A stretch of DNA of 64,000 bases from Nicotiana tabacum. Its lineage: Eukaryota; Streptophyta; Magnoliopsida; Solanales; Solanaceae. Every line of letters begins with the position of its first letter. Within the stretch, counting starts at the first letter, position 1. Positions 1 through 64,000 of the stretch are shown here, piece after piece. Below the pieces are notes generated by a model. The model searched no databases. It saw nothing but the letters and a program-made list of their open reading frames with translations, and was not told where the DNA came from. The position numbers and the translations under genes were made by a program. The stretch lies in assembly GCF_000715075.1 (NCBI RefSeq), contig NC_134082.1, forward strand, positions 194,483,948 through 194,547,947. The letters are read 5' to 3'.

Positions 1-249
1 AATTGAAATTTTCACTCTAAAAGAATCTGTTTTCCGATATATAATAGTGCACAACTACACATGGCTGATCTGAATCTGATGGCACATGCACAATTGAATA
101 AGTGAAAAGCAAAAGCTGAACAAGACAACAACTTCTTTACAATCTGCAGTTGCACGCCAGTATACTGTATATCATATTATACAATATTACAATCTGCATT
201 CTGCAAGCCAGTATTAGTATACAAGTGAAAAGCAAAAGCTGGCCAACTG

Positions 250-600
250 CACAATGCATATTACACAACTATATCAAACAACTTAAACACAGTTGACAGT
301 TCAATACTGCAATCAACTGCACATTACACAACTTAACACTTAACACAGTACACAATTGAATCTGTACACAACTACACAATACATTACACAACTTAACACT
401 TAACACAGTACACAGCCAAATCTGTACACAACTATACATTACACAACTTAATACTTAACACTTAAACACAGTGCAATAAAAACACAGTGTAACAAAAACA
501 GTCTTAACACTTAAACACAGTGCAACTGGCCAACTGCAACAGTCTTAACAGTCTTAACACTTAAACAGTTAAACATAGTGCAACAAAAACAGAGAGGGCA
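250..600. repeat. Degenerate tandem repeats (CTTAACACTTAACACAG type)
   Basis: Blocks such as ACAACTTAACACTTAACACAG and CACAGTGCAACAAAAACA recur with small changes, mixed with AATCTGCA and ACACAACTA motifs. The stretch is A/C-rich on this strand and has no open frame of interest. It probably replaces the deleted body of the hAT element. Confidence 0.6.
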
Positions 601-624
601 TCCCTCAACAAATAGTCTTAATTC

Positions 625-777
625 TTAAACATGAATTCCAGGAAGACGCGCAAGACAACGCTTAATATGCTTCCTTAAACCAATTGTTCCATTCCTCTTT
701 GGATTAACATTATATACTTGACCACAATATTTGCACTCTACTTTGCGAACTTCTCCGTTATCTTCTTTCACCACAAA
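625..777 (-). pseudogene. BED-type zinc finger remnant of a hAT transposase
   Basis: An open stretch of about 50 codons on the minus strand reads as a BED finger, the DNA-binding domain of hAT transposases. The metal ligands are visible: CKYCGQVYN gives C-x2-C, and LRKHIKRCLARLP gives H-x3-C (H, then IKR, then C). The segment between them (NVNPKRNGTIG) is typical of plant BED fingers. An in-frame stop bounds it upstream (778-780) and a TAA ends it (625-627). No catalytic domain follows at lower coordinates. It is a decayed exon, not a working gene. The family is clear; the full exon limits are not. Confidence 0.7.
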
Positions 778-839
778 TTATTCCTAAATAACGGAGCATT
801 GAGCAGGAGCACGGGGCATGATTGCATTCAGAACACCTA

Positions 840-1070
840 CACAACATGTAACAAGCATCTGCAGAACAAGCTATGTAACAAGCATCTGCAGAACACCTGA
901 ACAGCCAAACCATCTGCAGAACACCTGAACAGCCAAACATTTACACACTGCCAAGCTGCAATTGTAACTAAGATGCAGCAGCAACATCAGGAACACCTGA
1001 ATAGCCAATTGCACTGTGCCAATTATATTCACACACTGCCAATGCCAAGAACACCTGAACAACCAAACCA
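840..1070. repeat. Short tandem/dispersed repeat ACACCTGAACAGCCAAAC
   Basis: An 18-19 bp motif (ACACCTGAACAGCCAAAC and variants with AATAGCC or AACAACC) occurs at least four times, and CAAGCATCTGCAGAACA occurs twice just before it. The repeats lie inside the hAT element. The short open frames reading through them on both strands are by-products. Confidence 0.6.
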
Positions 1071-1984
1071 TAAACACAAATACACAACATTCAACAAGTT
1101 TGAGGTCTTGCAGCAGCTAAAAGATGCTAACAGTAACACAATATTGAGTCCATTAGCCCGCAGATTAACATATAGTCATATATCAGTCTGAATAAAATTG
1201 AAGATTCCACCAAGTCTAAAGAAGATTTTAACAAAATAGAAAGAGAAAACAAAATCTTTTTGTAATCATCTTAGTACAGTTTCTATCCAGTTAATATGAT
1301 CTATCCAAAATTAATCAGAGTACTATGTCCATTGCTAAAGAATAGAGAGCAGCAACAGCAGAAATTAGTACAGTTTCTATCCAGTTAGCTCTAGTAAGAT
1401 ACAATTACTACAGTTTGTGCAACGGGCTACATAAATTAGGTTCCAGAATCATTTTCCTGTATCAGTTACTTCAATCAATATCTATACACAACTGCCAACG
1501 TTTACTGCTAAAGAAATTTCACGAAACTACTATCTTCATTCCCTGTTCTACTGCTATACCTTATAGGATTCTCATATGTCAACCTACTTTATACCTAATC
1601 AAACACTTGATCCAAGAAAATGAGTTTCGAATATAAAATTAATCTTCGCTAAAGAACATCGCTAGAAATCTTCATCAAATTCATTTCCATCGCTAGAAAA
1701 TAGAAATCGCTAGAAAGTAGAAACATACCTTTGAAAATTGAAACTATCCCAAGTTCGCAACAGCAGCATCTTCGTTTGCCCGGAATTTGTGAGGAGTAAG
1801 GACTGAGGAGTGAGGAGTCGGAGCTCGAAAGTCGGAAATCGCCAGGAAGTCGGAAATCGCCAAATCGCCGCTCAACTGTATTGTAATCTAAATTGCTAAA
1901 TGCTAATGCCCTAACCACTAACCAGTAACCAGCTAACCTTTAGAGTTTAGGCTTGGGCTTGGGCATAAGAATTAAGATAGGCTT

Positions 1985-2068
1985 GGGCGTTTGGGGCTGG
2001 GGCGATGGGATGGGTGTTTGGGGCTGGGGTGATGGGATGGGTGTTTGGGGCTGGGGCGATGGGCTGGG
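1985..2068. repeat. 27-bp G-rich minisatellite, about three copies
   Basis: The unit contains TGTTTGGGGCTGGGG followed by (C/T)GATGGGATGGG and is repeated three times almost without change. The strand is very G-rich with several GGG/GGGG runs per unit, so quadruplex formation is possible. It sits just inside the hAT subterminal repeats. Confidence 0.8.
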
Positions 2069-2277
2069 CAGTAATAATTAAGAAAATGTCTTTTAAAAAT
2101 CGGATTTTCGGTATACCGAAATTTTAGAATTTTAATACCGAAGACCGTATCGAAATACCGAAATACCGAAATTGCAATACCGAATTGGACCGAAATACCG
2201 GAAAAAACCGAAACCGAAATACCGAATTAATTCGGTCCGGTTCGGAATTCGGTTTTTCGGATTTTATGCCCACCCCT

Positions 2278-4945
2278 AGCCCAGATAGTACCTGCAATCA
2301 GCAATTAAGTTAGAGAGGGCAAAATTTTCAGTATGAAGTGGTAATAAATATCTTTTGCATCCACCTCCACCTCAAGAGGTGTGATATTTCTTTCATATGC
2401 ATATCTCAAACCCTGCATCAAAGCATAAAGTTCTGAAAAAATGGCAGATTTACATGGAGCAGCTCCTGCAAAGCCCAAAATTCATTCAGCTTTAGAATTC
2501 CTAATGACTCCTCATATACCTGCCTTAATAAGTGAATAAGCCCCATTTGTATTAAGCTTGTAGAAATGTGCATTAGGAGGATTCCACTTGATGTCCTTGT
2601 GCAGTTTGGTTGTGCAATTAGTCTTATGTGAATAGGCTGTTAAAAAAGAATATTCAGTTGCTTGTTGAGTAACTGTTTTTAGATGGATACTATCCCTAAT
2701 CTTATTGTGAATATTTTTATTACGAGTAATCCAAATGTTCCATAAGCTAAGTGGTGAGTATGTGTTAGGGTTAATATTAAAAGGAAGGTGGAAGTTCCTA
2801 TAATTAATAAGATTACGAACCCAGGTATGTGTGCATGTGGAGTTCGTAATGTGACGAATAAGTTGCGCAACTCCTAAGTCATTCCAGAATCTGCTAGCAT
2901 TCTCACACTCCAGGAAGATGTGTTTAATTGATTCATCGTCCTTTTGACAATAAAAACAAGTAGCATCCGGAATGATGGTAGTTTTTTTTAAATAAAGCCC
3001 CGTTGGTAACCGGTGATGGCATAAGAGCCAAATAAAACTCTTAATTTTTGGATGGATAGGGAGCTTCCAAATCCATGAAAAGTTTGTTAATTCATTTGTA
3101 GGTTGTTGAGCTCCCAACTCAAGAATATTATACATAGAATGCACAGTGAAATTTCCCCTTTGCGTTAAACCCCAGTTAATGCAATCCCCATGATTTTTCA
3201 TTTGTGAAACATACGTAGCATTTATCATGCGAGTAATACTTTGTCCCAAATCAAAATTAATTAGTCCCATATTCCAACCTGTGGTTCTAAGTAGTTGAGA
3301 AATTGTTAAATTATTTTGGTCCAAAGTTAACGGTCTGTGAATCATCGAATGTAGTGTTGTGCCTGGCCGTAACCAAGGATCATTCCAAACACTAATATGC
3401 TTACCCTCTCCTATCCTCCGTTGAAGTCCTAATTGGCAATGCTGTCAGTCTTTCAAAACGTTATCCCATGTATGTGAATTATTAGTAACATTGCGTTTAT
3501 GGAGGTATTTGTTAATGAGAATCCTTGACCACATAGCTTGTGGTGATTGAAAAATTCGCCAAGCAAGGCCTGCTAATAAAGCCTTATTTTTTTGCTCTAA
3601 TTTTTGAATTCCCAGCCCCCCTTTATCTTTAGGGCTTGATACAATATTCCATTTAAGAAGATGCATTTTTTTCTTAATTGAGGTAGTACCCCAAAGAAAA
3701 TTCCGTTGGTATTGCTCCATTTTATTAAGAATATGCTTGGGAATTTGAATATACTGCATAATATGATTTGGAAGATTGTTCAGGGTAGATTTAATAAGCG
3801 TAGTGCGACCCGTCATTGTAAGTAAATTAGTTTTCCATCCGGCTAACCTATTCTTAAAATTATCTAAGAGGAATTGGAAGTCTTTATTTGTTGGCCGAGT
3901 CTGAAACATAGGAAAGCCTAAATATTTTCCAAACACAATCCCTTCCTTAATAGAGAAGGACTGAGTCACATAAGTTCGATGACTTTGTAAAGCATTTTTA
4001 GAGAAATAAACCTTAGACTTATCAAAGTTTATTTTTTGACCAGAAGCATTAGTGAAGTGATCTAGTACATCTATCATTGCGTGATAGCTTTTAGTAGATA
4101 TTTTTGAGAATAGAATAATGTCATCTGCAAATAAGAGATGTGATATTGACGGACCTTTCCTAGTTATACAAATAGGTTGTCATTGAAGGTAGTCAACTGA
4201 TAATGAGATGCTACGTGATAGCATTTTCATACACATTATAAAAAGATAAGGCAACAAAGGATCACCCTAACGAATTTCTCTAGTTGGAGTAAAGTAAGGT
4301 GTCCTAGTGCCATTGATCAGAATAGAGATAGATGATGTTGTGACACACGACATGATTAAACTAATCCAAGGTGGGGAAATATTAAAATATAAAAGAGTCC
4401 TCCGAATAAAAAACCATTCTAGTCCGTCGAACGCCTTTTCTAGGTCTAATTTTAACAGCATGTAGGACGATTTTCCTTTTGCATTTCTAAAGTAATTTAA
4501 AGCTTCTTATACTATAATAGCATTATCAGAAGCACGTTTTCCTTGTTGGAAACTCGTTTGGGTAGGTCCTATAATTGTATTAATGACAGGCTTTAACCTA
4601 TTAACAATGATCTTCGTAATCAGCTTATATAATGTATTACATAAACTTATAGGGCGATATTGTTGGATAGTGGTAGGGCTTTTCACCTTAGGAATAAGAC
4701 AAATAAATGTTTGATTTAATTCCCAGGATTGTCTTGGAAGCAAAGACATTTTGACAAAATAGAGTAACTTTATTGCTAACATCCAACCAAAATTTTTGAT
4801 AGAAAAATGGATGAAAACCATCCGGGCCAGATGCCTTGTAGGGTTTAAAACTAAAGAGAGCACACTTAACTTCCTTATGAACAAGAGGTGCACCCAAAAA
4901 TTGATGTTCATGATTTGAAAGCGCACAACTATTTAAGTAAAAAAT
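2278..4945 (-). mobile_element. 5'-truncated L1-type LINE fragment interrupted by hAT
   Basis: Minus-strand remnants of a plant L1 ORF2 run from the start of the RT domain (about 4,926) through the zf-RVT zinc finger to the RNase H domain (about 2,290). No ORF1 or endonuclease is present, so the copy is 5'-truncated near 4,945, the usual result of incomplete reverse transcription. The 3' end of the LINE is not in the window: its RNase H is cut at 2,278 by the hAT terminus. It is clearly related to the second LINE at 9,839-17,082. Confidence 0.85.
2285..4926 (-). pseudogene. LINE ORF2 remnant: reverse transcriptase, zf-RVT, RNase H
   Basis: Four broken segments form one ORF2. Positions 4,507-4,926 hold the RT fingers (motif KASGPDGFHP lies in a shifted frame at about 4,790-4,830; then QYRPISLCNTLYKLITKI). 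Positions 4,267-4,461 hold the palm (LLKLDLEKAFD and SILINGTRTPYF). The catalytic FADD box lies at 4,120-4,131. Positions 3,445-4,077 hold the thumb (GQKINFDKSK, KYLGFPMF, GRTTLIKSTL). Positions 2,512-3,345 hold the zf-RVT finger (CFYCQKDDESIKHIFLEC) and the start of RNase H. The first RNase H acid appears changed to Asn (KLNTNGAY). RNase H continues to LIADCRYYLG, where the hAT cuts in. Stops and frameshifts separate every segment, so it is dead. Confidence 0.88.
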
Positions 4946-5149
4946 GAACTCATGTTACAATTATATAATTATGCCTCATAAATTACTAAACAGTTTAACC
5001 AGCTAACCGTCGCGACTAATAAGCCTCTGACTTTCATTTCAAGAATTCATGTTTGTCTTTTGTGATTTATTTCCTGTTGACCATGAAATTTCAAATTGAA
5101 ATTCAGAGCTTCTGAGATCAAAAGTATTTTTTTCGAAATTTTTAAAAAT
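4946..5149. other. AT-rich spacer, nothing recognised
   Basis: This is the flank of the truncated LINE. I see no ORF, repeat or motif I can support. Confidence 0.4.
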
Positions 5150-6592
5150 TTAAGCTGTTTGGCCAAAATAAAGAAATACTTTTGACCAACAACAAAAGCA
5201 GTTTTTTTGCTTTTGAGAAGAAGCAGAAAATTCTAGCTTCTTCCAAGAAGCAGAAGCAGAAGCAGAAAATTAATTTATTCAAAACAAAACTATCATCACC
5301 TTAAAATTTATATTTTTCAAATTATCCATTACTAATTTATGTTTTTTTCATATTTGTTTTTTATTTTTATTATTCTCTTAAATTTAAAGATATCATATAC
5401 ATGAATCATATTGTAACTTTCGAAATTTTTTATTGACTTTTCTTGTTTTTTATTTTTTTGGGTGTAATGACTTGTAACTTTTCAAATTATCTTCTTCTTT
5501 CTTCACACTAAAGCAAATTATCTACCTCCTTCTTTGGATTATCAATTCTTTTCCTACAAATAATCATTTATAATTTCTTCTGTTATATGCTATTAGTTCT
5601 CGAATCTTTAAAACAGTTATCAAATCTAATTTGTGAAAATTACCTACAAATAGATAATAAATTTACAATTTCATCACATAATCTATCTATATATTATTAA
5701 AAGATGAAGAAAAAATATCCACATTAATCTAAGTGGAAGTCTCACAATAGACCGCTAGGCAATTATGACAAAGTTGGTTAGGCAAGGTAATAATTAGTTT
5801 TTAATTTAATTTTTTTTTAAAAAAAATTATACATTATGTGTTGCTAATAATTAGTTACTCTTTAAAATTATTTTTATTTTACGCTCAATTCCATATTTCA
5901 AGTTTGTCACCCAGAATCATCTAGTTACAACTACCATGGCTATACATAATTTCATCCGGCGATATTCTTCTACCGATAAGTAATTCAACTACATCATGCT
6001 ATGAAGACACTACTGCAAAGATTGAGGGAGGAGATGGATCTTCTGATATTCCTTTAGAAATTCAAGGCAAATCTTCTACTAATATGGAGACGTTATGTGG
6101 TAGAAGCAGAGATGAAATTGTTGAAAAATATTATCATATGTGAGTGACTTTACTTATTATTTCATGGTGGATTACCAGTATATAGTAATTTGTGGAATAG
6201 TCTTCTAATTCATGAGAAATGACGTATTTTGATTATTCAAATCATTGTGTAACAATAAATAATTATACTAGATAATATTATATACTTTGGTATAACCATA
6301 TGTGTAAAATTGAGTTAAATCTTTATTATGTTTGTTTACTTTATATTTTATATTTTAATCAAATAAAATAAAAATAATGAAAGTCTCTTACAATAAATAA
6401 TTAAGTTCATTTTTCTCTTTAAAATAATTATAAGATCTTTATACTATCCTTTTTGGTAATTTGACACTCAAAAGCACTTTTTAGAAAGTTGATCAAAAAC
6501 AATTTGTTTAACAAATGTTACAAAAAGTATTTTTGGAAAAAATACTTTTTAAAATAAGCAAATTTTGGCAGCTTGGCCAAACGGGCTCTCAA
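5150..6592. mobile_element. MITE/foldback-like element with GTTTGGCCAA ends
   Basis: The left side starts near GCTGTTTGGCCAAAATA (about 5,154) and the right side ends near GCTTGGCCAAACGGGCTC (about 6,592). Read inward, both begin GTTTGGCCAA and continue with matching pieces: AAAATA, TACTTTT, and an AAGTGCTTTTGAG or GCTTTTGAGAAG block. Such ends are common in Solanaceae MITEs (established in general; family not identified). The inverted repeats are imperfect, the duplication is not clear, and TTTGGCCAAA is itself palindromic, so the limits are approximate. The interior holds no transposase. Confidence 0.4.
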
Positions 6593-7013
6593 TCTCAACC
6601 TGACAGGAGGTTTTTGCTTTTATCACCGCAAATACTACTCCTAATTAGCTGTGAACTTATCTGGGAAGAAACAATAATGCATATAAAACTCTTAATATAT
6701 CAAAAGGAAAAGGCGAAACTATTAATGGATATGATATTACACAGGAAAATGGTAGCGTTACATACTTACACAATGTGATAAAAATTTCTCAGATGGAGCA
6801 AAATCAATGTAAACCGCTATTATGTAAATTTGTTCAAACTTGTAAATTGCAGGCGTAAAAATTTATACTACTGTTTTTTTTTTCCTTACATAACTTACTA
6901 GTACTATGTTTTTGCAAAATTATCTCTTTGCATATGGTCGAGAATATTCGGTACACAAGGGCTAAGTATGACAAATACGATTAAGAAATCGATACTGAAC
7001 ATTCGGTTTAAAC
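6593..7013. other. AT-rich spacer, nothing recognised
   Basis: Unannotated DNA between the MITE-like element and the SINE. No supported gene or repeat. Confidence 0.35.
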
Positions 7014-7031
7014 CAAATATCCAATTGAGCA
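7014..7031. repeat. Target-site duplication of the SINE, left copy (18 bp)
   Basis: CAAATATCCAATTGAGCA is identical to positions 7,217-7,234 on the other side of the SINE. Confidence 0.95.
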
Positions 7032-7216
7032 GCACCACCAACAACAACAACCCAGTATAATCCCACTTAGTGGGGTCTGGGTAGAGAGACTGTTTCCAAA
7101 TAGACCCTCGGCATCCTTCCCTCCAAGAACTTCCCACCTTGCTCTTGGGTAGACTCGAACTCACAAGCTCTTGGTTGGAAGTGGAAGTTGCTTACCATCA
7201 GAACAACCCCTCTTGT
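7032..7216 (-). mobile_element. Solanaceae TS/SolS-type SINE, complete
   Basis: The body is 185 bp. On the minus strand it starts GACAAGAGGGGTTGTTCTGA and carries a pol III A-box-like TGGTAAGCAAC and a B-box-like GAGTTCGAGTC, as expected for a tRNA-derived SINE. It ends with TTG repeats (GTTGTTGTTGTTG), the typical tail of the tobacco TS family. The inner segment on the plus strand (AATCCCACTTAGTGGGGTCT and AGACCCTCGGC) matches what I know of Solanaceae SINEs. It is flanked by a perfect 18-bp duplication, so this is a full retroposed copy. Short reading frames crossing it are not genes. Confidence 0.92.
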
Positions 7217-7234
7217 CAAATATCCAATTGAGCA
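7217..7234. repeat. Target-site duplication of the SINE, right copy (18 bp)
   Basis: Identical to 7,014-7,031. Confidence 0.95.
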
Positions 7235-7639
7235 AAATATAGCAAATCAAACCTTAAGGTTTCCATAGTCTAACGTTAAGGCACGACTGCGCGAGCATAA
7301 TATAGTATCAAACTTCACGTCTGTAGCGGAGTCAGTAATATATGTAAGTTGTCAAAATTACTGGAATGTCATAGTTGAGACTTAGAAATTATAACTTAAA
7401 GTAACTTTTGACCCATCCTTACTACATTAAGATCTTTTCCTATGTCAAGGGGATGCAACAATTTATATATTATCAAAAAATTATTTTTACCCTATTTACA
7501 CATTAAGTAAAAAAATAAAGAAGCGACATAACTCACACAAAAACCATCGGTAGAGCTAGAAGAGTAAGGCCCAATGGCCCATGGCTCTTACATCTTGAGA
7601 TAAATATAAAGTTTAGTTTACAAACCTTCATCCCTCTTT

Positions 7640-9240
7640 CCCAGCAAGCAGCAACCTGCACTCAGCTCTTATTCCCATGATAGAATTCACTCTTTAGCTA
7701 AACAATGTAAGGTATAGTTTATAATATGTAATCATTGAGATTCAGTACAATAAAGTCAAATTAAGATACATTAATTTACACGAATCAAGCTTTATTACCC
7801 CCCGGCCCCTTGAATTAAGGTTACTGACCCCTTCTTCTGAAAATTGCTTTCTTCCAACTTTGTCGGTCTTTGGGGTCTGTGTAAATATTGGAAACAATCC
7901 CTAAATGTGCCGCTAGAAAATTGTAACTACACCTTTAAATTTTATTAGTAGTTATTTTTTACTTGAAGAAGCATATTTTATTTGCCAGCTTGTCCCAAGT
8001 CTTTTTTTCACCCAAGCTAATGTTACTCTCTGTTTATTAGAATAAGCAAGTGGGGATGTTCCATTTGGTTTCCTGCTAATTTAACTGTAATAGTATATAG
8101 TAATTTATTTAAGGCATTAAAAATAAATACGAGAAATCCTGTCACGTTGGAGTGAGCAAGCAACTTGAATAATGTCATAAGAAATTTACGTGACAGAGAA
8201 AATACTTCCAATTTTCAAAAAAGATAAAACACCACGACAGTGAGCTTACAGGTTACAGGCATGAGGCTAAAAAGCTTAAGATGCAAGATCCAATCAATGT
8301 TGAGGAAATTGTTAATAGAGATCTATTTGTGCTTTAAATTTTCTGCGAGAAGAAAAAGTTTAGTGAATTCTTAAAATGAGATAGCATTGATTTTGATAAA
8401 ATTTTAATGCTTTTATTTACTTTGCTGATTATTAACATTGGAAATATATTCAAACTATTCCTAGACTCTGCAACTTTGAAAAGAAGAATTCAATTCCTTC
8501 TTGATATGTGAAAAAAAATCAAATATTATGGACCACAAAAAAAACTAAAAAATCACTTAAATTAGACCGGAGGGAGTATCATTTAACTTTTCTGCCGTCA
8601 TGATTGATGAGCTCCTCAAAATTTTAGATTGAGGAATCATGTGGATTTAAAATGTTAAGTTAATGGAGGTAAAAAATCGCTGCACTTATTATTATTCCTT
8701 TGCAGCAATGGGTAATAAAAAAAATGAAAAGAATGTATCCCACCCAGCAAACAGCACCTCTCAGCTCCTTCTTCCTGAAATTGAATTAACTACGATTTAG
8801 TTCAAATAAATGCAACGTAAAGCCTATACATGGAATTATTGAGATCCACAACAGTAAAGTCAAATGATTACTTTAAGTAGAACAATGTTTTATTAGGCCC
8901 TTAACTTAAGGTTATATTGCCCCATTCACCTAAGTGATGTTTATTCTTTTGTTAACAAGGAGAAGCAGTTAACACATAAACAGAATCCAGATTGTCAAAT
9001 CGAAGAAGTTTTTTAATACGGCCATTCAAAAGGAGCCATATTTCAATTTCAATATTAAAAGCACCTTAGACGACCCCACTTTTTTATTTTCTGCCAGCAA
9101 AAGCAGTTCGTTGGCAGCATGGATACCCTCTCACTAGATCTCATTAAATTGCATGCTTATACGTACTTGCTGCTCTCTCTAGATATGTGTGCTATTGGAA
9201 TCAATCCCTAAATTACTCACTTCAAAATTTTAAACATTGA
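7640..9240 (+). repeat. Old diverged direct duplication in the former XTH upstream region
   Basis: Copy 1 is about 7,640-7,975 and copy 2 about 8,735-9,240. Matching landmarks come in the same order: CCCAGCAAGCAGCA and CCCAGCAAACAGCA with CAGCTC following; ATTGAGATTCAGTACAATAA and ATTGAGATCCACAACAGTAA, both followed by AGTCAAAT; TTTATTACCCC and TTTATTAGGCCC followed by (G/C)TTAAGGTTA; and TTGGAAACAATCCCTAAAT and TTGGAATCAATCCCTAAAT. Many substitutions and indels separate them. No coding potential is apparent. The remaining bases from 7,235 to 9,827 are AT-rich and otherwise unassigned. Confidence 0.65.
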
Positions 9241-9827
9241 GTAGAGTATTCCTCATTGCTCTTAAATATTTACTATATAAGAAACATAAATATAGTAAAT
9301 TATTTTCCTTCTTTTTTCACTCAAGTTAGTTTCACTTATTGATTCGACATGTGCTTTACGAAAAGAGAAAAAAGTGAGATCTGGATTTTGGTATGATTAA
9401 TTAGTTTTGAGGAGATTATTTTCTAGAAGAAAAAATTATCTAGGTAAAATTATCTGTTTGTATTACGTTTTACGAAAATGTATTTGGAAAACAATTGTAG
9501 TACATTAATCTTTCTAGAACTACGACCATAGGCAAACTAAGGACTTAAAGTTGGGGATGTACTTTTGGATTCAACCAAAATCTATTTTGTATATTTATTA
9601 TTAATATATCACTATTTTCTAAAATATATACATGTATATATAAAATTTTAACCGAACTTTATGGGTACCGGGGTAACCCTATCGGTATAACATAGGTTCG
9701 CCACCCCACTATTTTTGGTTTCTAAAAGCCTTTTGGATTGATTTTCTTGGAAGAGTAGTCCATCTTTCGAAAACCATACATGATGATTCCCAACTTTTGA
9801 AATATTTTCTAGTACAAACAGGAAAAT

Positions 9828-9838
9828 AATCTCAAAAT
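9828..9838. repeat. Target-site duplication of the full-length LINE, left copy
   Basis: AATCTCAAAAT is repeated at 17,083-17,093 directly after the LINE poly(A) tract. Confidence 0.85.
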
Positions 9839-9908
9839 ATCAACAATTCCAATGGGTTAGAGAGAGAGAGAGTCCCATTTCTCTCTAACTTAACCTAAGT
9901 CTCTTCCT

Positions 9909-12836
9909 TTGCATTTTCCTATCCCTCCACCCCTACACTATTCTCCCTGCACCAGAACTCCCCACATGCACACCACCAAGCCCACAGATCGGAGCAACAA
10001 TGAATCCCTGCTAACTTCCACTTCTATGGACGTAGATACGACCCAGGCACTAACCAGAAGGGAAGGAAATGGTGACAATGCAACTTCAGAAGTTTCATAC
10101 CAGCAGAACCCAAGAATCATCATGGGAACAGGAGAGTGTTCCTTCTTGAACAAACTTACATGCAATACCCCAAGTCAATAGGACATGAACCACATTCTGG
10201 TCCAAAGTAACGTGGGTTCCCTTGACCCCTCAGATGAGAGCGAAAATCTCTTTGCCTCAGATGAGGTGGAGAACGTCCTTGAGTCGGATAATTTCATCCC
10301 TATCACTTCCAGTAATAAGGAGAGAATGTACAAAAACTGGTCAAATGCCCTTATTATAAAATTTTTTGGAAGAAGAGTAAGATACTTATTCCTTTAAGGG
10401 AAACTCCAGGCCATATGGAAACCTTCGGAACAAATATCGCTAATAGATCTTGGAAATGACTACTACTTAGTTAAATTTAACAAAAGAGAGAACTATGACA
10501 AAGCCTTGCATGAGGGACCATGGTTCATAGGAAACCAATACCTCACAATAAGGAAATGAGAGCCCATATTTGTGGCCTCAGAAGCCTCCCTAACTTACTC
10601 GACGATTTGGACTAGGCTCCCAGAACTCCCTACGGAGTTTTATGACTTCGAGATTCTAGAAAAGATAGGAAACAAGCTAAGACAACTAATTCACATAGAC
10701 GCATGCACTTCATCGGCACTAAGAGGAAAATATGCTAGGTTTGTATCCTAGTCCCGATTGAGAAACCCCTAAAAAACCATGTTATACTGGGCAAACATTA
10801 CAAAAAAATAGAGTACGAGGGATTTAACCTACTATGTACAAATTGTGGGAAACTAGCACATGTACTTAGAAGCTGCCCTAACCAACCTAAGACGGAGGAC
10901 CAAAACAAAAACAACCAAGACATTAAAACACAAGAAATCCACTCCCTAACTAAAGAAATTGAGCAATGGACGATAGTATTTCACCATAAAAAAATAGGAA
11001 GGAGAGAAAAAGATGTTGGAAGCCATAACAAACAAAGACCAAACCAATCCAACCCCAAAACCAATACCCAAAACAAAAACCATGGAGCTGGGAAAACGAC
11101 AACAAGCTTTTGAAATCCAAAAAACCACGGGAATAGCACCAACCCAGTAACACCATCATCGAACATGGAGGGCAATGAATTGCCACAGAACCAACGTAAA
11201 GACCAGCTGGACACTAAGGCCTCCAGTAAATCCCACATAATACCCACTGGATAAACAACAAGGCCTTGACACACTCAATACACAAGTCGGCGCCCATTTA
11301 ATGCACAACAGAGACATCATAGCAAGTACCTCCCAAGGGAACCACCCAACCAGCCCAAATAATCAAAGCCCCCCACAAAAACCAACGGACAACAACAACA
11401 ATAGCATCCCGCTAGGCAACAAGAACCAAAACCAATTAGGCTTATTAATGAACAATTTACCAAGACACATTAATACTATTAAAGAACCTACAACCTCGTT
11501 TATTAACTCCATAGCATGCCAAAATAAATTTGAAACCCTTATGATACAATCCAATAATGAACCCCCCTTTGCCTAGAACACCACACCGGTCAACTTACCC
11601 AAAGCACAAGATATGGACGTTATGGAGATCTAACATGACCCTAACAATACGACAGCCTTAAGGAATATCCAATCACCATTAAATACACCCTTGGAAAATA
11701 TACCTAGTCCATCACAAACGGTACAAGAAACCTTAGACATGACAACCAATCAATTCATCATTAATGAGCAAGATCTGATAATGGAAGATCCTAAGACCCT
11801 AAACCTAGCTACACCCAAGAACAGGACCACTCCCCACAATTTAAACAAGCCAAAACCTTGCATGAGCCATAACATTACCCCAGGCAATACTGAGTTAACT
11901 AACAACAAAAATGCCAAGGCTCCCTACGAACAATCACCACAGGAGATACTTTAGGGCAAGGAGATATGTGTGGATAAGGGAGCAACATCAATCTCCCACC
12001 CCAATGCAAACTGCCCCTCCCATGCAAATGAATCAAAACCCCATCGTGTTCACAACCCCTCCACTCCCACCGAACCATATTCCTCAATCATGGCTGGAAT
12101 ATGGCCTCATGGGACATGCACTGAGCATGAACCTCCAACTCAATGGCCAAAACATAACAATCCAAATAGAAAATCCAACGTACCTGGCGTAAATAATAAC
12201 GGGGGGAGGGGGGCTCCGAATTGGAATGGACAACATTGCCATGAACCCATGGCTGGTCACACCCATGCAATAAACACCACCAACATACCCCCCTTTCAAC
12301 CCAGTGAGCTCCAACCTCTGGAACTCCCAGAACCAGTACCCTCAACCCACACCAAACTCAACCAACTTGAACCTCCCACTCTTCCACAATCTGAGCCAAA
12401 CACTAAACCCAAACCCTTTCTACTACAATGGAAACCCTCCCCAGACCCAAACAATAGTCCCCATAACGCGGGAAAACCAAGCATGGCAGTTCCCACAGCA
12501 AGCAACAACTCAAAAGGAGAATCCAGTATTGACTCCCAACCCGATCCCCTTCAACAAAAACAACAATGCTCAGATGGAGCACAACAATCAGAACAACTCA
12601 ACCTAACAGATGGAAGAAGAGGATGAAGAGGACGGAATATCAACAACAACAAGAGTGGAATATGGAATTCTAAGAAACCCAAAAACACTAGCGTTCAAGG
12701 AAAGAAGAGAAAAAATGTTCATCTTACATTTCCCACAGGAATTGAGGAAATTCTCCTTGAACATCAGAATGTTATCGGCACCAACCCTATTCAAATACGG
12801 GGTGGTGATGGTTCCAACCATGTACACCCATTTCTA
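9909..12836 (+). pseudogene. LINE ORF1: DUF4283-type domain, CCHC knuckle, Pro/Asn-rich tail
   Basis: ORF1 proteins of plant L1 elements bind the element RNA. A start candidate at 9,909 opens a Ser/Thr-rich leader. At about 10,330-10,730 a DUF4283-like domain is readable across frames (NDYYLVKFNKRENYDKALHE, PWFIGNQYLTIRK). At about 10,830-10,880 a zinc knuckle is visible: C-T-N-C-G-K-L-A-H-V-L-R-S-C, that is C-x2-C-x4-H-x4-C. From about 10,900 to 12,600 the sequence is strikingly A/C-rich on this strand and encodes Pro/Asn/Gln/Thr-rich low-complexity protein. An acidic piece follows (MEEEDEEDGIS). Stops and frameshifts break it at many points; it cannot give a single protein. Confidence 0.8.
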
Positions 12837-12852
12837 GGCCAATGCTGCTCAA

Positions 12853-15800
12853 ATGACCCAGCCAGGAACACAGAACATGCATAGCTTGAACCACAGCCAG
12901 GGGGAGAGCTCGTACACCAGGAATAACTCAATAACTGTCATCATCTGGAACTGCAGGGGAGCAGGAAATGCTGACTTTCATAGGGCCTTTTGGTCCATGC
13001 TGGATTACAATAGGCCAGTTCTGGTGGCACTGCTGGAAACAAGAATGGAGGACACCATACACTCAGGAGTGATTTGGCTTCGACAACCTAATTCAGGTTG
13101 CTTCACAAGGCAACTCAGGAGGTATTGCAATCATGTGGAAAAATGGAGACATCATTGTTGATCAAATTGGCTCCATAGATCAGGAGGTTTACGCCATGAT
13201 AAAGGTACCTAATAACTCTAAACCATGGCTTATCTCTATTATTTACGCTAGCAGTCTTTTAGAAGAAAGACTAATATTATGGGAAAACCTAAAAATAGTC
13301 GCAAATAATTTTAAAGGACTATGGCTTGTTACAGGTGACTTCAACGAAGTCACTAGAGCTTCAGAAAAATTTGGAGGTTTGCCAGTTAACAGTAGGAAGA
13401 ATCACAGAATTCCTCAACTGCCTTGGTCACTGTGGGTTAATAGACCTAGGGTTTAAAGAGTCTAAATTCACATAGACAAATAAAAGGAAAAAAAATAATT
13501 TCCTAATTATGGAAAGACTAGATAGATGCGTAGCAAACCCGGAATGGATCAATATATTTCAAGAAGCTCACGTCACATACTTAACGCGCACTCATTCAGA
13601 TTACTGCCCCCTAAGACTAGACCTCACAAAGAACTTTGGTAGAAGTGGGACCATTTTTAGAATTGAATCCATGTGGATATCCCACTCCACTTTTAAGCCC
13701 ATGGTTAAAGAAACTTGGAATAATCAAGAAAATATTACCAATGCTATTAAAAATTTAACTGAAAAAGTAACGGACTGGAACAAAAACACTTTTGGCAATA
13801 TCTTTAAAAAAAGGAAAGTCATGGCTAGATTAGAAGGTATCCAAAGATCATGCAATTATCCTAACAGCCAGTTCCTAATTGACCTAGAAACGAACCTATT
13901 GGAAGAATATAAGAGTATCCTCAGATTAGAAGAAGATTTCTGGAAACTTAAATCCAGAGTCCAGTGTCTCTAAGAGGGGGATGCAAATACAAAAAATTTT
14001 CACACTACTACCATGCATAGGAGAAGAAAAAATAGGATCCTAAGCCTCAAAGACGAAGGGAGGAATTGGTATTATAACCCCAAAGATATTAATAAGCTTA
14101 TTATTAAAAACTTCCTTGACCTCTACACAACCAAGCAAGAGATGTCCTACAAGGAAAATACATATATGTCCTACTACGCTACTATTAAAGAGTCACAGGA
14201 ATATGACCTATGCCTAACCCCTAATGAGAAAGAGATTAAGCAAGCACTCAACTCATTCAAACCTCTTAAAGCGCGGGGGCCGAATGGCCTGCATCTCTTT
14301 TTCTATCAAAAATATTGGAATGAGACGAAAAATCAACTCATAGACTTCGTCATTAGTACCTTTGAAAATAGAAAAATGATAGAAACTATGAACAAAACCT
14401 ATATATGTCTCATCCCTAAGTGCCAAAATGCTGAGACAATTAAACAGTATAGACTCATTAGCTTGTGCAACACAACCTACAAGGTTGTCACAAAAATATA
14501 GTAGCCTCTTCTTCCCAATATCATCCACCTTACTCAAACTAGTTTTATAAAAGGGAGAAGAGCTTCCGACAATGCTATCATCGTTCAAGAAGTCCTAAAC
14601 CACTTCAAAGGTACAAAAGGTAAAAAAAGCCAAAATGATGATTAAAATAGACCTAGAAAAAATATTTACAAATTAGAGTGGTCCTTCGTTAGGTTCTCGC
14701 TTAAATCTTTAAACTTTCCTAATAACCTAATAGACATCATTATGTCCTGTATCTCTACCACCTCGACCTCTATCCTTATTAACGGCTCATGCACTGACTA
14801 CTTCACACCCTCTAGAGGCATAAGGCAAGGGAACTCCTTATCCCTATACCTCTTTATTATCTGCATGGAAATGCTCTCGAGGCTCATTAACCATGAGATC
14901 GCCTGCTGCAGGTGGGACCCTATTAAAATATCCGCCAAGGGACCTTTTATATCCCACCTTTTCTTAGCGGATGACCTAGTGTTAATGATGGATGCCAATC
15001 AGAAAAACTACAACTCCCTCGTTGATACCCTAAACAAATTTTGCAATATATCAGGACAAACTATTAATTTCAATAAATCTAGAATCCTTTTTTCCAACAA
15101 TACTCCCCAGGACATTAAAAATCACATTAGCGAGAGCCTGGCTATGAAGCAAGCAACCAACTTTGGCAAATATCTGGGATTTCCTATGATAAATCACAGG
15201 ATAACCAGCAAATATTTTCAATTCATTATAGATGGTCTCAATAATAGGCTGCAAGGATGGAAAACGAATTTTTTTAACATGAGGGGTAGAACCACTTTGA
15301 TAAAAACCACCCTAGCAACAATTCTCAACCACATCATGCAAATCTATAGTCTCCCAAAAATCACTACCAATAAGATTGATGCTATTCAAAGGAGCTTCTT
15401 GTGAGGAAGCACAAACAAAAAGAAAAAAATGCCACCTTATTAAATGGGATATAGTTACCAAAACAAAAAAGAAGGGAGGATTGGGGTTATATAAATCCTA
15501 GTGGAAAAATTCCTCCTTTAAAGCAGCATTGGCTTGGAGATATTCTAAAGATAAAAAATTCTTATGGGCTCAAGTCCTCCATAAAAAGTATGATACAAAA
15601 TATAAATTGACTAACAGAACTTATAAAAAAGAGAGGGGTTCTCATATATGGAAGAATATAGTAGAAGGGACAGAAATTTGTAACAAAGGGATGCAATGGA
15701 TAACAGGGGATGGGAAAGCCATTAACATATGGGATGATAAATGGATAAATAATGCTGAACCTCTGAGGAGCCTCATTCAGGGGCCACTAACGAGGAATGG

Positions 15801-16981
15801 GGAAAATCTCAATCTTTCTTCTATCATAGCTAATGGTGCCATAAATTTGAATACCATTTCATTTGATCTGCCTAACGGCATAAAGCAAAAAGTTCACAAC
15901 ACTTATATTAAGCAGGGTCGTCCATCTAGGGATAAGCCCAGCTAGAACACTCTAAATCATAACTCCTTCTCCACCAAAGCAACTTATGAGCTCATCGCCC
16001 ACCCCCAAGAACACACGAAAAACAACTCAGACTTTGGATGGATATGGAAAGTCCCAACAATAAATAAGATAAAATCCTTCCTTTGGCTTGTAGCCCATAA
16101 AAATCTTTCCACCACCCTTATGCTTTTCAAAAGACACATGAGCGATACAGATATGTGTAGTATTTGTCACAAAGAGAGGGAGGACATAGAGCACATCTTC
16201 TTCAAATGTACGTACTCCAAGCATATATGGGAAGAAATTACAATCATAACTTCCAACACCTTGGCACCAATACTTATATCATTCCCTCATGGCTAAAGAA
16301 ACAAATTAACTCTAAAGGCATGTTTAATGATCTCATTAGCTGGAGGGATGCCCTTCCTTTCATTCTCTGGCACTTATGGTTAGCTAGAAGCGAAATTCTC
16401 TTCAATAAGAATAATAACCCCCCGCTAGCGAACCACATCATCAGTAAAACAATAGAGTTCAAATTCGTGACAGAAACCATCCACACTAAACCATTAGACA
16501 AACGCATTTCCTTCATCAAATGGGATCCCCCCGATCCCAATTTTATCAAACTCAACATAAACGGTTCATGCATGGGAAAGCCAAGAAAGAGGGGATTGGG
16601 GGAGTATTCAGAGACAACAATGCCAACTGGATCCTTGGGTTCAACATGCCCATACCTCATGCCACCAATATCTACATGTAAGCTCTAGCCTTCCTTCATG
16701 GAGTAAAATTGGCCAAAGAGAAAAGAATGCAACACTTAACCATCGAATCGGACTGTAAAGAATTAATTAAATTGATGAATAACAATGACGGATATTATCA
16801 AAATTTGGTTGATGATTGCAGAGGGCTATTACAGGAGATGGAGGATCCATCGCTGAAGCACATCTTTAGGGAGGCAAATGAAGTAGCAGACAAGCTGGCT
16901 AAGAAAGGGAGCAACTCTGAAGTTTTTGGGAATTTAAACTTGTTTTTATTATCCACCTTCTTTTGTTGTATCTTCTTTTGA
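12853..16981 (+). pseudogene. LINE ORF2: AP-endonuclease, reverse transcriptase, zf-RVT, RNase H
   Basis: ORF2 nicks DNA and copies the element RNA. Endonuclease at about 12,940-13,620: IIWNCRGAGN, ALLETRM, VTGDFNEV and HSDYCPLRLD mark the usual four blocks, split by two frameshifts near 13,100 and 13,410. RT at about 14,190-15,400: ICLIPKCQNAETIKQYR, SILINGSCTDYF, RGIRQGN. The catalytic box at about 14,961-14,975 reads FLADD instead of FADD. zf-RVT at about 16,030-16,220 (MCSICHKEREDIEHIFFKC). RNase H at about 16,530-16,930: the first acid is Asn (LNINGSC), and the end motif EANEVADKLAKKG is intact. Stops at about 14,500, 14,645 and 15,402 plus frameshifts make it dead. Confidence 0.9.
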
Positions 16982-17082
16982 AAGAGACAAAGCAAGCACC
17001 ATGTCGCCGAGAATTGTCCATATTTGTAATGACGCTTAATTATTAATGTATGTCTTTCATTACCAAAAAAAAAAAGAAAAAA

Positions 17083-17093
17083 AATCTCAAAAT
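17083..17093. repeat. Target-site duplication of the full-length LINE, right copy
   Basis: AATCTCAAAAT, the same 11 bases as 9,828-9,838, directly after the A-rich tail. Confidence 0.85.
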
Positions 17094-17130
17094 GATTTTT
17101 TGAAATAAATCATTTTTTTCTTTTTCCCCC

Positions 17131-17141
17131 TATATATATAT
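17131..17141 (+). promoter_or_regulatory. TATA box of the XTH gene
   Basis: CCCCCTATATATATATGCC is a strong plant TATA box about 190 bp upstream of the XTH start codon, so transcription would begin near 17,160-17,170. Only about 50 bp of host promoter sequence separates it from the LINE inserted upstream; any further control region is now beyond 9,839. Confidence 0.75.
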
Positions 17142-17332
17142 GCCTCAGCCTTATTTCGTCTCTCGAGGTTAAAAGATAAGAGTAATAAAAATGAGCAAGA
17201 ATCTCATTTCCATTTCTGCCCTTAGGTAACAAACCGCGTATAATTAATAAAACGTCGTGTTTCCTAAAGGATCCAGCTGAGAAGCCTTTCTTTTCTCACT
17301 TCTCAATTGATCGAGCTTCATTCAGAAAAACC

Positions 17333-18807
17333 ATGGAGAGAAATGCTTCTTCAATGGCTGATCTTTTCTTCACTGCAGCACTAATGGCTGCACTCTTTTC
17401 ATCCTCACATGCTGAACTCATCAAAGGTGCATTTGAAAACAACTTTAGTAAAAGTTGTCCTGGTACACATTTCAAGACTTCTCAAGATGGACAGATCTGG
17501 TATCTCACCTTAGACCAAATATCAGGTGATTAAAAAAAACCCAAGAATTCTAATGCATATCATTTCTTACATTCTTTTTTCTTTTCTTAACATATGAATA
17601 TTCATGTTCTTGGTATACAGATTGTGGGTTTATTACTAAGCAGAGTTATAGATTTGGTTGGTTTAGCACAAAGTTGAAATTAGTAGGAGGTGACTCTGCT
17701 GGTGTTGTGACAGCCTTTTATGTAAGTTCAGAAAATTTGTGCATGAAATGACAAATCAATAGTACTATATACAAATGGGTGTAATGGGGATTTTAATTTA
17801 TATTGGGTGCAGATGTGTTCGGAAGTGGAGGCAGGGCCATTGAGAGATGAGATAGATTTTGAGTTCTTGGGAAACAGAACAGGACAACCTTATCTTATTC
17901 AAACCAATGTGTACAATAATGGCAGTGGTGGACGTGAGATGAGGCATCTTCTTTGGTTTGATCCCACTCAAGACTTCCATACCTATTCCATTCTTTGGAA
18001 CTCTCACCAAATTGTGTAAGTCCTTTTCTCACTTCTAGGTAGTTTTTGTTTTTTTCTCTCTATTTAACCTTATATTGTCTGTTTTTCACCAATCCCGCAA
18101 AGTTTTCCTCAAAAGTCCTCACACTATTAAGAAATCCCTATAGAGTATCTTAATTCTGATGACATCGCTCGGCGGTAAATTTTGTTTCACTAATCACATA
18201 AGGGTACCACAATTCTATGGTAACAATTTTTTTGGAAAATGCTTACTTTAGAACAAATTGATTGATGAGAGAACTATCATTTTAAATTACAATTAACGTC
18301 AAGAATCTCATGAAAATGGATTTGTACATAACTTGATGGATCTAGAAGATTCAAATAATTAAGCATAATTGGCTTGAGATTGATCAAAATTCTTTTAAAT
18401 GCAGGTTTTTTGTTGATAAGGTTCCGATAAGGGTATACAAGAACGCGAATCACACGAACAATTTTTTTCCAGCTGAGAGGCCAATGTACGTGTTTTCTAG
18501 CATATGGAATGCAGATAATTGGGCTACTAGAGGAGGATTGGACAAGATAAACTGGACAAGTGCACCATTTATAGCAAGTTATAAGGATTTTATTTTAGAT
18601 GCTTGTCAATGGAAAGATCCTTTCCCTGCTTGTGTTTCCACCACTACACAGCATTGGTGGGATCAATATAATGCTTGGCACCTATCAAGTAAACAGAAGA
18701 TTGATTATGCTTGGGTGCAGAGAAACTTTGTAGTTTATGATTATTGCCAGGATAGTGTGAGAAACCGTTATAAGCCCCAAGAGTGTTGGTTAAGTGCATT
18801 GGACTAA
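17333..18807 (+). CDS. Xyloglucan endotransglucosylase/hydrolase, XTH8-like (4 exons)
   Basis: This GH16 cell-wall enzyme cuts and rejoins xyloglucan chains in the apoplast. The exons I infer are 17,333-17,525, 17,621-17,721, 17,813-18,015 and 18,405-18,807. All introns are GT-AG and the joins keep frame, giving 299 residues, normal for the family. The start has a good context (A at -3, G at +4). Residues 1-27 form a signal peptide ending SSSHA. The catalytic motif DEIDFEFLG begins at residue 110; E111 is the nucleophile and E115 the acid/base. The usual N-glycosylation site NRT follows at 119-121. The C-terminal XTH domain has its four cysteines ([11 protein letters not shown] and DYCQDSV...QECW). 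[15 protein letters not shown] and CSEVEAGP resemble Arabidopsis XTH8, from memory. No disruption is visible, so it is probably functional unless the upstream LINE has altered expression. Confidence 0.93.
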
Positions 18808-20022
18808 TATTAAAGATAGATAAGACTCTTTTGAGAGAGGAAAATTATAGTATTGTAATCTTGATTTTGAGTGTATATATTGGACTCTCTCCTACTAATT
18901 TGGGATTGAGCCATAATAGATCGATTGATCAATCGATATTGATATATTATATTTCATCTATTCAAAAAAGAATGACAATACTACTCTTGGGAAGCGAAAG
19001 GGTTTTTTGCTATATTCATAATTAATGTTTAAAGATAGTTTTAATATTCAAGGAAGTTAAAATATCGATTTTGAAGTAGCATCTCGTAAGTTTTTGAAAG
19101 AGTCTGTACAGGAGTATTGCCATGTTATATACAACAAATTAGATGCGTTGAGATTCCTACTTTGGATCATGCCATTTTCTAAAGAAGGATAACGTATTTT
19201 GCCAGAAGATCCAAGATGAACTTGTAGGGGGGGGGGGGGGGCAGAATATGTAAATAACAGAATTTCAATTTTGAAATTTTAAAATGAGATTGAGTTCTAT
19301 TTGTTCGCGTAAGCGGTGTATTTGTAGCCTTATACTTGGAATTTTGGTCGAGAATGTATTCAATAACTTTTGCTTCTCCTTGTGCAAGAGTTGAAAGTTG
19401 AAAGTTTAAATTCTTGGTTCAATTCTAACAGGACTATTGTTCTGTGTGACGAAGATCTCAAGCGTAAAATTGATGAGTACTGTATTGCACATTTATAACT
19501 TGTGAGATGAAGTGATGAGTTTCAAGAGACTTGTCACATGGCATTAAGATAACCAAAAGTTCTGTATAAATTTAATGACAGGGACATCTCACCTACCTAG
19601 ATAATGATTTCAGTACTACAAATGATCTTTCTGACTTGAAATAATCAATTCATCGAGCCCGTATTTGTACACTCTGTTGAGATAATAAAACATGCCACCT
19701 CAATGTGGATGTTTGTTTTAAAAGTAATTTTGCTGTTATTACATAGGCAGATGGTGAGGGAAAAAATTAAGGGGAGGTATCTTTTAGAAAATCAAACATC
19801 AATCTAAGGGTAGATTTGAGGAGCCCCCAAAGTGAGTTGCTATTATTTCCTAACTTGTTTCTTCTGAATATCATCATAATTTTGGGGAGGGGAGGACCAT
19901 ACAATTTACTCATTTGTCGCCATCTCATGTTCTCTCCGTACAAACAGGAGACAGTTCCTTGTGATGGATTTAGAGGAAGAGGAACATGACATGTATGGGC
20001 CTAGAATAGGACGTAAGTGTCA
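18808..20022. other. XTH 3' flank and intergenic DNA
   Basis: This holds the XTH 3' untranslated region (end not placed) and AT-rich spacer. A run of about 16 G lies near 19,228-19,243. I see no second gene. Small ORFs here are not supported. Confidence 0.5.
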
Positions 20023-20031
20023 AGTATGGGC
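20023..20031. repeat. 9-bp target-site duplication, left copy
   Basis: AGTATGGGC matches 21,067-21,075 across the Mutator-like element. Confidence 0.8.
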
Positions 20032-20137
20032 GTAAAAATTGCACGAGACATCTTATTTGGTCGCCCCCATTTAATCTATCTCTATTTTTTTAAAAAGTTT
20101 TAATTTGTACCCACTTTTTAAACAATTTCATCCCATT

Positions 20138-20220
20138 TCTCCTCCTCCTCCTCCTCCTCTTTCTTCTTCTTCTTCTTCTTCTTCTTCTTCTTCTTCTTCT
20201 TCTTCTTCTTCTTCTTCTTC
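20138..20220. repeat. Microsatellite (TCC)n then (TTC)20
   Basis: About seven TCC units followed by an uninterrupted run of 20 TTC units, then TGCTGCTG. It lies inside the Mutator-like element, is fully polypyrimidine on this strand, and is likely length-polymorphic. Confidence 0.95.
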
Positions 20221-20489
20221 TGCTGCTGTTGGTGCTGCTATGAAACTTCAGTTAATGAGATGATTGTCATAAATATGTTTATCAGATAATTTAAAAACAA
20301 ATTATAAATAATTACGTAAGTTAGTAGATAATAATTTGTGAATATTTCCACGTAATTATGTTCTTTTCACATTTATTGTTTCCAAAATTTATGATTTAGA
20401 TAATGTTGACAATCTGATTATTTTATAGTAGTAATACACTATGAAAGAATAAGGTGATTATTTATCTAGTATGTTAGAAAGCTTTTTCA

Positions 20490-20960
20490 AAAACTTCAGC
20501 TTATATAGTGCTGAAGTATTTACAAATAAACAAAATAATTTCAGCATCTTCTGCTGAAGTTTTTGAAAAAGCTTTATGACAAAACTAATGAATCTAGGAC
20601 AAAAAAAGGGCTGAATTTTTTACAAATGAACTAAATAACTTCAACATCTTCTGCTGAAGTTTTTGAAAAAGCTTATCCAGGACAAAAAAAACTTCAGCTT
20701 ATTTAGTACTGAAGTTTTTACAAATGAACTAAATAATTTCAGCATCTTCTGCTGAAGTTTTTTAAAAAGTTTTATGACAAAACTAATGAATCCAGGACAA
20801 AAAAACCTCAGCTATTTTAGTGCTGAAGTTTTTACAAATGAACTAAATCACTTCAGCATCTTATCCAGGACAAAAAAACTTCAGCGTGTTGCCTTTGCTA
20901 CTTCAGGCCCGTCTACTAGAATGCTGAAGTTTTGCGTGATTGCCTTTGCTACTTCAGCCC
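20490..20960. repeat. Array of about 110-bp units built from ACTTCAGC/GCTGAAGT hairpins
   Basis: ACTTCAGC (or variants) and its exact complement GCTGAAGT alternate many times, separated by TTATTTAGT, TTTTTACAAATGAACTAAAT and TTTGAAAAAGCTT segments; CCAGGACAAAAAA recurs four times. Each ACTTCAGC...GCTGAAGT pair can fold. Short frames here are by-products. Confidence 0.8.
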
Positions 20961-21066
20961 CGTATGCTAAAGTTATGGGAAAAAGTGGGTACGCTTGCAA
21001 TTTTTTTTACAAAGCGGGCATAAGTTAAAACGTGACCCAAAAAGCGGGTATAGATGCAAATCCCCC

Positions 21067-21075
21067 AGTATGGGC
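21067..21075. repeat. 9-bp target-site duplication, right copy
   Basis: AGTATGGGC, same as 20,023-20,031. Confidence 0.8.
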
Positions 21076-21437
21076 CTCTAGATATCTATGCTAAAAGCTC
21101 CGTACTTAGGGATTTTGGCATGTTGTGACAACCTACCCATATAATTAACCGAAAAAGACTAGTCATAGATATTGACATCAAGTAGCCAATAAATGTATAT
21201 TACACGAATAATGTATATATATAATTTTTTCTTTTTTTTACTTTTTGTGTATATATTAAAATTTTATTTTTCTTCTTTGTATATCTAAAATATGAAATTA
21301 TAAATATAGTTTAAATCTAAGTGTATAACACAAAAATAATTGTGTTGTTTGTATATCACTATGTATAACATATGTATATCACAACTTTTTTTTCTTCTTT
21401 GTGTATATCAACATGTATATTAAAATTTTATTTTCTT

Positions 21438-21440
<3 letters not shown>
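21076..21440. other. AT-rich spacer
   Basis: It contains repeated GTATATCA/TGTATATAT words and no coding sequence. Nothing further can be supported. Confidence 0.4.
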
Positions 21441-21486
<46 letters not shown>

Positions 21487-21516
21487 ACGACCCTGATTTA
21501 TATATATATATATATA
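21441..21516. repeat. (TA)n microsatellite containing a duplicated LTR tip
   Basis: About 20 TA units are followed by TGTCACGACCCTGATTT (21,483-21,499), another TA run, and then the true LTR edge with the same 17 bases (21,517 onward). It looks like a slip or unequal exchange in TA DNA that copied the end of the chromovirus LTR. Confidence 0.85.
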
Positions 21517-24500
21517 TGTCACGACCCTGATTTTTCACCCTCGGGGGTCGTGATGACGCCTACTCGTAGAAATTAGGCTAGCCACGAAATATAGAAATTC
21601 TAACTCTTTCATTTTTTTCATCCTTTTAACGAGTTGAATTAATAGGTGATCAACATTTAAATAATAGCGAGAGATGACATTAAGCAGAAGACTTAGACTA
21701 ATATAATACCAAAATCAGTACGAAAATGCCAACATGCATCTCTACCCAGAAACCGGTGTCACAATATCTACGGAGTGTCTATGAATACTACATACAAATG
21801 TCTGAACAAGGAAATACAGTCTGTCTCGGAAACAAGTGAAAACAGAATATATAAAGAGATAGAAGAGAACGCCGGGCCTGCGAACGCCTGCAGGACTACC
21901 TCGGGATCTCTGAGTGGATTGAAAGCTGGCTCCCCAAGTGCTACTGCCCAAATGCTGCTCCGGTAACTGCACATAGTGCAGAGTGTAGCATCAGCACAAC
22001 CGACCCCATGTGCTGGTAAGTGTCTGGCCTAACCCCGGCGAGGTAGTGACGAGGCTAGGACCAGACTCTAGATAAACCTGTGCAGTTATATAATATACAA
22101 CAGAAATATAAAAAGGTAATAACAGTTTTAAAGGGAGGGGGAAATATGCTCCGGGGAAATATATCAATTATATCAGAAACTTAATAAAATATGAGAGAAC
22201 GATTCAAGATCTACAACAAAACATTAATAATAGTGTTGCGGCGCGCAACCCGATCCCTTATCATTTAACATTGTTGCGGCGTGCAACCCGATCCAATATA
22301 ATATTTGTTGTGGCATGCAACCTGATCCATATATAATAATGTTGCGGCGTGTAACCCGATCCAATATAATATTTGTTGTGGCGTGCAACCCGATCCATAT
22401 ATAATAATGTTGCGGAGTGCAACCCGATCCAATATAATATTTGTTGCGACGTGCAACCCGATCCATATATAACAATGTTGCGGCGTGCAACTCGATCTAA
22501 TATAATATTTGTTGCGGCGTGCAACCTGATCCAACATAATATTTGTTGCGGCGTATAACCCGATCCATATATAAAAATGTTGTGGCGCGCAACCCGTTCC
22601 AAATATTCAGTCAACAATAATCATAACCATAGTCCCGACAAGGGATCAATAACGAACTACACTATCCCGGCAAGGGAATCGACAACATAAATAAATACGT
22701 CCCGGCCAGGGAGAAACAACTATAACCAATCTTAATCCAACATCTAACCATTTCAGCTATCACCAATACTCAAACTTCGTAATTCCCACGAAAACAAACT
22801 TATTCCTTACTCACTAGCGAGAGTCATCAATTAAAGCGTCCGTAATATCATTTAAGAACACAACAAGTTGCAATTTAAGACTCACGGTCATGCTCGATAC
22901 CAACGTATATATACTCGTCACCATGTCTATACGTCATACTCAACAAGAAGCAAATAGCAAGTAGGACACAACTCCTAATCCCTCAAGCTAAGGTTAGACC
23001 AAACACTTACCTCGATGCCACGAACACAACTCAAGTTTTAATTATAGATTTACCCCTCGATTCCACCGCCAATTCGCTCGTATCTAGTCACAAGTTACTT
23101 AATTACATCAGTAAATGCTAAGAGAATTAATTTGAATGCATGAAAATGAATTTCCCAAAGTTTTACCCAAAAAGTCAAAAGTCGCCCTGGGCCCACATGG
23201 TCAAAACCCGAGGTTCGAAACAAAACCCGATTACCCATTCCCCCACGAACTCAAATATATAATTTGTTTTGAAATCGGACCTCAAATCGAGGTCCAAATC
23301 CCTAATTTTTGAAAAACCTAGGTTCTACCCAAAACACCCAATTTCTCCCATGAAAATCATTGATTTTGAGTTGAAATCATGTTAAAAGATGTTAAGGAGT
23401 GAAGAAAATGAGTTAGAAATCACTTACCAACGTTTTGGAGAAGAAAGGTTGTTTGAAAAATCGCCTCTTATGTTTTTGGGGTTTTGAAAAATGAAAACTA
23501 ACTGAAAATTCCGTCTAAATATACTACTCTCAGATGCCCTATGCGGACCGCACAAAATCAACTGCGGCCCCACAGCCCTTCCTGTGTACTGCAGTGATAT
23601 ATTTTAGTAATTTGGACATAACTTTATCTACAGATGTCCAAATTGTGATTTCTTTACTTTTCTGGAAACTAGACACGAAGGGCTACAACTTTCGTTTTTG
23701 AATCATCTCAAAATTCCTTGTAGATCAAAAGATATAAGCTTTTGTAGTCAACCAGTAAACCTGTACGGACCGCACAAAATCAACTGTGGTCGCACAGTCA
23801 CCGGTGCGGACAACACAAAAACCAATCCGGACCGCATTAGCAGGTTCAGAGATTTGCACTTCTCTGAACCTCTAATAGCTATGTTTTAAGCCTAAGACAC
23901 CCCGGAACCTACCCGAAAGTTACCCGAGCCCTCGGGACTCCAAACCAAATGTGCATACTAACTCAAAAATATCATATGGACCTGCTCGTACGATCACATC
24001 ATCAAAATAACATGTAAAATCATGAATTAAACCTCAAAACTCAACATTTTCATCAAGAACTCTCAAAGTTCATAACTCTTTGATCGAAAGTCCAACTCAC
24101 ATCAAATAAACTATATTTTCACCAAATTTTACAGTTATCTTTCAAATACTATAACAAGTTTGTACCGGAATCCGGAACCAAAATACGGGCCCGATAACAC
24201 TGGTTTCAAACAATAATTCTTTTCTTTATTTCTTAGATAATTCAGTAAAATAATTTCTTTCAAAAATTGATTTCTAAGGCTTGGGACCTCGAAATTCATT
24301 TCCGGGCATACGCCCAAGTCCCATATTTTACTGCGGACCTCCCAGGATTGTCGAAACACAGATCCGGGTCCATTTGCTCAAAATGTTGACCAACGTCAAC
24401 CAAAATCAAATTTTTAACTCTAAAATTTCTATTTTTCATATTTTCACATAGAAGGTTTTCCGGATATAGGTTCGGACCACGCACGTAAATCAAGGTGAGG

Positions 24501-24574
24501 TAAAAAGGAGGTTTTTAGGCCTCAAAATACTGAATTCACTTGCAACACAAGTGATGACTTTTTGGGTCATCACA
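21517..24574 (-). mobile_element. 3' LTR of a Tekay/Del-type chromovirus
   Basis: On the minus strand the LTR begins TGTGATGACCCAAAAAGTCA (at 24,574) and ends CAGGGTCGTGACA (at 21,517): a TG...CA LTR of 3,058 bp. A polypurine tract (AGAGGTGGAGAA on the minus strand, 24,575-24,586) lies directly before it. TGTCACGACCC-type ends are common in Solanaceae Tekay elements (from memory). A minisatellite lies in the 3' part. The other LTR is outside the window, beyond the outer Ogre-type element. Confidence 0.85.
22233..22602. repeat. 33-34 bp minisatellite, 11 units, GTTGCGGCGTGCAAC core
   Basis: Eleven copies of GTTG(C/T)GGCGTGCAACCCGATC are spaced by AT-rich linkers. The linkers alternate between CATATATAATAAT and CAATATAATATTT, so the real period is a dimer of about 67 bp. 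The core is a small hairpin: GTTGC, five bases, GCAAC. The overlapping minus-strand frames (IGLHAATLLYMD and similar) are repeat artefacts. Confidence 0.93.
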
Positions 24575-25818
24575 TTCTCCACCTCTAAAACAACCGTTCG
24601 TCCTCGAGCGGACATAAGAAGGAAGTACCTAAGTTGGAAAAAAGATGGGGATAACGAGTCCGCATATCGGACTCGGACTCCCAGGTCGATGCCTCGGCGG
24701 GCTGACCTCTCTATTGAACACAAACAGAAAGAAAACTCTTCGATCTCAACGGACGAACCTGTCGGTCTAGAATAGCTACCGGCTCCTCCTCATATGACAA
24801 GTCCTTATCCAACTGGACAGTGCTGAAATCTAATACGTGGGATGGATCCCGTGATACTTCAGAAGAATGGACACATGAAACACTGGATGCACGACTGATA
24901 AGCTTCGCGGCAATGCAAGTCTATAAGCTACCTCTCCCACTCGATCAAGAATCTCAAACGAGCCAATGAACCTAGGGTTAAGCTTGCCCTTCTTCCCAAA
25001 TCTCATCACGCCATTCATAGGCGACACTCGAAGCAATACCTGCTCACCGACCATGAATGCCAAATCTCGAACCTTGCGGCCGGCATAACTCTTTTTCCTG
25101 GACTAAGCTGTATGAAGCCTATCCTGAATAATCCTGACCTTGTCCAAGGCCTCCTGAACCAGATCCGTACCCAACAATCGAGCCTCTCCCGGCTCAAACC
25201 ATCCAACCGGAGATCGACATCGCCTACCGTATACAGCCTCATAAGGAGCCATATGCATACTCGACTGGTAGCTTTTGTTGTAGGCAAACTCTGCTAAAGG
25301 CAACAACTGAACCCACAAGTCTCCAAAGTAAATGACACAAGCTCGGAGCATATCCTCCAAAATCTGAATGGTCCGCTTGGACTGCCCGTCCGTCTGAGAA
25401 TGAAACGCTGTGCTCAACTCAACCCGCGTGCCCAACTCTCGCCAAACTGCTCTCCAAAAATGGGAGGTAAACTGCGTACCTCGATCCGAGATGATAGACT
25501 CGGGCACACAATGAAGACGAACAATCTCCCGGAGATAGATCTCAGCTAACCTCTCGGAAGAATAGGAGACTGCCACAGGAATGAAATGTGCTAACTTGGT
25601 CAGCCTATTAACAATAACACACACTTCATCGAATTTCCTCTGAGTCCGTGGGAGATCAACAACGAAGTCCATAGTGATCCGCTCCCACTTCTACTCGGGA
25701 AGCTCAATCCTCTGAAATGAACCACCGTGCCTCTGATGCTCATACTTGCTGAAAATTCAAACACTGAACCACATATGCAACAATATCCTTCTTCATTCTC
25801 CACCACCAATAATGCTGT
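24575..25818 (-). pseudogene. Chromovirus pol 3' end: integrase and chromodomain
   Basis: Minus-strand Ty3/Tekay pol remnant. 25,103-25,672 is the integrase core. MDFVVDLPRT holds the first Asp, IISDRGTQFTSHFW the second, and HSQTDGQSKRTIQ the region of the Glu, where KRT replaces the usual ERT, so the third catalytic acid looks lost. Upstream, part of the zinc-binding region (WWRMKKDIVAYV) is readable near 25,770. 24,830-25,063 holds the C-terminal DNA-binding part ([30 protein letters not shown]). A frameshift leads into the chromodomain (LSYEEEPVAILDRQVR, 24,740-24,830), which has one stop. The fragment ends at 25,818 where the outer Ogre-type LTR cuts in. Confidence 0.88.
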
Positions 25819-28241
25819 TGTGAGCACGTGCTTTTTGCCCTATATGAATTACTCCCATAAATTCAAAACAAAATAATTTCTTTTCATTATTTGCAATATT
25901 TGTGAATTTTGTGGCATTTTCTGATAATTGTTTGCATTTGTCTGTGCATTTTCATTTTTGTTTAATTAATGAAAATACAAAATATCATGCATTGCATTTA
26001 GGGTTTAATTTTACATTGTTTAGATTAATTAGTAAATTAGTTTGTTTTATAAAATATGAAAATCACAAAAAAAGTAGTTCATTTTTGCATTTTTACTCTT
26101 TAATTTTGAATTTTATGGTTTTCTTTAAATTTAGGATTTAATTAATTATTGTAAATACTATGATGAGAGATTAATATAATTGGGTAGGTTAATTTAGTTT
26201 AAAAATTAATATAGGATTTTATTTTTAATTTGAAAAGAAAGAATTTGAAATTGAAAAAGAAAAAGAATTGAAATAAAAGGAAAAACTGATTTTTGGGCGG
26301 TTACAATTGAGTTTGTCCCAGGCCCAAGTGTTAAACACCCCTTAACCCAGCCCAATACCCGTCCCCTAACCCGGTCCGCCCCACCCTAAAGCCAAACGAC
26401 GTCGTTTCGTTAGGCTTGATCTGAGCCACTGATAGTTCCTAATCCAACGGATTGGAACTGATTCCCCTCCCATATATAACTGTCCTAAACGAGCCTACCC
26501 CCTCATAGTCTCTCTCACCCTTCCGCTTCAGAGGTCAAAAGTAACCCTAATCCGCTGTCTATATTTCCCTACCATCTTTGCCCGGCGGCGCCAACCCAAA
26601 CCACCTCAAAATCACACCACAGAACCACCCTGACCCCCTCTTCCTAAATCCCGGGTCAATTCCCCTCGAATGTTGCCCGAGCTTCTCGAATCTTGAATCA
26701 GAGCTTGACCCTAAAAATTCCAAATTTTCCAATTTGGGGTTTCCTCAAAGTTTTAGGTTCATTCTGATGGTATCCGTGTGTTTTGATGAAAAACACACGG
26801 TTAGTCTCAGATTGAGCCAAGAATCTTAGGGTTCAAAGATCCATCACCACCTTTTACGGTCCGAGGCTCGTTTAGGTATTTCCATTTTTCTTTTGTTATT
26901 TGTTCTCCAGTTTTCCTCCGTTTGTTTTTCTTCTTCTACTTCAGTCTCTTCTTCTGAACTCCTTTCCATTCTGTTTAGTTTCTGAAGGGTAGTTTTGTGA
27001 TGCATGTTAGTTTTAAGAAAACCTTTTTCTTTAATCAGTAAAATTAATTTGTTAATTAGATTAGTTCCGATTTGTTAATTTTAGTTAATCAATTGGGTTT
27101 GGAAATTGTTCGAATTGCTTCTGTTCTTTTTCGGCTTAGATAATTTGGTTTTGATTTGGGCCTGGGGTTTGTACCTTTAGGTTTTATGCTCGTTGGGTTG
27201 GATTGAGCTTTGAATTAACTCAACCCAGGGTTAACTTTGACCCATTTTTGGTGGTGGTTTCTGAGGTAATTAACAGGGGTGTAGAGGGTAGTTTAGGGAT
27301 TCTATGGTAGGAAATATTGTTGTAACTGAATGGGAAGCTTATAGGAAGAGGGGTTTGGGACTATTCTGAAATTTTGAATTTTACATTGGGGGTATGTGAG
27401 CAAAAACCAAAATTGTAAAAGGTTTTAAATGCAAAACTGATTTTTTTAAGCTACCCTAAAGGCTTGCCTATAAAGGCATCCTAACTTGACACTCAAGTCA
27501 GAATTTCAGAGATAGAAAATCAGAAAAATTGAAACGGTGGAAACTGGGGAAATTTTCTGAATTCCTTGCATCTCTTTGCTGAAAATTGCTCAAATTTGCT
27601 TGGTCTTAGGCTTATAATCTTTACTACTTGGTTAAAACTATTGAAATGATAAGGTCTTACACCTGGGTTGAAGTGAATTGAATTCTAGAGCTGCAAAGGT
27701 TTTGGTTTGAGTTATTTTTTGTTGTTTGGTTTACTGTTCCATTGCTGGGTTGGATCTAATTTCTGCTGATGCTTCTCGTTGATTGATCTACTGCTGCTGT
27801 TCGTTTATTCCTGATCTCAAAACTAAGTTTCTGGTTCTGTCTTACTAGATTCAGGTACATGTCCTTGAATCCCTATTGATATGAGGCTCGAATTGAGGAA
27901 TGAAAGGGGAACAACACTTTCAAAGCATATCATCAAACCATTTACTTATAGTTTAGTCTTATTTTCTTTCCTTCTCCCTGAATCCCTTTGTTTGATTTGT
28001 TTTGAGTGCATCGTATTCTACCAGCTGTGTGCTGCACTCTTCTAAGGGTTGGGTTTGGTCTGTACTTAGCAGGGGATTCAATTTTCTCGCAAATGTCCTA
28101 TAGCTGAATGCTGATTTTGACAATCTGAGCTCTCATTATCATCTTTGATCCTAAATTGTCGCGAGAGTTGGATTAATAACTTGCTTAATCAAATCAATAG
28201 CTAGGTTCGCATGCAATCATATCAAGTAATGTGATGAGAAT
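25819..28241 (+). repeat. Outer element 5' LTR, part 1
   Basis: First 2,423 bp of the 5' LTR. Positions 25,819-26,080 match the start of the 3' LTR at 63,741-64,000 almost base for base. An 83-codon frame at 26,578-26,829 lies in the transcribed part of the LTR and shows no domain; I do not call it a gene. The LTR breaks at 28,241, where the inner element is inserted, and resumes at 47,481. Confidence 0.9.
26472..26479 (+). promoter_or_regulatory. TATA box of the outer 5' LTR
   Basis: CCCATATATAACTG, about 650 bp into the LTR, is the best core-promoter candidate. It would start the element transcript near 26,505. The inner element has its TATA candidate at nearly the same distance from its LTR start. 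Confidence 0.6.
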
Positions 28242-30701
28242 TTTCACACCTCCTTTTTCCTACACCCCAAAAAGGGTATAAGGGAGTTTTTTCCAACTTA
28301 AAGTGACAATCGAAACAGGATTCATTTATTATTAAAAATTCAGAGTCGCCACTTGGGATAATTTATGGTATCCCAAGTCACCGGTTCAAATCCCGAATCG
28401 AGGAAAAGATTGACTCTGTTTTACAGTCCGCGAACACAAAAGGAATTCTGTTAACCCGGGAGAAGGTGTTAGGCATTCCTGGGTTCCGTGGTTCTAGCAC
28501 GGTCGCTCAACTGTTATAATTGGCCTACTATCTGATTTTAATACATGTTTTAGCCTATGGTTTAATTTTTAACTTATTAACCGCTCTTATTCATTTTTAG
28601 GAAGATTGCAACGTCATTTAAAATATGTCTTGAACCACGTCACATAAATGCACCCGCAGTCCACGACACATTTTATTTAACGTTGTTGGGATTTAGATTT
28701 GGGTCACATGAAATGCACACCCGAGTTTAGGAAGGTAATTTCAAATTACGCACCTAAAGCAACTACGCATTTTTTAACTTTGCGAGGGCCATAGAAAATT
28801 CGTTAAATGGCATGCCTCGAATTCTAAGGATTTAAAATTAATTAAATGAGGGCCATGAGTTTTGATGTTTTATTGTGGATGGAGTGGTATAAATTGATAA
28901 GTACAAAATGCCTAAATAAATGGGTTAGCTACATGTATATCACTGGAGCCTTTTGTTATAGCATACTACAATTCAGAAAGGTGGAGTTGACATTTATGTG
29001 AAAATAACAAAAGACAGGTGCCAGCTTTGGGTTCATCTCCATATCATCTTCAAAAGACCGACTTTCGTTTTCAAATTCTAGAAAGAAACTAACAAAATTT
29101 TATAACAAAATAATGAATCTTAAATGACCATATGAGCACAAAAAAAAACCATGCTGAGAACTATTCGGATGAACCAGAAGGAACAAAACAAACATGAACA
29201 TACAAAAATGCATTTTAAACTTGATTATAACAAAGAACAGTTAAAGTAATTAATTTATTTAACACTATGCTAAAGAGAAAGTTGTAGTATCACCACTATA
29301 ACTTCTACAGTACCATTTTGAAGCAGAGGAAGTTGAATCTTCACATGGTTAATTTAAGAAAATATGCAGCCAATAACATAAACTGAAGATAAGATCCTTT
29401 CACTAACGCAATCTATTTTTTTTTTACATCTTAATGTTGACAAATTGTTCAACTTCACATACTTCTTTAAATTTCAAAATATGAACATGGTGCTACATGA
29501 GTTTGAAATCTAAATGTAAACAAAACAATACTTGCTGGTTACAAGTCATGAGCCAAGAAAAATAAAAAAAAAGTAAAAAAAAAAGAAAAAAAAACGAGAC
29601 AGAGTCATGAACATACTAAAATAATGTTAACATTTGCAAATCTCAATTCACTCAATCAAAGAAACATCATTCATGCGAACAAATTAAATACGAAAGAAAC
29701 TTTATCAAAAGAACCAAATCAATTTGCTTCTGCTTCAATAAAGATGCTCCGACATTTTTAACTCAAGAGCTTGAATTACATACCTACAAGAGAGTGAATT
29801 CAAATGAATAAAATCTAAAAGTTGTAGAGTCAATACAACAACAACAAAATCTCTATCAACTCTTCTTCAAACCCAAGATTCAAGGCCCGAAATATTGAAA
29901 GAAATATTTAATGAAAATTTTCAACCTAAATTTCTCTCCTCCCCCTCTCTTTCTTCTTCTTCTTGTCTTCTCAAATTTTCTCTTCTATTTATAGCAAAAT
30001 ATTCGAGATTTTTCAGTTTTTTTTAAAAATATTTTATTATTTTTTAATTAAAAGAAATTCCACTTACAAATTGCTTTTATTTTTTTTATAAAAAGAAATC
30101 CCACCTTTCTTTACTTTTATTTTTTAAATTCCAACTTTAATTATTTTTATCTTATTTAAAATCCCACTTTTTTTACTTTTTAAAAGAGAATTCCACTTAT
30201 TTAACTTTTCTTAAAAAAATAATCCACTTTCTTTTGCTTTTCTTTTAAAAATGCTACTTTCTTTTACTTTAATTTTTTTTAATTTTCAGATACCTTTATA
30301 TTTATTTTTTAATTCCAATTTTCTTTTACTTTTACTTTTTTTAAAATTTCCACAAAACTTTACTTTTATTTTTTTAATTTTCTACTTTCTTTTATTTTTT
30401 AAAAGAGAATTCCACCTACTTTTACTTTTATTTTTTTATTCAATACTTCCCTTTTTCTTATTTTTAAATAAATCCTGAAAATTTTTAAAAAAATTAATAT
30501 TTTTTCGGAATTATTTTTATTATTTTAAAATAAAAATAAAAAATAATAATATTAATAGTAATAATTCACCTTTTAAATTTTGTATTTTTACCCTATAATA
30601 AAAAGTGCAATCAAGATAAAAATTGTAGGTTAAATCCCCTAAAATATTTACATAGAAGAAGTGATAAAAAAATAAATATTATTAAAAATTAGGTGCTCAC
30701 A
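28242..30701 (-). repeat. Inner element 3' LTR
   Basis: On the minus strand it runs from TGTGAGCACCTAATTTTT (30,701 downward) to GGAGGTGTGAAA (28,242). The last bases are AAA where the other LTR has ACA. It is 2,460 bp and nearly identical to 44,982-47,475. A TATA-like CTATAAATAG (minus) lies at 29,985-29,994. The U3 part is rich in T/A blocks (30,000-30,500) that give spurious Phe/Leu-rich frames. Confidence 0.92.
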
Positions 30702-30718
30702 GCTGCCCCTCTTTGTTT
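30702..30718 (-). promoter_or_regulatory. Inner element polypurine tract
   Basis: On the minus strand AAACAAAGAGGGGCAGC directly precedes the 3' LTR; it primes plus-strand DNA synthesis. The outer element has AGCAAAGAGGGGCAGC in the same place. Confidence 0.85.
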
Positions 30719-30850
30719 GGAAACATGAAGAGTTTTCAAGCAAATATAAGGTGAGCCATGTGACTAATTTTTGAACATATTTTTATTCAAAAGGAAAGAA
30801 ATAAGGATAAGAGAAAAGAGAAAGGGTGCAACCGAGTCTTGGTTTTGGAC

Positions 30851-30896
30851 AACCTACATATCCTGGGTTATAGGGGAATCAGGTTGCGTGTAGTTC
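30851..30896 (-). other. Junction hairpin d' (inner element, before 3' LTR)
   Basis: On the minus strand it starts GAACTACACGCAACCTGATT and ends GGATATGTAGGTT. The outer stem is CTACA/TGTAG and the inner stem CCT/AGG. Same position in the element as copy D at 63,561. Confidence 0.75.
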
Positions 30897-31189
30897 AAGA
30901 AGTTTTGGTAGCTGGTACTACCGAAGAGCTATGATTTTGATGCTATTGCTGCTGTTTCTGCTTATTGAACTCCTTATTACACCGTGATAAAATAAAAAAA
31001 AGCCAGACTAAACTATGATATACGAATTACAAGAATCCTATATATATCTTGAACTTGCAGTTTCTGCTGCCCTGCTGACTTGTACTCTCTGAGTGAGATT
31101 CCTTTGTTGCTGACTTGAATTGCATTCTGAGATGCTTTCCTTTTGTTCTTCAATTGGGCTCCTGATTGTTGTCTTCCATTGAACCTTGC

Positions 31190-32165
31190 TGCTTCCCTTC
31201 GTTCTCCAGGTGGGCTCCTGATTACCAACACTTGCGCTGCTTTTCCTTAAAACTTAAACTGCTTCCCTTCGTTTTTCAGGTGGTTTCCTGATTGCTGAAC
31301 TCCTTTGAACCTTGATGCTTCCCTTCGTTCTCCAGGTGGGCTCCTGATTGCCAATACTTGCACTGCTTTTCCTCGAAACTTGAACTGCTTCCCTTCGTTC
31401 TTCTGGTGGGCTCCTAATTACCAATACTTGAACTTTATTCCCTTGCTCTCCAGGTGGGCGCCTGATTGCCAAAACTCGAATTGTATTCCCTTTCTCTCCA
31501 GGTGGGCGCATGATTGCCAAAACTTGAATTGTATTCCCTTACTCTCCAGGTGGGCGCCTGATTGCCAAAAATGGAATTGTATTCCCTTGCTCTCCAGGTA
31601 GGCTCCTGACTGCTAAAACTCGAATGTATTCCCTTGTTCTCCAAGTGGGCTCCTGACTACTGAAACATGAAATGTATTCTCTTGTTCTCCAGGTAGGTTC
31701 CGGATTGCTAAACTCGAAATGTATTCCCTTGCTCTCCAGGTGGGCTCCTGACTGCTAAAACTCGAATGTATTCCCTTGTTCTCCACGTGGGCTCCTGACT
31801 GCTGAAATTTCAACCGTCTTTCCTTGTTCTCCAGGTGGACGCCTGATTTCTGAAACTTGGTCCATCTTCTTCTTGAAACTACTTTTCTTTGACTTGTTCT
31901 CCCTCGTTCCTCCAGGTGGGCGCCTGATTACCAATACTTGTGCCAATCTTCCTTGAAACCTAATTTGTTTTCCCTTGTTCTCTAGGTGGGCTCCTGATTG
32001 CCGAAACTCGAACTGTTGTTCCTTGTTCTCCAGGTGGACGCCTGATTGCTGATACTTCAACTGTTGTTCCTTGTTCTCCAGGTGGACGCCTGATTGCTAG
32101 TACTTGGTCACGCTCGTATCTTTGATATCCGTGTTGTTCTCCCTATTTTTCAGATGGGCACCTGA
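31190..32165 (-). repeat. Inner element tail array 1 (CAGGAGCCCGCCTGGAG type)
   Basis: More than 15 copies of a unit of roughly 45-65 bp with the core CTCCAGGTGGGCTCCTGA (plus strand) followed by TTGC(C/T)(A/G)AAACT and TGTATTCCCTTG. Because much of the array has a period divisible by three, repeated peptides (SQEPTWRAREY on the minus strand) appear; I do not regard them as genes. It is homologous to 62,340-63,310 in the outer element. Confidence 0.9.
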
Positions 32166-32279
32166 CTTCAACAAAAATAGACAAAACAAAAGAAAATTTT
32201 CTGCCCCAGTTTGGTAGCTGGGCGCATCTGTGAGTTTAAACTGAATCACATCACCAAATATTACTAAGAATTTGAAAGC

Positions 32280-32960
32280 TAGGTCCGATTATCCAGGGAG
32301 GTCCTGACAACTCTTAACTAAACGATGATTTTAAATCTAAGCTATATCTTGTTATCTAAGGAGGTCTTAAACTACTCCCCATTATCCAGGAGGGTCCTGA
32401 CAATTCTTAATTAAATGAAAATTTTAGAGATAAATTATATCTACTGAAGGGTATGTCTTATGCTAAATCTTGTTATCCAAACCAGTTTTAAACTACGTCC
32501 CATTATCCAGGCGGGCCCTGACAACTCTTAAATCAAGTCTTATCTTAAGAGTGACAATTCTACGGCTAAATTATATTACCCTACAACAAGAACTTATGCT
32601 AAACCTTGTTATCTAATGGAGATCTCAAAGCTAGGTCCCATTATCCAGGAGGGTCCTGAAAACTCCTAATTGAATCATATCTTAAACATGCGAACTTTAA
32701 AACCATCTTATTCCTTGGGATACATTTATGCTAGATTTTACTACTCATGACTGTTTTAAATTTTAAACTAGGTCCTATTTTCCAGGAGGGTCTTGACAAC
32801 TCCTAACTAAATTCTATCTCCAGAATGAAAATTTTGAAACCAACTTATATTCTTTTGGGGTATATTTATGCCAGATCTTGCTACTCAGTCGTGTATTTTG
32901 AATTTTAAACTAAGTCCCATTTTCCAGGAGGGTCCTGAGAATTCTGCGATCAATCATGCA
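32280..32960 (-). repeat. Inner element tail array 2 (CAGGACCCTCCTGGATAATG type)
   Basis: About six copies, 110-135 bp apart, of CCCATTATCCAGGAGGGTCC followed by TGACAACTC (plus strand), each followed by TTAAA- and ATCTTGTTATC-type spacers. It is homologous to 61,815-62,240 in the outer element. Confidence 0.88.
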
Positions 32961-33650
32961 TGGTACTTGTCTTCCTTACAGGGTATTTCCTGAAACAAAT
33001 GCCATCTTTGCCCCTGTTTCAAATCAAAGAAAATCTTGTTAGTTTATACGTGGCGGTTAGTTGTGGAATTCTTGATGGGGGTGGTTTTCTCTTTGCTAGG
33101 CTCTGCTTTTTTTTTCGACTGCCTTGAACATGGTCGAAGGATTGTTTTGTCCTTCTGACTGATCCTTAACCACAACAATTGTTGTTCTCCATTTCTGACC
33201 TTTGTGTCTGAACTCGTATATCTCCCACGACATTACTGAACCATTCCACCGATTTAACTTTTGCTTACACCATATCTCCCACTTCTCATCATATCATCTC
33301 TGGCATGTTCTAGCCGCATTTTGCTTTGTGCAATTTCAAAACTGGTAGTAAGCTTTGAAATTCCTTCTTATTTGTTGAAACAAGGCTAAACTTGGAAAAA
33401 TTAACAGCAATTAAATGCAATGATTTTGGGAATTAAGAATAAAGAAGAAAATCCGAATTTGGATGACTGTTGGAGATAGGAAAAGGAACTTATCTGAGTG
33501 GAGTCACTGGAACCAATGATCATGGTATGCATTTTGGATTAATCGGCCCAGTCTATTTAACCAATCTCTTTTCCAATTGTTTTACTTTGTGCTCCAAGAT
33601 GTTCCACAACCCAATTTACTTTTCGCCAACTTTACGGATCTTGTTCGACT
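32961..33650 (-). other. Inner element tail, unique part
   Basis: Non-coding 3' region between repeat arrays. Its minus strand parallels the outer element around 61,080-61,800 only weakly. No gene is seen. Confidence 0.4.
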
Positions 33651-33654
33651 TGCA

Positions 33655-33835
33655 TTGCCCTGAAGGGTTTTCACCGACAAACCTCTCTCATTTGTTGATT
33701 CCTCAATTCTTTGTCGCCTGATGGTGCCCGTAAAGGTTTTCACCAATAAGACTCTCTCATTTTTATTTTCTTTCAGCTTTCGTCGCCTCATGGTGCCCAT
33801 GAGGGTTTTCACCAATAAGACTCTCTTATTTTCAT
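33655..33835 (-). repeat. Inner element tail array 3 (GGTGAAAACCCTCA type), about three copies
   Basis: TTTTCACCAATAAGACTCTC follows GCCTGATGGTGCCC in units of about 70 bp (plus strand). It is the reverse complement of the 60,822-61,075 array in the outer element. Confidence 0.85.
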
Positions 33836-34116
33836 TACTTTCCCTGCTTGGACCAGAGTGTTACCCTGATATGAATCACCTCTATTTGCTCAACTTGTCA
33901 TCTCTCGAAAACTGATTGGAAGGTCTTTCTTTGGACCGTAATGTGGGCTTTTGGATGGGGTTAGAAAGAAAGGGTATCAAAGGCTCAAAACAATTTGACA
34001 TGGGTTTAAAATTACAACTTTTGGAATCACATTTCTTATTACAAATACAACCTCTGCCCCAGTTTCTTGCTTGGGGATCTTTTGATTTTTATTTTACTAT
34101 GACCGAACCGTAAAGC

Positions 34117-34157
34117 TGCCTACGTATCCTTAACAGGAATCAGGTCAAACGTAGTTC
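34117..34157 (-). other. Junction hairpin c' (inner element, after pol)
   Basis: On the minus strand GAACTACGTTTGACCTGATT leads to GGATACGTAGGCA. The outer stem is CTACG/CGTAG and the inner stem TCCT/AGGA. Counterpart of copy C at 60,496. Confidence 0.8.
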
Positions 34158-34429
34158 ACACCTGAATTTCCTTGTTGTTATACTTTTCACTTCTTTTCTT
34201 TTCCCTTTTTCTTTTCTTTCTTTTTCGTGATTGATTCCAAAAGAGGGGTATGAAAGAAATAAATAAGGCCCAGAAAGGGGAAACAAAGGGTAAAATGTTT
34301 AGATAGAAGAACAAATTGCCTTCGTCATTTCAATCTTCGAAATAATGCCAAATACAAACAATCAACAATTATAACAAAGAAATCATACATAATATCTTTT
34401 TACTACATCAGAATTGATAGTCATGTCTA

Positions 34430-35544
34430 TGCATTTTCCTTCAATATCTGTTAAACATAAGCACCATTGGACAATACTCTGGTTACAATGAATGGCCCTT
34501 GCCAATTCGGGGCGAACTTGCCTTTTGCCCCAACCTGATGTAGAAGGATGTGTTTCAGCACTTGCTGGCCCACTTCAAACTTCCGGGGACGCACCTTTTT
34601 ATTGTATGCTCTTGCCATTCTCTTTTGATACAACTGGCCATGACACATAGCTGCCAATCATTTTTCATCAATCAAGCTCAACTGCTCCAAACGGGTTTTG
34701 ATCCACTCATCATTATCAATCTCAGCTCAGCGACAATCCGAAGGGACAAGATTTCAATTTCCGCAGGTATTACTGCTTCGGTTCCATATACCAACAAATA
34801 AGGGGTTGCACCTACTGAAGTATGGACAGTAGTGCGATAACCTAGCAACACAAATGATAATTTTTCATGCCATTGCCTGGAACCTTCTACCATTTTCCGA
34901 AGTATCTTCTTTATGTTTTTGTTGGCTGCCTCAACTGCTCCATTCGCCTTGGGACGATATGGGGTGGAATTACGGTGTGCAATCTTAAACTGTTGACATA
35001 CTTCTTTCATCAAATTGCTGATAAGATTAGCACCATTATCCGTGATGATCACCTTTGGGATTCCAAATCGACAGATGATATTTTAATGAACAAAATCGAC
35101 CACTGCTTTCTTGGTTACAGACTTGAAAGTTTTGGCCATAACCCACTTGGTGAAATAATCAATGGCTACCAGAATGAATCTATGCCCATTGGACGTTGTT
35201 GGCTCAATTGATTCAATAATATCCATGCCCCAAGCAACGAAGGGCCATGGTGCCGACATCGTGTGCAATTCCGATGGTGGAGAATGAATCAAATCTCCGT
35301 GTATCTGGCACTGATGACATTTGCGCACAAAACTGATACAATCTCGCTCCATGGTGAGCCAATAATAACCTGCTCGGAGAATTTTCTTTGCCAGCACATA
35401 TCCGCTCATATGTGGTCCACAGACTCCTGAATGTACTTCGGACATGACAACCGTAGCTTGTCTAGCATCTATGCATCTTAACAATCCAAGGTCTGGTGTT
35501 CTTTTATACAAAACTCCTCCACTTAAGAAGAATCCACTTGCCAA
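34430..35544 (-). pseudogene. Inner element integrase
   Basis: Integrase inserts the cDNA into the genome. Minus strand, N- to C-terminus: zinc-binding HHCC (VHSGVCGPHMSGY and FVRKCHQCQ) in 35,083-35,544; first Asp in WGMDIIESIEP; second Asp in IITDNGANLISN; Glu in NGAVEAANKNIKK (34,678-35,052). The C-terminal part follows (RAYNKKVRPRKFEVGQQVL, GKFAPNWQGPFIVTRVLSNG, 34,451-34,657). A stop lies at about 35,083 (KKAVVDFVH*) and a frameshift near 34,700. All three catalytic acids survive. No chromodomain is present, as expected for the Tat lineage and unlike the chromovirus at 24,575. Confidence 0.9.
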
Positions 35545-35547
35545 CCG

Positions 35548-36120
35548 TCAAATTGTTCTCTTTTGATCCCCCGTGGCTTGCACTGGATATATCCTCATTC
35601 TGATGTACTCTTTGATATCATGAAACCATGGTTCGCCATCAAGTTCTTCTTCAATCATATTGCAGTAAGCATGCTGATCTCGTACTTGAATGTGCAAAGG
35701 ACCGACATAGGCTTTGTCCGGATGGTGCAACATTGATGCTAGGGTAGCCAAAGCATCGACGACCTCATTATGGACCCTTGGAATATGCATAAACTCCACT
35801 GATTGAAACCATTGACAAAGATCATGCAAACATTGTCGGTATGGTATAAGCTTCAAATCGCGTGTTTCCCATTCTCCTTGAATTTGATGTACCAAAAGAT
35901 CCGAGTCTCCTAAGACCAAGACTTCCTGGACATCCATGTCTGCAGCTAGCCTTAAACCCAAAATGCATGCTTCGTATTCAACCATATTTTTGGTACAATG
36001 AAAATGAAGCTGAGCTGTAACAAGATAGTGATGCCCTATTTCAGAAATAAGCACGACTCCTATTCCCACTCCTTTCATGTTAGCAGCCCCATCAAAGAAA
36101 AGTTTCCAACCTAGTTTTTC
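35548..36120 (-). pseudogene. Inner element second, archaeal-type RNase H (aRH)
   Basis: A second RNase H follows the usual retroviral-type one, a known trait of Tat elements. Four acidic positions are visible in order: Asp in WKLFFDGAANMKG, Glu in NMVEYEACILGL, Asp in VLGDSDLLVHQIQG and Asp in VHNEVVDALATLAS. The domain runs from about 36,110 to 35,720. A linker (YIRMRIYPVQATGDQKRTI) then leads to integrase, with a TGA at 35,548-35,550. A stop at about 36,124 separates it from the first RNase H. It removes RNA from RNA-DNA hybrids; its added value in these elements is not settled. Confidence 0.88.
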
Positions 36121-36123
36121 GGC

Positions 36124-37705
36124 CTATTCTAGCTCGTCAATATGCATCACCTCTTCATCGGGAAAATAAGTCCTCAGTGGCTTATACTCTTCATCGATCG
36201 GGTTCTCGGCCAAATGATCGGCCAATGCTTGGGCTTTCATCGTAGTCCGAGTCACATAGATGATGTCAAATTCTGTGTGCAAAATCTGCCACTTCGCAAG
36301 TCTTCCTGTCGGCATGGGCTTTTGAAAGATATACTTCAATGGATCCAAGCGTGAAATGAGGTAAGTAGTGTAGGATGACAAATAATGTTTTAATTTCTGT
36401 GCCACCCAAGTTAGGGCACAACATGTCCTTTCCAGGTGAGTGTACTTAACCTCATAAGCCGTGAACTTCTTTCTAAGATAGTAGATGACCTGTTCTTTCC
36501 TGTTTGTGACGTCATGCTACCCCAGTACACAGCCAAATGAATTTTCCAAGATAGTCAAGTAAAAAATCAAAGGTCTGCTGATGTAGTTCAACCTTCCTAA
36601 CAGACTCATCACTTCAATCTTGTTCCTCGGAGGTGGCAATTCTTGTATGGCTTTGATCTTTGATGGGTCCAATTCGATGCCTCGCTGGCTAACTATGAAT
36701 CCCAACAGCTTTTCGGATGGAACACCAAATGCACACTTGGCAGGGTTAAGCTTGAGGTTGTACCTGCGAAGCCTCTGGAAGAATTTCCTCAAATCCCCAA
36801 CGTGGTTGGCCTGATGCTTTGATTTTATGATCACATCATCTATGTATACCTCAATCTCCTTGTGTATCATATCATGAAACACGGTAGTCATGTCCCTCAT
36901 GTAAGTTGCCCCAGCGTTCTTCAAACCAAATGGCATTACCCTGTAGCAATAAGTACCCCATGGCGTGATGAAAGCCATCTTTTCTGCATCTTCTTCATCC
37001 ATTAGAATCTGATGATACCCGGCATAGCAATCCACAAAAGATCCTATCTCACGCTTGGCACAATTATCGATCAAAATGTGGATATTGGGTAGTGGGAAGT
37101 TATCCTTCGGACTTGCTTTGTTGAGATTGCGGTAATCGACGCATACTCTGATGTTGCCGTCCTTTTTCGGTACATGCACGACATTAGCCAACCAAACAGG
37201 ATATCGAGTGACCCGAATAACCTTTGCATCCAACTTCTTGGTAATTTCTTCTTTAATATTCACATTCATATCAGTTTTGAATTTCCTCAACTTTTGCTTG
37301 ACGGGAGGGAATGCTGGATCAGTAGGCAATTTGTGGACCACTAAATCAGTGCTCAAACCCGACATGTCGTCATATGACTATGCAAAAACATCTTTGTACT
37401 CGATGAGTGCTTTGAATAACTCTTCTCGGATCTCTGGCTTGAGGTGGACACTTATTTTAGTCTCTCGGACATTGTCTGTGTCCCTTAAATTGACGACTTC
37501 TGTATCATTCAGGTTGGGTTTGGGTTTTTCTTCGAAGTGAATTAACTCCTTACTAATATCTTCGAAGGCTTCATCCTCATCATCGTATTCTGATTCGTAA
37601 TCACAATCTACTTCTTGAACTAATATTTCAGAATCGGATTGATTTTTAAGACTGGGCTGAGGATTCGTTATGCATGCCATGTCATTAGAACCAGCGTAAA
37701 AAGAA
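36124..37705 (-). pseudogene. Inner element reverse transcriptase and first RNase H
   Basis: RT on the minus strand: KLRKFKTDMNVNIKEEITKK; VPKKDGNIRVCVDYRNLNKA; DNFPLPNIHILID; SFVDCYAGYHQILMDEEDAE; RVMPFGLKNAGATY; catalytic YIDD in EVYIDDVIIKSK; and LLGFIVSQRGIELDPSKI. The connection to RNase H (36,124-36,560; SSYTTYLISRLDPLKYIFQ) lacks 52 codons that the outer element has between NYISR and PLI. Stops lie at about 37,378 (KDVFA*SYDD) and 36,517. The N-terminal piece begins at the probable splice acceptor at 37,706 (SSFYAGSNDMACI). Confidence 0.9.
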
Positions 37706-37865
37706 CTGTATAGAAAAGAAAAGAAAACAAAAAGGAAAACCATCAGGAATGATGAAGAAAGGGAAATTGTATTTCATTGAATGATAAAAGATAACAAGGT
37801 TTGCACACTCAAACATACTGAAAAAATGAAATCTGGATTACAATCCTGGAATAATCCATACAAAC
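37706..37865 (-). other. Probable Ogre-type intron, 3' part (inner element)
   Basis: On the minus strand a pyrimidine tract (TTTGTTTTCTTTTCTTTTCT) ends in ATACAG, directly before coding sequence TTCTTTTTACGCTGG. The same arrangement occurs in the outer element. Ogre elements are known to carry a spliced intron between protease and RT. I could not fix the donor site. Confidence 0.6.
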
Positions 37866-39832
37866 TTAAAGGAAAATCAAAGCAAACAACCAAGACTCCT
37901 TCCGAGTAGGGAGAGGAGTAGCCTTCCAATTATTAAGCTTTGTTTTTGGCCCGACAAATTGCACTTCCGCGTTGCTAGAACCTTCTCCAATTTCCACCAT
38001 GTTCACACTGTCGAACAACTTCTCAAATCTTTCAATAAACTCCTTGTCAGGATCAATCACAGAACTGGAAAGACGTGGGACCGACTTTAGAAAGACCCTC
38101 ATACGGACTTGACAAATGATCTGGAAAGACGTGGGACCGGCTTTAGAAGGACCCATGCCCTTTATTTCAATTTCCTGGCTCTTTTTATGTCTGCGGCTGT
38201 AGGCTTGAATCCCAGACCAAATGTTCCCAAGTTTTTAGGAAGAGACACGGGCTGTATGATGCCTTGTATAGCTGATCCCAAACCCTTCTTCAACATTTCA
38301 TACGCTACCATGACTGATGCGGCGGTTATCTTTGGATTTGGGATACACTTCCCTTCTGGAACTTTCTCGACTGACATTGCGTTAGAAACTTGGTAGACCC
38401 ATGGTCCCTTGTCATCTTCCATTTCAATGAATGGAACAATGGTGTTGCTGTGAGCGCAAAAATTATCTTCACCATGCACAACTATTTCCTGTCTGTCCCA
38501 TTCAAACTTGACTATCTGATGGAGTGTTGATAGTACTGCTTTAGCGACATGAATCCACGGTCGCCCTAATAGCAAATTGTAGGAAACAGCTATATCCAGC
38601 ACTTGGAATTCCATTGTGAATTCTACTGGACCTATAGTCAGCTCCAACATTATATCCCCGATGGAGTCTTTACCCCCGCCGTCAAATACCCGCACACAGA
38701 TATTGTTCTTATGAATCCTCTCATCTTCTACTTTCAGCTTGCTTAGTGTGGAGAGAGGACAGATGTTCGCACTTGAACCATTGTCAATCAATACCCGGGT
38801 AACCACAGAATCCTCACATTTCACTGTAAGGTAAAGGGCTTTGTTATGCTCAGTACCCGCTATGGGCAATTCATCATCGGAAAAAGTGACTCTGTTTACT
38901 TCAAAAATCTTGTTGGCTATCTTTTCTAGATGGTTTACCGAGATCTTGTCGGGGACATGGGCCTCATTCAAGATTTTCATCAGCGACTGACGGTGCTCAT
39001 CTGAATGGATTAGCAATGAGAGCAATGAGATCTGAGCGGGCGTTTTCCTCAACTGCTCTACAACAGAATAGTCATGCACTTTCATTTTCCTCAAAAATTC
39101 CTCTACCTCTTCTTTAGTTACAGCTTTCTTTACCGGTGTTGGATTATCTTTAGTTCTTCTTAACTCCTCGGGAGTGAAACACCTTCCTGAGCGAGTCAAA
39201 CCTTGTGCTTCACAAACTTCTTCTTTGATTTCTTTCCCTTTGTAAATCACTGTCACCCGTTCATAATTCCAAGGAACAGCCTTGCTGTTGATCACTGGAA
39301 GCTGAGTTACTGGTTTTATAATAACAGGCTCTGTGCGAGCACCCTTCACGACCACAACAGGTTTACTTGCAACCCCTGGTACTACCACTTTAGCTTTATT
39401 TGGTTTCACTGCAACAGTGCTTGACGACCCTTTCTCGGCTACCACAACTGGCTTATTGTCTACCCCTTTCAACTGGACCACTGATTTCCCACTGGTTACC
39501 TTCTCCTTTGGACTGGTTTTGCTGGAATGGATCATCATTACCGTCTGCGAGGGTTTCTTAGGCTCATCTCCTTTGCGTACCAACTCAATCATATGGGTCT
39601 CATGGTGAGCTGGCAGTGGATTATGATTGATATTTGGTGCTTCTAGGGCTTGGACCTCGATCCGATGAGTATCAATAAGCTCTTGCACAACTGTTTTCAG
39701 TTTCCAACACTTCTCTGTATCATGCCGAGGGGCCCGTGAACAGTACTCACAACTCACCGAGTGGTTAAGATTTCTAGGAGGGGGATTTGGCATTTTAGGC
39801 TCAATTGGATTTAGCATGCCCAACTGCCTCAA
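37866..39832 (-). pseudogene. Inner element gag C-terminus and aspartic protease
   Basis: An open frame of 556 codons (39,832-38,162) is the best-preserved ORF in the window. A zinc knuckle variant is near the start (CEYCSRAPRHDTEKCWKLK: C-x2-C-x5-H-x4-C). A long Val/Lys-rich linker follows. The retropepsin-like active site reads RVLIDNGSSANICPLSTL, with DNG where DTG or DSG is usual, then EFQVLDIAVSYNLLLGRPWI, the flap and C-terminal part typical of plant Ty3 proteases. After the TAA at 38,162 a further homologous stretch (37,866-38,156; EFIERFEKLFDSVN, VEIGEGSSNAEVQFVGP) continues towards the intron. It is a pseudogene by position, but this segment has few lesions. Confidence 0.88.
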
Positions 39833-40167
39833 CCTGTGGAAAAGACTGGCATACGATTCCCCCAGTGGAGTGAAAGTCTTTTGCTTCTATAACCTCTCAT
39901 TCTTGAAGGCTTGGCTTGGTCGGAAACCTGTTCCAGGGGGATTTCTGTAGGCTCTTGGGGGTGGATATGTGTTTTGTGGAGCTGGGTATGGATTTTGTGG
40001 AGCCGGCGCATGCCATTGTGCGTGTGCCGGGGTTTGGGTATAGGTTTGTGCCTGATGGACAGAAAAATGGGGATCTGGCGGTGGGTAGTATTGTTGTGGA
40101 GGGCAATATAGAGTGTGGGGGTAATTTTGGTGGTAGGATCGGGGTTGGTTATAGTAGGGTGATGGGC

Positions 40168-41390
40168 CTATAGATCCGAACCGGGCTCCAGACTCATTGT
40201 CGTAACATCTTCTTTCTTCTTTTTCCCAAGTACACCCCCAGTGCCGTTTTGGATGGCCTGGGTGGTTTCCTTGATTGCTGAATAACTCATGATCTCGTTG
40301 GACTTAAGTCCCTCCTCGACCATGCCTCCCATTTTTACAAACTCATTAAAAGACTTGCCGATTGCGGACACCAAATGACCAAAGTAGGTCGGCTCTAAAG
40401 CCTGCAAAAAGTAATCAACCATCTCGCTCTCTTTTATTGGGGGATCTACCCTTGCTGCCTGCTCCCTCCATCGAAAACCATATTCTCTAAAGCTTTCACT
40501 GTGCTTCTTCTCCAGTTTAGTCAAGGACAGTTGGTCTGGAATGATCTCAAGATTATACTGGAAGTGACAAGCGAACGCTTGTGCCAGATCATCCCATGTG
40601 CACCATCTTCCGTGATCTTGGCGGGTGTACCATTCTAATGCTGATCCACTCAAACTTTGACTAAAGTAAGCCATTAACAATTCATCTTTTCCTCCGGCTC
40701 CCCTCATCTTACTGCAAAAACCTCTTAAGTGTGCTACTAGATCACCCTGCCCATTGTATAGATCAAACTTGGGCATCTTGAAACCTGGCGGCAATTTCAC
40801 ATTTGGAAACAGACATAGGTCCTTGTAGGCCACACTTACTTGACCTCCTAATCCTCGCATGTCCCAGAATGACTGTTCTAGGCTCTTAACTTTCCTGAAC
40901 ATCTCCTCATGTTCGGGATTTTTGGCTGGTCTCTCAGCTTCTCTCGGGAGATCAGAACGTGGATTATAGGGGTAGGTTTCGGGAGCTTTGAAGGTGGGCT
41001 CCGGGGGGTAGTACTGGTTGTCCTGAGCTTGGAATATAGGCTCACTCGAGGATCTATAGAGTGCAGCTGGTGGAGATGCCACAAAGATAGGGGTGACTGG
41101 CGGAGGGGGGTATGGAATTGATTTTGGTAGTGGAGCTTGTGGCATATGAGAAGTAGTGCCATGGTAATGTTGGTAAATGGGAAAGCTTGGATCGATGGCA
41201 GGATGATCCTGAGCCTGAGCCGGTGGTGGGGTGAAAGCAGGGTTAACAGGGTAAGCTGGGGTTGATTGTTAGACCAGGCCTGATACATGTCGTCCATCTG
41301 TTGCTTAAGTTTGAGCATCTCCTCTTTCATTTTACTGACGTCCAACTCCTCTACCTCAACACTTGTATCGACATCCGGGATAGACATCAT
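40168..41390 (-). pseudogene. Inner element gag
   Basis: Structural protein of the virus-like particle. The N-terminus (41,390 downward) has a short coiled coil (MKEEMLKLKQQMDDMYQAW), then a frameshift near 41,265 into the second frame. There a Pro/Tyr-rich linker and the retrotransposon gag domain follow: VAYKDLCLFPNVKLPPGFKM, AYFSQSLSGSALEWY, TWDDLAQAFACHFQYN, FREYGFRWREQAARV and MVDYFLQALEPTYFGHLVSA. It ends GKKKKEDVTTMSLEPGSDL with a stop at 40,168; the Pro/Tyr-rich continuation (39,830-40,165) is readable only in shifted frames. Confidence 0.88.
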
Positions 41391-41705
41391 TTCTGGTATT
41401 GGTCCTTTTGATCTGGTTTGGTAATGATAATGTGCCAGTATCCTCTAGATAAACTAACTGCTTGAATTCTCTGAAAAACAACAAACTTGTTAGTTTTTAG
41501 AGTTTAACACATATGCAATTACACGTTGGGATGCAATGCACCTAGGCAATTAACCATTTTCTATCATGCATTTGCTTCGGTTGCGTGCGTCATTCCGGCC
41601 TCTCATAATTGTGCCCCTTCTTTTAAGCTTCCTTTATTCTATCCTCCTTTATTTATTTTTCATTTCCCCCTTTTCCTTTAGTGGTGGTCGAATCCTATAG
41701 AGATT

Positions 41706-41749
41706 GCCTACGTATCATGTCCCCACATGAATCAGACCGTGCGTAGTTC
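41706..41749 (-). other. Junction hairpin b' (inner element, between ORF1 and gag)
   Basis: On the minus strand it starts GAACTACGCACGGTCTGATT and ends CATGATACGTAGGCA. The outer stem is CTACG/CGTAG and the inner stem TCATGT/ACATGA with a GGGG loop. Counterpart of copy B at 52,476. Confidence 0.85.
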
Positions 41750-41989
41750 TGGCAGATAAGTGCACAAGTACATAGCTCTAAAAAACAAATACTTCCATTA
41801 CAAAACTCAAAACTAACAAATTCCAAAAGACTAATAGATTTTGATGCAAAGACCAAATACAGACTCTGAAAATAAGCTATCATACTCCAACAAAAGGAAA
41901 TATAGAACAGAAAGAAAATATAAACTCAAAATGACTGACAGACTTTAACTGAAACAGAAATACAGACTTCATGAGAAATCATGAATACA

Positions 41990-44010
41990 TCAATGCTCCT
42001 GGTGCCCGCGGGACATCATTCGGTCTCGCCGCGGGCCTGTATGCAAGATCCCTTTGAAGTCAGTCCAAGTCACTCATTATCTGCTTAACAAATGTAATCA
42101 CTGCTACGAAGAAGGTAGTGCGAGTCATATCCTCACAGATCTGGCACTTCATAATGACGTAGTCGGCGATGTTTCTAATTCTCTCTCTTATGATGCCTTT
42201 TTCTTATAACAAACGCCCAATCTGCTAGGCCCTGGCTTCTAAAGTTTGGTCGACCACATGATTCTGCTCCTGAAGTTGTTGCAAGTCTATTTCTGATTGC
42301 GCCAAGGCCGTATAACAATGTTCCCTTTCAACCCTGAAGTCTTTTGCCTGTTTGATCATTTTGTTTTCTGTGGCGATGACCCTTTTCTTCAGCCCTGCAA
42401 CCTCATTGTCATACTTTTCTTTCAGTTGCTTAACCAGACGTGCTCGTTCTGCTGAGTTTTCAGCCAATTGATTTTGAGCCCTAGTTAATTCACTTTCTGC
42501 TTTGTTCAGATCAAAATTATATTCGCCCACTTTCCGCTTTAGGTTGTCTATAAGTTTTTCATCTTTGGCACTTCGGGCGGGGTTTTTTGCAGCTATTTTC
42601 ATCTTTTGAATTTAGGCTCGAAGGGCCTCATTTTCTTTAGCTAGTTTCTTTTTATCCCCCTCATCTGCGGTGGCCTGCAGATCTTTCTCAAACTGCAACT
42701 CCATGACTTGCTTCTCCAATATGCCTATTGTGTCCCTGTACTCATGTTCTTTAGCCAACCAATCCCACTGTTCTTGCGACGCCCCGACGAACTCCTGGAG
42801 ATGGGGTCTCTTGGCCGGCCTCCCAAACTCGATTTCTCTCCTATACCAAGCAAGGTATCCCGGCGAAACTTCACCTTTGGACCGATCACGTACACATGTA
42901 TTTGCCGTTAAGTATTGACACTCGCTCCAAATTTGGCGGATTGCTGCTTCGTGAAATTGTCCGTTAGTCCTAATATCGACCACTTGGCCACTAAGATCTT
43001 CATCTTTCGGAACTATTTGGCATCTCCCCAACTGCCTCAAAACTCGATACGGGGCATAGGGCTGGATACTCCTAAGTCCCATCAAAAGGAAATGGGTCCA
43101 GTGGCTGGCATATATATGATTTCATTCATAGGCAGCCATCCAAATGTCCACTCTATTTGGCTTGCAGTGACGAAACAAAGGCGCGCTATCCACTCTGTGA
43201 CCCCTTCTGGCAAGCTGATTCCATCAACCCTCGTAGAAAATTCCTCTATCCATGTTTTCTCTGTCGACCCATAACTCATAAATTGAGGACGATGGCATAG
43301 GTGTTCAATCATCCACATCTACAGCAACACGTTGCACCCCTTAAAAAGGTCTCCCCCGGCTTTGCAGGCTGTGAGAGCGCGAAAGATTTCAGCTACTATC
43401 ATTGGTGCGAGGGTGCTGTTGGCCTGAGTAAACAAAGTGCTGACAACCCCGGCTGCTCGTATGTCAATATTCCCATCTTTTCTAGGAAACACCAAAAGTC
43501 CCAAAAACATCTGTGTTCTTCCTACTTAAGGCAGTTTCCCTTGCTGCAGATTTTGTTTTCCGGCTTGTTGAGCCCCCATATATGACCATATCTATTGTAT
43601 ATAAACTGCAAAGTACAAAAACCAGCTGCCAAGTCTGGGTTGTGGACCTCCCTACTTATTTTCAAAGAGTCTAGGAACCTGTGCACGGCTATGGCCCTCA
43701 GAGCAATTAGGTACTGGTGTCTCAGAGGAACTTTGGGACCCCCAATATATCCAGCTATTTCTTCCAATGTTGGGGTAAGTTCAAAATCTGAGAAATGAAA
43801 TACGTTATGAGTCGGGTCCCAGAATGTGACCAATGCCTTTATGATATCCCCTTTGGGATTAATTTTCAGCAACCCAGCGAGGCCTCCCAAGTATAGATTG
43901 ACCGTGTCTCGCCCTGATTTGCCCAAGTCATCCCACCACATGTGCAACTCCAAAGGGATCTTGTTCATAATTGTTACTGGTAAATTCTGGCTTGTGCTCA
44001 TTCTGCACAT
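41990..44010 (-). pseudogene. Inner element extra ORF1 (DUF7745-like globular part plus coiled coil)
   Basis: This ORF lies between the LTR and gag, a known trait of Ogre elements; its role is unknown. The start (44,010; MSTSQNLPVTIMNKIPLE) opens a globular region with IPLELHMWWDDLGKSG, NLYLGGLAGLLKI, TFWDPTHNVFHFSDFELTPT and EEIAGYIGGP, then APMIVAEIFRALTACKAG and LRSIQPYAPYRVLRQLGRC. I relate it to the plant DUF7745/mobile-domain family from memory. From about 42,780 the protein becomes a long Glu/Lys/Gln-rich coiled coil (KLIDNLKRKVGEYNFDL, KQLKEKYDNEVAGLKKRV). Stops or shifts lie at about 43,520, 43,318, 43,083 and 42,607. It ends near 41,990 with PNDVPRAPGALMYS-like sequence. Confidence 0.82.
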
Positions 44011-44949
44011 TTATTAAGGTGATTAATCATGATTTACTCTATTTTGAATCAAAACAGACCCTTTTTTCAGATTTTTTTTCTAAAACCAAAAGCCCAACTT
44101 TGCAAATACGGCCTTTCAACACTTCCGGAGGGAGATTTTAAGGTTGTGCCTGCTAACTAGCCAAAAATTGGAAAAAGACCAAAGGTGGTTGTTTATGCGA
44201 AATCAGCCTTCCGGCGTCCCTTTCGGGAATATTCGGCTATTTTTGATAAAAACGGCATCAGCTTACCTATTTACAGTAAAATAATTTCTTTTTCGTTTCG
44301 GACCATTTTTGGCAAAAAGAAGTTGGACATTGTTTTTTTTTCAAAACAGGCGATTAACTCTCTTTAACCCTCATACTGCTATTTCTCTTTCCTCAAAATA
44401 TTCAAAAGCCGGTCAGCACGCAAGTCCGAAGCAAATAAATGCACAAGTAGCAAGTAAGATGCATCAGGACGGTCTTTTTCATGTTTGGTACACCTGTCCT
44501 AGACAGACCCAACCCCTGTGTTGAGCCTCCAAAGTCAAATGCACATGATGCACAGAAACGTTCCTATTAGGGATTCGGCATGAAGCTGAGTTATTCTAGG
44601 TTCAAAGCCTGTGTATTTGTTCTAGACTGTGTACCCGAGTGGACAACTCGAGCCGATGAGGGGGCTACGTACCGGGAACCAAAAGGCCATCCGGCTTAGT
44701 AACTTGTCCGAGCCTCTTTCTTATTTCAAGGTATGACACTAACAGAACAGGGAGTCTCGACCAGCGAGAACATCCCCGAAGGTGAGAAGAGAAGGGTTTC
44801 GTAGCAGTTTATATACAGTTTAGATAATATCAAAGCGGTAAAAGCAGCATCTAGCACATTAGGCCCAAACGTGTAAAAATCAGATAATAAACAAAGCCAA
44901 TTATAACAATTATTTCAAGCTTGAATTCTCGAACCCTGAACCAGAAGTT
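44011..44949 (-). other. Inner element leader (5' untranslated region)
   Basis: Non-coding leader between PBS and ORF1, homologous to 49,094-50,222 of the outer element. Relative to that copy it lacks 193 bp including junction hairpin A; the break shares GTCC on both sides. Confidence 0.7.
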
Positions 44950-44978
44950 CTGGGTTCCAGTCCCCAGCAGAGTCGCCA
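44950..44978 (-). promoter_or_regulatory. Inner element primer-binding site (tRNA-Arg type)
   Basis: On the minus strand TGGCGACTCTGCTGGGGAC begins three bases after the LTR. It complements a tRNA 3' end ...GCAGAGTCGCCA, fitting an acceptor stem GACTCTG, most likely tRNA-Arg as reported for Ogre. The T-stem complement is retained but the T-loop part is altered. Confidence 0.8.
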
Positions 44979-44981
44979 GGC

Positions 44982-47475
44982 TGTCACACCTCCTTTTTTC
45001 CTACACCCCGGAAAGGGTATAAGGGAGTTTTTTCCAACTTAAAGTGACAATCGAAATGGGATTCATTTATTATTAAAAATTTAGAGTCGCCACTTGGGAT
45101 AATTTATGGTGTCCCAAGTCACCGGTTCAAATCCCGAATCGAGGAAAAAATTGACTCTATTTTACAGTCCGCGAACACAAAAATTCGGGTAAGAAATTCT
45201 GTTAACCCGGGAGACGGTGTTAGGCATTCCCGGGTTCTGTGGTTCTAGAACGGTCGCTCAACTATTATAATTGGCCTATTATCTGATTTTAATACATGTT
45301 TTAGCCTATGGTTCAATTTTAACTTATTAACCGCTCTTATTCATTTTTAGGAAGATTGCAACGTCATTTAAAATATGTCTTGAACCACGTCACATAAATG
45401 CACCCGCGGTCCACGACACATTTTATTTAACGTTGTTGGGATTTGGATTTGGGTCACATGAAATGCACACCCGAGTTTAGGAAGGTAATTTCAAATTACG
45501 CGCCTAAAGCAACTACGCATTTTTCAACTTTGCGAGGGCCATAGAAAATTCGCTAAATGGCATGCCTCAAATTCTAAAGATTTAAAATTAATTAAATAAG
45601 GGCCATGAGTTTTGATATTTTATTGTGGATGAAGTGGTATAAATTGATAAGTACAAAATGCCTAAAGAAATGGGTTAGCTACATGTATATCACTGGAGCC
45701 TTTTGTTATATCATACTATAATTCAGAAAGGTGGATTTGGCATTTATGTGAAAATAACAAAAGACAGGTGCCAGCTTTGGGTTCATCTCCATATCATCTT
45801 CAAAAATCGACTTTCGTTTTCAAATTCTAGAAAGAAACTAACAAAATTTTATAATAAAATAATGAATCTTAAATGACCATATGAGCACAAAAAAAAAAAG
45901 AAACCATGTTGAGAACTATTCGGATGAACCAGAAGGAACAAAACAAACACGGACATACAAAAATGCATTTTAAACTTGATTATAACAAAGAACACTTAAA
46001 GTAATTAATTTATTTAACACTATGCTAAAGAGAAAGTTGTAGTATCACCACTATAACTTCTATTGTACCATTTTGAAGCAGAGGAAGTTGAATCTTCACA
46101 TGGTTAATTTAAGATAATATGCAGCCAATAACATAAACTGAAGATAAGATCCTTCCACTAACGCAATTTTTTTTTTTTTACATCTTAATGATGACAAATT
46201 GTTCAACTTCACATACTTCTTTAAATTTCAAAATATAAATATGGTGCTACATGAGCTTGAAATCTAAATGTAAACAAAACAATACCTGCTGGTTACAAGT
46301 CATGAGCCAATAAAAATAAAAAAAGTTAAAAAACAAAAACAAAAACAAAAATGAGACAGAGTCATGAACATACTAAAATAACGTTAACATTTGCAAATGA
46401 CAATTCACACAATCAAAGAAACATCATTCATGCGAACAGATTAAATACGAAAGAAACTTTATCAAAAGAACCAAATCAATTTGCTTCTGCTTCAATAAAG
46501 ACGCTCCGATATTTTTTAACTCAAGAGCTTGAATTACATACCTACAAGAGAGTGAATTCAAATGAATAAAATCTGAAAGTTGTAGAGTCAATACAACAGC
46601 AACAACAAAATCTCTATCAACTCTTCTTCAAACCCAAGATTCAAGGCCCGAAATATTGAAAGAAAAATTTAATGAAAATTTTCAACCTAAATTTCTCTCC
46701 TCCCCCTCTCTTCTTTTTTTCTTCTTCTTGTCTTCTCAAATTTTCTTTTCTATTTGTAGCAAAATTTTTGAGATTTTTCAGATTTTTTTAAAAAACATTT
46801 TATTATTTTATTATTTTTTTAATTAAAAAAATTCCACTTACAAATTGTTTTTATTTTTTTTATAAAAAGAAATTCCACATTTTTTTACTTTTATTTTTTA
46901 AATTCCAACTTTAATTACTTTTATCTTATTTAAAATCCCACTTTTTTTACTTTTTAAAAGAGAATTCCACTTATTTAACTTTTCTTAAAAAAACAATCCA
47001 CTTTCTTTTGCTTTTCTTTTAAAAATTCTAATTTATTTTACTTTAAATTTTTTTAATTTTTAGATACCTTTATATTTGTTTATTAATTCCAACTTTCTTT
47101 TACTTTTTATTTTTTTAAAATTTGCACAAAACTTTACTTTTATTTTTTTAATTTTCTACTTTCTTTTACTTTTTAAAAGAGAATTCCACCTACTTTTACT
47201 TTTATTTTTTTATTCAATACTTTCCTTTTTATTTTTTTTAAATCACTCCTGAAAATTAAAAAAAATTAATATTTTTTCGGATTTTTTTTTGATTATTTTA
47301 AAATAAAAATAAAAATAAAATAATATTAATAGTAATAATTCACCTTTTAAATTTTGTATTTTTACCCTATAATAAAAAGTGTAACAAAGCTAAAAATTGT
47401 AGGTTAAAACCCCTAAAATATTTACGTAGATGAAGTGATAAAAAATTAAATATTATCAAAAATTAGGTGCTCACA
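44982..47475 (-). repeat. Inner element 5' LTR
   Basis: 2,494 bp, running on the minus strand from TGTGAGCACCTAATTTTT (47,475) to GGAGGTGTGACA (44,982). It is nearly identical to 28,242-30,701, with small indels such as AATTCGGGTAAG (about 45,183) missing from the other copy. The TATA position (46,750-46,759) reads CTACAAATAG on the minus strand, while the 3' LTR still has CTATAAATAG. Confidence 0.93.
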
Positions 47476-49061
47476 AGGATTACATTAGAGTTGTCTTCCT
47501 GTTATAGGATTCATATGATGTGTCGTGGCATATTTGTTGTGTTTCAACAACCTTAGGTTTCATAGGTTAACTAATTGAATGAGTTTCAAGTTATGGTCAG
47601 TTTTCTTTTTATAAGTTATTTCTGGACATGTGCTTTAGTAGTATTCGAAGTTTCTTGGTGTATTAGCTATTGGGTAGCGATGAAATTTATCAGTTTGTGT
47701 TGAGTGTAAAGGGCTGCTTTGCTTTAGTATGGACTCGATGCTGAGTCTAGGATCATCAGCCTAGTCCTTTACAGGTGTTGGGCTCATTGAGCCTTGGATT
47801 CAAGGGTCATTTGCAAGGAAAAGTGGCATGCTATTGCTATCTGGGCTCGTTTTCTTGAGCCCAGTAGCTCCTTCGTTTGGCTGCTCGACTGCTTTGGTAG
47901 CAGAGCTGACCCCAAGATGCACGAAAAATAAAAATTAGAAATCTAGTCTAGTTGATTTGTATTGATTGTTTAAAAATCAGAATTGAAGCTTGTTAATTCG
48001 ATTTCATGCTCAGTGTTGGTGTCAGTTGATTTGCATTATTTGATTTGGATATGGATCATTTGGATCATAAGAACTGGGCCTAATACTAGCCCAACTGAAG
48101 AGCAGTCGAACTCAAATTTGATTTCGCACCCCCACGAGGTGTTCGTTGTTTCACCGACTCAGACTCATTTGGCCCAAACCTGAGGGCGTCTATTAATAGA
48201 TTGTTTCCCCCTTTTGCTACTTGGGCCTGTTGTGACTTGCCAGATGCAGTTTTGCAATAAACTTTTGTTTAAAATATTTCGAATGTTTCAAGCCTCCATG
48301 ACCAATTAATTAGATTCTTAAAAATAGTTCGAAGTGTGCCATATTAGCCAAACCTATAGTTATGGCCCTCTAGATGCAGTTGAATTCCTTTTCTTAATTT
48401 TGGAATTGAGGCCCGCCATGCCAAACAAAAATGACAATTGCGTGGCCCTCGCTTAATTATTCCTTAAAATACATAGAATCTGAGGCGTGCCATTTAGCAA
48501 ATTTTCCATGTCCCTCGCCAAGTAAAACGCGTAGTTGCTTTAGACGCGTATTTTAATAATATTACCCTCCTAAACTCGGGTGCGCATTTATGTGACCCAA
48601 ATCCAAATCTCAACAACGTTGGATAAATTGTGTCGGGGACCGCGGGTGCATTTATGTGACGTGGTTCAAGACGTGTTTTAATAACGTTGCAATATTCCTA
48701 AAATGACTAAAAGCGGTTAAAGTTTTGAAATGCACATAGGTTTAAAATGTACTAAAATTAGATAATTAAGCCGAATATAATGGTTGAGCGACCGTGCTAG
48801 AACCACGGAACTCGGGAATGCCTAACACCTTCTTCCGGGTTAACAGAACTCCTTACTTGGATTTCTGGTTCGCGGACTGTATTACAGAGTCAACATTTCC
48901 TCGATTCGGGATTTTAAACCGGTGACTTGGGACAATATAAATCTCCCAAGTGGCGACTCTGAATCTTTTAATAATATGATCCCATTTCGATTGTCCTTAA
49001 ATTGGAAAAACTCCCTTATATACTCCCTTCTAGCGGTGTAGGTAAAAAAGGAGGTGTGACA
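47476..49061 (+). repeat. Outer element 5' LTR, part 2
   Basis: The LTR resumes after the inner element (AGGAT at 47,476-47,480 is the duplicated target) and ends GGAGGTGTGACA at 49,061. The joined LTR is about 4.0 kb. From about 48,420 on it is similar, in reverse, to the first 600 bp of the inner element LTRs (ACGTGGTTCAAGACGTGTTT, GGTGACTTGGGA), so the two LTR families share their 3' ends but differ elsewhere. Confidence 0.88.
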
Positions 49062-49065
49062 GCTC

Positions 49066-49093
49066 TGGCGACTCTGCTGGGAATCGAACCCAG
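49066..49093 (+). promoter_or_regulatory. Outer element primer-binding site, extended tRNA complement
   Basis: TGGCGACTCTGCTGGGAATC begins four bases after the LTR, followed by GAACCCAG. The complement reads CTGGGTTCGATTCCCAG (a full T-arm) then CAGAGTCGCCA (acceptor and CCA). So at least 28 bases match a tRNA 3' half, not only the usual 12-18. The acceptor sequence points to tRNA-Arg. Confidence 0.85.
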
Positions 49094-50222
49094 AATCTCT
49101 GGTTCAGGGTTCAGAATTCGAGCTTAGAATAATTGTTGTATATGGCTTTATTTATTATCTGATTTTGTTACATGTTTGGGCTTGATGTGCTAAGTGTTGC
49201 TTTTACCGCTTTGATATTATCTAAAATGTATATAAACTGCTACGAAACCCTTCTCTTCTCATCTTCGGGGATGTGCTCGCTGGTCGAGACTCCCTATTCT
49301 GTTAGTGTCATACCTTGAAATAAGAAAGAGGCTCGGACAAGTTACTAAGCCGGATGGACTTTTGGTTCCTGGTACGTAGCCCCCTCCTCGGCTCGAGTTG
49401 TCCGCTTGAGTACACAGTCTAGAACAAATACCCAGGTTTTGAACCTAGAATAACTCAGCCTCATGCCAGATCCCTAGTAGGAACGTTTGTTTGCATCATG
49501 TGCATTTGACTTTGGAGACTCAACACAGGGGTTGGGTCTGTCTAGGACAGGTGTACCCGAAATGTAAAGATCATTAGGATGCATCTTACTTGCTACTTGC
49601 ACATTCATTTGCTTCGGATTTGCATGTTGACCGGCTTACAAGGAAAACTTAGATGGTTGAGAGGGATAAGTGCCTGTTTTGAAAAACCAATGTCCTAAAC
49701 ATACCGAAACTCTATTGAAATTTTGAAACAAAGAATTTTTTTTGTAGTTTTCAAAGAAAAGAAAAAAAAGGAAAATATTTGTGTTTTAGAAAGGAAAAAT
49801 AGTTGGTTTTATTTTGACAAATTTGCCCGAACTACGCCAGTTTGATTCTCACAAGGTGTGAGATACGTAGGCAACCCCCATCGGGTCCAACTTCCTTTTT
49901 TGCAAAAATAGCCCGAAGAGAAAACAAAAAAAACAAATAAAAATTTGTTTTTATTATAATGGTTAAGGTAATGCCATTTTTTTCAAAATAGCCGATTGTC
50001 CCCAAAAGGACGCCGGAACGCTGTTTTTGCAAGAACAACCGCCTTCGTTCTCTTTTTCAATTTTTAGCCGGTTGGCAAGCACAACCTTAAAATCTTCCCT
50101 CGAAAGTGCTGAAAGGCCGTATTTACAAAGTCGGGTTTTACTTTTGAAATGAAAATCTGAAAAAAGTGTCAGCTTTGTTTTGGAGTCAATTGAGTCATTA
50201 TTTTGCTTAATCACCCTAATAA
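49094..50222 (+). other. Outer element leader (5' untranslated region)
   Basis: Non-coding. Conserved with the inner leader, including a stretch near 49,250-49,400 (GAGACTCCCTATTCTGTTAG, GTAGCCCCCTCCTCGGCTCG). It contains junction hairpin A. Confidence 0.7.
49829..49873 (+). other. Junction hairpin A (outer element, before ORF1)
   Basis: GAACTACGCCAGTTTGATTC, then CTCAC/GTGAG inner stem, then GATACGTAGGCA. The outer stem is CTACG/CGTAG. A further outer pairing, CCCGA (49,826-49,830) with TCGGG (49,881-49,885), is possible. Confidence 0.85.
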
Positions 50223-52205
50223 ATGTGCAGAATGAGCACGAGTCAGAATTTGCCAATAACAGTCTTAAATAAGATCCCTTTGGAGTTGCATATGTGGTGG
50301 GATGATCTGGGTAAATCGGGACAAGACACAGTCAATCTATACCTGGGAGGCCTCACTGGGTTGTTGAAGATTAATCCTAGGGGAGACATCATAAAGGCGT
50401 TGGTTACATTCTGGGACCCGACCCACAACGTATTTTATTTCTCAGATTTTGAACATACCCCAATATTGGAGGAAATAGCTGGATATATTGGGGGTCCCAA
50501 AGTTCCTCTGAGACACCAGTACCTGATTGCTCCAAGGGCCGTAGCCGTACACAAGTTCTTAGACTCTTTGAAAATAAGCAGGGGGGTCTACAACCCAGAT
50601 TTGACAGCTGGTGTTTGTACTTTGCAGTTTATATACAACAGATATGGTCATATCGGGGGGTTCAACAAGCCGAAAAACAAAATCTGCAGCAAAGGAAACC
50701 GCCTTAAGTGGGAAGAACACATGTGTTTTGCATTTATGGTGGTCTTTTTGGGACTTTTGCTGTTTCCTAGAAAAGATGGGAACATTGACATACGAGTAGC
50801 CGGGGTTGTCAGAACTTTGCTCACTCAGGCTAATAGCACCCTCGCACCCATGATAGTAGCTGAAATCTTCCGCGCTCTCACAGCCTGCAAAGCCGGATGA
50901 GACTTTTTCGAGGGGTGCAACATGTTGTTGCAAATGTGGATGATCAAACACTTACACCATCGTCGTCAATTTATGAGTTATGGGCCGACAGAGAAAACAT
51001 GTATAGAGGAATTTTATACAAAGGTTGATGGGATCAGCCTGTCAGAAGGGGTTACAGAGTGGATTGCATGCCTCCGTTCCATCACTGCAAACCAAATAGA
51101 GTGGACGTGTGGATGACTGCCTGTGGATGAGATCATGTACATGCCAGCCACTAGGCCTTATTTAATCCTGATGGGACTCAGGAGTATCCAACCTTATGCC
51201 CCATATCAGGTTTTGAGGCAGCTGGGAAGATGCCAGATAGTTCCGAGAGATGAAGATCTTAGTGCCCAAGTAGTCGAGATCGGACTTAACGGTCAGTTTC
51301 ATGAAGCAGCAGTCTGCCAAATTTGGAGCGAATGTCAATACTTAATAGCCAATACCTGTGTACATGATTGATCCAAAGGTAAGGTTTCACTAGGGTACCT
51401 TGCTTGGTACAAGAACAATGGGCTTGGTTGGATAAGGAGAATGAGTACATGGCCACAATAGGAAGGTTGGAAAAACAAGTTAAAGAACTTCAATTTGAGA
51501 ATAGCTTGCAAGCAGCGGCAGACGAAGGTGAAAAGAAAAAGCTAGCCAAAGAAAATGAGGTCCTTTGAGCCCAAATTCAAAAAATGAAAATAGAGGCAGA
51601 GAACCCCACCCGAAGTGCCAAAGATGAAAAACTCATAAATAACCTGAGGCAGAAAGTGAGTGACTATAGTTTTGACTTGAACAAAACAGAAATTGAACTA
51701 GCCAAAGTTCGAAAGCAATTGGAAAAACGCGGATGAACGAGCACGCTTGGTTAAGCAGTTGAAAGAAAAGTACGACAATGAGGTCGCGGGATTAAAGAAA
51801 AGGGTTATCGCCACGGAAGACAAAATGATCAAACAGGCTAAAGACTTCAAGGTTGAAAGAGAGCATTGTTATATAGCATTGGCACAATTAGAAATAGATT
51901 TGCAATAACTTCAGGATCAGAATCAAGTGGCCGAGCAAACTTTGAAGGCCAGGGCCCAGCAGATCGGGCGTTTGTTACAAGAAAAAGGTGTCATAAGAGA
52001 GAGAATTAGAAACATCGCCGATTACATTGTTATGAAGTGCCAAATCTGTGAGGATATGACTCACACCACCTTCTTCGCGGTAGTTATGACATTTGTTAAG
52101 CAGATAATGAGTGACTTGGATCGACTTCAAAGGGATCTTGCATATAGGCCCGCGACGAGACCGAATGATGTCCCGCAGGCACCAGGAGCATTGATGTATT
52201 CATGA
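50223..52205 (+). pseudogene. Outer element extra ORF1 (DUF7745-like plus coiled coil)
   Basis: Same protein type as 41,990-44,010 and about as long (roughly 660 codons). It starts at 50,223 (or 50,232; MSTSQNLPITVLNKIPLE). The first 225 codons are open and cover the globular part (ELHMWWDDLGKSGQDTVNLY, YFSDFEHTPILEEIAGYIGG, MCFAFMVVFLGLLLFPRKDG). A TGA ends that segment at 50,898-50,900; further stops lie at 51,114 and 51,369, and a deletion near 51,405 removes sequence present in the inner copy. The rest is coiled coil (51,420-51,960) and a C-terminal tail ending PNDVPQAPGALMYS (52,202). The conserved tail suggests it was a real protein before decay. Function unknown. Confidence 0.82.
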
Positions 52206-52943
52206 TTTTTCATTTGAGTCTGTATTTCCTTTTCCGTTAAAGTCTGTCAGTTGTTTTGAGTCTGTATTTTCTTTCTGCTGGGGTTTGTCAGTTGTTGTTG
52301 AGTCTGTATTTTCTTTTGTTGGAGTATGATAGTTTTGGAGTCTGTATTTCGTCTTTTCATCAGAGTCCATTAGTTTCTTTTGAAGTCTGTTAGTTTTGAG
52401 TCTTTGTAATCAAAGCATTTGCTTTTTATGGAAATTAAAAATCCTAAAAATGTTTTATTTCACACTTATCTTCTAGAACTACGCTCGGTCTGATTCATGT
52501 AGGGTCATGATACATAGGCAATCTCCATAGGATTTGACCATAGCCAAAAGAAAAAAAAAGAAGAGAAGAAGAAGAAAAACGAAAAGAGAGAGGAAAAACA
52601 AGAGAGAAAAGAAAAGAAAAGAGAGAAAAAAATAAGAAAACTAAGAACGAAGAAATGGAAAAACCAGAGGGAAATGGGAGGATGAAAACAAAGAAAAGAA
52701 AAAGATAAAAAGGGAGGAAGTTGCAAATAGAAAAGCCGGGATGACGCAAGCAGCCGGTCAAATGCATAATAGAAATGGTTAACTGCTTAGGTGCATTCAT
52801 TCCCCAAATGTGCGGTTACCAATTTGTTAAAGCCCTAATCACTAACAGGGTTGTTGTTGATATATTGAGTCCAGGCAAGTGGTTAGTTGATTGTCATTCT
52901 GGCAACTCACTCATACAACACCTGATCAAAAGACAAGCTGAAC
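52206..52943 (+). other. Outer element ORF1-gag spacer
   Basis: Non-coding spacer. 52,206-52,420 contains repeats of GAGTCTGTATTTTCTTT and GTCTGTTAGTT words. 52,545-52,700 is almost pure purine (GAGAAGAAGAAAAACGAAAA type). Minus-strand Phe/Ser-rich frames here are composition artefacts. Hairpin B lies between them. Confidence 0.6.
52476..52520 (+). other. Junction hairpin B (outer element, between ORF1 and gag)
   Basis: GAACTACGCTCGGTCTGATT leads to CATGATACATAGGCA. The inner stem is TCATG/CATGA. The outer stem is CTACG/CATAG with one mismatch. Confidence 0.85.
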
Positions 52944-54464
52944 ATGGCCAACCAAGAATTGGAGGCAAGTATTGTTGACCCGTCAAAAGAGGTGGAAGAA
53001 TTGGATGTTAATGCGATGAAGGAAGAGATGTATAAGTTAAAGCAGCAAATGGCTGAAATGTACCAAGCCTGGGCAAAGGGGAATCTACCACCGGTTTATC
53101 CTACCAACCCTACTTATATCCCACCAGCGGCCCAACCTCAGGAGCCTCCCACCGTGAACTCATCTCCCACCTTTCCCCTCTACCAACAATGCCATGGCAC
53201 CACTTCCCATACATTACAAGCTCCTCCACCCAGACATGTCCCGCACCCTCCTCCACCAATCACACCTGTTTTTGTGGCACCTCCACCTGCCGCATTACAC
53301 CGATCTTCTAGTGAACCTCTGTTCCAAACTCACGACAACCAGTATTATCCCTCTGAACCCACCTTCAAAGTTCCGGAACCATATTCTTACACCCCTCATT
53401 TTGATCTCCCGGCAGAGACCGAGAAGCCACCCAAAAATCCCGAGCATGAAGAGATGATCAGAAAGGTTAAAAGCTTAGAACAATCGTTCAGAGATATAAG
53501 GGGGTTGGTGGGTCAAGTAAGTGTGGCCTATAAAGATTTATGCCTGTTCCCAGATGTTCAGTTACCAGCATGGTTCAAGATGCCTAAGTTTGATCTGTAC
53601 GACGGGCATGACGACCCAGTAGCACATTTAAGAAGATTTTGTATCAAGATGACAAGAGCAGGCCGAAGAGATGAATTGCTGATGGCATATTTCAGCCAAA
53701 GTTTGAGTGGATCGGCATTAGGATGGTATACCAAACAAGATCACAACAGGTGGTACACATGGGACGATTTGGCCCAAGCCTTCTCCTGCCATTTTCAGTA
53801 CATTCTTGAAATTATCCCAGATCGTCTGTCATTAAGAAAGATTGAGAAGATGCCCAGTGAGAGTTTCAGGGAATATGGATTCCGGTGGAGAGAGCAAGCA
53901 GCGAGGATTAACCCTCCGATGAAAGAAAGTGAGATGGTTGATTATTTCTTGCAGGCTTTGGAACCCACTTATTTTGGTCACTTAGTATCAGCAGTGGGCA
54001 AGTCCTTTAATGAGGTTGTAAAAATGGGAGGCATGGTTTAGGAGGGACTCAAGTCCAATAAGATCACGAGTTATTTAGCAATCAAAACGACCACCCAGGC
54101 CATTCAAAATGGTACTGGAGGTGTATTCGGGAAGAAGAAGAAAGAGGATGTTGCGATAATTGAGTCGGAAGCTTGGGTCGGATCTTGGAACCCTCTATGT
54201 TACTACATCCCGCCTCGACCCTATCCCCAAACTTACCCCCACACTCCATATAGCCCACCAAAACACTACTACCCACCGCCAGATCCCCATTTTTCCGTCC
54301 ATCATGCACAAACCTATACCCAACCTCCCGTTCACGCACATTGGCGTGTGCCAGCTCCATGAAGTCCATACCCAGCTCCACAAAATACCTATCCACCCCC
54401 AAAAGCCTATAAAAATCCCCCTGGAATAGGTTTTCGGCCAAATCAAGCCTTTAAGAATGAGAGG
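52944..54464 (+). pseudogene. Outer element gag
   Basis: Positions 52,944-54,041 form one open frame of 365 codons: N-terminal coiled coil (MKEEMYKLKQQMAEMYQAW), Pro-rich linker (PPPPITPVFVAPPPAALHRS), and the gag domain (LLMAYFSQSLSGSALGWY, SFREYGFRWREQAARI, DYFLQALEPTYFGHLVSA). A TAG at 54,039-54,041 replaces a codon that is Glu in the inner copy. Reading continues in frame to about 54,300 (GGVFGKKKKEDVAIIESEA) and then shifts frame through the Pro/Tyr-rich tail. It corresponds to the inner gag at 40,168-41,390, and the N-terminal frameshift of that copy is absent here. Confidence 0.9.
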
Positions 54465-56483
54465 TTGCAGAAGCAGAAGACTTTCACTCCATTGGGAGAA
54501 TCATATACTAGTCTATTCCATAGATTGAGACAGTTGGGTATGTTGAATCCGATCGAGGCCAAACTGCCAAATCCCCCTCCTAGAAATCTTGACCGCTCGG
54601 TGAGTTGTGAGTATTATTCAGGGGTCCCGGATCATGACATAGAGAAATGCTGGAAATTGAAAACAGCTATTCAAGAGCTCATTGATACTAATCGGATTGA
54701 GGTCCAAGCCCCGGAAGCACCTAATATCAACCAAAACCCGTTGCCGGCCCATCATGAGACAAATATGATTGAGATAGTGCATAAGGGAGGGGAGCCTAAG
54801 AAACCTTCGCAAACCGTCATGATGATTCGCGCTAGTAAAGCCAAGCCATTTAAAAAGTCAACAAGTGAGAAGTCTGTGATCAAGTTGAACAGGTCAAATA
54901 ATGAACCATCTGTGGAGGTCAAGAAGGGGTACTCAAGTGACATTGCAGGAAAACATGAAAGAGCAAAAGTGGTTGTGCCAGGAGTGACGAACAAACATGT
55001 GGTAATTGTGAAGGGCGCCCGCACAGATCCTGTCATTATCAAACTGGTAACTCAATTACCGATAGTCAGCAGCAAGGCAGTCCCATGGAATTATGAACAA
55101 GTGACATTGACTTACAAGGGAAAAGAGGTTAAAGAAGAAGTGTGTGAGACCCATGGTTTGACTCGATCAGTGAGATGCTTTGCCCCCGAAGAGTTGAGAA
55201 AAGCTAAGATCTCCAAAGATAACCCAGTGTTGGTGAAGAAAGTTGTGACCGAGGAAAAAGCAGAGAAATTTCTGAGAAAGATGAAAGTGCAGGACTATTC
55301 CATTGTAGAGCAGTTAAGGAATACACCGGCTCAGATCTCGCTATTGTCATTATTGATCCATTTAGACGAGCACCGTCGGCTTTGATGAAGATCTTGAACA
55401 AAGCCCACGTTCCTGACAAAATCTCAGTAAACCACTTGGAAAAGATAGCTAACAAGATATTTGAGGTAAACAGAGTCACTTTTTCTGATGATGAGTTGCC
55501 CGTGGAGGGTACTAAGCATAATAGAGCCGTCTATATGATGGTGAAATGTGAATATTCCGTGGTTATTCGGGTACTGGTTGACAATGGTTCCAGTGCAAAT
55601 ATTTGACCTCTTTCCACTCTGAACAAGTTAAAGGTGGATGATTAAAGGATTCACAAGAACAATATATGCGTTTGGGGTTTCGACGGTGGAGGGAAAGATT
55701 CAGTCGGGGACATAGTGCTCGAGCTTACATTAGGGCCAGTTGAATTTACTATGGAATTCCAGGTGCTCGATGTGGCTGTTTCTTACAATCTGCTATTAGG
55801 TCGACCCTGGATTCATGCTGCCAAAGCGGTCCCGTCCACTCTGCATCAAATGGTTAAGATTGAATGGGGAAATTGTTGTGCTTGGTGAAGATAATTTGTG
55901 TGTTCCTAGTGATGCCATTGTTCCGTTCATAGAGTTTGAAGACGACAAGGGGCCATGGGTTTGTTAGGTTTTTGACACGGTATCGGTAGAGAAAATTTCT
56001 GAAGGGAAATGCGTGTCGACTCCAAAGGTAGCTGCTGCATCAGTCATGGTAGCCGTTGAAATATTGAGAAATGGTTTTGTACCGGGCAAGGGTTTGGGTG
56101 CATCTCTGCAAGGTATCATACAATCGGTTTCTCTTCCTAAAAACTTGGATACATTTGGTCTGGGGTTCTAGCCCACTGTCGCAGACGTGAGAAGATCTAG
56201 AAAAATGAAACTGAGAGCATGGGCCCTTCCAAAGCCAGTCCCGCATCTTTCCAGATCATTTGTCAGGCTTGGTACTAGAAAGAACCCAATGACGACGGTT
56301 CCCAGTTCGGTGGTTGATATGGATAGAGATTTGATGGAAACGTTCGAGAGGATATTTGACGAAGTGAACACGGTGGAAGCTGGAGAGGGTTCTAGCAAGG
56401 CAAATGTGCAATTTGTTGGGCCCAGTGCAAAGATTAACAATTGGGAAGCTACTCCTCTCCCCACTAGGAAGGAGTTTTGTTAG
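54465..56483 (+). pseudogene. Outer element gag C-terminus and protease
   Basis: Homologous to 37,866-39,832. 54,465-55,385 is open for 306 codons. The zinc knuckle reads CEYYSGVPDHDIEKC: the second Cys, present in the inner copy, has become Tyr. A frameshift at about 55,380 leads into the protease (55,382-55,606), where VLVDNGSSANI is followed by TGA in place of the next Cys codon. The C-terminal half (MEFQVLDVAVSYNLLLGRPW, about 55,750-55,815) and a final piece (56,187-56,483) are readable across stops. No working protease can result. Confidence 0.85.
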
Positions 56484-56659
56484 TTTGCTTTGATTTTCTT
56501 TCAGTTTATCTAGATTATTCCAGGGTTGTAATTCAGATTCTATGTTCCCTCTGTTTGGATGTATAAACCTTGTTGTCTTTAATTTCAATGAAATGCAATT
56601 TTCCTTTTTTCTCCCTTTCTGATAGTTTTATTTTTGTTCTTCTTTTCTTCCTTGTACAG
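56484..56659 (+). other. Probable Ogre-type intron, 3' part (outer element)
   Basis: A pyrimidine tract (TTGTTCTTCTTTTCTTCC) ends TTGTACAG at 56,659, followed by coding sequence TTCTTTTTATGCTGG. It is identical in layout to the inner element (acceptor at 37,706-37,707). The donor was not identified. Confidence 0.6.
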
Positions 56660-58225
56660 TTCTTTTTATGCTGGTTTCAATGATATGACATGCATGAGGA
56701 ATCTCCGGCCCAGTCTCAAAAGCCAATCTAATTCTGAAATAGTAATTCAAGAAATAGAGTGTGAGGATGAATCAGAATATGACGAGGATGAAGACTTTGA
56801 AGAGATTAGTAAAGAATTAAGCCATTTTGAAGAAAAACCCAAGCCTAACATGAGTGATACAGAAGCAATCAATTTAGGGGACCAAGATAATGTCCGGGAA
56901 ACTAAAATAAGTGTCCATCTTGAACTACAACTCAGAGAGGAGATAATTAAAGCACTGTTCGAGTATAAAGATGTTTTTGTATGGTCTTATGACGATATGC
57001 CAGGTCTAAGCACTAACTTGGTGGTTCACAAATTGCCCACTGACCCGGCATTTCCCCATGTAAAGCAGAAGCTGAGGAAGTTTAAAACTAATATGAGTGT
57101 GAAGATTAAGGAAGAGGTCACCAAACAGTTTAAGGCCAAGGTCATTCGGGTCACCCGGTATCCCACCTGGTTAGCCAATGTTGTGCCTGTACCGAAGAAG
57201 GATGGCAAGACCAAGGTGTGTGTTGATTATCGAGATCTCAACAAGGCAAGTCCCAAGGATAACTTCCCACTGTCGAACATCCATATATTGATCGATAATT
57301 GTTCCAAACATGAGATTGGTTCTTTTGTGGATTGTTATGCGGGTTACCACCAGATCTTAATGGATGAGGAAGACGCAGAAAAGACAGCATTCATCACGCC
57401 ATATGGAACGTACTGTTATTAGGTCATGCCATTTGGTTTGAAAAATGCCGGGGCAACCTACATGAGGGCAATGACGACCATATTCCATGACATGATACAC
57501 AAGGAGATCGAGGTTTATGTGGATGATGTAATTGTCAAGTCTAGAAAGCAATCTGACCATGTAAAAGATCTAAGAAAGTTCTTACAAAGGCTTCGCAGGT
57601 ACAATCTCAAGCTCAATCCTGCAAAATGCGCGTTTGATGTTCCATCTAGAAAGTTGTTGGGATTCGTAGTCAGCCGTTGAGGTATTGAATTAGACCCGTC
57701 AAAGATATCCATGAGTTGTCACCTCCAAAGAACAAGACCGAGGTGATGAGTCTGTTGGGGAGATTGAATTACATCAGCCGGTTTATTGCTCAGCTCATGA
57801 CAACTTGTGAGCCCATCTTCAAACTGTTAAAGAAAGATGTCGCGGTTAAGTGGAAAAATGAATTTCAGGAAGCATTTGATAAGATAAAGGGGTACTTGTC
57901 AAACCCACCTGTGTTGGTCCCGCCAGAATAAGGGAGACCTTTGATTCTGTATTTGACGGTCTTGGACAATTCATTTAGATGTGTGTTGGGACAGCGTGAC
58001 ATTACCGGCAGGAAGGAGCAGGCCATATATTATCTCAGTAAGAAATTCACATCTTACGAGGTTAAGTACACTCATCTTGAGAGGACGTGTTGCGCCCTAA
58101 CTTGGGTAGCCCAGAAGCTGAAACATTATTTGTCATCTTATACTACTTACCTCATCTCTCGCTTGGATCCGTTGAAGTATATCTTCCAGAAGCCTATGAC
58201 CACGGGAAGGCTCGCAAAGTGGTAG
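56660..58225 (+). pseudogene. Outer element reverse transcriptase and first RNase H
   Basis: 56,660-57,422: acidic leader, then RT (PVPKKDGKTKVCVDYRDLNK, SFVDCYAGYHQILMDEEDAE). A TAG at 57,420-57,422 replaces Arg before VMPFGLKNAGATYMRAM. 57,426-57,680: catalytic YVDD in EVYVDDVIVKSRKQ and the thumb (LKLNPAKCAFDVPSRKLLGF). After a stop and a small deletion at about 57,680-57,715, the connection (NYISRFIAQLMTTCEPIFKL) is complete here, unlike in the inner copy. 57,941-58,225 is the first RNase H (QAIYYLSKKFTSYEVKYTHL, SSYTTYLISRLDPLKYIF). Stops at about 57,929 and 58,223. Confidence 0.9.
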
Positions 58226-58389
58226 ATTTTCCTCATAGAATTTGACATTGTCTACTTGACTAGGACTGCAATGAAAGCCCAGGCATTGGCTGATCATTTG
58301 GCTGAGAACCCAGTAGGTGAAGAATATAAGCCTTTGAAAACTTATTTCCCTGATGAAGAGGTAATGGACATTGATGAGTTGGAATAGGT

Positions 58390-58960
58390 CGAAAAGCCAA
58401 GATGGAAACTTTTCTTTGATGGGGCTACTAATATGAAAGGAGTTGGGATAGGAGCGGTACTTATTTCTGAAACAGGGCATCACTACCCTGTTATGGCTCA
58501 ACTTTGGTTCTACTGTACTAACAACATGGCTGAGTACGAGGCATGCATTTTGGGTTTGAGGATGGATGTGGATATGGGTGTCCAGAAAGTCTTGGTCTTG
58601 GGTGATTCGGGCCTTCTGGTGCACCATATTCAGGGAAAGTGGGAAACACGGGATTGAAAACTCATACCGTATCGACAATGTTTACATAATCTTTGTTAGC
58701 GATTCCAATCAATAGAGTTCAGGCATATTCCGAGGATTTATAATGAGGTCGCTGATGCCTTGGCTACCCTGGCATCAATGTTACATCATCCGGATAAGGC
58801 TTATGTCGACCCGTTGCATATTCAAATCCATGACCAGTATGCTTATTGTAATGTGGTGGAAGAAGAACTTGACGGTGAGCCTTGGTTTCATGATATCAAG
58901 GAATATATTAGGATAGAGGTGTATCCAGTACAAGCCACATGCGATCAAAAGAGAACAACT
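58390..58960 (+). pseudogene. Outer element second, archaeal-type RNase H (aRH)
   Basis: It follows the first RNase H, as in the inner copy. Acids visible in order: WKLFFDGATNMKG, NNMAEYEACILGL, VLGDSGLLVHHIQG, and NEVADALATLASM. Stops at about 58,656 and 58,697. A linker (YIRIEVYPVQATCDQKRTT) leads to integrase. Confidence 0.86.
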
Positions 58961-60128
58961 AGGCGATTGGCAAGCGGTTTTTTCTTCAGCAGAGGGGTTT
59001 TGTACAAAAGGACTCCAGATCTTAGATTGCTGAGATGCATAAATGCTAGGCATGCCACAACTATTATGACTAAAGTACATTCTGGAGTCTGTGGACCGCA
59101 CATGAGCGGGTATGTGCTGGCAAAGAAGATTCTCCGAGAAGGTTATTATTGGCTCACTATAGAGCGAGATTGTATCAGTTTCGTGCGTAAATGTCATTAG
59201 TGCCAAGTGCATGGAGATTTGATTCATTCTCCACCATCTGAATTACACACGATGTCTGCACCATGGCCTTTTGTTGCGTGGGGCATGAATGTCATTGGGC
59301 TAATTGAGCCATCAACATCGAATGGGCACAGGTTTATTCTGGTGGCCATAGATTATTTCACCAAATGTTTTGAGGCTAAAACATTCAAGTTTGTAACCAA
59401 GAAGGCGGTGGTTGATTTTGTGCACTCAAATATCATTTGCCAGTTTGGGATACCGAAGGTAATCATCACAGATAATGGTGCTAATATCAATAGTCATCTG
59501 ATGAAAGAGGTGTGTCAACAGTTTAAGATTATACATCGCAATTCCACCCCATACCGCCCAAGGTGAATGGAGTAGTCGAGGCAACCAACAAGAACATAAA
59601 AGAGATACTTCGAAAAATGGTGGAAGGTTCTAGGCAGTGGCATGAAAAGCTGCCGTTTGTATTGCTGGGTTATCGCACTACTGTTCGTACTCAGTAGGGG
59701 TGATTCCTTATTTGTTGGTATATGGCACCGAAGTAGTGATACCTGCAGAAGTGGAAATTCCATCCCTTTGAATTGTCGCGGAGGTTGAGATCGATGATGA
59801 TGAGTGGGTCAAAACCCGCTTGGAACAATTAAGATTGATCGACGAGAAAAGATTGGCAGCAGTGTGTCATGACCAGTTGTATCAACAGAGAATGAAAAGA
59901 GCATACAATAAGAAGGTGCGTCCACAGAAGTTTGAAGTGGGTCAGTTAGTATTGAAACGCGTTCTTCAACATCAGGTTGAAGCAAAAGGCAAGTTTGCCC
60001 CAAACTGGCAGGGGCTGTTCGTTGTAACCAAGGTGTTGTCCAATGATGCATTGTACTTGACAGATGTAGAAGGCAAATGTGTAGAAATGGCTATCAACTC
60101 TGATGCAGTCAAGAGATACTATGTATGA
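58961..60128 (+). pseudogene. Outer element integrase
   Basis: Zinc-binding HHCC: VHSGVCGPHMSGYVLAKKIL and FVRKCH, where a TAG (59,198-59,200) stands before CQVHGD. The first catalytic position is changed: WGMNVIG has Asn where the inner copy has Asp. The second Asp is present (IITDNGANINSHLM). The Glu position lies after a frameshift at about 59,563 (VNGVVEATNKN). The C-terminal part 59,820-60,128 is open (RAYNKKVRPQKFEVGQLVL, GKFAPNWQGLFVVTKVLSN) and ends at the original stop. Inactive by several lesions. Confidence 0.88.
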
Positions 60129-60249
60129 TTTTCTTTGTTTGATTGTACTTGTTTTTAATTGGCATGTTTTGAATACTGAAATGAAGAAGGCATTTTGTTC
60201 TGCTATCTAAACACTTCATCCCTTGTCACCCCCTTTGAGCCTTATTTAT

Positions 60250-60480
60250 TTTCTTTCATACCCCTCTTTCGGAATCAGTAACAAATATCAGAAGCACAAA
60301 CGTAAAAGATAAGTAAAGGAAGGAGAGAAAAATAGAAAGGGAAGAATGAAAAGAGAAAGAAAAGAATGAAAAAAGAAATAAAAGAATAAAAAGAAAAAAG
60401 AAGAAGAAAAACAAAAAAAGAGAAAAAGAAAGCAAAAGAGAAAGCAAAGAAAGAGAAAAAGAAAAATCGCAACAACAGAG
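60250..60480 (+). repeat. Purine-rich simple sequence (GAAA/AAAG)n
   Basis: Between about 60,295 and 60,470 the plus strand is nearly all A and G, with blocks such as GAAAAAGAAAGCAAAAGAG. The inner element has only a short equivalent (34,180-34,235). The Phe/Leu/Ser-rich minus-strand frames are artefacts. Confidence 0.85.
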
Positions 60481-60495
60481 CAATTCCTATGTCAT

Positions 60496-60536
60496 GAACT
60501 ACGTGCGACCTGATTCCTTTTAAGGATACGTAGGCA
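60496..60536 (+). other. Junction hairpin C (outer element, after pol)
   Basis: GAACTACGTGCGACCTGATT leads to GGATACGTAGGCA. The outer stem is CTACGT/ACGTAG and the inner stem TCCTT/AAGGA, both perfect. Confidence 0.88.
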
Positions 60537-60821
60537 GCCTCACGGTTCGGTCCCATCAAAGTAAAAATCCAAAAATCCCCAAACAAGATACTAGGGCAGA
60601 AGTTGTGGTTGTTATCAAAAATCTGATTCCGAAAGTTGTAGTTTTGAACCCATTCGAATTGTCTGAGCTTTTTATACCCTTTCTTTCTAAACCCACCCAA
60701 AAGCCACATTACGGTCCAAAGAAAGACCTTCCGATCAGTCTTCGAGAAATGCCAAGTCAAGCAGGTAGAGGTGATTCATATCAGGGGCAACACAATGGTC
60801 CAAATAGGAAAAAGAAATAAA

Positions 60822-61075
60822 AAATGAGAGAGCCTTATTGGTGAAAACCCTCGCGGGCACCGTAAGGTGACGAGATCTGAGAGAAATAAAAATGAGAGAG
60901 TCTTATTGGTGAAAACCCTCACGGGCACCATAAGGTGACAGGAGGTGAGAGAAATAAAAAAATGAGAGAGTCTTATTGGTGAAAACCCTCACGGTCACCG
61001 TAAGGCGAAAGTGAGTTGAGAGATAAACGAATGAGAGAGGTCTGCTGGTGAAAACCTTTCAAGGCACCGCAAGAT
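60822..61075 (+). repeat. Outer element tail array 3, about 70-bp unit, four copies
   Basis: Each unit has ATGAGAGAGTCTTATTGGTG, AAAACCCTCACGGGCACC and GTAAGGTGAC. The last unit is diverged. It matches 33,655-33,835 in reverse. Confidence 0.9.
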
Positions 61076-61814
61076 GAACAAGATCAGGATTTGGGTGAAG
61101 AAATCAGGTTATGGAAATTCCGGAGCAACAAAGTATGGCAACCGAAAATTGATTGGTTGGACAGATTGGGCCGATTAATCCAAATTGCATGTCATGATCA
61201 TTGGCGCCAGTTGTTCCACTCAGATAAGTCTCTTTTCTTTTGTCTCTTCAGATAGTCTTCCAATTTTAGATTTCCTTATCCTTAACTCTGAAGGTCATTG
61301 CATTTCATTTCTTTTGGGTTTATTTCTCTAAGATGTTCCTAATGTCAGTTCTGTTTAAGCAAATAAGAAGGAATTTCAAAGCTCACTACCAGCTTCAAGA
61401 TTGCAAAGCACAGTGCGGCCAAAGCACACCAAAGATAGCATGATGTAAAGTGGGACAAAGCACCAACAAGAGTTTCATCGGCAAAATGATTTGGTAATTT
61501 CATGGGAGATGCAGAGGTTCCGTTAAAGGGGTCAGAGGTGTGAAACAACGGTTCAGGTATAGAACACTCAGGTCATTCAGGGTCATAGGGTTTTGAAAGT
61601 CAGTCGGAAAGTCAAGCGGTTCAGGGCCAGTTCGGGGAAACCAGTCAAAACAAAACAATGCAGCGGAGAGACCTTCAACAAAGAATGCCATCAACTAACC
61701 ACCGCATTTTAAATTGACGAATTTTTCTTTGATTAAACAGGGGCAGGAAATTTTGGTTGTTTCGGAGAAACCTTCCGTGGAGAAAGGCGGTCACCAAACA
61801 GGTTTGATTTTTGA
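61076..61814 (+). other. Outer element tail, unique part
   Basis: Non-coding 3' region between arrays. I see no gene, only short artefactual frames. Confidence 0.45.
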
Positions 61815-62240
61815 TTTTTTAGGACCCTCCTGGAAAATGGGACGTAGCGTAAAGTTTAGAAATATCATAATCTAGCTGAAATGTATCCCAAAGGAATATA
61901 AGCAGGTTTAGAATTTTGCATGTTCGAGATAAGATTCAATTAGGAGTTTCCAGGACCCTCATGAATAATGGGACTTAACTTTAAGATTTCGATTAGATAA
62001 CAACATTTAGCGTAAATTTTGTTGTAGGATAGTATAATTCAGCCATAAAAGTTGTCACTCTTAAGATAAAATTAGACCTTTGAGTTTCAGGACCCTCCTG
62101 GATAATGTGGAGTAGTTTAAAGACCCTCTTAGATAACAAGATTTAGCAAAAGTCGCACCTTTAGAAGATATAACTTAGATTTAAAACTGTCGTTTAGGTA
62201 AGAATTGTCAGGACCCCCTAGATAATGGGACCTAGCTTTC
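61815..62240 (+). repeat. Outer element tail array 2, four copies, about 125-140 bp
   Basis: CAGGACCCTCCTGGATAATG and variants at about 61,821, 61,950, 62,088 and 62,209, with spacers carrying TTTAGA, AGATAACA(A)GATTTAGC and TTCTTTAAGA-like words. Homologous to 32,280-32,960. Confidence 0.9.
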
Positions 62241-62249
62241 AAATTCTTA

Positions 62250-63320
62250 GTAATACTTGGTAATATGATTCGTTTTACACTTACATATGTTCCCAGATAC
62301 CCAAACTGGGGCAGAAAAATTTCTTCTGTTTTTGTCATTTTGTTGAAGTCAGGAGCCCGCCTGAAGAGTAGGGAATACATTCAAGTCAGTAGTCAAGAGC
62401 CCGCCTGGAGATCAGGGAATACATTTCAAGTTAGTAGTCAGGAGCCCGATTGGAGAGCAGGGAATACATTTCAAGTTAGCAGTCAGGAGCCCGCCTGGAG
62501 AGCAAGGAATACATTTCAAGTTAGCAGTCAGGAGCCCTCCTGGAGAGCAGGGAATACATTTCAAGTCTAGCAGTCAGGAGCCCGCCTGGAAAGTAGGGAA
62601 TACATTTCAAGTCAGCAATTAGGAGCCCACCTGGAGAACAAGGGAGTATAACTCAAGTTTTAGTTTTCAAGTTCTTATTAATATTTGGTAATGCAGTTCG
62701 TTCTACACTTACATATATGCCCAAATACTCAAACTGGGACCGAAAATTTCCTTTGTTTTTGTCTATTTTGTTGATGTTAGGAGCCCGCCTGGAGAGCAGC
62801 GAATACATTCAAGTTCAGCATTCAGGAGCCCGCCTGGAGAACAAGGGAGTACAATTCAAATTTTAGTTTTCAAGTTCTTATTGATATTTGGTAATGTGAT
62901 TCGTTTTACACTTACATATGTTCCTAGATACCCAAACTGGGGCAGAAAAATTTCCTCTATTTTTGTCATTTTGAAGTCATGAGCCCGCCTGAAGAGTAGG
63001 TAATACATTCAAGTTAGAAGTCAGGAGCCCGCCTGGAGAGCAGGGAATACATTTCAAGTTAGCAGTTAGGAGCCCGTCTGGAGAGCAGGGAATACATTTC
63101 AAGTTAGCAGTCAGGAGCCCGCCTGGAGAGCAGGGAATACATTTCAAGTTAGCAGTCAGGAACCCGTCTGGAGAGCAGGGAATACATTTCAAGTTAGCAG
63201 TCAGGAGCCCGCCTGGAGAGCAGGGAATACATTTCAAATCTAGCAGTCAGGAGCCCGCCTGGAGAGCAGGGAATACATTCAAGTTCAGCAGTCAGGCATC
63301 CACCTGGAGAAAAGGAAAAA
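62250..63320 (+). repeat. Outer element tail array 1, 45-bp units in higher-order blocks
   Basis: The unit is CAGTCAGGAGCCCGCCTGGA then GAGCAGGGAATACATTTCAAGTTAG-like sequence, about 45 bp, in more than 15 copies. Three blocks are separated by an approximately 95-bp spacer (TTCTTATTGATATTTGGTAA, CTTACATATGTTCC, CCCAAACTGGGGCAGAAA) at about 62,245, 62,675 and 62,875, making a higher-order repeat. The inner element has the spacer once. The 15-codon peptide repeats are artefacts. Confidence 0.93.
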
Positions 63321-63560
63321 CATCTCAGATTACAATTCAAGGCGGCAACAAAGGGATTCTGCCGGGAGAATACAAGGCAACAAGAACCACATGAGCAAGT
63401 TTGAAGATATAAATAGGATTTTGTAATGCATAGATCATAGTCTAGTCTATCTTCTTTTTATTTTATCATGGTGTAATAAGGGGATACAGTAAGCAGTAGC
63501 AGCAACAACAACAATAGTGAAATCACAGTTTTGTGGCAGTCCCAGCTACCAAAACTTCCC

Positions 63561-63604
63561 GAACTACATTGACCTGATTCCTTTATAGCCGAGGGTATGT
63601 AGGA
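63561..63604 (+). other. Junction hairpin D (outer element, before 3' LTR)
   Basis: GAACTACATTGACCTGATTC leads to GGGTATGTAGGA. The outer stem is CTACAT/ATGTAG, with both arms changed relative to copies A and C. The inner stem is CCT/AGG, weaker. Confidence 0.78.
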
Positions 63605-63724
63605 AACCTCGGAAGCAGGGTGCGGTAAAATCTTTCAAAAATATTTCCCACGGTGTATTCAAGCGGGCAAAAATCGCTCGTATCCGCTCACTTTATCTTT
63701 GCACGAAAACTCTTCGTGTTTCCG

Positions 63725-63740
63725 AGCAAAGAGGGGCAGC
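63725..63740 (+). promoter_or_regulatory. Outer element polypurine tract
   Basis: AGCAAAGAGGGGCAGC lies directly before the 3' LTR. Confidence 0.85.
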
Positions 63741-64000
63741 TGTGAGCACGTGATTTTTGTCCTATATTAATTACTCCCATAAATTCAAAACAAAATAATT
63801 TATTTTCATTATTTGCAATTTTTGTGAATTTTGTGGCATTTTCTGATAATTGTTTGCATTTGTTTGTGCATTTTCATTTTTGTTTAATTAATGAAAATAC
63901 AAAATATCACGCATTGCATTTAGGGTTTAATTTTACATTGTTTAGATTAATTAGTAAATTAGTTTGTTTTATAAAATATGAAAATCACAAAAAAAAGTAG
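63741..64000 (+). repeat. Outer element 3' LTR, first 260 bp
   Basis: TGTGAGCACGTGATTTTTGT and onward matches 25,819-26,080 with few differences (for example CTTTTTGCCC against ATTTTTGTCC). The LTR continues beyond the window. Confidence 0.93.

Follow-up and report, generated by a model that had tools for sequence, protein, structure and literature searches.

A candidate RNA pseudoknot repeated in non-coding gaps of Ogre-type LTR retrotransposons of Nicotiana tabacum

Why would a short structured motif recur several times within one LTR retrotransposon, close to the boundaries of its open reading frames? The question is raised by a 64,000-nt stretch of the N. tabacum genome (NC_134082.1, positions 194,483,948 to 194,547,947; hereafter the window), in which a sequence-only reading had noted seven copies of a covarying hairpin in two Ogre-type elements. 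We compared these copies with each other and with relatives elsewhere, and we weigh below what the motif could do for the RNA that carries it.

Results

The inner of the two elements (28244-47475, minus strand; LTRs 28244-30701 and 44984-47475, 94.0% identical) appears to have inserted into the 5' LTR of the outer element, which runs on the plus strand from 25819 to 64000, where the window end cuts it. The start of the outer LTR at 25819-26077 recurs at 63741-64000 (96.9%), and its 5' LTR ends at ∼49059, followed by the PBS. An ORF1 fragment (DUF7745/plant mobile domain, 50223-50897, plus strand) lies between motif copies A and B, and a gag frame (Retrotrans_gag, 52926-54038, plus strand) lies downstream of copy B. 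Over 50223-50900, upstream of gag, DUF7745 scored over its cut-off (E 1.4e-11) and PMD under its own (E 9.7e-7, 28.7 bits, cut-off 34.9). In the inner element, RT and the zinc-binding domain of integrase have RVT_3 between them (35548-36078). The plant-mobile-domain ORF and the aRH domain place the elements in the Ogre lineage (Ty3/gypsy, Tat); the accessible part of PMC6317226 reports the extra ORF in 57% of Ogre elements and locates aRH between RH and INT. Both window elements have separated frames, but neither element is intact.

Each copy of the motif was found to form a 57-69-nt pseudoknot, of which the motif first described is the 5' part. From 5' to 3' the layout is GAA, P1, P4a, UGAU, the P2 hairpin, UA, P1', GCA, the P3 hairpin, YC, and P4b. 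P1 is CTACG/CGTAG, P2 is a hairpin, P3 is a second hairpin directly downstream, and P4 forms between the bases 5' of TGATTC and those 3' of P3. The sequence-only reading was right in proposing a conserved, covarying RNA element and incomplete in taking it for a hairpin only, since the bases that it called variable are one strand of P4 and since the second hairpin and the pseudoknot strand come after GGCA, where it had ended the motif. Judged by sequence comparison, the fold is almost certainly real. Folding of single sequences and RNAalifold pointed to a YYU/AGG pairing, which was rejected since its pyrimidines are part of P4a.

All seven copies were found again at the coordinates and on the strands originally reported. 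A covariance model built from them and from L001 recovered 7/7 with 53.0 to 63.5 bits; apart from these, an AT-rich match of 16.5 bits was all that it gave in the window at E up to 1. Those of the outer element are on the plus strand. Copy A, between the PBS and ORF1, spans 49829-49892 (P1/P2 part 49829-49873, P3 49874-49886), and its P4b AACT at 49889-49892 pairs with AGTT 5' of TGATTC. Copy B, between ORF1 and gag, spans 52476-52539 (P1/P2 part to 52520, P3 52521-52533) and pairs P4b GACC (52536-52539) with GGTC; its P1, CTACG/CATAG, has one C-A mismatch that had gone unmentioned. Copy C, 3' of integrase, spans 60496-60552 (P1/P2 part to 60536, P3 60537-60546), with P4b GGTC (60549-60552) paired to GACC. 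Copy D, upstream of the 3' LTR, spans 63561-63627, with P1 CTACA/TGTAG, P3 at 63606-63621, and P4b GGTA (63624-63627) paired at 3/4 positions with GACC. The inner element carries, on the minus strand, copy b' between ORF1 and gag (41686-41749; P3 41692-41704, P4b GACC 41686-41689), copy c' 3' of integrase (34101-34157; a weak P3 of 3 bp at 34107-34116, P4b GGTC 34101-34104), and copy d' upstream of the 3' LTR (30828-30896; P3 of 3 bp at 30836-30850), in which P4 has 6 bp, GCAACC/GGTTGC, with P4b at 30828-30833. Copy A is missing from the inner element, which has 124 nt where the outer has 311 nt (49637 to 49949).

The covariation reported for the inner stem was borne out, with 95% of P1 and P2 cells paired in eight copies versus 26 to 51% in slid controls. 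The CTACA/TGTAG exchange in D and d' is real and counts for little by itself, since it amounts to a single change, at the level of the class, that affects two CpG sites. For wider statistics, 86 copies were collected with a regular expression having near-consensus ends, so that GAACTACG and GATACGTAGGCA look conserved in part because the expression requires them; decayed copies detected by the model only (e.g., L016:4633, L018:4595, and L017:8432) lie outside this set. P4 was evaluated in 84 of them with the P3 start fixed after GGC(A), L006:1497 and L035:2941 being left out because P3 was not found. All four P4 positions were Watson-Crick paired in 49 of the 84 copies, compared to a mean of 11.9 and a maximum of 24 in 5000 permutations, and the register is exact, as sliding by ±1 to 3 left 0 to 1 copies of 84 at 4/4. 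Permutation within classes gave a mean of 25.8 and a maximum of 38. When the copies were collapsed to 34 distinct haplotypes, 89 pairs were counted versus a mean of 66.1, a value reached by 0/20,000 permutations, and the eight full 4/4 haplotypes alone were reached by 47/20,000. The signal is uneven between classes: the observed 4/4 count was reached in 0 (C), 2 (B), 12 (A), and 33 (D) of 2000 permutations, and none of seven copies of class A3 is at 4/4. For P2 pairs 3 to 5, 59/75 were paired among 25 distinct arm pairs (mean 43.3, maximum 56). These permutations all ignore relatedness among copies. P3 was found by its pairing, which biases its own pair counts. Of two other versions of the P4 test, the one anchored with a variable P3 register gave 19/82 (mean 4.8, maximum 14) and a higher count, 32, one base off, and the unanchored one gave 60/86 Watson-Crick (mean 19.8, maximum 33) and no separation with G-U allowed (74 versus mean 66.1, maximum 75). 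In a class B alignment (24 of 31 copies, 23 distinct), 97.3% of cells were paired versus 20 to 36% when slid, with one P4 pair occurring as AU 11, GC 10, and GU 2 times and one P3 pair as UA 16 and CG 7 times; within this class, neither pairs changed on both sides (72/500) nor further pair types (500/500) exceeded shuffles.

Three exact patterns matched 36,479, 22,021, and 6,650 times in the 4.0-Gb genome, and their reversed controls far less often (1,219, 0, and 701). Many genomic copies carry scattered changes, several at CpG. The usual places are after the PBS, before gag, after integrase, and before the 3' LTR; position classes A, B, C, and D are common to both window elements, as first noticed, and to further elements of the genome. 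The accompanying claim of a copy at every module junction was too strong: at the pro/RT junction, the model found no copy in either window element, L011, L017, L021, or L025, and the inner element has no A. We infer that ORF boundaries serve as sites because they offer non-coding space. Among the first 100 places listed, 14 of 30 B-to-C pairs are spaced by 7.6 to 7.8 kb and 15 by less than 4 kb. Three of 20 fetched regions (L023, L024, and L027) had no copy, nor was one found in L045; L002, L004, and L005 lie within L010-L012 and were passed over. Viral contigs yielded neither a motif copy nor a relative of two pol pieces.

Six of the 20 fetched loci (L010, L012, L015, L019, L020, and L028) have gag-pro matches and none for ORF1 or RT-RH, and all six keep copies A, B, and C. 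Three more (L033-L035) have no gag or pol match, yet A, B, and C are kept and D follows in two of them. This retention argues against action through translation of a neighbouring ORF, and with it against the internal initiation or translational control at ORF boundaries that had been proposed. A fold kept without coding capacity would be needed in cis by the transcript, and a cis-acting RNA function is, on this comparative evidence, likely.

The fold is also present, with different helices, ∼52 nt 3' of the stop codon of a hAT transposase (L001/L053, one contig, outside the window's genome), which suggests that Gag may not be its sole reader. Among hAT 3' ends from the N. tabacum genome (91 matches scored, 12 fetched), the motif occurred in none of the 12. 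Sharing of the fold with a DNA transposon would implicate the host as the source of the factor that reads transposon RNA. It is possible, though less likely than not, that we are dealing with an undescribed class of structured RNA, common to LTR retrotransposons of plants and to one or more hAT DNA transposons. It would be a portable signal for transposon-RNA handling that is read by a host factor and that giant elements keep in most of their non-coding gaps, as do their gene-less parasites.

Rfam gave no relevant match in the window elements, L053, L012, or L032. In the portion of the open-licence PMC literature that was covered, no description of Ogre/Tat elements with a hairpin, RNA structure, or pseudoknot was found; the motif strings met there, among the matches listed, were GAACTACG and CTACGTATCC only, mostly generic. 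The accessible parts of PMC6317226, PMC11963269, and PMC12786077 name no such motif. What would be new is the class of RNA fold; that retroelements carry RNA elements acting in cis is already known.

Discussion

Comparison of the copies establishes the fold, how abundant it is, that it lies on the sense strand in as many as four usual non-coding places of an element, and that it persists where gag and pol are undetectable. Given this persistence, the fold probably controls how the element RNA is handled in the cell. RNA export or stability is the mechanism that we favour, with clearly less than even confidence. The pseudoknot would be read by a putative protein, perhaps most likely a host factor, of which we are less sure; this reader would promote the export of the long, unspliced transcript, its stability, or both, and copies that share a long RNA would act additively. 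The account as a whole, a cis-acting pseudoknot promoting export or stability via a protein reader, we regard as tentative and somewhat short of an even chance. The analogy would be with MPMV CTE, IAP RTE, and musD MTE, likewise short structured cis-acting RNAs on unspliced element RNA, which act so for retroviruses and mouse LTR elements. To our knowledge, they have no sequence relation to the Ogre motif, which unlike them belongs to plant Ogre elements and would usually be present in about four copies per element. The MTE is an export element with a pseudoknot and kissing loops (PMC12786077, in excerpt), and the CTE is treated in PMC3856414 (in excerpt). If the reading is right, a structured RNA motif that exact patterns find tens of thousands of times in a plant genome is without an Rfam family. 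Plant LTR retrotransposons would have in it a cis signal, open to test, that serves the export, stability, or packaging of their RNA, and the mobilisation of derivatives without gag and pol would be easier to explain.

The main rival is a dispersed packaging or dimerisation signal, bound by the nucleocapsid of the element's Gag, with non-autonomous relatives packaged in trans. What one would expect of gene-less LTR derivatives hardly differs between export and packaging, and retention of copies in loci with gag-pro only and in those without gag or pol matches agrees with packaging, as does the copy between the PBS and the first ORF, where psi usually lies. Copies C and D sit far 3', which is not usual for psi, and in one case the same fold follows the gene of a hAT transposase, for which Gag is not required. 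Attempts to show a role in packaging for the pseudoknot of Ty1 did not succeed (PMC4974528, in excerpt). Packaging is possible but rather unlikely to be the answer. An xrRNA-like structure that would stall exoribonucleases, blocking XRN enzymes or scanning ribosomes and protecting downstream stretches, seems improbable. Like xrRNA_D and coremin, the motif is a small RNA fold, and its compact pseudoknot in intergenic and 3' regions recalls the plant-virus xrRNA_D, whose pseudoknot is backed by covariation (PMC6299227, in excerpt); the coremin end AAACUAC (PMC10520033, in excerpt) resembles the motif start GAACUAC, but a likeness of 6-7 nt can be chance. The layouts appear to set them apart: in the partial descriptions available, xrRNA_D combines a pseudoknot with two helices, and in coremin a spacer accompanies two hairpins. 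No coremin-like hairpin was noticed upstream of the motif. Rfam, searched at E up to 5, gave no match, which would count against xrRNA_D or coremin only if Rfam includes them.

The P1/P4 pseudoknot encloses two hairpins, which agrees with part of the nested double-pseudoknot arrangement of HDV-like ribozymes, whose helix order is P1, P2, P3, P1', P4, P2', to which P1, P4, P2, P1', P3, and the second P4 strand correspond here. HDV-type models exist in Rfam, and none matched at E up to 5 (window 28000-64000, L053, L012, and L032). The base equivalent to the first of J4/2 is U in 52 (TC 44, TT 8), C in 28, and G in 4 of 84 copies, but in HDV-like ribozymes it is C, and a C-to-U change inactivates them (PMC10879173, in excerpt). 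Such ribozymes occur in the retrotransposons R2 and L1Tc (PMC4035085, in excerpt); the motif resembles them in pseudoknot topology, through the order of its helices, and differs in the catalytic cytosine, in J4/2 length (2 nt), in L3, whose equivalent is not conserved, and in occurring as several internal copies of an LTR element. Cleavage of each genome RNA at about four sites would presumably be harmful. A self-cleaving ribozyme is barely credible. Translational control or spliced subgenomic mRNAs, with the fold as an internal entry site or structured 3' splice site for the downstream ORF, would suit the copies that precede ORF1 and gag, and CTGAT could serve as branch and TAG as end; C and D, however, showed no conserved ORF on their downstream side, and A, B, and C are kept in derivatives without gag or pol matches, which makes this very unlikely. 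That the motif has no present function, being either the inherited remnant of an old duplication or a site bound by protein at the DNA level, would fit the scattered changes, several of them CpG, in many copies and the neglect of relatedness in the permutations. Between the window elements, the motif is also no better conserved than the upstream flank at D (0.74 versus 0.77) or the downstream flank at C (0.84), but it is better conserved than the upstream flank at B and C (0.87 and 0.86 versus 0.68 and 0.56). The compensatory changes that distinguish classes and families in P2, P3, and P4, and the fold in a second type of transposon, render lack of function extremely unlikely.

A further parallel is offered by Rous sarcoma virus, although common descent is not suggested. 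Its 115-nt direct repeat, in two copies, flanks src, and src-less strains keep at least one (PMC3856414, in excerpt). The Ogre motif is likewise a repeated cis RNA element around an accessory gene, and loci without ORF1 matches keep both A and B.

Distribution of the motif within and beyond the window

All seven motif copies proposed by the sequence-only reading were recovered in place, namely A, B, C, and D of the outer Ogre-type element (plus strand) and b', c', and d' of the inner one (minus strand). In a covariance model built from these seven copies and one outside copy (L001), the window copies score 53.0-63.5 bits; at E up to 1, the window yields one further hit, of 16.5 bits in AT-rich DNA. 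The proposed covariation of the inner hairpin P2 was borne out: 95% of cells in P2 and the outer stem P1 (CTACG/CGTAG) are paired in the eight model copies versus 26-51% when the partner strand is slid by one to three columns.

Copy A lies between the primer binding site (PBS) and ORF1, copy B between ORF1 and gag, copy C 3' of the integrase, and copy D ahead of the 3' LTR. The idea that the motif marks every module junction holds for four positions of the outer element but not for pro/RT, nor for the inner element, which is missing copy A: 311 nt of the outer element correspond to 124 nt there. The inner leader is without 187 nt including copy A (44282-44405 versus 49638-49948 of the outer element). 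According to excerpts of PMC6317226, the pro/RT junction of pea and Medicago Ogre elements is an intron; no motif copy was found at this junction in six of six elements where it is visible (the two in the window, L011, L017, L021, and L025).

Pattern counts across the 3.996-Gb genome of the window (700 contigs), with the reversed pattern as control, gave 36,479 matches for TACGN6CTGATTC (reversed, 1,219), 6,650 for TACGN5CTGATTC (reversed, 701), and 22,021 for the D-class pattern (reversed, 0).

The motif is predicted to fold as a pseudoknot

The motif had been described as a hairpin; stems P1 and P2 stand, but the structure is larger. In copies elsewhere in the genome, a second hairpin, P3, directly follows GGCA, with arms ACCC/GGGT, AACC/GGTT, and ATCC/GGAT among others. 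Two nucleotides follow P3 (TC 44, CC 26, TT 8, others 6; n = 84), and the next four to six bases complement those immediately 5' of TGATTC, forming helix P4. As judged from these complementarities, the predicted fold is a pseudoknot. Haplotypes with four of four Watson-Crick P4 pairs are GACC/GGTC (13), GGTC/GACC (13), GATC/GATC (8), GGTT/AACC (6), GACT/AGTC (4), AACC/GGTT (3), AGTT/AACT (1), and CCTT/AAGG (1). P1 shows little variation, its innermost pair being GC in 73, AU in 7, GU in 4, and AC in 2 of 86 copies.

P4 was evaluated with P3 located independently of it, which left out two of the 86 copies (P3 not found). P4 is fully Watson-Crick in 49 of 84 copies, compared to a mean of 11.9 and a maximum of 24 in 5000 permutations of the 5' strand, and a shift of one, two, or three bases reduces the count to 0 or 1 of 84. 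An earlier run with a variable P3 register was weaker, with the highest count one base off. Permutation inside position classes gave a mean of 25.8 and a maximum of 38; of 2000 permutations per class, the number reaching the observed count was 0 for C, 2 for B, 12 for A, and 33 for D, and class A3 has no full P4 in seven copies. Across 34 distinct haplotypes, 89 pairs form versus a permuted mean of 66.1, a value reached in 0 of 20,000 permutations; counting full haplotypes alone is a weaker test (8 observed, reached in 47 of 20,000). P2 forms 59 of 75 pairs across 25 distinct arm pairs (permuted mean 43.3, maximum 56). These permutation tests take no account of relatedness among copies. In a class B alignment of 24 of 31 copies (23 distinct), 97.3% of cells are paired versus 20-36% when slid; one P4 pair occurs as AU 11, GC 10, and GU 2, and one P3 pair as UA 16 and CG 7. 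The class B alignment did not exceed shuffles in both-side changes (reached by 72 of 500) or in further pair types (500 of 500).

Retention in derivatives without genes

Motif copies were present in 17 of 20 ten-kb regions fetched from the genome. In six of these (L010, L012, L015, L019, L020, and L028), tblastn with window pieces (E up to 1e-4) matched gag and pro and left ORF1 and RT-RH unmatched, and A, B, and C are all kept. Among three regions picked for a short B-C distance (L033-L035), the gag, pro, RT, RH, and INT pieces were all unmatched (E up to 1e-3); A, B, and C are present, followed by D in two of the three. The suggested role tied to a downstream ORF is therefore not sustained, and retention of the structure in copies without these gene matches argues that the motif would act in cis, not for expression of the adjacent ORF. 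Two adjacent region pairs, each treated as one element (L016+L017 and L021+L032), matched ORF1, gag, pro, RT, and INT and contain A, B, C, and D, with all further model matches below 10 bits. Among the first 100 of the 36,479 matches (48 B and 52 C places), 30 B-C pairs are spaced by 7.6-7.8 kb in 14 cases, <4 kb in 15, and 5.7 kb in one. Two A-type copies occur in the leader of L012 (4185, 5002), L028 (4260, 3739), and L034 (1439, 1668); those of L034 are 229 nt apart.

Comparison with known RNAs and possible function

Rfam gave no relevant or gathering-score match at motif copies (window 28000-64000, L053, L012, and L032; E up to 5). A SurA hit overlapping copy A1 of L012 was attributed to chance (15.8 bits where 100 are needed, E 2.4). 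The predicted helices of the motif, a P1/P4 pseudoknot around hairpins P2 and P3, come in an order resembling that of HDV-like ribozymes (P1, P2, P3, P1', P4, P2'), with the motif's P4, P2, and P3 in the places of ribozyme P2, P3, and P4. According to excerpts of PMC10879173, the first J4/2 base of these ribozymes is C, and U there abolishes activity. Unlike in HDV-like ribozymes, the equivalent first base after P3 is mostly U in the motif (U 52, C 28, G 4 of 84), and this identity is considered very unlikely. As described in parts of PMC6299227 and PMC10520033, xrRNA_D and coremin appear to differ from the motif in layout.

By analogy, the best reading is that the motif would be a transcript-handling (export/stability) element like CTE, RTE, or MTE; excerpts of PMC12786077 describe the musD element with a pseudoknot, and RSV direct repeats flank src (PMC3856414, in part), comparable to A and B around ORF1. 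The main rival, a packaging signal, fits the same data as export/stability. One outside copy bears on this choice. Across 84,980 prokaryote species, each represented by a single genome, the only exact long-pattern match was L001, in a contig of a roe deer gut metagenome (MAG labelled Bacilli) that is bacterial on one side. About 52 nt separate the copy (L001:7852-7900, minus strand) from the end of an upstream hAT transposase frame (L053 1602-2999, minus strand; PF05699, E 1.1e-21; PF14372, E 8.6e-10). The contig is probably chimeric, its hAT side coming from plant food DNA. In this copy, which differs from the Ogre copies seen, P1 and P2 are accompanied by a long P3 whose arms are AATT-rich and by P4 GGCCTT/AAGGCC. 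Its position beside a transposase speaks against a purely Gag-based role, although this DNA-transposon context is a single case; the motif was found in none of 12 hAT 3' ends taken from 91 scored matches in the window's genome. No description of the motif was found among the open-licence PMC papers listed or in excerpts of PMC6317226, PMC11963269, and PMC12786077.

Features of the two elements

Both window elements fit the Ogre lineage as described in excerpts of PMC6317226. Each has an ORF1 piece with DUF7745, gag, RT, and long 3' tandem repeats, and Pfam places an extra RNase H ahead of the integrase zinc domain in the inner element. The tandem arrays between C and D (inner, 31133-32110, spacing about 47-48 bp; outer, 62233-63356, 45 bp) are about 75-83% alike. 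The inner element (minus strand; LTRs 28244-30701 and 44984-47475, 94.0% identity) appears to sit within the 5' LTR of its partner, the outer element, whose LTR start lies at 25819-26077 and 63741-64000. Over 260 bp, the ends of the outer LTRs share 96.9% identity, more than the inner LTRs, even though the outer element has to predate the inner one; this mismatch could reflect the small sample or uneven rates. At 49066-49112 and 44940-44978, the PBS (TGGCGACTCTGCTGGG) is followed by bases resembling an opposite-strand tRNA T-arm, where Rfam gives a weak mascRNA match (E 3.1), and pairing of the element with its primer tRNA may extend beyond the tRNA 3' end.
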